Of a stretch of DNA of 64,000 nucleotides, positions 1 through 64,000 are shown piece after piece (the first letter of the stretch is position 1; the number at the start of each line of letters is the position of its first letter). Source of the stretch: Romanomermis culicivorax (lineage: Eukaryota; Nematoda; Enoplea; Mermithida; Mermithidae). A model generated the notes under the pieces. The model did not search any database, had not been told where the DNA came from, and saw nothing but the letters and a program-made list of their open reading frames with translations. The translations under genes and the position numbers were made by a program. The DNA lies in contig CAWUHX010000086.1 of assembly GCA_963922205.1 (NCBI GenBank), positions 310,001-374,000 of the forward strand. Reading direction: 5' to 3'.

Positions 1-350
1 TTTTTTTTTGTAAGATGATCGCATTCATCAAATTCTCCGTGATCGAAAACCTCTTCCAGCAAAAAATCATGAAAATACGTTTGTTCACACACGGGATAAT
101 TTTCGGTGTAAAATGATCACATTCATTGAATTCCTCGTGGTCGAAATTCCCCTCCACAAGAAAATTACGGCAGTACGCTTGTTTACACTGTGGATAATTT
201 TTTTGTGTAAAATGAGGACGTCTATTGAATTCCCCGCGGTCGAAAACTCCCGCCACTGAAAAATCATGGAAATACGCTTGTTTACACCCGGGATAATTTT
301 TCGTGTAAAGTGACCGTGTCCATCAAATTCCCAATAGTCGAAAACCCTTG
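1..350. repeat. 98-bp tandem repeat, about 3.5 copies
   Basis: Similar blocks begin near 16, 114, 212 and 310. Each carries a variant of CATTCATcaAATTC, then GGTCGAAAAC, then TTGTTTACAC followed by GGATAATTTTTcGTGTAAA. Copies differ at many positions, so the array is old. It probably continues left of the window. No coding function is visible; open frames across it come from the repeat period. Confidence 0.85.
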
Positions 351-1336
351 CAGCCCAAAAATCCTAATAAGGCTACAGGTATATTTGAAACTGCAAAAAA
401 ATTGGTAGTGCATTATGCTGCAAAAATTTTTTTTTTGAACCCATAAGTATTATATAACAAAATTGGGGAATTTGGCGTTTTCCGGGACTTTGGACAACCA
501 TATAATTGAATTGAGGCCATATTTCAAAAAACGAAAAATTCGCATTTGTGATTACACCCCCAAGATGCTTAGGCCGAAGTATGGAGGTTGGATATGGCAC
601 ACCGATTGCTGGGCATGGTGGAACTGGGGGGCCTAAAAAAGTGCGTTTTTTACCTGTTTTTGGGGCCCCACCGAGCACCACTTGCAGATAGAGGCGAAAT
701 GACAAAAGGCACCCCATAGTTTGCCCTTACGCCCGATATTATGCAGAAAACCCGAAGGTTCTGACTCTTACCGTTTGGCTCTAGAGGGGGGGGACATGAA
801 ATTTGGGGGCCAAGTATATTACAGGTTGACGCTGTCGCGCCACCTATGATAAACTAGTTAGCCTCCTATTCCAGTAAATAATTTTTTTCAACTTCGTGAG
901 TCGAAGGAGGAATTCTCATCTTCGCAATTTTCATTTTTTTCACACTCTCTTTCAACCGTTACTTCGCGTCCAGAAATTCCTTTTTTTTGATTGTCATCTA
1001 CAACGAACTTTTCGCGTCTGTAACCAAACATGAATTGGGATAGATTTATACGTCTGTAATTCTGTAACCAGTCATTTTCTTGGAGTTAAATGATAAGACC
1101 GAAAAGCAGGTACTACTTGACATTTTTACTATTTTGTGCTAAACTAATGTCACACTGAACTGAAAATTTGTAGCATACTCAACTAACGTTTGAGAATTTT
1201 TCGAATAAAAAATTATTATATTCTGCAGCAAAATTTTGTATAAATGATTTTAACGCAACTAGTAATTTTTGTCATTTTTCTATTTTCAAGCATTTTATAA
1301 ATACAGACAATAGTTTTATTCACTAGAAATAATTAG
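351..1336. other. Non-coding stretch with one dispersed-repeat copy
   Basis: No convincing gene. The segment at about 1085-1310 (gaccGAAAAGCAggtac ... GCATTTTATAAATACAGACAA) resembles sequence at 40830-41045 and more weakly at 2285-2420, so it belongs to a dispersed repeat family. If the exons at 1337-1930 are real, this is upstream intron sequence. Confidence 0.5.
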
Positions 1337-1930
1337 CTATGCCCTAATTTGCATTATTGCGATTGCGATGATAATCGCTTTGGCCGTCTTCTGCTTTTCC
1401 CAATACAAACGAAGGGCCGTCCGGCGAAGTAAGTTTAGAAATGCTTGACAGAAAATTTTATCTCTAGAATTCTATATTTCGGTTCTGCATTTATTATAGG
1501 AATAGAATATCTAACCGGCCAATCAGGATGTCAACCGCTTAGGAATGAATCGTTCTGTCGAAGGACCGTATCTTGGTAAATTTGTTTTTTCTTACAATTT
1601 ATTTGTTCAAATTTATTCTCATTCTCGAAAACAGTGACCTCCAAAAGTCAAACGCATCAACAAATCGAAGTAAAAAGAAGTAAGACTTTTCTGTTGACTA
1701 TCATATCTGATAAATTTTGATAAATTTTCATTTCGAATGGTATGCACATTAGATTGCTCACAAAATTTGTTCCACTTTCTGTTAATTGTTGTGCCATCCT
1801 TCTCAACGGTCGAAAGTAGCATATTCATCGAAAACTAATGTTTACTTAATTTTTTAGGAGTAAAAATCGTGAAAATATCGAAAACGTAAATGACAGTGTT
1901 ATGAGGACGAAAATATCACGCATAAAGTAG
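1337..1930 (+). CDS. 3' exons of a single-pass membrane protein gene (tentative)
   Basis: Four short exons can be chained with matching phases: 1337-1428, 1500-1575, 1635-1679 and 1858-1930, the last ending in TAG. The first is preceded by TAATTAG and followed by GTAAGT; the others have usable AG acceptors and GTAAAT or GTAAGA donors. Exon 1 encodes a hydrophobic helix (ALICIIAIAMIIALAVFCF) followed at once by a basic stop-transfer run (QYKRRAVRR). This is typical of a type I membrane protein with a cytoplasmic tail of about 65 residues. The tail is polar and has no domain I recognise. The start of the gene lies upstream, probably outside the window. Support is splice-site quality, phase agreement and the membrane segment; there is no homology. 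It could be a chance chain. Confidence 0.45.
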
Positions 1931-2514
1931 ATACATGCCGTAAATAGGGTTAGCTTCGCAGTTGATTTATACTTTTTCTGTTGATAGCGGCAAAAGATCG
2001 TCAATAAAAACACAATCTTCTCTAATGGTTGCTGTGGCAGCGTCAACCAATCGGCCGAAAACTAAATATACGAGGTATGAATTATCTCTAGAAGTTTGAT
2101 TAATAAGATACTGTAGCTTTAGTCATTCACGCGTGAAGCATCCTCGACTTTATAGCGTCGTCAAAGTATCTTTTTTAGGCCTTAAAAAATGTTGAATCAG
2201 ATTCACTCTGAATTCGAAATATTGAATTTTAAGATTATGTCTCATTTACAGCTTTAGAAGGGAATCGTGGGTGAAATTCATTTCTGAAGTAATAAGACTG
2301 GAAAGCAAGTGCTATTTCAAATGTTCTACTACTCATTTATCACGTAGGGCTGAGCAATCAAACTAACTTTTAACAATTTGTTTAAGAGAAAAAAATCTGG
2401 TAAAATTTTTATGGTAGGGATTGAGTGAAAGACGAGAATGACATATTGAATGAACCAACAGCCGATTAAAAAGCTGTACGATGAATTCAGCGTCTTCATT
2501 CTTTGAAACTCTAA
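1931..2514. other. Non-coding stretch
   Basis: No gene seen. It contains a weak copy (about 2285-2420) of the repeat family also present at 1085 and 40830. If the upstream exons are real, the first part is 3' UTR. Confidence 0.4.
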
Positions 2515-3440
2515 GGGCGGTAAGTTTGTTGGCGGATTAAAGGCCGATTATAGTAATCGGGGATTAAACGTCGCTTATAATCCAGGATAAAATTTTTTTC
2601 GCAAGTTTGTCGGCCGATTAAACGTCGATTAATTCAACCTAGGATTGAAGCAATCCATGAGTTCGTCAGCCGATTAAAGCTCGATTATCATAATCGACGA
2701 TTATAATAATCTGAGTTTTCAATACTGCCCCACCCCATGTTTAAAAGGCCGATTATATCTGTTATTGCGATTGCATAGTCGGTTTAATAGGTAAAAAATA
2801 ACTGTTGTTGATTTTTTCCACGATCTAAATGAGGATGAAGCAGAAAATCAAGTTTGAACGAGAATGAAACATAAAATCAAGTACAAATTCGTCATTTCCT
2901 GGACAGATCGAATCTGATGGAAGCATATTCAAATCAGAAGTTCTGGTCGCGATTTGAATTATGTAAGGACAGTGCAAGAGAATTAATTGGATAAAAAAAA
3001 ATAAAAATAAACAAGAAAATTTATTTTAAAACGAAATTTTTTAAATAAAAATTTTTTTATAAAAAATTTAAGCCCTACAATAAATTATTTAATTTTCTTC
3101 GAAATAATTAAATTTCTTCAGAATCAAAATTAGTGGTTTTCTAGTGACACGTGGACTTTGAAGTGGATATCACGAGAAAAATTGATAACGATAAGTCCAT
3201 GACGAAAGACGGCGTATCGACGGAAAAGCTGTACATCTACACTATAGACAGTATACGTTGTACAGTTTTCAATCAGCAATTATACTTATTATATGATTTT
3301 AATCGGCGATAATCGTCCTTTAATCGGCTGACGAACTTATCGATTATTTTAATCGCCGATTAAATTTTAATCCATGATTACATAATCGGCGATTAAACGT
3401 AATCCTGGATTATTTTAGTCGGCCAACAAACTTACCGCCC
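2515..3440. mobile_element. Non-autonomous Harbinger-like MITE, 926 bp
   Basis: The ends are inverted copies: GGGCGGTAAGTTTGTTGGC at the left and its complement at the right, followed inward by repeated GATTA / TAATC blocks (variants of CCGATTATaaTCGGcgATTAAACG). The element is flanked on both sides by TAA (2512-2514 and 3441-3443), the 3-bp target duplication usual for PIF/Harbinger. The interior is A/T-rich with no open frame, so it must be moved in trans. Family assignment rests on the duplication length only. Confidence 0.8.
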
Positions 3441-3443
3441 TAA

Positions 3444-4430
3444 GACTCTTTCCATCCATATCTGACATGATAGATTGCAAATACGAAATCGTGAATTTTC
3501 GTTAACCAACTATGCGGGAAAATATTATTACAGTCAGCATATACCAATTTCTCAAAAATCGATACATGTCCTATTGATGTGTTGTAATTTCCCAATGAAT
3601 CATAATTCTATTTTCCCCTGTGAGTAGGCAGGTAGTTGCAAACCCATGACATAACGAGCAGTGTCCTACGCCAGTTCATAATTCGGGGTATAGCTTGCTC
3701 TGTTCTTTAGTAAAAAGTTCAAAGATAGATTGAAACAAACAAAGACGTTCTCGAAATCGAAATCACATCGTTTGACATTGCCGCCGAAGGAAAGCTTATG
3801 AAAAAAACCCTTCGAATTCTACGAAAATTACTCATCGATGTGAAATTCATGGCCCGTCAACATATACTGGGAACATATACAATTACTTTGATCGAGATTT
3901 GATTATGCGCACTAATATATATCAGAAAGTTTCTTAGGCAATAAATACGGTTGTGATAATGGTGTTTTCTCTTTATCAATCAGGCAATCTTTCACTGTTG
4001 TCTATTTTTTCAAATGAGCCATGGAAGGGCTGGTTTAAAAATAAACGGCTATGTGGCAATGGCATCATATTCCTTATTTTTTAAATCCGATTCATAAAGT
4101 ATGCTGAACGAATGTTGCAATTTTCGACTTGACGTTGGCATTGAAAAATGACAAATTATAGTCTATTCATTTTGAAATGAGCCTCGGAAAGTATAATAAT
4201 CTATTGAAATCCGTGAGCGCACGATAAACCTGCATCGTAAGCTGACATATTTTCATCACATTTCGTTCGTCCAAGTGTTCATTATTTGCATGAACAGTTT
4301 TCTGCGTGCCGAGGCGCATTTGTAAAAAAATATGTTATAGAATCGCCGTAAAAATTACTTTCACAAAGAATTATGAGATTTTTTACTTGAAAAAATTCTT
4401 AAACGATTCAGTTTGTTCGTCTTAAAGTTC
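3444..4430. other. Unassigned flank of the large element
   Basis: No gene, repeat or RNA that I can support. This is the left flank of the 35-kb element. The last bases (AAAGTTC) do not match the right flank (CCTGATACC), so no target duplication is visible. Confidence 0.4.
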
Positions 4431-7400
4431 GGGTAGTACTAAAACCCGGATCATGTCCACGGATCCGGATCCGGATCGGGTGTCTAAAACCCGGATCACC
4501 ACGGATCGGCGGATCGGCGGATCGGGGGTTTGGCTCGCCAAACCATGTTTTTAGGTGTCTAAAACCCGGATTATCACGGATCACGGCGGATCAGTCCGGT
4601 GATCCGGATCCGTGGAAAATTCGTCTAAAACCCGGATTTTCATCACGGATCACCCCCCACGGATCGGGTTTGTATGTATTAATTTTTGATCGGGAACCCG
4701 AATTTTTGATCGGGAACCCGAATTTTTGATCCGGATCATGATTTTTTGATCCGGATCAAAATTTTTGATCTAGATCAAAATTTTTCGAATTTTTTCGTCG
4801 TGATGAGTATATTCACGTCACATAATCAGAATTTGATCCAGATCAATATTTTTGATCCGGATCAATTTTTTTTTTCAAATTTTCACCTAGAGTAAAATTT
4901 TTCGTATTTTAACGTCGTGATGAGTAAATTAACGTCACATCATCATATTTTGATCCGGATCACGATTTTGATCCGGATCAAAATTTTTTTTTTCAAATTT
5001 TCACCTAGAGTAAAATTTTTCGTATTTTACCGTCGTGATGAGTAAATTAACATCACATAATGATCCCGATCGAATTTTTTTTTCAAATTTTCACCTAGAG
5101 TAAAATTTTTCAGAAAAGAAAATTGTAAAACGATTGAACCACAACCGTGAATCATCCCGAGCAACTTCTATAAGATGTTGAACATCTGATAGAACGGTAG
5201 TTAAGCCATTAATATTGACCTCTTGTTTAGTTATGGGATCAAAATTGGATCCGTACGGATCTTTAGTCGGTTGGTTCAATTACATGAAGAAGTCTCTTTT
5301 GCAGGTGTATATAAAGAAGAGAAAAGCATTGAAACATCACGTCGACGGGATGATATAGAATAAATGCATGTTTATTAGGATTTTTTTCATTGCAATTATT
5401 TGTACGGATCTGGATCCGTGTATAATGTTAGTTGAGCAAACATTAACCACTTTTATTGGGAATAACCGTGTTTACCCAGCCATTATGTTTTCCCAGCCAT
5501 ATATGTTTATATTTTTCCTTCGTGATTAGTAAATTAACGTCACATAATCACATTTTTTAATCTGGATCACGATTTTTGATCCAGATCAAAATTTTTATCA
5601 AATTTCCACCTAGAGTAAAATTTTTCGTATTTTACCATCGTAATGAGTAAGTAAATTTTTCATACTTTTATTGAGAAAAAATTCAAAAACAATAGTCCAA
5701 TTTCTAGTCCATTTTTGGTCATTGAGATGTGGTCTAACTGCAGATTAACATCCTAGTGTCCTACTGTTTGACAACATAATTCATTTTTGGTATATGTATC
5801 TCGTGCAATTCATTGAAACATTATTTGTACGGGTTAGAAAAAAATATAGCATGTTTATTTGGAAAGTTTGAAAAATAATTTTGGAAAGGAATATTTTGTA
5901 AAACGATTGAACAACAACCGTGACATGATCCCGAATAACATCTAGAAGACGTTCAACATCTGATAGAACAGTAGTTAAGCCGTTGATGTTGCTTTCTTTT
6001 TTCGTTATTGGATCAAAATTGGATCTGTACCAGATCTTTAGTCGGTTGGTTCAATTACATAATGAAGTCTCTTTTGCAGGTGTATATAAAGAAGAGAAAA
6101 GCATTGAAACATCACGTCAACGGGATGATATAGAATAAATGTATGTGTATTAGGATTTTTTTTATTGTACGGATCTGGATCCGTGTATAATGTTAGTTGA
6201 GCAAACATTAACCTCTTTTATTGCAAATAACTGTGTTTACCCAGTCATGTATTTTTTCCCAGCCATATATGTTCACCCAGCCTTATATGTTTAGGCAGAA
6301 AATTTTTTTACGAATCTGGATCCGCGGAGTGGTTTATTTAAATTTTGTGTACGGATCCGTGTCTTTATATATGAATACGTAAAGAAAAGCTTTCTTCTTC
6401 TATTTTCTATTTTTCCTTCATTATGAGTAAGGAAATTTTTTCATAGTTTTATTGAGAAAAAATTCAAAAACAGTAGTCCAGCCAAGATTGTTCGTCATTT
6501 AGGTGTGGTTTAACTTCAGATTAATCATCCTAGTGTTCTACTGTTTGACAATTTAATTCATTTTTGCTATATGTATCTCCTGCAATTCATTGAAACATTA
6601 TTTGTACGGGTTAGAAAAAAGTATTGTAAGTTTATTTGGAAAGTTTGAAAAATAATTTTGAAAAGGAATATTTTGTAAAACGATTGAACAACAACCGTGA
6701 CATGATCCCGAATAACATCTAGAAGATGTTCAACATTTGATAGAACAGTAGTTAAGCCATTTCCTGCTTTGTTGTGGGATCAAAATGGGATTCATACCGA
6801 ATCCTTGTTCGGTATGTTCAATTACATAATGTAGTCTCGTTTGCAGGTGTATATAAAGAAGAGAAAAGCATTGAAACATCATGCCGACGGGTCGATTAAG
6901 AATAAATGTATGTCATCTGGATCCATATAATTGTCGTTTTCTGGATTTCACCTCACTGATATAGTATTTTGGATCAAATCAAAATACAGTTTTAGCAAAA
7001 CAGTAGTCAACCGAAGGAAGAGCATTTGGTTGCTCAATAAATTGTGGTCTAACATCAGATCAATACGGCTGTTCTACTATCTTGCCATTATTTCCGATGA
7101 GGACTATATGTATCCATTGGATTTGAGTGAAACATTATATCTACGGGTTGGAACATAAATGTAGCATGTGTTTTTGGTTTGTAGTATGATGGGTCCGATC
7201 CGACATTGTAGTGTGATCCGTATGATCCAACATTCACATAACACAATAACAAAGAAAAAAACACAAAGAAAAGAGAAAAGAAAGGTAATTTGGACCAGTG
7301 AACTTGCTTTTGGCTGTTGGGCCTTACCAGCCGCTTACAGCTTTTCATTCAGAAAGGTCTAATGGCAGATTAATAGACTGGTCCAATTACCTTTTTAGCA

Positions 7401-8500
7401 TTCATGTCGACGACATAATATATCCACTTGATTTAAGTGAAACATTATTTCTACGGGTTGGAATCAAAGGTTAGCATGAGTATTATGTTTGTAGTGTGAT
7501 CCGTCTTATCCGGAATACACATAACACAATTGTTAGAAATGGAAAAAATGTTTTAAAACAGAAAAGAAGAAAAGAAGATAATTTGGACCAGCCATTTTTA
7601 GCTTTGGCTTTACAAGCCACTTTCAGCTATTTGCTGAGTGTGGTCTAACGACAGATTAACACACTGGTCCAATTATCTTGTTAGCATTTATGTCCATGAC
7701 ATGATATATCCACTGGATTCAAGTGAAACATTATTTCTACGGGTTGGAATAAAAGTTCAGCATGAGTATTTGGTTTGTAGTGTGATCCGTCTTATCACAA
7801 TAGGTCGCAATGCAAAAAATAGGTTGCAATGCAACAAATTTTAAAAAACAGTAGTCGAACCTGCTTTTCGTTTTTCGCCCTTAGCATTTGAAACCTGCTT
7901 TTCACTTTTTGATGAGGAAAAGTGGTTTAATGACAGATTAACAGAGCCCAACCTACTGTTGGTTGTTTTATTCACATTTGTTATATGAATCTGCTTCATT
8001 TGAATGGAACATTATTTCTACGGGTTGAAAAAACTATTTAGCATGTGTTTATAGTTTGTAGTGTGTAGATAGCTGTCAATGTTAAAAAAGCTTTATATGA
8101 TCAAAAAATCAAAAACAGTAGTCCAGCCCTGTAACTTCATGATCTACCACTTTATAATTGGCGTGGTTTAACTGCAGAATAACAGAATTCATTATTTCCT
8201 ATTTGATAATATGCGTGGTTTAACTGCAGATTGACAAAATCGAGGGTTGTCCTACTGTTTGACAACAATATGCGTGGTCCGTATATCTATTTGCTGCATT
8301 GGAATGGAACATTATTTCTACAGGTTGGATGAATTATTTAGCTTGTGCCTTTTCAGTTATAGTGTGATCCGTATGATCCGATCATGGGCAAATACAAATA
8401 CATTGTTGTATAAAAATAAGTTTGTTCAGCATCTGATTTGGTTCAGCATCTGATTCGTACATTATTAGTTAGAATATCATGAATCACTGAAATACTAACG
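4431..8500. repeat. Left terminal and subterminal repeat region
   Basis: Four copies of (TC)TAAAACCCGG lie within the first 205 bases (about 4438, 4483, 4558, 4624), mixed with GATCCGGATC blocks. Further in, a unit of about 770 bp repeats; its marker, GTGTATATAAAGAAGAG, stands near 5307, 6081 and 6850. From 6600 to 8450 a shorter unit of about 285-310 bp repeats, marked by CTACGGGTTGGA at about 7140, 7453, 7739, 8020 and 8320. The right terminus carries the outer parts in inverted orientation. No gene is supported here; short open frames follow the repeats. Confidence 0.8.
5299..5375 (+). promoter_or_regulatory. Repeated inward-facing TATA-like block
   Basis: GCAGGTGTATATAAAGAAG is followed by conserved AAAGCATTGAAACATCA; near copies start at about 6074 and 6842. 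The inverted right terminus holds the complement at about 38396-38437 and 38938-38980. TATATAAAG fits a TATA box pointing into the element from both ends. Promoter activity is an inference. Confidence 0.35.
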
Positions 8501-8779
8501 TCGTCAAGTTGAAAAAATCCAATTCAGTAAACTGTGAACTATATTTGTATGTTATTATTTATATATGTAGTTTACCTATTAAACTATTTACACTATCAAC
8601 CCTACAGTTTCCCTCTGTAAATAAGAATGTGAAACTTAATTTACTTGAAAGAAAAATTGCGTTGGACTAGTATGTACAAAAACTAATACAAAAAGTGGAA
8701 TACAAACGAAAACGGCACCCGGAACACCGGTAGACTAGTAACAAAAACAATAACAAAAAAATACGGAAAAATACAAAAA
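8501..8779. other. A/T-rich 3' flank of the helicase gene
   Basis: No gene. It follows the helicase stop codon (gene on the - strand) and is probably its 3' UTR and spacer. Confidence 0.4.
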
Positions 8780-11700
8780 CTAATAGAATACGTCCATCGG
8801 GACGTGTATACCCCTTTGATGGGCTATATTGGCCAAATCATCGGCCTCCTTCCTCGCCTGTTGATTTTTGTTCATTCTTTCCCATTTGAGCAATAGGTCC
8901 CGCAAGCAGTGCACAAAATAATTGTAAGCCGTTTCGAGGCTCCAATCTGCTTTCGGCCTGTAACCTCGCGTCGTCGTCAAATATCCGCACATAAATTCGT
9001 ACACAGTGGCGATTTGTCCGTCTTCGGTTATCAACCGAATATGGTGTTTCTTATATTCGTCATAAATTGAATACGGCGGTTTGGTTAATTGCCCCACCAT
9101 CAATCGGAAAATATCGTGGCGTAAATGTATATGCCACACAACAATGTGTCGCGAAAGAACTGAAATAAATGATAATGAGTTTTTAGAATACCCGGATCCG
9201 ATACTCACGGATCACCCAAATTTCAGACTCCAAAATGTTGAAAAAAGTTTGCCACTTTGTTCAATAACCTAAGAACACGTTAAAATCAAAATTTTAAAAT
9301 TTTAAAATTTTTTTAAATTTTTTAAATTTTTTAAAAAATTTTAAAATTTTTTAATTTCGTTATAGAAATATCCGCCGTACTCAGAAACATAGGAAAACAT
9401 GTTTCCCCAACCCGGAACACAATTTTTCACTTCAATAATTGAGTGATCCGTGGCCGAGTGATCCGGGTTTTAGACGTGCATGTCTAAAACCCGGATTATT
9501 TTCTCATGGATCACCTAAATTTTAGACTCAAAAATGAAGAAAAAAGTTTGCCAACTTGTTCAACATACTAAACAGGGTCAGGGGAACACGTTAAAATCAA
9601 AATTTTAAAATTTTAAAATTTTTTTAAATTTTTTAAATTTTTTAAAAAAATTTTAAAATTTTTTAATTTCGTTATAGAAATATCCGCCGTACTCAGAAAC
9701 GTAGGAAAACATGTTTCCCCAACCCGGAACACAATTTTTCACTTCAATAATTGAGTGATCCGTGGCCGAGTGATCCGGGTTTTAGACGTGTATGTCTAAA
9801 ACCCGGATTATTTTCTCACGGATCACCTAAATTTTAGACTCAAAAATGAAGAAAAAAGTTTGCCAACTTGTTCGACATACTCAACAGGGTCAGGGGAACA
9901 CTTTAAAATCAAAATTTTAAAATTTTAAAATTTTTTTAAATTTTTAAAATTTTTAAAAAATATTAAAATCGTCATAGAAATGTCCGGCGAAAATGTTTCA
10001 GGACTCAGAAAAGTTAATATTGATTATGAAGAATCTAATAAATCTATCTAACAGAAAACATATCCATAAAAAGGCAAATAAATACCTTTTATGCCGTGCG
10101 ATACGGCGTAATGTGCATCCCGATAATGCCAGGGCCCAGTTGCACCAACGACTAGTTACTCATAACTAGCTACTAGCTAGTATAAAAGATTTATATACTT
10201 GTATAGTTAAAACGAGTTGCACCAATGTTCGCTAGTTATCATTCATGAGTAACTAGTCGGGTATTTTCAACTAGACTAGTGAAAACGAGTTGCACCACTT
10301 ACTCATAATACGCAGGCTTTTTAACTAGCGATTTTAGACTAGTAGAAGTCTTCTCATTGTGTAATGTGTATATTGTTGTCGCGCGCAGCCTACGAGATTA
10401 TTCACAAACCTAAACGTATGTGTTGAAATTATATTTCTCTCGATAACTATGCCGAAAATTGTTAATTCGGAAAAATTGAAAGTCTTGCTGTTAACAAAAA
10501 TAGAGGAGAAGAAAGATATCTTGTTCGGAAAATTTAGCGATTGTCTAACGAAAAATGATCGTTGCAAAGCCTGGCAAGAAGTTTACGAGTTCGGTAAAAG
10601 TATTGGGTATGGTTTTTCTTCCGATTCAACGTATGCCTACGTTCGTGATACCGTTTGGCCAAACATTCGGAAAGCTAGTGTCGCAAAGCGGGATAAATTA
10701 CAAAGAACCGGCGAAGGAAACGAAGATGGCGGTTTATCAGCAGTCGACGAAAAAGTCATCAACATCATTGGTAACGAATCAGCAGCTGTTATGGGTTTAT
10801 CGATCACGGAATCAATGGATCGAACGGAAAAGTATTGTGAATCGGCGAAAATTATTGAGGACACGGATATGAGCATCAGGTGAAAAATTAATGGTTTTAT
10901 TAATTTGGGGATACACAAGACAATACAAAGAATAAAAAGTGTATGTATTGCAACATGGGAGGGGGTATGGGGTGTATTACACTTCACCTAAAGGCCCACC
11001 TACTTTCAAACAATTTTGGAGAAAAGAAAATTTTCGAACAGTTTTCTACGGAAAATTCCTCTGCAAACCGTATTTTTTGATCGAAATTAGTTTAATACAG
11101 CTGAAAAAGCTAAATATGATGAGAAATGACGTGAAAATAGCAGTATTCCCCTGTAATAAGCTAATTTCTAATATTGTCTACACATTTATGTCGTTTCATG
11201 AGCTTAAAAGATTAAACCGCTGTGTTACTCTTAAATAACTGATTCAAATTTTTGTTGTAAAACGCAATTTCTTTTACATAGTTTTAAAATGTAATGAAAA
11301 ACCAAGAATTTTTCCGGGAGGAACCGGGAAAAAACCGGGAATTTCATTTCAGGAAAGTAGTGGCCACCCTGACATCAGCAATTGTATTTCAGCTCCGTTT
11401 CGAACAAAAAAGTTGCAAAAAAACGCATATCCTCAATGATTGACAAAGATTCGACGGATGATGCGACTCCTGGCACAGATGAAAAGCGTTCTTTACAAAT
11501 CGTTAACTTGAAGCTATCTAACGCGTATTTGGAGAAAAAATTGAAATTGGTCGACTCGCTCGAATACAAGGCGCAACTGGAAATACGCTTGCTACAAAAG
11601 CAACTGGCGGATGATGGGCCGGCAGCCTCGATTACTTGCAATGTTCGTAGTGAAACTGCACCTCCCGTTCTTGCTTATGAACAACCGGGTAGTTCCGAAA

Positions 11701-14700
11701 ATCTGTATCATTATATGTATTGACATGTTTACGCACAATGCTGAATGATTGACAATACATTTCACACTATAACTTTTAATGATTGAAACTTTGAACAATA
11801 AAATTACGACGTTGAGGTGCGTTATTTTCAATATTAGGAATATCATTGTCATCTTCAATGACGAGTACATCGTCTACATCAATAACATTACCGGATAGTA
11901 ACATATTATGCAATATACAGCACAATTTCACAACTTCAGCCGAAAATTCCGGTTTTAATCGTAAAAATTGTAGGCAAGCAAAACGTTTCTTCAAAATTCC
12001 AAACGAATTTTCTATAATTCTCCGCGTGCTTTTATGAGCTCTGTTATAAGCTCTTTCAGCTTCTGTCATCAAGGCATCAACTTTCAAAATTGGCGTAACG
12101 AGCCAATCATTGTTCGGGTAACCCGAATCTCCCAACAAAACAGCTCCGGGTATAGGCCGCCAACCGTTGTCAAATCTTCCTGCAAATTTTTAAATTTAAC
12201 CAGGGGTATAAGAAATAGTGTTGCAACGGGTCAGGAAACACTGTGGAATGTTAAAATACACGTTTTTGAGCGTTTACACCTGTTTTTGACCTATTTTCTT
12301 ATGTTTTCGAAAGTAAGTAGATTTTTTGTCCCAGACTCCCCTCCACAGGGCCCGAGGACCCCCCCTGTAAAATTCTTTCCGTGCATGTCTGGTGTATAGA
12401 GATGTGCCGGGTACCCGGGTCCTGACCCGGCCCCGCAGGTACCCCGGCTAAAATTGTAGACCCGAACCCTGACTCCCCGATGTTCAAATTTCAGGATTCA
12501 TAAAAAAAATTTCCTGGAATCTTGGGGGGGGGGGTTTGGGGTAAACTTGATAGTTCCACAGTAAGCTACGGAAATAATACTTTTCAATTTACCTGCAATG
12601 TTGCTTGTGCGTAATACTCTGGCGTCATTCACACTACCCGGCCACCTCGAATTCACGTAATAAAATTTGTAATCAGGACCGCAAATCATCATACAGTTCA
12701 ACGAATGAACACCTTTTCGGTTGACGTATTGAGGCTCGTTTATACTTGGTGCTTTAATCGGTATATGCGTCCCGTCAACACATCCAATAACACACGGAAA
12801 ATTCGAAATTTGATAGAAATCGTTCACAACGCTGGCGATATCGCGGGGCCAGCTAATAATTTTATCAAAATAATGATTGTTTAAAATCGTCACAACTTTA
12901 TGAACTTTTCTAGAGACCGTTGATTTGTGCGGACCGTGCGCATCACCAACCACTTGCATGAATGATCCGGAAGCCAAATATCGAATGCATAACAATAACT
13001 GTTCTTTCGGTTCTAAAGGGAAGTTTCTATCCGTATTAGCGATAAGCAAATGACCAATATCTCCCAAGATAGTTTCGATCGTTTCTTTAGGAAATCGGAA
13101 TCTCTCGGAAAAATCCTTTAAATCAAAATTTATGCGCGGCCTACACAGTCTTCCTCTAGCCACATCAATATCATCAACATCGCTGTTATCCGAACTATCC
13201 GATATTTCGTACATGTCAATAAAACCAACCAACTTTCTTAGACCGTGCCCTCTCGACTGGTAGAAAATAAATGCGGTTTTATTCACTAGTTGATGAAGAA
13301 AGACTAGTTGAAAATGTTGGTGCAACCGCAACTCATAAACCAGTTCAAAAATCGCTAGTTTATGAGAACTAGTATACTCATGAAAAACTGACTAGTTAAA
13401 AACTTGGTGCAACCCAATTCGCTAGTATTCTAGTTAAACATTCACTAGTAGAAAACGTTGGTGCAACCCTAGTTATCATTTTTATTCCAACTCATAGCTA
13501 GTTATGAGTAACTAGTCGTTGGTGCAACTGGGCCCAGTTGTCCATAAAATTGGGTAGCTGTAAATTGTTCTTGAAAATTTGTGATTTCCAAGATCGACAA
13601 GCGACACCCCGATTAGCATCCGACGGGTTTACGAAGCAATTTCTTGTAGCTGTTAAAATGGTTAGTGTAATGGAAATCCTATAACATGTCCCATTTAATA
13701 GTACTTACAGACTCGCATTTCGTCGTAATTTCGCAGATTGTTCGTAATTATGTTGACAACGTGGTTGTGGAGGCTCTGTTGTACATCTGACACAACAATT
13801 TCAGCCCAACCGGCAACATAGGTGGAAACGGGAGCCATGTAGACGTGGCAATCATTTTGGACCAAAATAGGCATAACGACGTGATGAAATTCGTTTACTA
13901 GATGTTCGCGTATGCCTACGGTCAGTGCATATTGCGTCGACATCATTTCTTAACACAGAGATATAAATGCAACTTTGAAATTAGTATATGCTTAAAATAA
14001 CTCAATCTGTCTTACTTCTAACCAACACCAATTCGTGTTGGTCGCCTATGCAGGGCCAAGTGGCTTCAAATGGAAGCGATATTTCTTTGCCAACGGCATC
14101 GAGTATGCAGCGATGGTTAATACACCTAAACATCAAAGTTTAGAAGAATAACTGCACTAAAATGCACTAAAACATACTGCGCTGCAATATACTAAAATTG
14201 AAATAAGGTTATAAATTGATCAGTTTTGCCTACCATTCTACCAATTTACGCCAATGTCGTCGGCCCTCCGTGTTGATTTGATCTTTGTTAACAATGAAAC
14301 ACTTTCCTGCTTCCAACGATGGAAACATAGTAGCGTTGCCAACGACAATAAGCAAGCATCGCGCACGGCTTATTGCGACATTTAAACGTTTAAAGTTTTC
14401 CAAGAATCCGATGGTCAGATATTGATTTGATCGCACGATGTCGTAGATGACAATGTCGGATTCTTGACCCTGTTAAAAACCCTAAAGTAATGTATAGTGA
14501 GTTAAGTAGTAATCATAATTTACCACCTGAAACCCCTCTACTGTTCCAATTCGAATTTTGCATAGATCTTCAACGAATAATTCGCTACGTGAGTAGCTGT
14601 GATTCTGCAAATATGTGCCATTTAAAATGGCTTTGCACGCTTCCTCTACTTTTGCTCGTAATTGTTTAACCTGTGCGCTGTACGACGTTATAATAACTAT

Positions 14701-17700
14701 GTTGTCGCAGCGCATTTTGTATTGTCCAATTAAGGAAGCCGCTAGATTGACACATGCAATTGCTTCGCCTATATTTTGCAGTGATCTCGAATTATCGTCG
14801 GCGCATTCTTCTTTCGCTATATGAATCCAAGCTACTGGATATCCAGTCATCATTGTCGGAAATGATTTCGGAAGTTGCAGCATGCGTTGTTCTATAAGCA
14901 CAAATGTTGAAAGGATAAAATTTACTAGCACTCAAATCATTTTAAACATTGTCCCTATACTGAGTCACATTGTTACCTTTCGTTGTACAATTTTGTACCC
15001 GATTTTCGTACGTCAAACTACTGACTATGCTTCCAATTGTCGGGTGCATTCGATATTGTTGATTCAATAATTTGTACGGCATGTTCATGTTGAATAACCG
15101 TTCAAACAGGGTATGACTGAATCCTTTTCGTTCTGCTTCTTTGGAAGTCACACACGGCCCTAATTGGCAAGGATCGCCTAAAAGGGTGACCTGAAAGAGT
15201 GAAAATGAAAGAAAAACATAATATTTGGAAGGAAAATTTTTAACAGTTCATTACTCTTCCACTTATGTGGAGTCTTGTAACCGGAATCAAGGTGGTTGGT
15301 TCAGTATCCTGGGCTGCTTCGTCGATCAATACCAGTTTGAAAAAGCATGGTTTTAGGCGGGCATCGGCTGCTCCATTGCAAGTCGTAAAGATTATACGAT
15401 ATTTGCACCTGAGTAGCTGTTTTTCGTATTTGAATAGGCATGCATCTGCTTTTTTGTCTTCGTCTTTCGTGAGTGGTGTCTTTCGTGAGTGGTCACCATA
15501 CTTCATTTCGATGCATTGCCTCCAGTTGGTTTTGCTGAAGTTGAAAAGATAGAAACAAGTACAATGTTAAATAGACGGAAACAATTTATGTATTATAAAA
15601 ATTTGATATCTTTACCAAAATGCCAAATTTTCGGGCTGCATTGCTACGGCTCGCATTGTGTAGGGTCGAACATCATCGTCCGGCTGGTAGTACTTAGCTC
15701 GGCTGGTAAGGCGCACGATGTTATTTTGAACTTGTTCTTTTTCATTGCCTGCATTTTCAACACTTTTCAAAAGTGCTCGTATGATATTGTCTACGGCAGT
15801 GTTTGAAGGCGCCGTTATCAAAATTTTTTGACCCTGATCAAGGGCAAATGCTCCTCTGATAATACAAGTAGCTGTGGATGTTTTTCCCGTTCCAGGCGGG
15901 CCCTGTACAAACAAGTTAAGCGTAAGGGTTGAAAGATATAAATATGTTGATATTATTACCTGTATTATCGAAATAAAATTCATTTCTGAAAGGCGAACGG
16001 CCTCTTGTTGACATCCGTTCAGACGGCAAGAGTCAAACAGGTCGTTGCGATTTGCGCCAATATCCTAATATTGACAAGTAGCTGTTGGATCACGATGTTT
16101 TCCACAAATCAATAGATCGCGAATTGGTTCGCTAATCTGTGGTACCGTTTCATTGAGTGGTCGGAGGGGCATTCCGGAGGCTTTGTCAATATACTTATTG
16201 CCCATCTCTTTTTCTTTCAACTTTAACCGCCACATTGCGGTGTTGGAGTCCACCATGCTCAAGTGCTTTATGGTGTTGAGACAGTTTAGTGTTCTAAATA
16301 AACGATGATGCTCAACCAAAAAAAATAGAAGGTCTATTTACCCAAAAAATGAACATGAATGCTTTATACACATATACCTTTGCATCGCCGTATCATCTCC
16401 TTTCCAAAGGATGTTGCACATTTTGCGGCCCGGTTGGCGACTTAATTCGACAAATTTTCCTAGGGCATTGGCAGCATCCTGGTCCCATTCCAGGTCTTCA
16501 TCTGCATCGTCTTGATCTTCGGCATCAGTATCAAATGGTGCATGTTTCGATGCCATCCACTTTTGCAACTTGTTTATGCGAAACTTGAGGATGTCGACGA
16601 CTAAATTGGCGCTTCTATCTAAAAACAATTGCAAGTAATAAATTTTATTAAATTTTATTCTGCTCGATTACTCACTATCGGGTACATTGAGTAGCGTTGC
16701 GTCGCAATACGCATCAGTTTCGTACCACCTGCCATCACCTCCAAGCTCCAAAATCGTCAATTGAATCTTTTGATTCGGACGAACGACTAAAGATATATGT
16801 TGGATTTGAATTGCAATTAGGTCAAAATAACATATCAACTCACAATTGGGTAGCAGCCCGCTGAAGTTTAATTTTCCTGTGGCGTATGAAGGCGGATCTA
16901 GCAAGTACTCGATTGACTGAAAGTGTTTGCTGAACGCCAACAACATTTTATCATTATCGTCGGCTTGTTGATTTATCCAGTGTAAAAAAGTATCGTAATA
17001 TTCGTTCGGCGAATGATACCTAAAAGCAGTTGTAAATAATCTACAACAAAACAGGGTTTTTTTTGGTGTATTTTGCGGAAAAAACAATGTGGAACCATAC
17101 CTGTATTTGGGGGGGGGTTTGGGGGGACCCCTCCCCCCATTTGGCCAACGTACCCTAAATCATTCCCCCAATCCCCCCCCCCCCCATTGGGAAATAGTTG
17201 AAAAAATTGGCTAAAAAGTGTATGGTTTTTTGCCTTTTTGGGTAAAGAATTCTAATTTTTCCTACCCCCCCCCCAAAATTTCGGATTTACCCCGCCCCCT
17301 GACTGGTCGGAGGTCCTACAGTTATGTGTGGAACTGTAGACCGACAAGATCACAAACGGAAAAAAATAACGAAGGACTTACGCAGCTTTCTGACATGGTT
17401 TTTCAAATTCGTCTGATTCGACTGTCCGCTCCAAAAAAGCGCTGAACCCAGTTTCGTAATCAAAACTGCATTTCACATCATTATGGTCGTACGACACAGT
17501 ATTCGGCGCAATTTGTTTTATTGGTTCTTGAGGTTCATGGAATTCTTCGTAGTGTACTTCTACGGCGTCTAATTCATCGAACTCCTCCTCAACTTCGGCG
17601 TTGATTGGAGGCTAACAAATAATTATACAACTTAGAATTATTACAAATGTGTGATTTTGAAAGACAAGTTACCTCAAACGGCGCAGGCTCGTCGATATGT

Positions 17701-17717
17701 GAGTGCGAATAGGACAT
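8780..17717 (-). CDS. UPF1-like superfamily 1 helicase with C-terminal extension, 15 exons
   Basis: Exons in transcription order: 17717-17673, 17611-17382, 17019-16844, 16786-16676, 16618-16378, 16293-15961, 15902-15616, 15534-15255, 15190-14977, 14891-14527, 14469-14234, 14125-14016, 13948-13709, 13649-13535 joined to 10129-10086, and 9159-8780. Splice phases agree throughout. SF1 motifs appear in order: Walker A GPPGTGKTS (exon 7), IDEAAQ (exon 8), LLGDPCQLGP (exon 9), EGFQ/GQESDIVIYD across exons 10/11 and NVAISRAR (exon 11). This layout is that of UPF1/SMUBP2-type RNA/DNA helicases, which unwind nucleic acid with ATP. The start is the first ATG of an acidic N-terminus with a good donor. 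The last four exons are not recognised. Breaks: an in-frame TAG at 16065-16067, unless an unseen intron removes it, and a Harbinger insertion in exon 14. Exon 1-2 joins are less sure than the core. Confidence 0.8.
9170..10010 (-). repeat. 312-bp tandem repeat filling the helicase's last intron
   Basis: About 2.6 units lie inside the intron 9160-10085. Each unit is bounded by CCGGGTTTTAGAC and GTCTAAAACCCGG, which meet as palindromes around a GTGCAT-like spacer at 9463-9495 and 9775-9806, giving a 312-base period. The middle is a run of AAAATTTT blocks followed by GAAATATCCGCCGTACTCAGAAAC. A unit therefore looks like a MITE with its own inverted ends, stacked in tandem. The right arm's array at 25130-26330 is the reverse complement on the + strand. 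Confidence 0.85.
10449..11723 (+). CDS. Harbinger Myb/SANT-like DNA-binding protein, two exons
   Basis: Exon 1 is 10449-10879 (donor CAG|GTGAAA), exon 2 is 11393-11723 (acceptor TTGTATTTCAG); phase 2 joins both. The product is about 253 residues. The N-terminal 90 residues have the tryptophan-spaced helical pattern of a SANT/MADF-like trihelix (KAWQEVYEFGKSIG, then DTVWPNIRK). The C-terminus has a heptad-like stretch (LQIVNLKLSNAYLEKKLKLV), likely a coiled coil. In Harbinger elements such a protein binds the transposon ends and brings the transposase to the nucleus. The ATG chosen is the first in frame after the inverted-repeat region. The intron holds a GGGAA-rich segment near 11310. No breaks seen. 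Confidence 0.8.
11776..13214 (-). CDS. PIF/Harbinger DDE transposase, two exons
   Basis: Exon 1 is 13214-12593 (donor GCAG|GTAAATT), exon 2 is 12179-11776 (acceptor AATTTGCAG). The product is about 342 residues, the usual length for HARBI1-type nucleases. Catalytic residues of the DDE_Tnp_4 fold are visible: first Asp in GCVDGTHIPI, second Asp in LLGDSGYP, Glu in RIIENSFGILKKRF. The N-terminus is acidic (SDSSDNSDVDD), followed by a helix-turn-helix-like stretch (HGPHKSTVSRKVHKV). A longer frame runs upstream into the inverted repeat; I chose the inner ATG before the acidic segment. The intron contains a small G/C-rich insert at about 12395-12480. The frame is unbroken, so the element may still be active. 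Confidence 0.88.
17101..17335. mobile_element. G/C-tract MITE in helicase intron 2
   Basis: About 235 bases from CCTGTATTTGGGGGG to ACTGGTCGGAGGTCCTACAG, with long G and C runs at the ends and AAAAAGTGTATGGTTTTTTGCC inside. Two close relatives stand at 44409-44645 and 44803-45013. It lies wholly in the intron 17020-17381. It has no coding capacity. Confidence 0.7.
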
Positions 17718-19112
17718 ATTAGTTGTCGTGAAGAAACAGGAAACACGACCGCTTGTTCAACAATAAATAAATAAAATGAGGCCTCACGTTTATCGATGTA
17801 AACGTGAGTAGCTGTACAAAAAGTTGCACAGAGCAGTTATTCGCTTCGCCAACAATCAACGAAACAAATAATAAATCATACGTAAAGGTTGGTTGTTGTA
17901 AAACGAGTAGCTGTGTAACACGTTTTCACAACGTTGTCTAAAAAAATTACGTATATATCCCCATTCCCCATATACCCCCCGTCATAATTAATGGTTACCT
18001 ATTGTTCTGACGGTTGCGATAAGCTTTGACACTTGCTCTCGGCTTCCCGTTTTGCACCAGCGAAGCGATGATGATTTGGTGGCGGGGGGCGGCGTTGAAA
18101 CGGTGTTTTTAAAAAAAGTTTTGCGAATTGCGAGTGATCAATTTACAGTAAACTATTCATCTTATCCTTTTATTTTCAGGAATCGGATATAACTTGTTTG
18201 TCATAACACAAAATGCATATTATAGTTTTATGCACTTTCGCGTTACCATGAACCAACAATGAAAAGTTTTAGTCACTTATAATGAATGTCGGTAAAATAT
18301 TTCAAAACCGAGCAGTATTTTACTACTCAACTCCTCCATTTGCCACTATTGCAAATATAATTGCAACAGTGCCCAGCCGTGGGGACGTGGACCCTGAGGT
18401 TACGCACGGCCATGTGCAAAACTTAAAAAACTTAAAAAAACCGTGCAAAAGATCAAACAAATATATAAAGAAAATTGTACACAACCATGACTAGAAAACA
18501 TAGATGGATAGAGACAGAATTAGGAAATTAAAGAATTTTTTTGTGTTTTTTTATTTTTAAATTTTTTTTTTTTATTTTTTTTATTTTTTTGGTTTTAAAT
18601 TTTTTTTTATGAATATGCGTAATATAAACCTAACAAAATTAAAAAAAGCAATAAACAAAACATTAACAAATTGGGAAAAAAGTAAAACTAAATTTGACAA
18701 AAAATATCATAAAAACAAAACATAAACATAAAGAAATAAAATAAATGTTAACAAAACTTAAAATTGAAATTAACGTGCACAAATTAAAACATTTTAACAT
18801 TACATATATACAAAGCGTGGTTTCTTCCTAAACAAGTGTTAATCTTACATGTATCTATAAATTGAAATTGTTAAAACATTCTATTTTCTATGTTACGTTT
18901 CAAATTATAAAATTATTCACTTATGTTTCGGGTTAAATTTGTACAACAGCACTATAAGCTTTTGAGCATAACAACCTAAGTAGCATTTGGAAAAAACCAC
19001 ATCGAATACATAGTGACTAGAAGTAAACAATGAACACATGCACACATCACAATAAAATGGAAAACTCACAGTACTTACAGAACACAATAATAAACATTAC
19101 TCTTCATTAAAA
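17718..19112. other. Spacer between the two left-arm genes
   Basis: Upstream (5') side of the helicase gene and downstream side of the basic-protein gene. Two octamers (GTAGCTGT on the + strand) stand at 17808 and 17907. The rest is A/T-rich, with long T runs at 18540-18610. A + strand frame near 18282 has no supporting feature. No gene is supported. Confidence 0.5.
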
Positions 19113-19941
19113 TTAAAAATTTAGACTAGTATTGAAGGAGGACCTACGCGGGCAAGGAACCCAACCATTGGAATTCCACCAACGTACTCTGTTATATAAA
19201 CTTACCCCAATTCGCCAGCATACTCGGCGTGCTCCTTGAAGTTGGCCAATGTTTATGTCCGCATCGACATCCATGTTTTCGAATATAGGTGGCGGATCTT
19301 CTATTTCGGCAAAGCCTTGGCCAATTCCATTCATAATTACATCATTCAATTGATCAACATTAACATGATTAAGTTCGTTGATCTGTAGATTATCTGGATT
19401 TTCTTCGCGGAGTGGAGGGTTTGCACCATGTCTCATGTTCCGACGTCTAACCCCAATTTGTCTATTGTTGGGTCGCCGATGGTGCTGTCCTCGTCGCACT
19501 GCACATACATTGGAAAAAAAATTAAGGACAATCATTAACTGTCAATGTATCTCCTTTATACAGCATAATTATCTTTCTGTTTACATAATGATCTTCCTTT
19601 TTCATATTTTTCAAATGATTATGGTTACAATGTGGAATCTATTTACCTCTTCGGGGTGCTCTTATTAGAATCAATGGCAAATCATCATCGTCAATTTCTG
19701 GAATCGGATTAGCCATATCAACGACACGGTCTTCATTGCCGTTGAGTAGCTGTTGTTCTTGCGGGGGTGTATATTCGCGTTGGTGAATTTCCGGAATCGG
19801 ATTAGCCATATCAACGACACGATCTTCATTGCCGTTGAGTAGCTGTCTGGCCCGTCTACGCAAATGACGTGGATGACGCCGCGCATTGTCCACTCTTCTT
19901 CGATGTCTTCCAATGCTTATTGATACATGAATGCGAGGCAT
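19113..19941 (-). CDS. Small basic protein of unknown function
   Basis: Exon 1 is 19941-19647, starting with an ATG at the outer edge of the divergent region; the donor reads GAAGAG|GTAAAT. Exon 2 begins at 19498 after a GTGCAG acceptor and can run to a stop at 19113. A GTAAGT near 19200 may end it earlier, so the C-terminus is uncertain. Exon 1 is arginine-rich (RHRRRVDNARRHPRHLRRRAR) and then holds a direct repeat: QLLNGNEDRVVDMANPIPEI occurs twice, 31 residues apart. Exon 2 begins basic (RRGQHHRRPNNRQIGVRRRN) and turns acidic. I recognise no domain. Arginine-rich stretches suggest nucleic-acid binding or nuclear import, by inference only. The gene is first in the left divergent unit. Confidence 0.5.
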
Positions 19942-20833
19942 TTCGAGTGAAAAAAGGTTTGCAGAGTAATTCTTTTTTCAAGCAAGAATGATACACTATT
20001 CTATTAAGGTGCATCTTAGGGGCAAAGTCCATGTTTGTGCATAAAGGTAAACATTCATTTCCTACTGTAATGTTTACTGGTCACTCATTCCATGTGGACA
20101 AAGGACAGGAAGCAAAAATTGATTATGTGTTGGGCAATGAAGAATGTTACAAATCTTGGGTTGGATTGATGGGTCATGTATAGAATTGTACATAGGAAAA
20201 CAATTTTGCAAGCTTGTGTTGTACCAGGAGAAAAATCTGGGCCTGAAAACCTAAAGAAGATCAAATGTCGTTATATTGTTTATGTGAAATAAATATTGTG
20301 ACTGTTAGATACAATTGTGTTCATGTTTGTACATATATTGCATTTCAAATTGCAGGTAGCTGTTTACTGTAACATTGATATTGCGCCCCATTTCTTCATC
20401 GCGCAGCGCAAGCAACGCAACGCATTTTTGCCCGAGTCTTGCGTTTCAAAGAAACAACGAATGACGCCTAAAAGTAAGATTGACAACTAATATTACTTTT
20501 TGTGTTAGCCTAATGTATTAAGTAATTTTAGTTAATGCTTATGGTATTATTGATTTTTATTTATTTTTCATATTTTTTGCTTTAGCAAACGACGAATGAA
20601 ATTGTATTTTTTCGCAATTACGTAATTGGATCCACAGCTACTCACCATCTACGATAGAAATTAAAAATTCAACGATTTACCGCTTTTACCTCGGCTACTC
20701 ACACGTCACCAAATAATTCTCTGTCGATATAGACCACGACGTAGCAATTCGAATTTATAGTAAATTCGCCGTCAGCTACTCTCAAAGTCAACAATAATTG
20801 ACATTCACAAAGTCGCTCACAGCTACTCAAGTA
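19942..20833. promoter_or_regulatory. Divergent centre of the large element
   Basis: It separates the - strand genes (start 19941) from the + strand transposase gene (start 20834). The octamer changes strand here: GTAGCTGT at 20356 is the last leftward copy, ACAGCTAC at 20634 the first rightward one. It should hold promoters for both units and could hold an origin or protein-binding centre. I see no clear TATA pair and no gene. Confidence 0.55.
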
Positions 20834-23800
20834 ATGTATTCGGACGACAACCAATACGACTCCGACCACGATTTCAAGCTAACTCCTAGTCTACCGTCGC
20901 AAGTTGATCAACCTAAAGATGATCTGCCCAAGATCGAATCAAATGCAAATGCAACATCTGCCGAAACGGAAGATACGCCAGTTACTTCAGGATGTGCCAT
21001 TCCCGTTATGACCAACAGACAATGCAGATTAGAATATAAGGACTTGGATAAGTTAATCGGTAAGCTAATTGTTTATTTTGGTGAAACTTACATCCAAAAT
21101 TAATTACAAGTTGTTTGTATGTTTTCCAACTGTAACTAATATTTAAGGTTCGGCTAACGCAGAACGATTAATCAACAAACCGTCACCATGTCCAAAAGGA
21201 GGAGACGTTTACTTGTTTCCATACTCCAGCAAAGAAGATAGTAATATACAGGTTACATTATTTATGTTAACCTTATATAATATTTGTACTTCCTCATAGA
21301 AACCTTTCTCTGCGATTGTTTTAATTGGATAAACGATGGAGTTCGAAAACTTCCGAGGTCTAATCCAAAGTATTCAGCTACTCACTACGCTGTCGCCTGC
21401 GATCGAAATTCCCAATCAAAGAAGAAATTTAAAAGAATGGAATATCGGCAGATAAATACACCAGTGGACGAAAAACTACACGTCGGAGTAGTCCACTACA
21501 TTGGCGATGAAAAATATGGTGTCAAGCGAAAGCATTATAATTCGAACAGTGACAGAGTCTTTATTCGAAATGCTCCAGTAATCAAGAAACTCGTAGAAGT
21601 GGAACTTAAACGAGATCCGAACCTTACCGCTTCTCAATTGTACGAAAAAATTAGAATAGACAATCCTGCTCCACCGGGCCTGGAAGCTGTCGTACATGGC
21701 AGAGATCGAAAACAAGTAAATATAATTAAATAAATATCTCAACTAGTACAATTTTTACAACAGTCATAGTTTTAAAGTATAAATGTGCTACAAACTAAAA
21801 TTACTCTTTTAGATGTCCAACTTCAAATACGTTATTCAAAATAAATTTCGGCCGACAAAGGACGCCATATACAATTTAAACACGTTCATTCGCGAGAATG
21901 AACGCCAATTTATAATGAGCATAGAACAAACGCCTCAAGACTTTTTGGTTTCCTGTATGTTGCCGGACACGCCCGAAATAATCAACGAATTAATAACAGA
22001 ATATCTAAACGAGCCATTTGTCGTTCTTTACGACACGACGTTTGAATTGGGCGAGTTTTATGCGTCAGCAGCAGTTTATCGCCAAAAAAGCCTTATCGGC
22101 CAACCGGTTTTCCCACTCGGTGTACTTATACACGAGAAAAAATTCAAAGAAAACCATTGCCGCTTCATACAAAAAATTTTTTGACAGCTACCCATTCATA
22201 TAACGAATGGGAACATCAAAACCGTTATAATTACCGATCGCGAATTTGATTTCCGAAATTTGACGCCAAACATGACTCACGTTTACTGCTGGCGACATTT
22301 ACTCGACAACGTTACTCGTAAAATTACTGATTTGTGTCCCAAAAATAACGACTTGCATGTTGCCATATTGAGCAATATGTATTCGATTCTAAAATCGGCC
22401 TCCGAGAAACTAGCAGCATTAAAAGCTGAAGAACTTAGCGAAAAATGGCCCGAAAAATTCAAACAATATTACTTTTCGTCCATTGCCCCAGCTGTTCGAA
22501 CAAGCGGAAAATGGGTGTTGGAACCGATCGGATTGTACTCCAGCTTCTCAGGTATGTTAATTTTGATATTATTTCAAATATTAACAAACGTAATGTTTTC
22601 ATACGTCAAAAGCCTATAGTTTTAATTTATTAAAGCAAATAATATATAAATTTAATTAAATAATTTAAATATATATTTTTTAATTAACAATTTATAGTTT
22701 TCATTAAATAATTTAAATATATATTGTTTAATTAATAATTTATAGTTTTCATTAATTAATTAAAATACGTATTTTAGGCATAACGACCAACGCTAGCGAA
22801 AGTTTCAACAGAGTCCTAAAGAGCTGGAATTCTTGGCAAGAAATGCCCATCGACGTGGCCGTTCTCGCTTTCCACACCCTGTTTAATTATTACAACGTCG
22901 ATTATGACCGCGCCAAATATGGACTTGGGGATTTCAAGCTCAACGCCCACATTCCATTGAGGCCTGCCAACGAAATGCCGAAACGAGATATAATCGAACA
23001 GGGAAAGGTTTTACAATATTGTCGATTTGGCCAAGTATACGTACAACTGCAGAAGGAAGAGCCAAAATCAGATCACCGCGGAGATGCCGATTCAAATTTC
23101 CGAATCAGTCAATTTTTGGTCGAAAATGGAAAGGTGGTCCATGACACCCTATCAAGAGTAATAATTCATAATGTAGTTTATATTTTTTTAAATTAATTTG
23201 CAAATTTTTTTTAGTGCTTCAACGTAACCGAAAACGGCCAGGTGTATCTAGTTCGATTCAACCCCACCAGCTGCGGTTGCGGCGACAAGGCATGCGCCCA
23301 CTTGATTGCCGCTCATTTGTCGTGCAATTTACCAGTTACCATAAAGGCAACCAGAAACATCACAACTTTGCGACGTGCGGACAAACGAAAAATAAGTAAA
23401 TCAAAGTTGGGACGCAAACGACCTCGCAAGGACGACTTTACGAACGTAAAGCCGAAAATTACCGATGTTGAATTTGACGACGAGGATTCCGAAACTCAAG
23501 TACAAACAGCTACTTGTGATGACGACGTCGAAATCACGAAGCCCGCAAACACACAATTAGATACAGCTACTTGTTATAAGAACATCAAAATCAGGCAGCC
23601 TGCAAACAAACAAGTAGAAACAGCTACTTGTGTTGACGACGTCAAAATTCAGAAGCCTGCGACAAAATATTTGGATTTCGACACTCAAGTAGATACAGCT
23701 ACTTGTGCCTACGATTCCCAAAGTGATGCCGTTGAAAAAAACAACAGCGATTTTACGAATTGCCGGGGGCATTCAGACGAAACAACAAATTGTGCCTACG

Positions 23801-24208
23801 ATGCCGGTCGATTAAATGCGAAAAATCTTGAGTAAGTGGTTAAAATATACTTGTTATCATTGTGGTTAAAAATCAAATTTACATATTATTCAATTCAGAC
23901 GCATAGAAGAAGAATGCGAATCATTATTCGATAAGATTGGTAATGCGTCTCCGCCCAATTTCAACTCACAGGCGACAGTTTTGGTGGAATCACAATCGCA
24001 AACCACCGAAGCTCTAAATACAAAAAGGTAATCATGTAACAAATACGATCTGCACTTACATCTTTCAATAAACTTACATATTCAGACCTATTTTAATCAC
24101 ATTACCATTTTCTATTTAAGAGAGACTACAATTATAATTGATTCGCAAATTCCAACCTGCGATGAACTTGAAGACACGGATTTAATACCGGAAATGCGAC
24201 AAAAACCA
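20834..24208 (+). CDS. MULE-type DDE transposase with SWIM zinc finger
   Basis: Exons with matching phases: 20834-21059, 21148-21240, 21300-21715, 21813-22551, 22778-23157, 23215-23831, 23899-24027, 24121-24208. Exons 2-3 resemble the FLYWCH/GCM-like N-terminal DNA-binding region of MULEs (FLCDCFNWINDG). Exon 4 holds the first two catalytic Asp residues (VVLYDTTFELGEF, VIITDREFDF) and WRHLLDNV; exon 5 has the Glu region (NASESFNRVLKSW). The SWIM finger is in exon 6 (CGCGDKACAH, pattern CxCx4CxH). Then comes an acidic linker in which TATC, coded ACAGCTACTTGT, recurs four times. MULE transposases cut and paste DNA at long inverted ends. Odd: an in-frame TGA at 22182-22184 between conserved blocks. 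An ATG at 20798 is possible; 20834 follows the octamer and starts an acidic N-terminus. Exon 8 is in phase with the PHD/peptidase exon, so this may be one polyprotein gene. Confidence 0.85.
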
Positions 24209-24269
24209 GTAATATTTAATTTATTTTAGATTTATTTTTTAGTTGAACTAATTTAATTTTTGCATTCAG

Positions 24270-26872
24270 ATGGACTTATCAACGCTAATTACTAACAACC
24301 TCTCGAATTTAGAACCCGAAGAGGATGAGGAAATAATAGACCGCCTTAGCGATGTCGACGACGATGCTTTATTGAACATATCATTAAAATCGAAAGATGC
24401 GAAGCCGACATTCTGCGAATGTCAAGTCGATAAAACTGTCAATCGCATGCTTGAATGCGATGCCCAAGTTGCCGAAAATTGCTGAATGTGGTACCATCCC
24501 CACTGCGAAAATATTTCCGATGTTTATTTTTCGCTTAAAAATAATCGAAGAAAACCCGAAAACAAATTTTATTGGGAATGCGCGCACTGCTTCGTTATTC
24601 ATTACTTCTGAAATTCGCCGACTGTGCAAAAATATCAACTTCAGAATACTTGTACAATCGATCCTGGCCTTACAACTTTCTATATTAAGGCAAAGTTTTG
24701 TCAAAAATTCTTGCGACAGGTAATTTAAATGCTGTATTACATAACATTCATGAATTAATTTCATACTTTACAGCTACCCATCGAATTGTCAATGTTAAAA
24801 AAATCATTGACATTGGCACTTAAACATCAATTCGGGGAAGCTGCATTGGAGTGGGTGAATTACATACGCTACCAGAAGAATGCGGTAGAAGAAAAAAATA
24901 TAACCAAAGACGGCTCGGGCACAAAGATCGATTTATACGGTGCCACCCATGAGTTCTTCTTGAGCCATATCAGCACCATGTACACTCTACAACGCCGCAG
25001 CGAGTGTTCCGTAGCCAAATGCCCAATGCGGATTAACACCCAAGAAATAACCGGCTATGCACTGTAAGTCTTTTGTTGATTAATCTCTTGAGGTTTTTGA
25101 GATACTTGTTAAAAGTTCTTTCTTTTCAAAAAGTGTTTGCATACCCAATTCGAAGTGGAAAAATTGTTTTCCTACGTTTCTGAGTACGCCGGACATTTCT
25201 ATGACGATTTTAAAAATTTTAAAATTTTTAAAAAAATTTTAAAAAATCTAAAAAAAATTTAAAATTTTAAAATTTTGATTTTAACGTGTTCCCCATACCC
25301 TGTTGGGTATGTCGAACAATTTGGCAAACTATTTTCGACATTTTTGAGTCTGAAATTTAGGTGATCCGTGGGAATATGATCCGGGTTTTAGACATGCACA
25401 TCTAAAACCCGGATCACTCGGCCACTGATCACTCAATTTTTGAAGTGAAAAATTGTGTTCTGGGTTCGGGAAACATGTTTTCCTACGTTTCTGAGTACGG
25501 CGGACATTTCTATGGCGATTTTAAAAAATTTTAAAATTTTTTAAAAAATTTTGAAAAATTTGAAAAAATTTTAAAATTATAAAATTTTGATTTTAACGTG
25601 TTCCCCATACCCTGTTGGGTATGTCGAACAAGTTGGCAAACTTTTTTCGACATTTTTGAGTCTGAAATTTAGGTGATCCGTGAGAATATGATCCGGGTTT
25701 TAGACATGCACGTCTAAAACCTGGATCACTCAGCCACGGATCACTCAATTTTTGAAGTGAAAAATTGTGTTCTGGGTTCAGGAAACTTGTTTTCCTACGT
25801 TTCTGAGTACGCCGGACATTTCTATGACGATTTTAAAAAATTTTAAAATTTTTTAAAAAATTTTAAAAAATTTAAAATTTCAAAATTTAGATTTTAACGT
25901 GTTCCCCAGACCCTGTTGAGTATGTCGAACAAGTTGGCAAACTTTTTTCGACATTTTTGAGTCAGAAATTTAGGTGATCCGTGAGAATATGATCCGGGTT
26001 TTAGACATGCACGTCTAAAACCTGGATCACTCGGCCATGGATCACTCAATTTTTGAAGTGAAAAATTGTGTTCTGGGTTGGGAAACTTGTTTTCCTACGT
26101 TTCTGAGTACGCCGGACATTTCTATGACGATTTTAAAAAATTTTAAAATTTTTTTAAAAATTTTAAAAAACTTAAAAAAATTTTAAAATTTCAAAATTTT
26201 GATTTTAACGTGTTCCCCAGACCCTGTTGGGTATGTTGAACAAGTCGGCCAACTATTTTCGAAATTTTTGAGTCTGAAATTTAGGTGATCCGTACCGAGC
26301 CGATACGGATCACTCTGTTTTAAAGTGAAAAGTTGCGTTTGAGGTTTGCGAAAATTGTTTTTCCCCGTTAGGGAGTAAAGGACTTTACCGTTTATGTTAT
26401 AGTACCAAAAAAGATAAAACGATCGAGAATTTGGCGAATAAACATCTTCGCAAAAATAAGCAAATTTGTGGACAAAGACATGATAACGGGTCGACAAAAT
26501 GTCCGGGTATACGAACTTTTTTTGCGCCTACCTTTACGATGCAACAGCTACTCATGTTGCCCCCAATTTATTTGTGCAAGGCATCATTCAATGACGTTTT
26601 TGCATTGCCGACGGAGTTGACATTTAATCGATGATGGTAAAAACAAACTGGAGTTGTGTTTTGTTTTTTTCAACTCTACATTTTTCAGATATCATCTGTT
26701 GTCGGTTATCGTTTATAACTCCAACCACTTCGCATGCATCGTCCTTCGACCGGGGACTTCATCAAAAGAATATTTCCTTTGCGACGATTTGCAGGAAAAA
26801 ATGGTACGAGTAGCAGAAGGTAGTGGAAACGGGCATGTTTTACAACATGCCTTGTATTTTCTAGATTGTTAA
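24270..26872 (+). CDS. PHD finger plus USP-like cysteine peptidase exons
   Basis: Exons 24270-24719, 24774-25063, 26403-26615 and 26689-26872 join in phase. The first gives an acidic stretch and then a PHD-like Cys/His array: CEC, LECD, NC, a stop codon, MWYHPHC and WECAHC. Next come a peptidase Cys box (NTCTIDPGLTTF), two CxnC pairs of a zinc finger (CSVAKC; CGQRHDNGSTKC) and the His box (YNSNHFACIVL), ending in a stop at 26870-26872. This order is that of USP/C19-type deubiquitinases. The gene is in phase with the transposase exon at 24121-24208, so it is probably its C-terminal part. Two TGA codons (24483-24485, 24609-24611) interrupt the first exon. The PHD spacing C-x4-H holds only if the first is counted as one residue. 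The weak donor at 26615 (GA|GTTGAC) is the least certain joint. Activity is unknown. Confidence 0.7.
25130..26330 (+). repeat. About 310-bp tandem repeat filling the peptidase intron
   Basis: Roughly four units lie within the intron 25064-26402. Palindromes CCGGGTTTTAGAC / GTCTAAAACCCGG (variants) are centred at 25381-25412, 25693-25724 and 25994-26025, giving spacings of 312 and 301. Each unit includes CGTTTCTGAGTACGCCGGAC, an A/T run, TTTTAACGTGTTCCCC and GGTGATCCGTG. It is the reverse complement of the array at 9170-10010, so both arrays read the same way relative to the gene that contains them. Confidence 0.88.
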
Positions 26873-27430
26873 ATATTTTTAATTTTTTTTGTTAATTTTT
26901 CTCTCTTTTTGTTGTGTTTTATTTACTGGTTTTACCTCGTGCAATTTTTTAAAATTTTATCTCGCTTGTTATTGTTCGTTTAAGTTTTATCGCTTTATAA
27001 ATTTTATCTCGTTTGTTACTGACTGTTCAAATTATATCGTTATTGTTCATTTAAATTTTATCGCTTTATAAATTTTATCTCGTCTGTTATTGATTGTTAA
27101 AATTCTATTGCTTTATAAATTTTATGCATACTGTAAATAATTGTTAAATTGTTATTGTATTTGTGATTGTTTGTATAGTATCTCCGTATACATTTTTCCG
27201 TTTTTTTATTTTTTTATTTTTTTTCGTTTTTCTTTTTTTTAGTTTTTTTTGTTTTTTCAAGTACCTGTTTTTATTTTTTTTATGGTTTTTTTCTACTTTT
27301 TTAGGTTTATCCTTTTTTTGTTTATTGGTTATTCTTTTTTTTGTTGTTTTCTTTTTTTCTGTTACTGTACATAGTTGTTTGCTTAAATGTAAATAAAATT
27401 TGGTACATAATTGGTACATAACAGGAATCC
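26873..27430. other. T-rich spacer after the peptidase gene
   Basis: Runs of TTTATCGCTTTATAAATTTT repeat four times (26940-27130), then a near-pure T/C tract at 27190-27360. This is probably 3' UTR and spacer. Open frames on either strand here come from low complexity. Confidence 0.5.
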
Positions 27431-28725
27431 TGTGATTGATTGAAAAATAGATGATCCCTCTCTATACGAACTTGTTTTATGAGGTTTCTGACTACATGCA
27501 TTAATTCTCTTCCAACCCATAGTTTTTATGTTTCATACAAAAACACCGATATATAAAAAAGTTCGAATTAAGTACGAATGTGTGGTCTAACGGCAGATTA
27601 ACAGATTTAAACTGCCGCTAGAGCGCATTTTTATACTTTTTTTCAACCTGAATTATTGAAAAAATTTTTTGGTTATTTTACATTTGAATTACCATTTTAT
27701 TGAAAAAAACAAAAATAGAACAGGCTAAACATTATATCAATGATTTAACAACTGTTCTATCATACCAGCTAAATAGTAATTATGTATATATTTTCAACTT
27801 TCCTTATAAAACATAAAAGTGACAGGTTGCAAATGTATTCCAGCATTGACAACAGAATGTATCGATCTGGTGACTGCACTTGCTTACTTTTGATGTGGTT
27901 TTAGACACAGGTTAAAAATTCGCGCCAACCCGTCAATTTGATGTTCCTACAATTTCCTCATGTTTATATACATATGCCAATATTGGCTCATTAGGATTTG
28001 ATTAACCAAAAAGGACTAAATCGATGACTTAACAACTGTTCTATCAAAGTGTACTTCATCGATTATGGAATTATGGAACCTTGAGGTTATTCAATCCTTT
28101 TACAGTTCAAGTTGCACATCCTCAAAACCCATTCATGATTGCTCATAAAAACTATTTACATGGCGCCAGATCAAAATGTACTGATCTGGTGACTCCACTT
28201 GCCTACTTTTGATGTGGTTTTAGACACACGTTAAAAATTCGCGCCAACCCGTCAATTTGATGTTTCTACAGTTTCATCAAATTTATATACGTGTGCCAAT
28301 ATGGGTTCATTAGGATTTGAACAAACCAGAAAGGCAAAAACTTAATTGATGAATTAACGACTGTTCTATCAAAATTTATTTTGTCGATTACGGCAATATT
28401 GAACCTTGAGGTTGTTCAATCCTTTTGCAGTTTAAGTTAAACATAGACATATAGAAAGTATATACACGGATCCAGATCCGTAAACTTTTTTTTATTCAAA
28501 CCTAGGTGCAGTTTAAGATGATACAAATTCAAATATTCTATTTACGGGAATAAAAATCATTGACTAAACTACCCATATCTGAATTAGCCTTTCACATTTT
28601 CTCCTAAATTTTTTATACACAAATATATGTAAAGTCATGGAATCAATAACTTACCTGTTACCTTCCACAATGCACTCACCCAGAAAACTATGCCGACTCT
28701 TGATTGCATAATAAAGCACAATAAA
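27431..28725. repeat. Right subterminal repeats, inner part
   Basis: Two tandem copies of a 320-bp unit start near 27850 and 28170. Each contains GATCTGGTGACT, CTTTTGATGTGGTTTTAGAC, CGCGCCAACCCGTCAATTTG and an AACTGTTCTATCA-like block. The unit corresponds in inverted sense to left repeats carrying CTACGGGTTGG and GATAGAACAGTAGTTAAG. The retrotransposon interrupts the region at 28726. Confidence 0.7.
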
Positions 28726-28729
28726 TGGC

Positions 28730-29626
28730 TGTAACGTACCTGCTAAAGCAGTACTGTAAATATGTAGCATACTGTATGTAATAGACATTTATTAAATATT
28801 ATTAATTTTCACATTTTATCGTCTCAAGGATGTCTGGGATTCACACCCAAACATTCCTACAAAATTACGTGAAGTACTTTATTTTGATCCGTTCACACCC
28901 CGGTAGCCCAATTAAGATGCCCTAATTAATTTGCACAAACGGCAGCTGTTCCCCTAGAACCCACACTAAACTACACATTCCACAGCTACCGTAATCCCCA
29001 GTAAAAATCGTAAACAACACCTGCACACAGGAAAATGCGTAGAAGCCCCGCCGTACAGTAGTCTCAAGTGTAACGGTAGCGGCGACCCCACAAAACATGT
29101 GTATACAGAGAAACCGATACAGGAAGCATGCACAGAAGCACAAAGGTGTGGCCAATCCCACCGTAGAAAGCAAGTGAAGCACAGAAAGCATACGGTACCA
29201 GAAAAGCGTTAGAGAGGCGTAACTAAGTAAGCATAAAAAGCGTAGCAGGAAATGACGATTGGCGGAAGGAGATGGACAGAAGCTCGACCTCCCGCGACGC
29301 CCAGGGAGCGGCCAGAATCGCCGTATAAAAGAAGAAGCAAAGCGTGATTTGATCATTCTTATTCTTGTGGTTTTACGTTTTTGACTTCCGCGCTCGTCCC
29401 GTCCTTTTTATACATTTGCAAGCAGCCGACTATTCGAAAGCAACTTAAACCGAGGCCCCCGTTTGTATTGTAAATCGAAACGCGTTTTATTGTCGACGTT
29501 CAAGCGACCGTCGATTACCCGTTGTTTATTGTAACCGTTCGCCCGCGCCCCCGTCCCGTTATTTGTCCCCGCCGTATCGACCAATTGGTTAGAAGTAAAG
29601 CACCTCACACAAATCTGGTCGTTACA
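28730..29626 (+). repeat. 5' LTR
   Basis: 897 bases, near-identical to the LTR at 37114. Ends TGTAAC / GTTACA. The copy contains AGAATCGCCGTATAAAAG (3' LTR has TTTAAAAG), a possible TATA element. An antisense open frame of 144 codons exists in both copies but shows no sign of being a gene. A possible primer-binding site (TGGTGACCG) starts at 29632, six bases after the LTR; I cannot assign its tRNA. Confidence 0.95.
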
Positions 29627-29869
29627 TATTTTGGTGACCGTACCGTTACGTTAACCACTGGAACTCCCTGCCCCCAATTAGGTGTACTCTTATCCAGGCA
29701 TTTAGAAGCATTAGATAATACAGTAGTAATCATTTCCTACAGTAAGACAGTATTCATAGAAAGCAAACTGGAAATCCCCTCCAACGAGACATTAAGCGAT
29801 ACATTTAAACGAATACAGCGTGAAGCAAAAATTGAAGCATTTAAGCAGAAATCCCTTCGTAAACCAAGA

Positions 29870-31459
29870 ATGACCCACCAAATGCAAGATCATTTAGGAG
29901 AAATCGTTAGAGAACAGATAAACGATTTGTTTTCAGAACATTTTCGTACCCTACGCACACAATTGAATCAGAATACAGTAAACCCTACCCTAATAGACGA
30001 TCTAAGAACAGCAAACATTCGTAATAACATGGCAAACAATTTCTACGCGAAACCTACAGTATTCACGGGCGGCATGACCCAACATTTTGGTGAATGGAAC
30101 AAAAGATTAGAACAATTCATGGCACTCCAAGGCATGAAAGATACAGACGTACAGTTAAAGTTGGCATGTTTAGAGATTCATTTAGGAGGAGCCGCGTTAG
30201 CAAAATTCAAAAGCTTAGCCAATTCCGAAAACCCTCCCCACACATACGAGCAGTATAAAGTCGCATTACAGGCATTTTTCCCAAACAATTGAGATAATGA
30301 GCTACATCAACAATTCTTACGCGAAAGAAAGCAAAAGCGATCAGAAACAGTGACTGAATTCTTATTTGATCTAGAACATCTCGCAACCCTCGCCTACCCT
30401 AACTTTAACACAGACACACGAGAAATGATCATAAAACCCCTCTTTGTAGAAGGCATGCAAAACGAAATCAGGGAAGCAATTAAGTATAGAAGGTTCGCAA
30501 CTTTAAAAGAAATGTCAGACGAAGCAGCTTACATTGAACAGCAAATCCTTAGAAACGAGTTAAAATCTAATGTCCTTCCCTTCATACCCCCAAAACCCGA
30601 ACCCATCTTTTCCCTCACCAAAAACACAGACCAACAGGATCTTTTGCATCAGTTAGAACAACAAGTAAAAGATTTACAGTTGCAGATCAAACAAAAACCT
30701 CAACCCCCACAACAAAGTAGCTACAACAATTTCAGTAACAATACTTTCAGCAGGAATAATGCTTACAGGAACAATACCACCCTCAGGCAACCCACATGCT
30801 TCCAGTGTGGACAAATCGGACACGTAGCTCCTAATTGTAAATCAGTAGGCACCCGAAAATCATGTGAAATCTGTTTCTGTAATAATCACAGCACACGTGA
30901 TTGTAAAAGTCGATGCATCCACTGTTCCCAAACAGGACATAGATCAGATAACTGCCTTTCAAAACCCTACTCCAATTTTCAATGTTTCACATGCAAGCAG
31001 AGAGGTCATACAAGCAGGTATTGCCCAAATCAGCAGAGTCGTAATATTCAAAATTGCATTGAGTACAGGCAACCCCAACCCCTCATGGACATTGATGACC
31101 CCACATTTTACTCAAAATTACCCGCCATAACTAACGGCCCTCAGACTACTTTAGGAACTATCATGCCCAACACCCACTGCCGTAGTGACGAATACGTCCT
31201 TGATCTGGACGTACCCGATTGGTGCGCCATGTCACCACCCCCCACGCCTGAAGCTGCAAAACTCGAAAAATCGCCGCCCACCATCCCCGTAGGCTACAAG
31301 ATCCCCCGAAAGCAAGACACAACGCCGCCCACCGCCCCCGAAACCCCGTCGAAAACAGGCCGCAACTTGTTATCCCTTCTCCATGGCCTGACCCCCGAAC
31401 CCTACCAATTCCGCCCCCGCCAAACACTTCTACCGACCCCCATAAGTAAGCAAGTCTAA
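29870..31459 (+). pseudogene. gag: gag, interrupted by one stop codon
   Basis: The frame is open from inside the LTR; the first ATG after the LTR is at 29870. The first part is a capsid-like domain (FTGGMTQHFGEWNKRLEQFM) of the retrotransposon gag type. The second has four CCHC zinc knuckles (CFQCGQIGHVAPNC, CEICFCNNHSTRDC, CIHCSQTGHRSDNC, CFTCKQRGHTSRYC) for RNA binding, then a proline-rich tail. A TGA at 30290-30292 splits the two parts; the frame is the same on both sides. It forms virus-like particles in related elements. A GTAAG at 31446 and a TTTTACAG ending at 31495 could mark a small intron over the final stop; this is speculative. Confidence 0.85.
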
Positions 31460-31630
31460 ACCCCATCCCATAACTCAACTTTTAAAGTTTTACAGAATGT
31501 TCAGATTTCAAACCGGCCACCCCCCCAGCTCAAAATCACAAAACAACAACACCAAAAGCCCCAACACCAAACCAGCCACAACGAAAACATACAGTGCCCC
31601 GCCGCCTCCACTAAAACATTCTATTGGCTG

Positions 31631-33442
31631 ATGTTTTGTATTTTTGTTTGTATAATAATCCCCACATCGTGTAGTGCCCAATTTCAGATGTGTGGAACTT
31701 CATTGAGCGGTCACTCAGTCAGCATACCAAAACTTGTATCATGCATGCCCCCTTCCACAGTAGACGAACCCGTACAAACATTCGGAAAAATCTATATCCC
31801 CTCCACTAAGCCCCACATTACAGATGCATACAAATGCAGTGTTCGCAAACGCAAAATTTGTACTAATACAGGATTTTTTGGATCAAAAGGTATTGTCTTC
31901 AACCAAACCCAAATGCAAAATCTAACCCCACATATTTGTAAGGCAATCGTTATAGACAAGGAACACAACGGTCAAAAATTATACGAAACCCAACCAGGAT
32001 TTTGGTCAACAAATAACTCCCTAAGCGTAGAATACACATGGTGTTGTACAGACCATTGTACCTCGGTCACTAACATCATAGAAATAGGACAAATAGCATC
32101 TTGGAATGGAAAATCTATGACAGGTACATTAGGCGACCTAGGGTCATGCAAACCGACATCAGGTCATTGTGTCACAGCCGACGGATCCATTATCTGGAAC
32201 GAAACAGCATTTGAAAACTTATGCCCCTTCGAATACAAAAATACACATCCCATAAAACTCACGCCAACCCACATGATAATAGAAGAGCTACAAGGTGCAT
32301 TTTCGGTTGAAAACACACTCTTTTCAAACCCCAATTGCCCAGAAATCCAAGACAGCATTCTAACCGAACAAGGCATTATTGTCCAATTAGACAAAAGCAC
32401 CCCACATCGTAAGGCATTTTTAACCCCAAAAACCAACAAAACTTATACTACACTATACAATTTTGATGATTTTGAACCCATTAATGCGAAACTAAACTAT
32501 CTAGCAGACAAAATACAGGAATTCGAAATTCAAAATTTCAAAAACGTATGGAGTGAATTATGCAGACAGGCGCAGCGTCACCTTGATCTCGTATGGCAAA
32601 TTTTACGTCTTGATGCAACCCTTGGAGCGCGTGCATTCCTACAGCGAACGGACATCATAGCAGAATTCACAGGAGAAGCCCTCACAGTCTGGCCCTGCAA
32701 GCAGGTAAACGCATCCAAAGTCTTTTACAACCATAAAATCAACCAAACATGCTACAAACTTTTGCCCATTCTCGTAGGAACTGAACTCATGTTTTCAAAT
32801 CCAGGTGGCAACGATTTGACCCCTTTCTCACAAACCGTTGACTGCCATCACATGCATGTAGCCCTTTACAAACAGAATAATACATGGGTAAGTGAAACAG
32901 GATCCCCGCATGTCACAAATTTACCTTTAGAAATCGTCTGGAACCAAAATTTCTCCCTTTTTCATTTTAACACACCTGCCATTTATCATGATCATTTTGC
33001 AACTATTTCAACCAACTTACTCTTTTTGAAACAATACATTTACAAAACTCACACACTCGAAAACATTGTCAAAAAACTCGTCAATTACACCGCCCAAATG
33101 TCTCTCAATTCCGATACAGTTTACAACATGATCTCAGGCACTGGCCATGCACTCGGAAATACACTCTCTGGCGCCGGTCAAGGCATAGAACATGTAATAA
33201 CCGGTACCACCCAAAGTCTCACAGACGGATTGAACAATTTACTCAAAGGACCCCTGCAAATCATTATCAATCTCGCCGTTATTACTGTAGTTATTGCGGG
33301 CGTCTTTTATCGTTTCTCGTTCTTCGAAAATATTTCCCCTCTCCAAAGCATCATGCCACAAACGAACATGCATACGAAATACCATCAAACAACAGACATT
33401 TACATGAGACCATTCCCCCATCATTCAGTCATGCTCTCTTAG
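31631..33442 (+). CDS. Envelope-like glycoprotein between gag and pol
   Basis: An intact frame of 603 residues. It starts with a short hydrophobic segment (residues 1 to about 17) that fits a signal peptide. A Cys-rich ectodomain with many N-x-S/T sites follows, then a hydrophobic helix at about 545-565 and a short tail. This is the architecture of a viral class membrane glycoprotein. The Cys/Gly/Trp spacing in the first third recalls glycoproteins of arthropod negative-strand RNA viruses of the chuvirus type, which other retroelements have captured; this is memory-based and needs a search. Its frame equals that of gag, and its 3' end overlaps the upstream-open part of the protease frame (-1). 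The position before pol is unusual: envelope genes normally follow pol. Confidence 0.75.
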   Translation: MFCIFVCIIIPTSCSAQFQMCGTSLSGHSVSIPKLVSCMPPSTVDEPVQTFGKIYIPSTKPHITDAYKCSVRKRKICTNTGFFGSKGIVFNQTQMQNLTPHICKAIVIDKEHNGQKLYETQPGFWSTNNSLSVEYTWCCTDHCTSVTNIIEIGQIASWNGKSMTGTLGDLGSCKPTSGHCVTADGSIIWNETAFENLCPFEYKNTHPIKLTPTHMIIEELQGAFSVENTLFSNPNCPEIQDSILTEQGIIVQLDKSTPHRKAFLTPKTNKTYTTLYNFDDFEPINAKLNYLADKIQEFEIQNFKNVWSELCRQAQRHLDLVWQILRLDATLGARAFLQRTDIIAEFTGEALTVWPCKQVNASKVFYNHKINQTCYKLLPILVGTELMFSNPGGNDLTPFSQTVDCHHMHVALYKQNNTWVSETGSPHVTNLPLEIVWNQNFSLFHFNTPAIYHDHFATISTNLLFLKQYIYKTHTLENIVKKLVNYTAQMSLNSDTVYNMISGTGHALGNTLSGAGQGIEHVITGTTQSLTDGLNNLLKGPLQIIINLAVITVVIAGVFYRFSFFENISPLQSIMPQTNMHTKYHQTTDIYMRPFPHHSVMLS

Positions 33443-34386
33443 AATTAGCTAATCGTCGTGGGGCACAAACACAGCAGAAATACGTCCTTGTCGATATTGA
33501 TACCCCCCGAACTCCTGCAATCGAACTCATTAATCAAATTCACCAATCTGCATCAAATAAGCCACCCCAAAACATACCTGAGAAACATACCCCTCACATT
33601 CCAATCACACTTAACAGCAAATTAATGACAAAAGGCATGATTGACACTGGTGCAGTCTACTCCCTCATTGATTCCCGAGTCGCCCAACTTTTACAATTAG
33701 ACATGAAACCCCCGCTAGTCCAAGCAAAAGCAGCAAATAATCTCCCGATTCACTTTGTAGGGACCACTTTTGTCACAGTGACAGCCCAAACAATCCAGGA
33801 AACAATCATGGTCCATGTCCAAAAAGATTGCACAGCAGACATCCTTCTAGGCAAAAACTTTCTCAGTCGATTTTCGGAATACACTATCAACAATCAAAAA
33901 TCACAGGTCAAATTTGGCAATGTTATACTACCCTGTGATGGCCTAGAATATAGCCCTCTTTCAACTCGTGGTGGAACTTATTTGGACAAGAAATTGGAAT
34001 TACCACCCCGTACAGTAACCGAATTTACTGTCCCCTTGCCCAAATTGTACTTACAGGTCAAACAGCTTGAATTCACCCCGAAACCCAAACAGAACTCTAA
34101 AGTCCATTTCGCAGCTTGTATATCTGAGAATCAAAACAGTCACATACCCATATCGGTCCTAAACACACAAGAAACAGCCCAAATTCTTTACCCTGGAACA
34201 TGCATTGGTACAGTCTCCTGTTACATTCCAAAACAAAATGCTCCCGCTAACGTGACCCCCTCCACGCAAAACCAGCCCAACCGTTTTGATACATTCACAT
34301 GGTTAAAAGAACATGTCAATTTAACCTCCAGTGACCTCACAGAAACCGAGAAAATGCAACTCCTACGCGCCCTATCGAAGTACTAA
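33421..34386 (+). CDS. Retroviral-type aspartic protease
   Basis: The protease active site is MIDTGAVYSL and the flap partner ILLGKNF lies about 70 residues later. The frame is open upstream to about 33190, overlapping the envelope-like gene in the -1 frame, with no obvious ATG before 33625. A frameshift from envelope or translation from a spliced RNA are both possible. It ends at TAA 34384-34386, after which the homologous pol frame continues at +1. In relatives the protease cuts Gag and Pol. Confidence 0.8.
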   Translation, partial: SFSHALLELANRRGAQTQQKYVLVDIDTPRTPAIELINQIHQSASNKPPQNIPEKHTPHIPITLNSKLMTKGMIDTGAVYSLIDSRVAQLLQLDMKPPLVQAKAANNLPIHFVGTTFVTVTAQTIQETIMVHVQKDCTADILLGKNFLSRFSEYTINNQKSQVKFGNVILPCDGLEYSPLSTRGGTYLDKKLELPPRTVTEFTVPLPKLYLQVKQLEFTPKPKQNSKVHFAACISENQNSHIPISVLNTQETAQILYPGTCIGTVSCYIPKQNAPANVTPSTQNQPNRFDTFTWLKEHVNLTSSDLTETEKMQLLRALSKY

Positions 34387-35618
34387 ATCCAAAATGGACA
34401 TAGGCAGAACCACCCTTGTTTCACATACAATTGACACCAATGGCTCCCAACCCGTACATAGACAACTTTATCGGACTTCCCCAAAAGAAAAGCAAATCAT
34501 ACAAGCAGAAGTTGAGCAACTCGCAGCAGCAGGTGTCATAAGCCAAAGCAATTCCCCATGGTGTACCAACACAGTTTTAGTTCCCAAAAAAGATGGAGGC
34601 CATCGTTTATGCATTGATTTTCGAGACCTCAACAAAGTCAGAAAAAAAAGATACCTACCCCTTGCCCCGGATAGACGAAATTCTAGACACCCTCCGTGGA
34701 ATGAAATATTTTACATCCCTTGACCAATCCAATGCATACTATTCCATTCCCATAGCACAAGCAGACAGAGAAAAAACGGCCTTTAATTGCTCAGCTGGCC
34801 AGTATCAATTCAATTACCTCCCCTTTGGACTCACCAATGCCCCAGCCACATTCCAAAGGTTAATGGATGTTATTCTTTCAGGTCTGCAATGGAACACATG
34901 CCTTGTATATCTCGACGATGTTTTGGTATTCGCAGACTCCCATGCCCAAATGCTGGAGCGTTTAGACACTATTCTTGCCCGATTCTCACAAGCAGGCCTT
35001 AAGCTAAACATACAAAAATGCAAATTCTGCCAGCCCCAAGTCCAATACTTAGGCCACGTCATTTCTCAGCAAGGCATTTCACCAGATCCCCATAAGGTAC
35101 AGGCCATCTATGACATACCCACACCCAAAAGCTCAAAAGAAGTTAAGTCATTCCTTGGCCTACCCTCATATTATCGCAGATTCATCCCAAATTGCTCTCA
35201 AGTTTCTAGCCCACTCACATCGCTACTCAAAAAGAACTCAGAATTTTCCTGCGGCCCTGAACAGCAAAATGCATTCACTAAGCTAAAAGAATTACTCATT
35301 CATGCCCCAATACTGCAGCACCCCGATTTCACAAAACCGTTTATTCTGCAAACCGACGCCTCAAAACTCGGAATCGGCGCCATTCTCAGTCAGCTAGATA
35401 GTAAAGGTCAGGATCGCCCCATTGCTTTTGGGAGCCGCACATTGAAACCCGCAGAACGCAACTATCCGATCACTGAGTTGGAAACCCTTGCAGTAGTCGA
35501 ATTTGTCAAGTATTTCCGCCCCTATCTTTTCCAGCAACATGTTATTGTACACACTGACCACACAGCAGTTCAGGCAGTCCTACAAAAGGAAAACCCGTCC
35601 CCTCGCATTGCCCATTAG
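34331..35618 (+). pseudogene. pol: Reverse transcriptase and RNase H, frameshifted
   Basis: The RT starts in frame 2 (to 34723) and continues in frame 3 (34593-35618). The change lies at an eight-A run, 34642-34649, where one base too many fits. RT motifs: LCIDFRDLNK, SLDQSNAYY, LPFGLTNAPATFQ, YLDDVLVF, YLGHVIS. RNase H follows with QTDASKLGIGAIL and TELETLAVVEF. The frame ends at a TAG (35616-35618) that interrupts the RNase H end; the same frame stays open afterwards. The A-run change could also be a sequencing error. Confidence 0.88.
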
Positions 35619-37082
35619 GGATTAGCCCTCTCTGGTATTCAACTCGACATTCGACCTAAGAAAGGCACTGCTAACCGCAACGCAGATGCAGTTTCTCGAT
35701 TCCCCTCACAGACAGCAAAGCAATCCTTTGATATTGAGCAATTAGAAACCCGTCCCGAAATATCCACCATCAATTCTGTTCTTGAGGCCGAAGCAACTGA
35801 ACAAGAAGAGCAACAGAAAAACTTCGCCGAACTCCAACGCACTGACCCAACTGTCAAAAGTATTTTAGCAAAAATCGCCCAAAAACACCCCCTTACCCTT
35901 ATCAAATTCGCAGTGCATCAAAACATTCTCTTCCGTATAGTCGACAAACAGGCAAAACTATACATTCCCAAGTCCCAAGTTCAGCATCTCATCGCCTCAC
36001 ATCATGACAGCAAGTTCACAGGTCATTTTGCGGCCCGGAAAACTTTACACTTGCTCAGACAGAAATACTTTTGGCCCCAAATGAGCCGTGACATCAAACG
36101 TTACTGCAAAACTTGCCACCCATGCCAGACACAGAAAGCCCTCCGACACAAAGTGCATGCAAACTTGGTACCAATTCAGCCGACTGGCCCATTTGATAGA
36201 GTCGATGTTGACTGCATGGGACCGTTACCCCTCACAGAAGACGGCAACCGATTCATTGTCGTTTTCATCGATTATTTCACAAAGTATGTAGAGGCATTCC
36301 CGACCCCTGACATCACTGCAGCCACTATTGCCAAGCTATTCGTAACCAAAATTGTTTGTTGTCATGGGTCCCCAAAGATCATCCATTGTGATCGTGGCAC
36401 CGATTTCGTATCCGATCTTTTCTCACGGATCACCAGTTTATGCAATACTCAGAAAATTCACACTACCCCATATCATCCCATTGCCAATGGGGAAGTTGAG
36501 CGTTGCATCCAAACCCTAGCCACCCGTATCCGCATGTACATCAATTCAAATCACACTGATTGGGATACTTATCTCCCATGTGCCGTTTTTTCGATCAATA
36601 TTCATAAAAATGATAGCACATCATATCCCCCATTTGAATTACTCCACGGTAGACAAGCTAATCTGCCGTCAGACGCAGCCTTAAACTTTTTCTCCACGTC
36701 CTACATGGTTGATTTAGACGATTACGCCCTTTGTGTAAAATCGCATTTCACAGAAGCACTCTCAACCGTGCAAAAAAGTTTGCAAAAAGCCCAAGCCCAC
36801 TATACCCGTCATGATAACAAGCATGCTCAGAACATACATTACAAGGCAGGTGATCTTATTCTCTACAAAAATCACTCATGTAAACAAGGGCTGACTCCCA
36901 AATTCCTCCCTCGCCAAAACGGACCCTATACAGTTACGAATTTCATGTACCCCAACGTTACACTCAAACACCCCCATAAGAATATTACATTTACGGTGCA
37001 TGTAAATGAGACAACCCCTTTTTACCCTCGGAAAGCAACTATCGAATCTACCCCCACCCTTCCTCAACCTCGAAAGCCTTGA
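35619..37082 (+). CDS. Integrase
   Basis: Continues in the RNase H frame after the TAG. It has the HHCC zinc-binding module (HHDSKFTGHF, then CKTCHPC) and the DDE core (DVDCMGPLP, IIHCDRGTDF, NGEVERCIQ). The C-terminal region (GDLILYKNH, GPYTVTNF) resembles the GPY/F module of Ty3-type integrases. It ends at TGA 37080-37082, 31 bases before the 3' LTR. It inserts cDNA into the host genome. Confidence 0.9.
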   Translation, partial: GLALSGIQLDIRPKKGTANRNADAVSRFPSQTAKQSFDIEQLETRPEISTINSVLEAEATEQEEQQKNFAELQRTDPTVKSILAKIAQKHPLTLIKFAVHQNILFRIVDKQAKLYIPKSQVQHLIASHHDSKFTGHFAARKTLHLLRQKYFWPQMSRDIKRYCKTCHPCQTQKALRHKVHANLVPIQPTGPFDRVDVDCMGPLPLTEDGNRFIVVFIDYFTKYVEAFPTPDITAATIAKLFVTKIVCCHGSPKIIHCDRGTDFVSDLFSRITSLCNTQKIHTTPYHPIANGEVERCIQTLATRIRMYINSNHTDWDTYLPCAVFSINIHKNDSTSYPPFELLHGRQANLPSDAALNFFSTSYMVDLDDYALCVKSHFTEALSTVQKSLQKAQAHYTRHDNKHAQNIHYKAGDLILYKNHSCKQGLTPKFLPRQNGPYTVTNFMYPNVTLKHPHKNITFTVHVNETTPFYPRKATIESTPTLPQPRKP

Positions 37083-37100
37083 ACGAGGACGTTCAACTCC

Positions 37101-37113
37101 GGAAGGAGGGAAA
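37101..37113 (+). promoter_or_regulatory. Polypurine tract
   Basis: GGAAGGAGGGAAA ends immediately before the 3' LTR; it is the expected primer for plus-strand synthesis. Confidence 0.9.
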
Positions 37114-38010
37114 TGTAACGTACCTGCTAAAGCAGTACTGTAAATATGTAGCATACTGTATGTAATAGACATTTATTAAATATTATTAATTTTCACATTT
37201 TATCGTCTCAAGGATGTCTGGGATTCACACCCAAACATTCCTACAAAATTACGTGAAGTACTTTATTTTGATCCGTTCACACCCCGGTAGCCCAATTAAG
37301 ATGCCCTAATTAATTTGCACAAACGGCAGCTGTTCCCCTAGAACCCACACTAAACTACACATTCCACAGCTACCGTAATCCCCAGTAAAAATCGTAAACA
37401 ACACCTGCACACAGGAAAATGCGTAGAAGCCCCGCCGTACAGTAGTCTCAAGTGTAACGGTAGCGGCGACCCCACAAAACATGTGTATACAGAGAAACCG
37501 ATACAGGAAGCATGCACAGAAGCACAAAGGTGTGGCCAATCCCACCGTAGAAAGCAAGCGAAGCACAGAAAGCATACGGTACCAGAAAAGCGTTAGAGAG
37601 GCGTAACTAAGTAAGCATAAAAAGCGTAGCAGGAAACGACGATTGGCGGAAGGAGATGGACAGAAGCTCGACCTCCCGCGACGCCCAGGGAGTGGCCAGA
37701 ATCGCCGTTTAAAAGAAGAAGCAAAGCGTGATTTGATCATTCTTATTCTTGTGGTTTTACGTTTTTGACTTCTGCGCTCGTCCCGTCCTTTTTATACATT
37801 TGCAAGCGGCTGACTATTCGAAAGCAACTTAAACCGAGGCCCCCGTTCATATTGTAAATCGAAACGCGTTTTATTGTCGACGTTCAAGCGACCGTCGATT
37901 ACCCGTTGTTTATTGTAACCGTTCGCCTGCGCCCCCGTCCCGTTATTTGTCCCCGCCGTATCGACCAATTGGTTAGAAGTAAAGTACCTCACACAAATCT
38001 GGTCGTTACA
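37114..38010 (+). repeat. 3' LTR
   Basis: 897 bases with the same ends as the 5' LTR. Differences seen include AAGCGAAGC for AAGTGAAGC, AGGGAGTGG for AGGGAGCGG, and several C/T or G/A changes near the end. Confidence 0.95.
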
Positions 38011-38014
38011 TGGC

Positions 38015-39840
38015 TAACATTTTATTTGCACAACATTATAGACGGATACAGCTGCGCAATAAAAATACTTTTCGTATTCACATATAAAGATACAGATCCG
38101 TACACAAAATTTAAATAAACCACTCCACGGATCCATATTCGTAAAAAAATTTTCTGCCTAAACATATAAGGCTGGGTAAACATATATGGCTGGGAAAACA
38201 TATATGGCAGGGTAAACACGGTTATTTGCAATAAAAGTGAACTGTTTGTAAAACCGGTTATACACGGATACAGATCTGTACAAACACTACTAAATACACA
38301 TGCATTTATTATAAAAAACCCTACTAAACCAATAAAAACACGGATCTAAATACTAATACACATGCATTTATTCTCTGTCATCCCGTCGACGTGATGTTTC
38401 AATGCTTTTCTCTTCTTTATATACACCTGCAAAATTGACTTTGGTATGTAATTGAACCAACCGAATAATAATCCCGTAGAGATCCGAATGTGCAGAAAGT
38501 GCCGGCCCTACTAAACAACATCACTAAATGGTTTAACAACTGTTCTATCAGATGTTGAATGGAATCGGAAATTCACTTCACGGTGGTTCAATCGTTTTAC
38601 AAAATTTTCTTTTTCAAAATGTTTTTTATTTTTTTCCATGTAACGGGAAAATCGAAAATCGTGATCCGGAACAAATTTTTAACCCTAGGTGGAAATTTGA
38701 AAAAATTTTCATGCTGATCAAAAATAGTGATCCTATCAAAATCTGTTTATGTGACGGATCGAAATCTGATTAAGTGACGTTAATTTACTCATCATGACGG
38801 AAAAATATGAAACATTTTACTCCAGGTTGAAATCTCTGATTATGTTTTTTTTCATATACACAGATCCAGATCCGTACACATAATTGCAATAAAAAAAATC
38901 CTAATACACATGCATTTATTCTCTATCATCCTGTCGACATGATGTTTCAATGCTTTTCTCTTCTTTATATTCACCTTGCAAGAAAGACTTCATTATGTAA
39001 TTGAATCAAATGACTAAAGATCCCGTACGGATCCAATTTTAATCCAATTACTAAGCGAGAGGTCAACATTAATGGCTTAACTACCGTTCTATCAGATGTT
39101 CAACATCTTATAGATGTTATTCGGGATGATTCATGGTTGTGATTCAATCATTTTACAATTTTCTTTTTAAAAATTAAAAAAAAAATTTGATCCGGATCGA
39201 AAATAGTGTTCAAGATCAAAATCTGATAATCTGACGTTAATTTACTCATCATGAGTGGAAAATACGAAAAATTTTACTCTAGGTGAAATTTGAAAAAAAA
39301 AATTTGATCCAGATCAAAAATCGTGATCCGGATCAAAATATGATTATGTGATGTTAATTTACTCATCACGACGGTAAAATACGAAAAATTTTACTCTAGG
39401 TGAAAATTTGAAAAAAAAAATTTTTGATCCGGATCAAAAATATTGATCTGGATCAAATTCTGATTATGTGACGTGAAAATACTCATCACGACGAAAAAAA
39501 TCGAAAAAATTTGATCTGGATCAAAAATTTTGATCCGGATCAAAAAATCATGATCCGGATCAAAAATTCGGGTTCCCGATCAAAAATTAATACATACAAA
39601 CCCGATCCGTGGGGGGTGATCCGTGAGGAAAATCCGGGTTTTAGACGAATTTTCCACGGATCCGGATCACCGGACTGATCCGCCGTGATCCGTGAAAATC
39701 CGGGTTTTAGACACCTAAAAACATGGTTTGGCGAGTCAAACCCCCGATCCGCCGATCCGCCGATCCGCCGATCCGTGGTGATCCGGGTTTTAGACACCCG
39801 ATCCGGATCCGTGGACCCGATCCGGGTTTTAGTACTACCC
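38015..39840. repeat. Right terminal inverted repeat of the large element
   Basis: Inverted relative to 4431 and following. It ends in four CCGGGTTTTAG(A) copies at about 39634, 39700, 39783 and 39822. It contains the inverted TATA-like blocks near 38400 and 38945 and GATCCGGATC runs at 39180-39550. No gene is supported. Confidence 0.85.
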
Positions 39841-40829
39841 CCTGATACCACAAAGAATCAATTGGAGGGACACAGCTTTGAATGCAAATAGGGGAACACT
39901 GGTGCAATTACCTGTAAGGTAGAACGAATATCGATGAAGAGTCTGCACTGTAGATAACTGCAGCTCAGAGATTGTTGGGTGCATTTAACTATGAAACAGG
40001 AAAATACCACAGATTAACTTGGTGATGATCACTCTACTCAAATACTCTAGCTTGCAGGGTTTAATGCATTATTTATGTTAATACAGTATGATATCGATGG
40101 GAAACCATCACTGTCCTCCTAATCCATATTCTAATCTGAACTCGATATCGTCGTATTTTGGAACGGATCTTTTCTATTTCTAGTTAAAGACCAACTTGAT
40201 ATTCTTCCCAATCTTCATCCATCACTCGTCTAGGAGTGATGGATGAAGATTCCAGTAAATCTGTCAATTTGTTCCCGAAACTATATTTTTTTTGTATCTT
40301 AGCCAACCACCATTCAGGGCTATTTCGTGGGTTATGTTCTCACCGAAAAATGCCACAACGCAACCTAGGCCATCTTTCGTCATACGGTGGCGATCTGCCC
40401 TTTGTTTGGCTCGCCATTTAGCCCCAATTTGGCCCACGTTCCCGTGATTTAATCCTGGCTTAGCCCGCCATTCAGCCCGAGATTTGCCTCAAGATTTAGC
40501 CCGCAGTTTGCCCCAAGTTTATCCCGACAAATAGCCCACGATTTGCCCCACAGTTTAACCTACGATTTGCCGCAGTTTTTTATGTACGCTTTAGCCCGTC
40601 ATTCGCCCCTAGCCCACCTTTCGTCATTCCGCCCTAACAGTATATTTACTTCGGTCATTTCTTGTAGGCTCGTGGTCTATCCATAGCATAATAAAATTTT
40701 CGATCTTTTTTAGCTCTAGCAGTATATACAGTGTTTTTTTAATATTGCTTTTACACCATTTTACCGTCTCATTTTAGACATTTTAAAACTTCCTATAGTC
40801 TGTTTTTTGTGAAATGCTTCTAAATAATG
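39841..40829. other. Host flank with an imperfect hairpin and a TTTGCCC repeat
   Basis: No convincing gene. It holds a perfect hairpin at 40210-40251 (separate entry). From about 40370 to 40620 there is a degenerate run of AGCCC and TTTGCCCC blocks every 13-16 bases (TTAGCCCGC, GATTTGCCCCA and the like), an old minisatellite. Confidence 0.5.
40210..40251. other. Perfect 18-bp hairpin
   Basis: AATCTTCATCCATCACTC, then the loop GTCTAG, then the exact complement. No terminator or miRNA role can be claimed from sequence alone. Confidence 0.7.
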
Positions 40830-42165
40830 AAATTGGAAAGCAAGTATTATTTCAGATTTCCCCGATTTTCTGATAAACAATATATCATATAGGACTGGAA
40901 ATTTATGGGCATACTGATCAAACCTTCAACAATTTTTAGACTGAAAAATTTTACAGCAAGAGCCTTATGTAAACGATTTTGACGACGCTACTGATTTTTG
41001 TCACTTTTCTATTTGGAAGCATTTTATAAAAAACAGACTACAAAAGTGTAAAATTAGAAATAAATTTTTATACCATATTATAGAGCATTGTATTCCGCAT
41101 CTAATGAATAGCCAATGACAAAGTTACTGCCTGTCTAGGTTCAAAAAATGTGAAAATTCCAAACTTTGGGGTGTTGTAGCCTTGCGAATTTGATTTCTCA
41201 TGCAATTTGACAATCGTATTAATATTCAGCATACGAAACTTATTGAGTTCTTATTTTCAAAATTTATCAAACTGTGATTTTTCCGCAATGGGGATCGCAA
41301 TTATCAAAAACTTTTTATTTACATTTTTAGTAATAATTTCATACTCCAAGTCTTGCTACCCCCTAGCAATACGTGAATTTCCGTAATTTTTTGTCAGCAC
41401 GTAGAAGACATCGTATTGCAAGGAAATTTTTGATGCTTCTGAGCTTAATGATGATTTCTTGGAAAACAATTGCAATTTCAGCACTCAAAATTTAATGTTT
41501 CGAGCATTGCTGTTGAAATTTACACTTAAAAATCCTATAATAAATTGTAGCGCATTCATTCGCCTAATATGGAATACATTTACAGAAAACAATGTCAACC
41601 CGAAAAATTTGAAAGAAGTGTATTTCAAATATCGAAAAATTCGAAAATTTTAATTTTTTGTCTTATTGTAGCTGTGCAAGTTTTGGTTTTTAGACGAAAT
41701 GAATCATTTTCGCTCTTAACGCATCAACTTACACTGTGACGATGCGCAAGGGGTGCCATATGCATTTTCCTCCGAACCCGTAGACTTGATGTTGCTCATC
41801 CAAGTCACCCGCATAGACACTGTTTCTGAATAAAATCGTCAGATATTCTGTTTCCTCTCACGGCCGAGAAAACTTTTTTATTGATTACAGTAATAAGATT
41901 ACTAGTTCTTTGCAGTTGCACCTATTGGTATAGAATTGCTGCATAATTCATATATATTTTATGATCTGGATTTTGTGATTCGTTACTCGAATTTGTTCTG
42001 AAAACAGCTCCTTGCGTTAGTGAGTTTAATTCTGGTATTATTATTCCGAGTTGGTTTGCAAGTTGATACCTTCAGATTTAGGGACTCTGATTTTCAATAT
42101 CAAACCTGTAGGAAGTAGCAGATTAAATTACGGAGTTCGTCGTTTAGTAGTTCGTTCCGTCGTTT
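40830..42165. other. Dispersed repeat copy, then featureless A/T-rich DNA
   Basis: 40830-41045 matches the family at 1085 and 2285 (GGAAAGCAAGTATTATTTCA ... AAGCATTTTATAAA). From there to 42165 I see no gene, repeat or RNA. Confidence 0.5.
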
Positions 42166-42440
42166 TCTTTGTACACGGACATTTGTGCCAATTGGCACAA
42201 GAGGCTGAAAAAATTTGTGCGAATGGCACAAAAACTTTTTTTTACTACAAACATATGCTGAAAACTGCGGAAAAGTTTTATGCCGAAGTTTGATAAAAAG
42301 TTAGCGTTTAAAAGGCGTTTTTTTTTTGTGCACGGACACTTGTGCCAATTGGCACAAAGGGCCAAAAAAATTTGTGCCAATGGCACAAAAAACTTTTTCA
42401 CTCTAAAAACGTATGAAAACCTTTAAATTGTTTTGTGCCA
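42166..42440. repeat. Palindromic TTGTGCCAATTGGCACAA family
   Basis: The 18-base palindrome TTGTGCCAATTGGCACAA, or a version with one outer base changed, occurs near 42184, 42329, 44056, 45435 and 46669. It is usually preceded by GTGCACGGAC and followed by GGCACAAAA. The two copies here are a tandem duplication of about 145 bases. No gene. Confidence 0.65.
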
Positions 42441-42449
42441 AAAGTTTGA

Positions 42450-43880
42450 TAAAAACTTAACTAAAGATGCTTTCACTGCATTAATTTGCATAAAAATCGG
42501 GCCTGCTCTATTTTCTCTAACCACGTCGGTGAGATGAAGAAAACTGATCTAGAAAACGGTTTCCACGATCCGAAAAGAAATCGAATGCAGCGAAAATTCA
42601 GACATTTTTATAGACTTTGTCATGAAACTTTCCTTTACTTTTCGGCTCCGTTCCTAACAACTATTAAAGATTAAATTAGGATCACTATTTTTTTCCCCAA
42701 ATCGTGCTTTTTTTGGAAAAAAAATTCGGAATGGGGAAAAAAATTTTGGGCTCTTTCCCCATTTGGGGAAGAAAATTTTGGGGATCGGATACAGAAAAGA
42801 AAAGATGCATTTTGATGCATTTTAGAAGGTCATAATCTCAAAATTTTCCGGCGCTCCGCGCCGATTATATCTTTAATAATCATTATTATGCATTATTTAG
42901 CTCAGGCGCGGCTTTTAGCACGTCTACCTTCATTTATCATATAATCTATAATAGTTTTCATCATCTTGAACGTATTATCTCATGTTTTCATTGGTCATCT
43001 TCAATATTTTATCATGATATTTAATGAAGATTCACATTTTTTCCTTTTGAGAAAGATCAATACGTCAAGTCTCTAAGCTTTTTGATGCGATTATTTCTTT
43101 TCTAACGTAAAATCAATTCAAACGCTTCATGGAAATATCTTTCGTAAATTTATACTCTGCTTACTCATATATTTTCGACCAAGTATGAGAGTTTACAAAT
43201 AAATTATACTGGTTTTAAAATTTTCCAAGTAAAATTCTAGAAGTTACGACTTTTGAACACAAAATTCAAATCTAATTCTTGAAATAAATGTTCGGAGAAT
43301 TGATTTTCCAGCGTCGCAAAATATCAATACCCGAAAAATTTTTCCCGCGCTTCGCGCCGGAAAGATTAACATTCATTTTGGGTTCTCACTTGTCATCATA
43401 GAGAACTTAACCATCGATTTCTCATGTAATTCTCAAAGTCATTATGCTTTTGGATAGTTTGCTTGAAAATTTGTTCCAATGCTTGTACATTAAATTTTGA
43501 ACTCGAAAATTTCAATTTTTTCCTCAATTTTAATGAATTAACGGGTCTAAAAACACCAAGAGGCTTGAAAAGGCTCAAAAACACCTAAATAAAACGTCTG
43601 TGAGCATTTTTAAGCGAAAAAAACGACTCCGGGAAAATGGGGAAAAAAATTTTGACCCCTTTCCCCATTTGGGGAATAGGCCCGGGGGAAAAAAACGGTG
43701 ATTAGGATGTCTTGTCTATAATTGCTTTCTCCTGATAAAAGCTAAGTCGAAAGTCGCTTCGGGTAAATTTTTGGTTGAATAATTGTGCCAAAAATGTGAA
43801 TTTTTTTGTTTGAATCAAACACCAAAAATACAAGTTTCGGTTTCTCTAACTGAATGAACAGAGAAAGTTTACAATTTCTA
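42450..43880. repeat. Dispersed repeat family B, copy 1, split by a MITE
   Basis: 42465-42675 (GATGCTTTCACTGCATTAAT ... GAGATGAAGAAAACTGATC) matches 44150-44340 and 49685-49915. It resumes after the MITE at 43709 (GTCTTGTCTATAATTG). The copy at 49685 runs through without the MITE and shows the empty site. Open frames in these copies are not conserved as protein. Confidence 0.65.
42683..43700. mobile_element. hAT-like non-autonomous element, 1018 bp
   Basis: Ends CACTATTTTTTTCCCC and (complement) CACCGTTTTTTTCCCCC, flanked by the 8-bp duplication ATTAGGAT (42675-42682, 43701-43708). CA termini and an 8-bp duplication fit hAT. TTCCCCATTTGGGGAA palindromes lie near both ends. Inside are two GGCGC hairpins (42851, 43345). 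There is no open transposase frame. Confidence 0.8.
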
Positions 43881-44149
43881 TCCTTTCACCACCATTGACA
43901 ATCTCAAAGTCTGTTGCGGCCGCTCGCGTTCGAAACGAAGGAAAGTAGTTAATATTAAACTCATTGAATCGGCGCGAAGCGCCGAAAAAATTTTGCGTTT
44001 TCAGCCCCTAAAATGACTAAAAGTTAAGGAAATTTAGCCTTAAACCAGTCAAAAAATTTGTGCCAATTGGCACAAACGCTCAAAATTTTTTGTGCCATTC
44101 CAAAGTTTTTTGTGCCAAAAACCATGTTTTGGCACAAAAAAAAACACTA

Positions 44150-44360
44150 CGTTTAACGCATTAATTTTTTGTAAAAATCATGCCCAACCTATTTTTCAGC
44201 TAAACCATGTCAGTGAGGTAAGAAAAAAACTGTGTAAGAAAAAAGCCCACCACGACTCTAGAAGAAATGGAATGCTGACAAAATTGACTCTAGAATTTTT
44301 CAGGAAGTTCAAATCGATTCAATTTTCGAGTACGAATATGAATTACTATCTATAAGACAA
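44150..44360. repeat. Dispersed repeat family B, copy 2
   Basis: Similar to 42465-42675 and 49685-49915 (TTAACGCATTAATTTTTTGTAA ... GAAGAAATGGAATG region). Preceded by a palindrome-family copy at 44045-44150. Confidence 0.55.
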
Positions 44361-45035
44361 AGTGGGGTGACTTTGCAGGGGCGACTTTGATCAGAGTATC
44401 GCATCATACCTGTACTTGGGGGGGTTGGGGGGACCCCCCCAACTTGGCCAACCCAGTATCCAAAATCATTTACCCCCCCCCCCCCAACCCCCCCTCCCAG
44501 TTTGGAAAAAATTAAAAAAATTTGCCAAAAAGTGTATGTTTTTTGGCCTTTGTTGGGAAAAATTTCGACTTTTTTCTACCCCCCCCGCCCCAAAATTTCG
44601 GATTTACCCCCCCCCCCCCCCCAACTGGTCGGAGGTCTTACAGGTATGTATCGCATTTGATAACTATGAGATCAACAGGTCATTTTTGCTGTGTAGACAA
44701 CCCCTGCTCAGTGCTGTGAGGTTGTCTACACATCAAAAATGACCTGCTGATCTCAAATAGTTATCAAATGCCATAGATCAAAGTCGCCCCTGATCAAAGC
44801 ATACCTGTAGGGTGGGTTGGGGGGCGATCCCCCTAACTTGACCAACCATATACCCAACCCCACCAAGTTTGGAAAAAATTAAAAAAATTTGCAAAAGTGT
44901 ATGTTTTTTGGCCTTTTTGGGAAAAATTTCGACTTTTTCGACCCCCCCCCCCTAGATTTCGGATTTACCCCACCCCCCCCCCCCCCCCAACTGGTCGGAC
45001 CTCTTACAGGTATGGATCAAAGTCACCCCATTTTA
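44361..45035. mobile_element. Composite: two G/C-tract MITEs around a long hairpin
   Basis: MITE copies at 44409-44645 and 44803-45013 are relatives of 17101-17335. Between them 44653-44702 and 44720-44770 form a hairpin with arms of about 50 bases and few mismatches (TTTGATAACTATGAGATCA; TTTTTGCTGTGTAGACAACC). Short inverted GGGGCGACTTTGATCA-like blocks lie outside. The order suggests nested insertions of palindromic elements. Confidence 0.65.
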
Positions 45036-46178
45036 CCTTATATAATATATTTAACAACAATGTAAAGACTAGAGAGAATAAAGTCGAAAATTGAATAAAT
45101 TTTTGGTCGAAACATTGTACCATTACCAGCGATATCGATTTTCCCATTCGAATCAATCAAACACAAAAAGTAAGAATTTCAGTTTTGAATCCGAATCTGA
45201 CTGAATTAACAGAGAATATTCAGAATTTCTTCTCATTCATCAGTCATTGACAGCCTATAAAGTTTGCTGCAACCATACGAAGTTCGAAAAGAAATAGTTC
45301 GCGTTCGAGTCAAATATACGAATAGTAAATATTATATTTATTAACTCGGGGCGTTGCGCCGAAAATTTTTTGCGTTTTCAGCCCCCTAAAACGTCTAAAA
45401 ATTAATGAAATTTAATGTCTGACCAACCAAAAATTTTGTGCCAATTGGCACAAACGTTCAAAATTTTTTGTGCCATTCCAAATTTTTTTGTGCCAAAAAC
45501 CATGTTTTGGCACAAAAAAACACTGGTTCGTTCCGTGGGGCGTGAACCAATCAGCGTTTTCCTTTGTGCCAAAAAACATGGTTTTGGCATAATAAAATTT
45601 GAATGGCACAAAATTTTTTGAGTGTTTGTGCCAATTAGGACAAGCTTTTTGAGTGGTCGAAGATTAAATTTCTGAAAATGCAAAATTTTCTCGGCCCAGT
45701 CGGCTATTGACTTGGCGCCAGGCGCCGAGTCATTAGTCAATGGCAGCAGGGTTTTTTTTGCACTGACCAGGTTGCAATAATCAACTTGCGGAAAAATTTT
45801 GGTTGCAAAGATACATTTTTGGTTGCCCATTCTAAATTCAATAAATTTGCTTAACTTGATCGGAAAAACCCATCTTAAACTAGTTTTATTGTAATTTCAT
45901 TCGATGCGCGTCGGTTTTAGGCTTTTAAAATCCAATTTTCTGAGTTTTGGAGAGAAAATTAAAAGATAATATGACTAGTCTAGAGTAATTTGTTCGGCGC
46001 GTAGCGCTTAGCCACTGCCTGGAGTCTTAGCCACTGCCCCAAGTCAATGAGTTATAATACTCACTGCTTTTATTTGCCTCGAATTTGCCTTTTATTTGTC
46101 TGTCAATGACTGATGAATGAATAGAAATCTTCTTCATCTGTTCATTCAGTGGGATATGGAACTATAATGTTCATTTTT
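45036..46178. repeat. Palindromic repeat with GGCGC hairpins
   Basis: 45430-45650 is a large imperfect palindrome. TTTGTGCCAATTGGCACAAA, GTGCCATTCCAAATT and CATGTTTTGGCACAAA appear in order, then in reverse order as complements. It is flanked by GCGTTGCGCC at about 45350 and GGCGCCAGGCGCC at 45711. The rest to 46178 is unassigned. Confidence 0.6.
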
Positions 46179-46637
46179 GGTGTTTGATTTTTTTTTTGTT
46201 TTAAACATTGCGGGTACACCTACCCATTTTTCCTATAGCCGGAAAGGCAGGTTTTACAGGACTATACGGTCATACAAGTGCCCACCTTGTATGAGGGGCG
46301 CTCTTCGGGTGCTTTTTACCGCCTAGTGGAGGCCACATTCCAGAGGCTGGCGTCTGCCTGACAAGTAGGACTTGATCAGCTACCTACCTCATAATGGAAT
46401 AGGCCCACCTCCTCATTCGCCGCACTATCGCCAACATGCTAACTGGGCTGAGTGGACCCCGGCAAGCAGCGTTCCAAGCTCGCCTACACAATTTATCTAC
46501 CCCGAGAGGATGAAAGGCTGTGTCTGCCTGGGCCAGCTACTAGAAATTCAATTTTGGGTTACACCCGGAATCGAACCTGGTTCTTGAGACTAGCAGTCAG
46601 AGGCGATAACCTCTAGACCAAGACGGTGTTTGATTTG
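46179..46637 (-). mobile_element. tRNA-derived SINE with 12-bp target duplication
   Basis: The element covers 46191-46625 on the - strand. The head has pol III box A (TGGTCTAGAGG) and box B (GGTTCGATTCC) about 45 bases apart. The anticodon arm does not pair, so this is not a functional tRNA. The body is about 360 bases and the 3' end is a short A run. GGTGTTTGATTT stands on both sides (46179-46190, 46626-46637), typical of LINE-assisted insertion. It sits inside another repeat. Confidence 0.85.
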
Positions 46638-48448
46638 CTTCAAACCAGTGTTTTTTTGTGCACGGACATTTGTGCCAATTGGCACAAATGGCACAACAAT
46701 TAGTTCAAAAAAATTTTTACTCCTTAAAAACAGAACCCCAACTTCGAACACATTTGTGTTGTAATTCAATTCTAAAGATTTCCACGTTCTGATTTTTTCC
46801 AATAAGGAGGCTGATTAACATCTTATAATATTATACAGTTTATTTTAGCCGTCAAATTTTGAAAATTTCGTCACACCTGATTACGGCGGTGATTTTCGAA
46901 AAATCGTTTTTTCGACAGTATAAGTGATGTCAATGACATCCATAAGTAGGATCTGATTTCATGTGGTCCAGCTAAATTTGGAGTGTAGAATCTAAATACC
47001 ATTATTATTTTAAACTATTTTGAAAAGGTAAGTGATTTTTTCGATTATTCAATTCACTTTTCCCCTAACTTCGAAGACCCTGTTCGAAGTTAGGTAACAT
47101 TTAGTTTCGTACAAATATCCGCAATTTTTGAACGAAAATTGACCATGAAAGAAGGAAAAAAACAAAGTAAAAGTAAAGAAAAGTATAAAGCAAGCGTCTG
47201 AATCGCAAACACGGGAAGCTTTAACTGCTGATGAAACAATTGATCGGTTAAAGAATTTAGGTGAAATCTGCAGGAGATAGGAGCGAAGCCAAACATCTGT
47301 CTGAAAGCTCTTCATGTGAGGAAGAATTTGTGATAGAAACCGATGCTATTTGTGATAAACAGAGAAAGAACATTATCTAAAAAACGTGGACTTAGCGGGA
47401 TTTGCGTCAATTTGAGATTTTTGAAGACTGCTTGGTTGACAACTTAGACAAGGACATTTATTACCATTGTGATAGCTGCACAACTACTACAGTCGTTTTT
47501 TCGAATCTTTAAAATATTTTTTCAAAGAAGCCTTAGAAGCCCATAATCTCCAGATTTCCGCCTCTCATCATTGTTAAATTTCATCTCCTTCCGCCTGTGC
47601 TGTTGAACTTGGATAATATCGCTTTGTAATATGATTGCTCATAACGGTTTTTTGTCATTTAGTTGATTGTTATATCTCGTATCAGGTTTTTTTTGGTTTT
47701 TTCTCGACAGGCCATTACAGGCCAGGCCAATAGGAATTTTAACAAGCCGAAACTAAAAAGTTTGTGAATAAATGTGGTAATTTTTTTCAATAAATTTACT
47801 CGAAGACACTTTTCAAAATCACAGTAGAGGCCCGCATAACAGATGAATCATTTTGAATACATTCTTAATCACACACAGAATAATAAGGCTCACAAATTAG
47901 GTCAGTCATTATTCAAATCAATCATCAGAGTTTTTTCGCACAAGCCAGGCTGATCTGTAACTTGAAAAAAAATTTGGTTGCACATATAAATTTTGAGTTG
48001 CTCAATCTAAAAGTGATAAATTCGCCAAATGATCAGAAAATGATTAAAAGTTACATCCCTTGTATTTCATTCAGTTCAAGTCAGTTTCAGACTTTTAAAA
48101 CTGAATTTCCAGAGTTTTGAAGAAAAAATCAAAAGGCTGACTAGAGTGACCTGTGCGGCACCTTTGTGATTTCGAGGCTTTTAAAATGTTTCAGCACATT
48201 CTTCTGAATTTACCAATGATCGATCATGATCTTTTCACAATTGGGTTGGCAAAAGAGGTTAAACATTTTTGCTTCATTTTCAATCTGATATATCTGGAGC
48301 CAGTACCAATCGTGATAATTTATCAAAAAGTTTTCAAATGATTTGAAGCTTTAAAAAGCGCGAGGTATTTTACTTCGACATGAATACTCTCAGCATCAGA
48401 GGAAAATTTTGGATTTTGATATTCTATTGCGTTGTATAATGAATATTT
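46638..48448. other. Unassigned repeat-rich DNA
   Basis: One palindrome-family copy at 46655-46700. From 46800 to 48448 I see no gene; short frames near 47049-47315 and 48153-48341 lack any supporting feature. Confidence 0.45.
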
Positions 48449-48827
48449 ACATGTAACGGAGCCCCAAGGTCTGAGGGGGATTGGGTCTTTTTTTGGGCTG
48501 GGGGTCAGTAATTCCCAAAATTTTGGGGGGAAGGGTCTCTGAAGGAAAAAAATTCGATTTTTTCACGAAAAAAAGTCCGAAAAACGGTTAAAGAAATAGT
48601 AATTTTTGTCTAAAAAATGATAAAAAATGTATCTATATCGTGAAGCGCCGAGAAAATTGACGTTTTTGACCATTTTTTGTTCGAAAATTGACATTTTTCA
48701 TCAAAAAATTGACATTTTCGAGTATTTTTCTGACCAAAGGTATGGGGGTCGCTAGGGCGACCATATGGCAGCCATAATATTTCTGGGGGGGGGGGTTCCC
48801 ATAGTACTTCCCCCCAATGACATGTAT
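48449..48827. mobile_element. G-rich MITE (family G), copy 1
   Basis: Starts ACATGTAACGGAGCCCC and ends CCCCCCAATGACATGTA; the outer ACATGTAA / TTACATGT is inverted. It has inner blocks CGATTTTTTCAC, TAATTTTTGTCTAAA, GAAGCGCCGA and TATGGGGGTC. Other copies are at 53281, 54021, 54479 and 58467. Confidence 0.75.
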
Positions 48828-49963
48828 GTTTTAAATATCCTTTCCCTGCATGAAATATGTCCAATTTTTCAGTGAATTCAATGTGTTTTCAGTCTGGCAA
48901 ACTAAAATTCAAAAATTAGGCAAGCAACAAAGAACCTGGATGGCTTGTTCAGATTGCAAGAACTTCTGCCATATTCCCATGCTGATGGTGTTTCAGACAT
49001 TTTTCAAATGCAAATAGTCGTGTTAATGATAGCCGAAAATTCTAAAGCACTGCAAAACGATTTTGTGAAACCAATTTGGAAAAACCTTGATTTTTGTCAA
49101 AATAAAAAACAATACAAGGTCGAACATTCTGGCATAATATGCTGATTTTTAAAAGCTACAAGCATAAACTAAGCCGACATTTTTTTACCGCACAACATAA
49201 TGATACCACGAATCATAAATGATTTGAAATCCGGCGCGAAGCGCCGTAAAATTTTTGGTATTATCCATTTCAAAATGCATAAAAATGCATCTCCACTCAG
49301 GAAGCTACTGATCAAAAGGGGCATTAGGCTATAACTTTTACAAACCAATTTGGCTTGTGCCGCTAAATTTTTAGGAGCCAATCGGAATTTTTAGGAGCCA
49401 TGGCTCCTAATTCTAAGCCATGTTTTAAAATTAAAAAGTGTTTGAAATTAGGACCGATTGGGCCCTAACTTCGAACACTTCGCGGCTTTTTAAAAAGGAA
49501 GCTTAACCGTTCGTACTTACAATGTAGAACATTTTTTTCATCTGTTGCAAAAAAATCGATCCCATTTTCTTTATTCTTAAAGTCGCTGGATCAAGTCAAA
49601 GCCAAATGTGTTTCAAGTTGAGGGTTTTACCCTATCGAAAATTTAAAAAAGTTTTATGCCATCAGTTTGATAGAAACTTAATTGAAGATGCTTTCACTGC
49701 ACTAATTTGCATAAAAGTCGTGCCTACCCTATTTTTGTCTGACCAGATCAATGAGATAAAGAAAACTGATCGAGAAAACGATTTATGCGATTTCATAAGA
49801 AATTCAAAGAAAAGAGAATTTAAGTATTTTTATAGAATTTGTCAGAAAGTTCGTACTTTTTTTTAATTTTCGGCTACGAATTTCTTCCTAAGAACCATGT
49901 AAAGATTAAATTAAGGATGTCTGTAAATTAAAGATAATCTATAAAAAATATATTCATTCGCAG
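48828..49963. other. Unassigned, includes repeat family B copy 3
   Basis: A GGCGCGAAGCGCC hairpin stands at 49233. Family B copy 3 is at 49685-49915 and continues without the hAT-like MITE. No gene is supported. Confidence 0.45.
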
Positions 49964-50062
49964 TATAACGGCTACCCATTCCGACGTAAAGCAGCGGAAA
50001 AGTTCTCGGATTTTACGCTGGAAAACAGATCTCATGACTTATTCCAGGATTTGAAGGTTTGA
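49964..50062 (+). CDS. Possible orphan last exon
   Basis: After a good acceptor (ATTCATTCGCAG) one frame reads YNGYPFRRKAAEKFSDFTL and on to QDLKV, then TGA at 50060-50062. A GTTTGA at 50057 could also be a donor. Composition looks coding, but I cannot find partner exons or a homologous family. It might be the end of an unseen upstream gene or an old gene fragment. Confidence 0.25.
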   Translation, partial: YNGYPFRRKAAEKFSDFTLENRSHDLFQDLKV

Positions 50063-50677
50063 ATTTTCAATCTAGAATGATTTTCAGATTTGAGCAAAGA
50101 GCTGATGTTTTAAACCAGCTAATCAGCTGGAAAATCAGCTTGACGTCAACGATGTTTCATGAATTCGGGCAAATCAGCAAAATTCAGAGTAGAATTGGCA
50201 CTGAAAAAGATTATATTAAGGAAATTCATTTTTAAAGTAAAGCATTGTCAGACATTCGCCAGTAAAAGCTAATGCCGTTCTTATTTGTGAGAAAATGATA
50301 CTTTTTGGAACAATTTTCAATGTTTTTTTCTTTTTGAATAATTATAGCTTACAATTGGCATATTGTTGGTCATTTTAAAGTATTCGCCAGTGTTATCGAT
50401 TCGAATGTCAACTTAACTGATACAAAAACCAAGCAAAACCCATCAAAGCCCCTAAAAATCTGCAAAAAGGCAAAAAAAACCAAGCAAAAACCCAAAAGTC
50501 AAAGTTCTGAAAAGTGAATTTCTGTCAGTCCTAAAAATCTGAAGATGACGAGAGCGAGACATTTAATGGAGATCTCAAAACTGAACCCTAAGTACGAACG
50601 AAATCAAATATACGCTGGCTATAAAAGTAAACCATGGAAATTATGGTGTTGATGAATTTTGTAGTTTCTTTCTAGCT
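50063..50677. other. Upstream region of CAD
   Basis: No gene. GCTATAAAAG at about 50618 could be a TATA box, but the bases before the CAD start (TAGTTTCTTTCTAG|CT) look like a splice acceptor. A non-coding first exon further upstream is therefore likely. Confidence 0.4.
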
Positions 50678-53600
50678 ATGGTTGCTGCTAAATTGATTCT
50701 CGAAAACGGGTTTACTTTGTCAGGAGAATGTGCAGGAGCCGAAACAAGCGTATCAGGCGAAATTGGTGAGCTTAATATTTCTCAATCGTATTTTTCCCTC
50801 AATGTTGAAAAATTTATTTCCAAAACAGTCTTTCAAACGGGTATGGTGGGTTACGTTGAATCGTTGACCGATCCTTCTTATCATCGCCAAATTTTAACGT
50901 TAACGTATCCATTAATCGGTAATTACGGAGTACCGCCCAACGACTCGCATGCTGTCGACGAAAATGGAATCCTGAAATTTTTGGAATCTGATAAAGTTTG
51001 GGCGTCAGCCTTAGTTGTTGATAAAATTTGCGAACAACCGAGCCATTGGAATAGCGTCGAAAGTTTGTCGAATTTTTTGAGGAAGCACAACGTGCCTATT
51101 TTGTACAATATTGATACTAGGAAACTGACGAAAATCATTCGCGAAAATGGAACTATGAAGGGCAAGGTTTGGAGCGACCATTGACGTGTAGACTTCCGAA
51201 TTTCTTTATCCCAAATATTGTGCCCGTTTTTCAGATTATTGTCGCAAATGATGATCCTGAAAAATTGCCTTTCATCGACATCAATCAGTTGAATCTCGTC
51301 GACGAAGTTTCAACAAAAATTCCGAAGCACTACGGCGATAAAGAATGGGAAAAAATTTTGGTTGTAGATTGTGGAATGAAAAATAATCAGATACGTTGTT
51401 TACTGCGTCGGGAAGTGCAAGTTACGATTATACCGTGGAATACCGATTTTTGTAAAATGGGTAAATAGCTCTCTTTTGGGTAGTTTAAAGTAAGAACATA
51501 TGGAAATTTATTTTTTTGTCTGCCAAGCTTTAGCAAGCTGAAAATTTTGTTTCACTGAAGAACGTGAAACGTTTATGTTATTATGGAAAGTTAGGTATTC
51601 AATGTTTTTGTTTCTGAAATATTTCGCCAATTTTTGTATTAGATTTTGATGGATTATTCCTGTCTAATGGACCCGGCGACCCGCAGACATGCTCTGTATT
51701 GATTGATAACTTGAAAAAATTCATGGCTCGTAATACAAAACGAAAACCGATCATGGGCATCTGTTTGGGAAATCAAGTTTTAGCATCGGCGGCTGGCGCG
51801 TCGACGTATAAACTGAAGTAAATTTGATGTAAAACGCGCAAGATAAACATTCCATATGAGTTGAAAAATTTCTGTACTAAAGCATCCCAAATTTTATCAT
51901 TTTTTCAACTTGACATTGAAATTTTGAGAGAAATTTTTGGACATGCCTGACTTAGTGTACTGCATAACTTCAGATACGGAAATCGGGGCCATAATCAACC
52001 TTGCACTCACGAAGACACAGGCCGTTGCTTCATCACTAGTCAAAACCACGGCTTCGCGGTTGATCCCAATACGCTGCCTTCTGATTGGGCGCCTTTATTC
52101 ACAAATGCTAACGATAATACAAATGAAGGCATTATTCATCATTCATTTCCTTATTTCAGGTACTTGTAACGTGAGATCATACTTGTAATGCTGACATGAA
52201 ATAATGAACCTTTCGAATGAACAACTATAAATTTATGTAAATCAAGTCGACAAACACCTGCACGATCTGAAATAAATGTCAAAAAATTATTTACGAAATC
52301 GGTCTCTGGAGTTTAATATCTTGTAATGCATTTTTCCTACTGCTTTTAAATATTTCAGCGTTCAATTCCATCCGGAACATACTGCTGGACCAGCGGACCT
52401 TGAGCTTTTATTCGACGTTTTCGTGAGCGCTGTCAAAGATTTTAAAGCTAATCAAAACAAAAAAGAAGCTGATAGGAAAGAGTAAATCCCTACTTGAAAT
52501 CAGAATCTACTTTCAATTTTTTCGCATGGTTCTCCGAGTAATGAAACGTTCCTACATATTGTATAAATATTAGGCGTATTTCCGGTTTAAACTTTTTCTT
52601 AAAATGTAGAATCAATATTCGGCATAGAATAAACGAATTGTTTCGCCACGATTCTCTTCGTCGCGAGCAGCTGCTGGCCAAACCAAAACCGAAGAAAGTT
52701 ATCCTTTTAGGTTCCGGTGGTTTGCAAATCGGGCAAGCCGGAGAATTTGATTATTCGGGCAGTCAGGTAAAGCTTCCTGTCGAGATCTCATTTGCAAGTG
52801 AGTTTCCCCTGATTTTTGGTTTAGTACTTTATTATGCCATTACTGCTGTATTTCTCTTCTCTGTTCTATTTTTTTCTATGGAGAAGTTAATTTGCAAGCT
52901 CACTGTTCAAAAATACGATTCAAGTTTTACGATTTGTTACAATCAAAATACTTGGAAAGAAAGTTATTCCCATATACAGTGCATAAATAATACTATTGAG
53001 TTTGTCGGTTCTGCTCTAATGATGGCCGATCTACTGTAGTTTCTCAACTTGAAATTTCTTATCTATAACATTATAATGTAAGCTACACGCGGATTTTACA
53101 CGTTACACTACCCACATTACACTGGCAAACCACTGCTTTTTTGACGTCAATTTTTGCTTTTTTGACGTCAATAAAATTAAGCAATCGGCCGTGTTCGACT
53201 GATGCTTTTGTGCAAATGAAAAATGACCGAAGCGAACAGTGAATATCTGTTTTATGAGCTACGCCCGTTAGCTTTTATCGTACATGTAACGAGCCCCGAT
53301 GTCTGGAGGGTCAAGTGAATTTTTTTGGGGCGTAGGGTAGGGTCATAGATGCCCAAAATTTTAGGGGGTCTCTGAAGAAGAAAACATTAGATTTTTTTCA
53401 CCAAAGAAGTCAGAAAAATGACTCAAAAAACAGTGACTTTGGCTTGAAACTGCATAAAAATGTATTCATGACGCGAAGCACCGAACGAATTCAAATTTGT
53501 GACCTTTTTTGTACAAAAATCGGCGTATTTAATCAGAAAATTCACGTTTCCAATATTCTTTCGACCAAGAGTATGGGGTCCCTGTGACTACCATAGTGCC

Positions 53601-56600
53601 AGCCATTCTTGAGGTTTCTTCACTTTTCCCAGTTTCATGTAAGCTTTTATAATCGTGAACACAAGTATAATTCTTCAAAAATTTGCAGCATTCTAAAATT
53701 TCTAATAATTTTTTGATGAAAAGCTGCAGAATGATTCGAAAGGAATTTCAAGGCTAATTGAGATCAAATATTCAAGTAAAGATCTCGTTGAGTGTTTTTT
53801 ATAACGGTTTTAAATCTTTCAAATGAAACTACTAAAATGAGTGGTTTTGCCTTATGCTTGCTATACCAGCTACTAGATTGTGATTTTCGCGCATTTATGA
53901 AACTCTGGCATGTGATACTAGAGTAATTTTGCTATCGAACTCAAATGCCAGAAAGTCTGATTTCCTCTGGTTACTGTAAGGCATCAAATTTAGGTGGGCA
54001 ATTTTTGTTGGACTTCGTTATATATGTAACGGGGCCCCGAGCTCTGGGCTGGAGGGGGGGGGGGTCAGGCAACTTTTTTGGGGCTAGGGGTTACTAGTCC
54101 CCTTAAAATTTTAGGGGAGGGGTTCCCGAAAGAAAAAAAATTCGATTTTTTCACCAAAAAAGTCCAAACAACGGATCAGAAAATAGTAATTTTTGTCTAA
54201 AACAACTGTAAGTAAGGTAAAATGGCGCGAAGCGCCGAGACGTTTTTGACCATTTTTTGTTCAGAAACACATTTTTTTCAAAGAATTTACATTTTTCAGT
54301 ATATTTCCGACCAAAAGTATGGGGTCTCTATGACTACCATATGGCTAGCTAGAATTGGAAAATCCTAGAGGGTCGCCCAATGGCTAGCCATTTGGCTGAC
54401 GATTTCTGGGGGGGGGGGTTCCTGTAGCACTTCCTCCCCAATTACATGTACGACCATTTTCCAATTATCATTAATCATACATGCAACGGAGCTCCGAGGT
54501 CTGGGGGGGTTGGAGCACTTTTTTCGGGCCGGGGGCAGTAATTCCCAAAATTTGGGGGGATGAGGGGTCCCTGAAGAAAAATAAAATTCGATTTTTTCAT
54601 GAAAAATGTCCGAAAAACGGTTCAAAAAGTGGTAATTTTTGTCTAAAAGTGATAAAATATGTACTTATGGCGCGAAGCGCCGACAAAATTGACGTTTTTG
54701 ACCAGTTTTTGTTCAAAAATTGACATTTTTCGATATTTTTCCGACTAAAACTATGGGGGTCCCTTGGGCTACCATATGGCTAGCCATTGGATTGGAAAAT
54801 CCTGGGGGGGGGTCGCCCAATGGCTAGCCATATGGTCGACGATTTCTGGGGGGGGGGGAGGTTCCCATAGCACTTCCCCCCAATTACATGTATGTCATTA
54901 ATATGCATTATGCATTCCGCTTTTCTCCCCAGCAGGATCAATTACAGTCTTTTAGGCACTTAAAGCTCTTCGAGAAGAGAATGTTCGAACAATTCTCATC
55001 AATCCAAATGTGGCTACAGTGCAGACGTCGAAGGGTTTCGCAGATGAAATTTATTTCTTACCCATAATGCCGGAATTTGTTGAGCAAGTAATCGAAAAAT
55101 GAAGACAAACATGAAACATGGACGTTTTTGTCGTAATCAACTTGTTGCTTGTTGCTAGGTCATCAAGTCCGAATTACCCAACGGTATTTTATTAACTTTC
55201 GGCGGCCAAACCGCCTTGAATTGTGGCGTAGAGTTATACAAAAATGGTATTTTTGAAAAATATGGAGTCGAAGTTTTGGGGACGCCGGTGCAAACCATCG
55301 AATGGACCGAGGATAGGAAGCTTTTTGCTGAAAAACTGGCCGAAATCGGGAAACCGGTTGCTCCTTGCCGATCGGCAGAAACTGTCGAAGAAGTGAGAAA
55401 AGAGAAAAAATTACGAGAAGCGGCAGCTAAATTTTGCGGCTACAGCTGTAAGAATCCAAGTCGCACCTTTTGTAAACCATGGTCGCGGAATATCAATAGC
55501 GCAGCCTAATTTTATATAATATCATATTTCAGCATTTTTGCCTTTCTTTTTTCCTCTAAGGTCTTAGTCGCCGGTAAAGAATTAGGATACCCTGTCTTAA
55601 TTCGATCAGCTTTCGCCTTGGGCGGTCTCGGTTCCGGATTTGCCCACAATGACGATGAATTAAAGCAGTTGGCCAAACAAGCATTTACGACTACTCGCCA
55701 AGTTTTCGTCGATAAAAGTTTACAAGGCTGGAAAGAGATTGAATACGAAGTTGTTAGGGATGCTTATGATAATTGCATTACGGTATTGCTAATATTCAAT
55801 TGTAAAATATTTTGAGTTGATGTTCAAGTCAACCCATCTAAGAATATAAAAATTCATTCAAAGTTCAGAATGTAAAAATTGAAAAAAATTCTCAGAACGG
55901 AAAGAATGCAGTATTGATAATTAACACGAACACAAGAGTTTTTGAAATCATCTTTCAAATCTTGTGTTCTGAGCTTTAAGTTCAAATTTTTTCTTTTCAG
56001 GTGTGCAATATGGAAAACGTCGACCCATTGGGTATACACACTGGAGAGTCTGTTGTCGTGGCGCCTAGTCAAACTCTTTCCAATGAAGAGTATAACATGT
56101 TAAGAAGCGCCGCTATTGAAATTATCCGTCATTTAGGAGTCATCGGCGAGTGCAATGTTCAATATGCTTTAAATCCACAAAGTTTACAGGTGAATATTGT
56201 AAAGCTGCGTGAACTGTTAATTTTTTTTTATTTTCTGAAAAAAATTTTGGTATCAAACTCTCATGCTTTTCAAAAAACATTGAACATTTTTTTAAATAAA
56301 AAAATCATCTTTAATATAACTTCGCCATTCTTACGGATAATACAGAATAGTTCAAAAAACGACAGCCTCAAAGGCTTTCAGCACTTGAGTCAGTAAAGTT
56401 AGTATATGGTTTCACTTTAAAATGCCGCATCTACGTAAACTCATATCAGAGTTCCACAAGGTCAGGCTTTTCAGGTTAGAGGTAAAGTTGAAAATTTGCG
56501 GGGGTAGTGTAGCTAAATGTTCACTGAACACGTCATTTTGTCTGAAAATTAGGCAATTAGTGATCAATTTTTAGGACTTTAGGTAGGGCTAATACCCCCC

Positions 56601-59600
56601 TCGTACTCCTCTCTATGGGGTAGTCTGCCTCTTATGAATTGAATAATCAGCTGTATTCGGTCATTTAAAAATAAGCTTACTGCAAAAATGCTTTATCAGC
56701 AATAAAAACTGAATGGACTAAACAGTAAAAGTCAGATTTCTGAGCTACAATCGCCAGTTTTTCGATGACCATATAGGTGGAACTTAGTTTTCAGAAAAGT
56801 TTTAGTTTTCTGGTACTTTCAGTACCTTTCCAACGGAGAGCGGCAGAAGAATCTAAAATTTGTTTAAACACGATCAGAATCAGCCTTGACCGTATTCCAA
56901 ATCGAAGCGTTGGCTCCTAAGAGTTTTCCGCAGACCATAATTTATATGCCGCTTTTCGTTCAGAATTGGAGTCTCCAGCAGCCCATATGTTCCTTAGATT
57001 TGTCGATTTTTCTTTATCCTGTCAGAATTAAATCAATGGAAAATGACAAAAATGAGTTTTTCTAACGTTAAGAATTGCCAGCAGGTCGGTGAATTTCGAA
57101 GATGCATAAAATTATGACATATATCATGCTGGAGTAATTGGGCTGTCGAACGCATAAGTGCAGAACATGGGTTCTACTTTAGTTACTATAATGTTGCACT
57201 TTTAAAAGTTGTTTTTCGTCCCACCATGTATATAAACATCTGATCAAATTCAATTTTTCGTCAACGTTTAGTACTACGTCATAGAAGTGAACGCTCGTTT
57301 GTCCAGGAGTTCGGCTTTGGCAAGCAAGGCCACCGGATACCCGTTGGCTTACGTCGCCGCTAAAATTATGCTTAATCAACCGTTGGACGTTTTACGTAAT
57401 TCGGCCACCAACGGACGAACGACGGCCTGCTTCGAACCGTCGTTGGATTATTGCGTCGTGAAAGTTCCTCGTTGGGATTTGTCCAAATTTTTGAACGTTA
57501 GCCGTAAGGTACATGAGTGAAATTCGACGTCGATTTCAAGGTTCTCAATTTTATGACAATTTAAGATTGGAAGCAGTATGAAATCCGTTGGTGAAGCAAT
57601 GGGCATCGGTAGATGTTTCGAGGAAGCATTTCAGAAAGCTTTGAGAATGGTGGACGAAAGAGCCGTCGGCTTCACTAGTGCGCAAAACGTTAACGACATT
57701 GATGAAAAAGTGAACCTCTTTTAATGTGAAAGGCGTAAACAGGGAGCGTCGATAAGCTTATCCTATCTCTAATTAAGAATCTATATTGTCGACAGTTTTT
57801 GAGAATTTACGTTTTTAGTCTTTGTACTCCGATGTACACATTCTGAAAAGATACTACTGATCAGCAAGCAATTCTGAACTTTGCAAGCATTTTCATGTTA
57901 TTTCCCGAATTTCAAGCGTTCTTTAACCCTTTTTGTATAGGAATTGACCGTTCCTCACGATAGGCGCATGTTCAGTATCGCGACAGCGCTAAAGTTGGGG
58001 TATTCCGTCGAAAAATTGAACAAATTGACAAAAATTGATCCATGGTTCTTAAATTGTATGGAAAGGATAGTGTCCATGGAGGTCGAAATCGAAGGAGAAT
58101 TGAAAGATGTAACGCAAATACTGTTCAACTCTCAGACTTAAAATTTTCTATAAAAATAAAGTTTTTTTGTTTCAGATGTCGAATATATCGAAAATACTTT
58201 CTTCTGATAAACAGGAAAAAATTGAAGATGTCAAAAAAGTAAAAATCATAATGGACCAGCTGGAGATTCTTGATTATTAGAATTTAAAAATATATTTGTT
58301 TTAAAGATCCTATTGCACGCTAAGCAGTTGGGGTTTTCAGACAAGCACATCGCGCAATGTATTGGCAGGTAAAAACTACGGAGTTTTTGACTTTCCTGAC
58401 TACAATATTTTCTTAGATTTTTTTAAACACAAATATTACTATGCTAATGAAAGGACTTTTTGTTCGTGCATGTAGCGGAACTTAATGTTGGTGGGGTCAT
58501 CGACTGCTCAAAATTTTAGGGGGTTTCTGAAAGAGAAAAAGTCGATTTTTCCATCGAAAAAGTTCGACAAATGCTTCAAAAAATAGTAATTTTTGTCTTT
58601 CAAACCGTAAGAAAATGTATTTGTGGGGGGGGGGGGTCCCTATGACTAGCCATATGACTATAAAATCCTGGGGGATCACCCAATGCCTAGCCATATGGCT
58701 GACGATTTCTGGGAGGATGTTTCCTATTTCACTCCCCCCAATTACGTGTATATTTTTGTTTCAAAACAACAGATTATCAACTGGTATTTCTATACTTCGA
58801 AAGTTAGTTATTATGCTAGCCAGTTCCGCACCTGTGATTTTTCTACACCTAAAAACAGTGTGAAGTACACGTTTGAGCATTGTAAAAGTCATTTTTTCGT
58901 GGAAAGAAGCAAACCAAGGACATCTTGCATCGAAATAATGACGGAAGTAAAAAGTAAAAACAAAATTTATTCCTAAAGTTTGATGATCATCTTCAAATTT
59001 GCCGTCTTGTACACATCAATCAACATTCCGAAGTATTGATCAGGCTGATTTCGGCATCAGAAAAAACACTGTTGGCTTGTTTTACTACGAACTAGAAACT
59101 AATTGGTAATGTGAAAATTTCCTAATCAGCTTATCAAGGGTTCTAACCTAGTTTTTTCTCAATGTGGCAGTAATTTCTCTACTCATATTATTTCCTAAAA
59201 CCATCAATTTAGAGTAAAGTTACCTAGTGGTGGTTTACATTATTTGAACATTCCGGCTAAAGTTTCAGTATAATCAATCAGATGCATCTAACTTAAACTT
59301 TCATCACATTCGAAAATGATCATTACCTGCAGATTTTGCTCGATTCTGCACTCCAGGCAGTGATGCAATCGGAATAAAATTCGTCGTCGAAATTTTCGAC
59401 TTAATGGCCCAGGTACCGAAGCACCTAGTGCATCTGTAAAAAATTCAGTACAGAAGCCTCACTACTCTAAAGTTATGATCACAAAAACGTACAAAAGTTA
59501 CTTCATTGAATCTAATCAAGATTAATTCTCTATCCCAGAAATTCCCGCGTATTGACATTATAGGTACACACAGGGTAATACATACAGATATGTAAATCCG

Positions 59601-62600
59601 CCTGCTTCGAACACTCTTAACTTTTGAAAATGGTCAATGGTTCACCCTACATCAAGTGTTAGAAGTTGACTAAAGATGGTCCAAAAATCATGTTTTCCTG
59701 TCTGGTATTTTTCCAGGAAATTTTTAACGTTTGAATACCCCAGACCTGTAGGCGGTGGATTGGGAGGGCCATGGCCCCCAAATGTTTCACGTGCTGAAAA
59801 AAGCAAACAAATGGTTTTTTCTTCAAGAAAAAGTCAAGTCAGAAATATTAATTTTATAGTAAATTGAGTGAAAAAAATGTATGGCCCTCAAAAAAATTCC
59901 TGGATACGGGCTCGAATACCCCCATCCTAAATTTTCAAGATTTCCTTTCCAGTTCATCCCATTTGGAAAATTTTCCCTGTGCGTTTCTGGTTGACATTAT
60001 CAATTTTTTGAATTTTCCTGCTCAGTTCTGACATTCGATCGTTGCGTAAATTTTTGGGCGTTACGCCGTTCGTCAAACGTATAGACACAGTGGCTGCCGA
60101 ATGGCCGGCCGGTACCAATTATTTCTACTTGACGTACAACGGTGACGAACACGATACAGACTTTGCGGCCGATACGCCGCCGACCGAAGGCAAGGCTTTG
60201 CAAGCTATGGTTTTAGGGTCGGGTGTTTATAGAATCGGGAGCAGCGTGGAATTCGATTGTTGTTCAGTGGGGTGTGTTCGAGAGTTGAAGCGGGTATGTA
60301 CACAAATCTTTCTGTCTTTCATCTATTGAATTATTTTTCGATATGTTCATGTTTTCTAATCCCGCTTTCATATAAACCATACGATGTCTATGGTCCAATT
60401 AATGTAATCAAACATTTCGGAAATACATATTACGTCATAGGCCTTAGTCACCGAATCTTGAACTCCTTGCAGATTTTCCAGTGTTTGAAATATATATAGG
60501 AGCGTTTTCCGAAATTCTTCCCACACATAACATTTTTAGCTCGGATACGATACGATAATGATTAATTGCAATCCGGAAACTGTCAGTACGGATTACGATA
60601 TTTGCGACAGATTGTATTTCGAGGAAGTTTCATTCGAAGTACGCTATTCTCCTTTTTTGATCTAATATTTCTTTCACTGTAAGTATGATTTTACACTTCA
60701 GGCTGTTATGGACATTCATGAATTAGAGAGACCCGAAGGCGTAGTTTTATGCATGGGTGGACAATTGCCGAATAATATTGCTGTAGCATTGGACAGAAAC
60801 ACGGTAAAGAAAAATTTAATCTATTGTACTATATTTTTTGTTCTTAGAAATTGCTTTTTCGTATCTCTCATCTCAATAGAGTTCAGTTCCACCAATTGGA
60901 AGAATTATTTTTGTCAATCTCCGATTTTTGTTTTTTCGTTTATTTTCTGTAAGTTTATGGTTTATTCCAAAATTTCTTCCTGATCATTAAGGTAAAAATT
61001 TTCGGTACAAGTCCGGAACAAATCGACACGGCCGAAAATCGATACAAATTTAGTCGTATGTTGGATGATTTGAATAGTAAAAAGCCACAATCGGAACGCG
61101 TTCATCAACCTCGGTGGCGCGAGTTAACAAATTTTAAAGAGGCGAAGGAATTTTGCGCTGAAGTTGGCTACCCGTGCTTGGTGCGACCTTCTTACGTATT
61201 GAGCGGTGCTGCCATGAACGTGGCCCATGACGATACCGATTTAGAATCGTATCTGGAACAAGCATCCGTTGTTTCTAAAGATTATCCAGTTGTGATTTCT
61301 AAGTTTATTTTGGAAGCGAAGGTAAACTTTTATAATCTGCCTATTCGAACAAATCTAAAGGAATCTAATGTAGATTTCAAATTTGTTGCGAAAAATCTTT
61401 TTCATGAACGATATTTGTTGACTGCCGATTTCATACCTGTTTTTTCCTGAAACTCGTCATTTTTATGTCGTGTCCTACAGGAAATTGACGTCGACGTCGT
61501 TGCCGCTGACGGTCGAATCGTATGTTTAGCTATATGCGAACACGTCGAAAATGCGGGTATTCATTCGGGAGACGCTACGATGGTCACACCGCCGCAAGAT
61601 TTAACTCAGAAAACGACCGACGAAATTTTACGTATAGTTCGTAAAATCGCAAAAGCTTTGCGCGTCACCGGTCCATTCAATATTCAACTGATCGCCAAGG
61701 TTCGACAATTAATGATCAGCTAGTGCTACCTTAGCTGTCAACTTTTTGACCAAAACGGATAAATTCTAACATTGTAAGAACTTTTTCGTTTTAGGACGAC
61801 ATTCTGTACGTCATCGAATGCAATCTACGTGTCTCCAGATCATTCCCATTCATATCTAAAGCTTTAAATTACGACTTCGTGGCTGCTGCCACCAAAGTTT
61901 TGGTTGGCGAAAAAGTTGAACCAAAAGAAGTTTACAGAGGTTTTGATAACAAAATTGCAGTGAAAGTAAGAATCCTACACTTGTGTTATGACTGGACGTA
62001 AATGAAAATTCAAATTTGCAGGCCGCACAATTTTCGTTTTCTCGTTTACCGGGAGCCGAAGTTATTTTAAGGGTGGAAATGTCATCGACGGGCGAAGTCG
62101 CGTGTTTCGGGCTATCGCGCGTTGAAGCTTATTTCAAAGCGTTGTTGAGCACAGGATTTAGAATTCCAGAGAAAAATATTTTCTTGTCTATTGGCAGTCC
62201 AAAGGTAATGCGAGTTGGAGGTTAATAATAGAGTTCAGTGAAGAAATTTTTAAGACGCAAAGATTTTGCAACTCGTTTCTGCTATTGTTCAAATCCTCAA
62301 AAATGTCGAATCAAGTCAATCCAAATTGATTTTTTGCAGCAAAAGGAAGAAATGTTGAGTAGCATCCGTCATCTCCGAGCGTTAGGGTTCACATTATCGG
62401 CAAGTCCTGGCACCGCAGATTATTATCGCCAAAACAATGTTGAAGTGAGTTTGAACTTGAAGAATTTTAAAAATTGAAAGAATAATTTTTTAATGATTTT
62501 GAAGATATCATCAGTAGAATGGCCAATAGAAGAAGGAGGTCCTTTGATTACCACTAATGGTCAATCAAACAAAAGTCGATCGATCGTTAATGATTTGATC

Positions 62601-63975
62601 AATAAGGATATTGATTTAGTTATCAATTTACCGATGCGAAACGTTGGCGTTTTCAAAGTTTCGACAATCGTGACGAATGGTTACAAGTATGTAAATGGTG
62701 AACAAATAATGTACAGAAATCCTCTCATTTACTTTATTTATGCGCATTAGGACAAGGAGAATGGTCGTCGAATGTGGAATTCCGTTGATTACGGACATAA
62801 AATGTGCCAAATTACTCGTCGAGGTAAGTTGTTGCAGTTAATCAATTCATTCCTCATTCATCAGTTTATATAAAAATTATGCAGGCATTAGTGAAATTTG
62901 AAAGAAAATTACCTCCTGTCAATCTACAAATCGACCGATTGAGCGGTCGAAATATCGTCCGTTTGCCCGGTCTCATTGACGTCCACGTTCACGTTCGCGA
63001 GCCGGGTGGTGAGCATAAAGAAACATGGAAAACGTGCACTCAAGCTGCTCTGTCCGGCGGCATAACCATGATTTTAGCCATGCCGAATACTCAACCATCA
63101 TTGGTTGATCGTAAAACTTACGAATTAGTTGATAATGTGAGTTTCCTGATGCTGAACTTTGTGCAGAATTTTCTATTTCAACTGTTACAGAAATATTACT
63201 TTTAATATGTAATGCGCCACTTTTTCAACCTTTAGTTGGCAAAGAATCAATCTTTTTGCGACTACGGTCTCTATCTTGGTGCGACTTCCACCAACTTCGA
63301 CCAATTACCAACGATAGCCCGCAAATCGGTTGGGCTGAAAATGTATTTGAACGAAACGTATTCTACGTTGAAATTAGACTCTGTTTTGAGTTGGTGTGAA
63401 GTAAATTGACGTTTTCGTTATACTTTTTTAATTTATTCTGGGGTCACTTTCACTTATAATCAAGCATTTTAAACATTGGCCGGCTCAATTGCCTATCGTT
63501 TGTCACGCTGAAGGAGCGACATTAGCGGCCGTTTTAGGTTTGGTTGGAATTTATAAAAGACCTATTCATTTTTGCCACGTTTCAACGAAGGAAGAGGTAA
63601 TGCGTGATTCGTTGGAAGACTAACTTTCTTACTGTTGGCTTCATTTCGAGTTTCAAAATGTCGAAGGATTTGATAATGAACGTTTGAAAAATTTTGATTA
63701 ATTTGATCGAATTACTTCCACTTCAAGCAAAGAAAGTATTATCTGACTAAAGAACATAAATTTTTTGCTTTCTCAGATTACTCTTGTTGCCGAAGCTAAA
63801 AAATGCGGTCTACCGGTCACGTGTGAAGTTGCTCCACATCATTTATTCCTAACGCGAGAAAACTTTCCGCTGGATTCCAAATTGTCGGGCGTTCGACCTG
63901 CATTAGGTACAGAAATCGATCGGTCAGCATTGTGGGAAAATTTGGATTCGATCGATTGTTTTGCTACTGACCACG
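50678..63975 (+). CDS. CAD: CAD: glutaminase, CPSase II, dihydroorotase (ATCase beyond window)
   Basis: It carries the first three steps of pyrimidine synthesis, in the cytosol. Exons: 50678-51166, 51235-51460, 51643-51817, 51974-52159, 52359-52481, 52610-52766, 54956-55087, 55159-55392, 55561-55782, 56001-56189, 57272-57508, 57566-57709, 57941-58108, 58176-58238, 58307-58368, 60026-60293, 60540-60638, 60702-60803, 60992-61321, 61481-61699, 61795-61965, 62022-62204, 62340-62444, 62505-62686, 62751-62823, 62885-63136, 63236-63400, 63465-63596, 63777-63975; all phases agree. About 1,762 residues. Glutaminase (1-365): nucleophile Cys in GICLGNQ, partner in VQFHPEHT. CPSase synthetase halves (about 420-1390): [28 protein letters not shown], then [23 protein letters not shown]. 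Regulatory MGS-like domain follows (about 1400-1513). Dihydroorotase: [10 protein letters not shown], carbamylated Lys in [20 protein letters not shown], Asp in ATDHG. The end of dihydroorotase and the transcarbamylase lie outside. No break seen. Confidence 0.95.
53281..53641. mobile_element. Family G MITE, copy 2, in CAD intron 6
   Basis: TACATGTAACGAGCCCC to TTTCATGTA; diverged and shorter in its G runs than other copies. The intron is 52767-54955. Confidence 0.7.
54021..54450. mobile_element. Family G MITE, copy 3, in CAD intron 6
   Basis: ATATGTAACGGGGCCCC to CCAATTACATGTA, with the GGCGCGAAGCGCC hairpin at 54224. Followed after 28 bases by copy 4. Confidence 0.75.
54479..54892. mobile_element. 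Family G MITE, copy 4, in CAD intron 6
   Basis: ACATGCAACGGAGCTCC to CAATTACATGTA, same inner blocks and hairpin (54669). It ends about 65 bases before the exon at 54956. Confidence 0.75.
56190..57271. other. CAD intron 10
   Basis: 1,082 bases without a recognisable element or gene. Confidence 0.7.
58369..60025. other. CAD intron 15 with a family G copy
   Basis: 1,657 bases. Family G copy 5 covers about 58467-58750 (GCATGTAGCGGAACTTAATG to CAATTACGTGTA) and is diverged. Near 59735-59800 there is a short G/C-rich piece (CCTGTAGGCGGTGGATTGGG). No gene. Confidence 0.7.
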
Positions 63976-64000
63976 GTAATATTAAATAATGCTTCCTATT

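Follow-up and report, generated by a model that had tools for sequence, protein, structure and literature searches.

A large cut-and-paste-type mobile element in Romanomermis culicivorax, a mosquito-parasitic nematode, carries the octamer ACAGCTAC 20 times in the sense orientation and never in antisense within 13 kb, where 0.13 copies were expected under an order-2 Markov model. We lean towards the view that the octamer is a family-specific identity tag in the mRNAs of this Mutator-like (MULE) family, read by a co-evolving trans-acting factor and perhaps serving anti-silencing.

Judged by its sequence, the element is a MULE transposon with a UPF1-like helicase gene. Gene models were drawn by eye. 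Gene B (13500–17717, minus strand, 13 exons) encodes a UPF1-like SF1 helicase (AAA_11/AAA_12) with one in-frame TAG, gene A (19116–19941, minus strand, 2 exons) an arginine-rich protein with no Pfam match, and gene C (20834–26631, plus strand) a MULE-type DDE transposase with SWIM-like and PHD-like fingers. Because gene C has in-frame stops, the copy in the window (the whole 64-kb stretch of DNA analyzed) is a decayed one. As for the catalytic domain of the transposase, four of eight sequences homologous to the gene C catalytic exon had PF10551 and the DDE pattern was read by eye; the typed gene C protein itself gave no Pfam match for the MULE transposase domain up to E = 1. The terminal inverted repeats have arms at 4502–4746 and 39523–39767 that are 96% complementary, with further pairs inward. 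A search for target site duplications (8 to 11 bp expected; lengths of 8 to 10 tried) found matching words only inside or at the edge of repeats. Animal MULEs of the Phantom and Trichinella groups (PF10551), as described in PMC6446971, likewise have a DDE transposase with SWIM-like and PHD-like fingers. Unlike them, the present element has a spliced UPF1-like helicase gene, and the word "helicase" was not found in the main text of that paper.

The first-pass annotation of this DNA had reported 20 polar copies with one strand switch at the divergent centre, which was borne out. On the plus strand, GTAGCTGT occurs 11 times, from 13554 to 20356, and ACAGCTAC nine times, from 20634 to 26544, with the switch between them at 20364–20633. 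Nineteen of the 20 positions reported earlier were exact, and the copy placed at 23516 lies at 23506, 10 bases away. The terminal inverted repeat regions (4478–5424 and 38328–39799) are octamer-free, and outside the 13-kb region the window holds three further octamers, at 28982 and 37366 (an LTR pair) and at 41668, both as previously claimed. The octamer was the top-scoring word among 8-mers seen at least 4 times in the order-2 Markov comparison. By raw count some A/T words exceed it, for example AAAAATTT with 27, but these are spread over the two strands (16/11). Of the polar 8-mers not overlapping the octamer, the next were GATCACTC (8/0) and ACCCTGTT (7/1), mostly from a 312-bp tandem array. 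Among 8-mers with at least 3 G/C and no run of 5, the octamer scored 81, whereas the top 8-mer across 60 order-3 Markov resamples reached at most 13.5; no other 8-mer was equally enriched and polar. One-mismatch neighbours were nearly absent from the region (two sense copies of TCAGCTAC and one antisense copy of ACAGCTTC), and the base after the octamer is a pyrimidine in 19 of the 20 copies. Since two octamers share a 93-bp duplication and three lie in a 57-bp tandem repeat, followed by a fourth, diverged unit, there are about 16 independent sites.

Octamers of the window family fall upstream of start codons and, in all three frames, in coding exons. Every one of the three genes has one or more octamers no further than about 415 bases ahead of its ATG and two or more in coding exons, all sense. 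In gene B (minus strand), the coding sites are 13554–13561 (LQLP, last exon; intact in 8/8 aligned copies), 14593–14600 (HSYS), and, each intact in 10/10 copies, 15413–15420 (KQLL), 15868–15875 (TAT, beside the ATP-binding GPPGTGKT) and 16078–16085 (TAT). At 16850–16857 (minus strand), the window copy has GCTGCTAC and four other copies (L009, L013, L019 and L023) have ACAGCTAC. Upstream of the gene B ATG lie 17808–17815 (about 90 bp; intact in 10/10) and 17907–17914 (about 190 bp; changed in 2/10, a third being an alignment artefact). Gene A (minus strand) has two coding sites, 19746–19753 (QQLL) and its 93-bp duplicate 19839–19846 (RQLL), both intact in 10/10, and one about 415 bp upstream of its ATG, 20356–20363 (intact in 9/10). 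On the plus strand, 20634–20641 and 20819–20826 lie about 200 and 15 bp upstream of the gene C ATG (20834), and 22184–22191 (QLP) lies in the MULE catalytic exon; all three were intact in 10/10. Four gene C sites encode TAT, in repeat units 1 to 3 after the SWIM-like finger (23506–23513, 23563–23570 and 23620–23627) and in a further diverged unit (23695–23702). A late exon holds 26544–26551 (QQLL; intact in 10/10). At 23043–23050 (plus strand) the window copy has ACAACTGC and L024 has ACAGCTAC; by eye, an octamer was also found at the matching place in L006 and L060. The five sites upstream of an ATG are presumed to lie in 5' leaders. In the by-eye models, 15 of the 17 gene-body sites of the window family are wholly within coding exons and none is inside an intron, although the intron test is modest (p of 0.003 to 0.017 for 0/16).

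Both octamers that the first-pass annotation had assigned to splice acceptors do overlap modelled acceptors, and only one of them appeared constrained. The site at 24770–24777 (plus strand, gene C) spans an acceptor (ACAG/CTAC), and the end of the upstream exon (..ACAG) restores the octamer in the modelled spliced mRNA. The modelled junction had the octamer in 10/10 copies, even in L021, where the genomic DNA reads TCAGCTAC. The site at 13646–13653 (minus strand) crosses the acceptor of the last intron of gene B, and the spliced message would be without it. Of the eight copies aligned at this place, three have the octamer changed, so it is probably fortuitous, a chance splice acceptor. By eye, a junction of a sister family, described below, rebuilds its own word ACAGATACCTC from an exon end ..ACAG; the RNA-versus-DNA question turns on three splice junctions, of which one comes from a single copy of the sister family.

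The octamers are conserved among copies. In 10 further copies of the family, 177 of 191 alignable octamers were intact, versus 25 to 76% of random 8-mers, and in the most divergent of them 15 of 20 were intact versus 0.248 of random 8-mers (binomial p, 3e-6). When four sites were followed in the 29 copies scoring best by the MULE exon, at least 6 of which are also among the 10 copies, 110 of 111 octamers were intact versus 0.77 (26/26 at 20356, 27/28 at 20634, 28/28 at 20819 and 29/29 at 22184). Synonymous codons at octamers were conserved in 29 of 30 cases versus 0.791 (p = 0.008) in the most divergent copy (L023/L024); taken alone, synonymous conservation was not significant in the nine closer copies. 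A decayed, 56%-identical copy (L060) had only two octamers in 6.6 kb. The spliced coding sequence holds 14 octamers, whereas a codon-preserving shuffle gave a mean of 0.63 and a maximum of 5 in 2000.

Close copies therefore keep the octamer, but a sister family in the same genome, with a MULE exon 45% identical to that of the window family, does not: ACAGCTAC was not found there, and a different polar word, GATACCTC/ACAGATACCTC, was present. In sister family C284, with the centre set at the strand switch, GATACCTC occurred 13 times in sense and never in antisense, versus 0.14 expected, and by eye fell in several frames. The letters of the sister family were read from a single two-sided copy plus a half copy. 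In alignment with the window family, the sister word occupies the columns of 26544 and 14593 and the place of 23043 or one a few codons away; by eye, it is also present at the counterpart of the 24770 acceptor and immediately ahead of the start codon that corresponds to 20834. No sister word was found at the window-family sites 22184, 15413, 16850 and 16078/15868. At 32 window-family loci on contigs C1 to C44, an 11-mer of the first word was counted 57 times in sense and 3 times in antisense, the latter in neighbouring copies, and the second word was absent; at nine sister loci, the second word was counted 30 times in sense and never in antisense, and the first was absent. No 11-mer was present at 6 of the 32 and 2 of the 9 loci. 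At the 41 loci checked, the words were mutually exclusive, neither family carrying the other's word. We took the different word of the sister family as support for co-evolution, as far as the sequences suggest it. The arginine-rich gene A is a candidate reader by its composition, yet nothing similar to it was seen by eye in the left unit of the sister family.

An alternative that we consider unlikely is that an element-encoded protein, a VANC-like anti-silencing or transcription factor, binds the word as double-stranded DNA, with polarity reflecting orientation to the promoter or the passing polymerase. VANC proteins carry out sequence-specific anti-silencing of Arabidopsis VANDAL MULEs (PMC5735166 and PMC10398659), and family-differing, co-evolving words are their hallmark, with YAGTATTAY for VANC21 and AGTTGTCC/AC for VANC6 (PMC5735166). 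The two systems share the MULE superfamily, a short word (8 to 9 letters) enriched per transposon family, a difference in word between related families of one genome, and co-evolution of word and family. Five of the present words are also upstream of start codons and possibly untranscribed. However, the VANC words, as PMC5735166 describes them, are non-coding, often in tandem repeats, and bound as double-stranded DNA by a known protein. Besides binding its word, an encoded VANC protein removes methylation. The words here are dispersed and mostly coding-exonic in all frames (only 6 of 20 are in repeats, and those are coding), none is inside introns or in terminal repeats, and the reader is putative. 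Strict polarity is not needed for DNA sites, and the spliced junction of L021 keeps the word where the DNA lost one letter. Under the identity-tag reading, the system would resemble VANC/VANDAL but operate at the RNA level.

It is improbable that the words are targets of a small RNA, whether a miRNA or a siRNA of the host, and are retained because self-restraint or processing at these sites would benefit the element. An octamer has the length of a seed match, the words are in the sense strand with no intron site, and Clade I nematodes have been proposed to use RdRP, Dicer and DNA methylation for transposon silencing (PMC4323106). Neither CAGCTAC nor ACAGCTA occurs in antisense in 4431–28921 and 37792–39840 of the window copy, outside the nested LTR element, so the element encodes no guide matching 7 octamer letters. 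The base usually opposite miRNA position 1 is A, not the pyrimidine found here. Moreover, the sites are kept by selection, so silencing there would have to benefit the element, and each family would need a separate small RNA.

Slightly less probable still is a polar DNA mark for a translocating enzyme, pointing outward from the centre and serving to direct repair, replication or the SF1 helicase of the element along the DNA. Chi and KOPS are exact polar octamers of this kind, bacterial, chromosome-wide and not confined to exons. The exact octamer, its strict polarity away from a single central switch and the helicase gene of the element fit such a mark, but it would be expected across the whole replicon regardless of transcription, and the words here occur neither in the interior of introns nor in the element's outer parts, and one is rebuilt when the message is spliced. 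A host enzyme is also hard to reconcile with a single host harbouring two families whose words differ. Among the roles suggested by the first-pass annotation, a recombination or replication mark fits less well, given that intron interiors contain no word and that splicing rebuilds one in the message; the best fit comes from two other roles in combination, an RNA signal present in both transcripts and a site bound by the element's own proteins.

An exonic signal for host splicing factors is very improbable: the word resembles a 3' splice site and two copies overlap modelled acceptors, but many exons have no word and one has four, the words differ between two families of one host, and the acceptor-only site is not conserved. 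Hardly credible, and already disfavoured, is protein-level selection or repeat expansion in which short peptides (TATC, QLL/QLP) were kept or duplicated, for although protein repeats or a duplication account for six copies and TATC and QLP recur in relatives, selection on nucleic acid, as proposed earlier, is supported by the three frames and five upstream sites, the use of the same codons by 6/6 TAT tripeptides with 7/18 QL dipeptides in the octamer, the codon shuffle, the intactness in copies and the synonymous conservation in L023/L024.

Under the identity-tag reading, the upstream words would be transcribed with their genes and the tag would act as RNA. A sequence-specific trans-acting factor would bind it, so that the element's own transcripts could be told from all others. 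The reader would most likely be element-encoded, with the UPF1-like helicase and the transposase as candidates seen in both families, and the likeliest benefit would be protection of these transcripts from RNA-dependent silencing or decay. The sister family would have exchanged ACAGCTAC for ACAGATACCTC at several sites together, a pattern expected of a tag that co-evolves with its reader. CAR-E type mRNA elements lie in naturally intronless host genes and are read by host export factors. Like these, the tag is a short word in several copies, on the sense strand and within coding sequence, and would act on mRNA fate; unlike them, it is in genes with introns and is specific to one transposon family.

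In the open-licence literature we found no earlier report of a DNA transposon whose exons carry a family-specific word code in the sense strand, which is what the octamer would represent if this reading is true, together with an animal counterpart of the VANC/VANDAL arms race. The nematode clade of the host is reported (PMC4323106) to be without piRNAs and 22G-RNAs, and is a setting where transposons would meet RNA-directed DNA methylation. A wider proposal, to which we give not quite even credence, is that a DNA transposon superfamily marks its own mRNAs by a family-specific code of dispersed words, which is read in trans and whose letters change together when families split, a self/non-self labelling of transcripts that may serve to escape RdRP/Dicer-directed silencing in a piRNA-lacking nematode. 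Two families with different words in one genome constitute a natural specificity swap, which makes both the identity of the reader and the self-labelling of RNA by a transposon directly testable.

Between 13500 and 26600 (13.1 kb), the octamer ACAGCTAC (the word) had 20 copies on the sense strand, that of the local gene, and none antisense, against an expectation of 0.13. The coordinates listed by the first-pass annotation held for every position but one, 23516, which is really 23506. Some A/T words were commoner by raw count, yet they were present on both strands. The next polar 8-mers not overlapping ACAGCTAC were GATCACTC (8/0) and ACCCTGTT (7/1), mostly derived from a 312-bp tandem array; no other 8-mer was equally enriched and polar. 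One-letter variants were nearly missing (TCAGCTAC twice sense, ACAGCTTC once antisense), and the base after the octamer was a pyrimidine in 19 of the 20 copies. Outside the 20, two sense-strand TCAGCTACTC variants were seen, at 20772 in the upstream region of gene C and at 21374 in its third exon. Expected counts and resamples led us to reject chance, simple repeats and base composition as the source of the octamer. A GTAGCTGT cluster at C1:3884943 (loci L004/L005), which had the look of a host control region, proved to be a GCT/CAG-rich low-complexity stretch with no similarity to the element.

The element is a Mutator-like (MULE) transposon with terminal inverted repeats at about 4.5-5.4 kb and 38.3-39.8 kb. 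Its minus strand carries the small arginine-rich gene A and gene B, a UPF1-like SF1 helicase gene of 13 exons modelled by eye (AAA_11, E 3e-27; AAA_12, E 1e-26). Gene C, on the plus strand, has a central exon for a MULE-type transposase; PF10551 was found in 4/8 homologues, and the typed transposase protein itself gave no Pfam match to such a MULE model. In gene C, inspection by eye also picked out a SWIM-like finger, and Pfam matched a PHD finger weakly (E 0.008, short of its cut-off). A search with the SWIM-exon protein returned four relatives, all labelled Romanomermis culicivorax, which places the host as this mermithid nematode or a close relative of it. Both large genes have in-frame stops in the window copy, and the MULE exon is free of stops in many other copies. 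Rfam gave no match in 13400-28900, and a search of IMG/VR with part of the MULE exon gave no relative.

Other features lie in and around this gene block. The 312-bp tandem units, at 9273-10014 and 25157-26293, flank it in inverted orientation; the right array is situated between modelled exons of gene C, two in number, and has polar words of its own (GATCACTC and ACCCTGTT) because its copies are in tandem. At 10365-13391, with the 312-bp repeats on one side and gene B on the other, are frames resembling by eye a Harbinger-type transposase and its partner; at four other loci (L009, L013, L019 and L027) the repeats stand close beside gene B without such frames. An LTR retrotransposon is nested in the MULE element at 28922-37791, with one octamer per LTR and, between the LTRs, frames that by eye include gag-like zinc knuckles, a reverse transcriptase, an integrase and a 660-aa frame (31460-33442) looking like a membrane glycoprotein. 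The terminal regions, 4431-5100 and 39100-39840, are packed with GATCCGGATC-type palindromes repeated in either orientation, which form a word system different from the octamer. To the right of the element, 50585-61450 is free of octamers and contains frames that by eye resemble exons of a host gene for carbamoyl phosphate synthetase (CAD-like).

Thirteen of the 20 octamers lay wholly within modelled coding exons, where they were read as T-A-T (6), Q-L (6) and S-Y (1), the three readings claimed by the first-pass annotation; its two octamers at splice acceptors were also found, at 13646 and 24770, each across a modelled acceptor. The remaining five were not in gene bodies; each preceded a modelled ATG, at distances from 15 to about 415 bases. 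At 16850 and 23043 the octamer is present in other copies and absent in the window copy; with these two included, 15 of the 17 gene-body sites were wholly exonic and none was inside an intron. With introns occupying 23-31% of gene-body length, zero intron sites had p values of 0.017 to 0.003 (computed for 16 sites). Codon usage was rejected as the cause of the octamer, since 2000 codon-preserving shuffles of the spliced coding sequence averaged 0.63 octamers, with at most 5 in any run, versus 14 observed; comparable counts never arose. All six T-A-T tripeptides used identical codons.

The conservation of the word was examined in ten extra window-family copies, taken from places of 11-mer clustering among the matches listed. 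Alignable octamers were intact in 177/191 cases, with repeat-unit deletions and one alignment artefact scored as losses, whereas the share of random 8-mers left intact in the same copies was 25-76%. The copy that had diverged most, L023/L024 (81.5% identical), had 15/20 octamers intact versus 24.8% of random 8-mers. Where the amino acid was kept in this copy, the codon was kept in 29/30 cases inside words versus 79.1% elsewhere (p = 0.008); the same synonymous test was not significant in the nine closer copies. The upstream words of L023 were intact at 3/5 sites versus 20% of non-coding 8-mers. Because the ten copies had been picked via the word, we also examined the best 29 copies fetched by MULE exon (L030-L058; at least six were also among the ten). 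The octamer was intact in 26/26, 27/28, 28/28 and 29/29 copies at four sites, versus 77% for random 8-mers.

A sister family was represented by C284:126500-140000. Its MULE exon shares 45% identity with that of the window; its helicase gene is divergent and keeps the window's divergent arrangement. ACAGCTAC was absent from this region. Window-family copies keep the octamer, whereas the sister family lacks it and has a different polar word. Its top 8-mer was GATACCTC, with 13 sense and 0 antisense copies (expected 0.14; centre placed at the strand switch of the word) and a score of 46 versus 12.7 for the best 8-mer among 60 resamples; the extended form CAGATACCTC gave 9/0 (expected 0.01). By eye, coding words were found in several frames, and others immediately preceded start codons. 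They occupied the same aligned columns as window words 26544 and 14593, and one coincided with 23043, the site lost in the window and present in L024, or was a few codons away from it at most. Others, by eye, were at the acceptor matching 24770 and directly before the start codon matching 20834. No word was found at the C284 counterparts of 22184, 15413, 16850, 16078 and 15868. About 0.4 such coincidences were expected by chance, and four or more had a p value near 0.001. In L061, a half copy of a C284-related locus with 84% DNA identity, 4/5 words were intact versus 38.7% of random 8-mers.

Genome-wide (359 Mb, 595 contigs), the sister 11-mer ACAGATACCTC had 361 places versus 69 for its reversed control, and the window-family 11-mer GAGTAGCTGTT had 313 versus 138. 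Typing locus by locus covered the matches listed on contigs C1-C44, about 100 places of each, and MULE loci among the matches listed. There, at 32 window-family MULE loci, GAGTAGCTGTT had at least 57 places in sense and 3 in antisense, and ACAGATACCTC had none; the antisense ones fell in neighbouring copies (two at C10:2006292, one at C5:1302069). Conversely, nine sister-family MULE loci (54-69% identical to C284) had at least 30 sense and 0 antisense places of ACAGATACCTC and none of GAGTAGCTGTT. Neither 11-mer was seen at 6/32 and 2/9 of these loci, respectively, among the matches listed. L060 (56% identical, decayed) carried too few words for a third family to be defined from it.

Three splice junctions bear on whether the word is read in RNA or DNA. 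At 24770, the genomic acceptor is ACAG|CTAC and is straddled by the word. Because the exon before it ends in ACAG as well, the word is restored on splicing, and it was in the modelled message of 10/10 aligned copies, including L021 with genomic acceptor TCAG|CTAC. In the sister family, the genomic acceptor is TTTTCAG|ATACCTC, and by eye the upstream exon end ..AACAG would yield ACAGATACCTC in the message. At 13646, the word is in the DNA and not in the modelled message, and it was lost in 3/8 copies. Taken with the sense orientation and the absence of words inside introns, these junctions in the gene models point to a word that would act in mature mRNA, as ACAGCUAC in the window family and ACAGAUACCUC in the sister family.

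Several ways of reading such a word were weighed. A guide RNA encoded by the element itself is unlikely, since neither CAGCTAC nor ACAGCTA was found antisense in the element once the nested LTR retrotransposon was set aside. A boxA-boxB-like reading, in which a hairpin 3' of the word is paired with an arginine-rich protein, was kept as a weak lead only. Compared with control stretches, the 30 nt after the word gave more stable folds in the window (p 0.001), L013 (0.007), L019 (0.004) and L023 (0.02), and not in L021 (0.12), in a test of 5/11 copies that are mutually related, with p values uncorrected for several window sizes. Perfect hairpins at 17784-17808 (minus strand, 9 bp) and 22191-22211 (7 bp) start at or right after the octamer's last letter, as part of this weak 3'-fold trend. 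The reading stays weak because the test was limited and the sister family showed no gene A; only the helicase and the transposase were observed in both families. In L062 1-7001, a sister left unit, the helicase was present, and inspection by eye of the stretch from helicase start to transposase start showed no gene-A-like frame of at least 60 aa. That a single host contains two families with different words makes a general host reader less likely and favours a reader belonging to the transposon family.

The closest known system is VANC/VANDAL of Arabidopsis. In these MULEs, the VANC proteins target words specific to each family, YAGTATTAY and AGTTGTCC/AC (PMC5735166), and remove silencing (PMC5735166, PMC10398659). 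The words are family-specific there as in the R. culicivorax MULEs; however, VANC words are described as non-coding, often tandem and bound as dsDNA (PMC5735166), whereas the R. culicivorax words depart from that non-coding, tandem placement, and the likeness is one of family specificity. A search of open-licence papers found no such word code. Clade I nematodes reportedly lack piRNAs and 22G-RNAs, and evidence from Trichinella led to the proposal that they rely on RdRP, Dicer and DNA methylation; R. culicivorax is reported to have the machinery for DNA methylation (PMC4323106). Because of this proposal, our leading guess, which we consider doubtful, is that the tag may serve to protect the mRNA bearing it, which would be shielded from silencing by the RdRP, Dicer and DNA methylation pathway.
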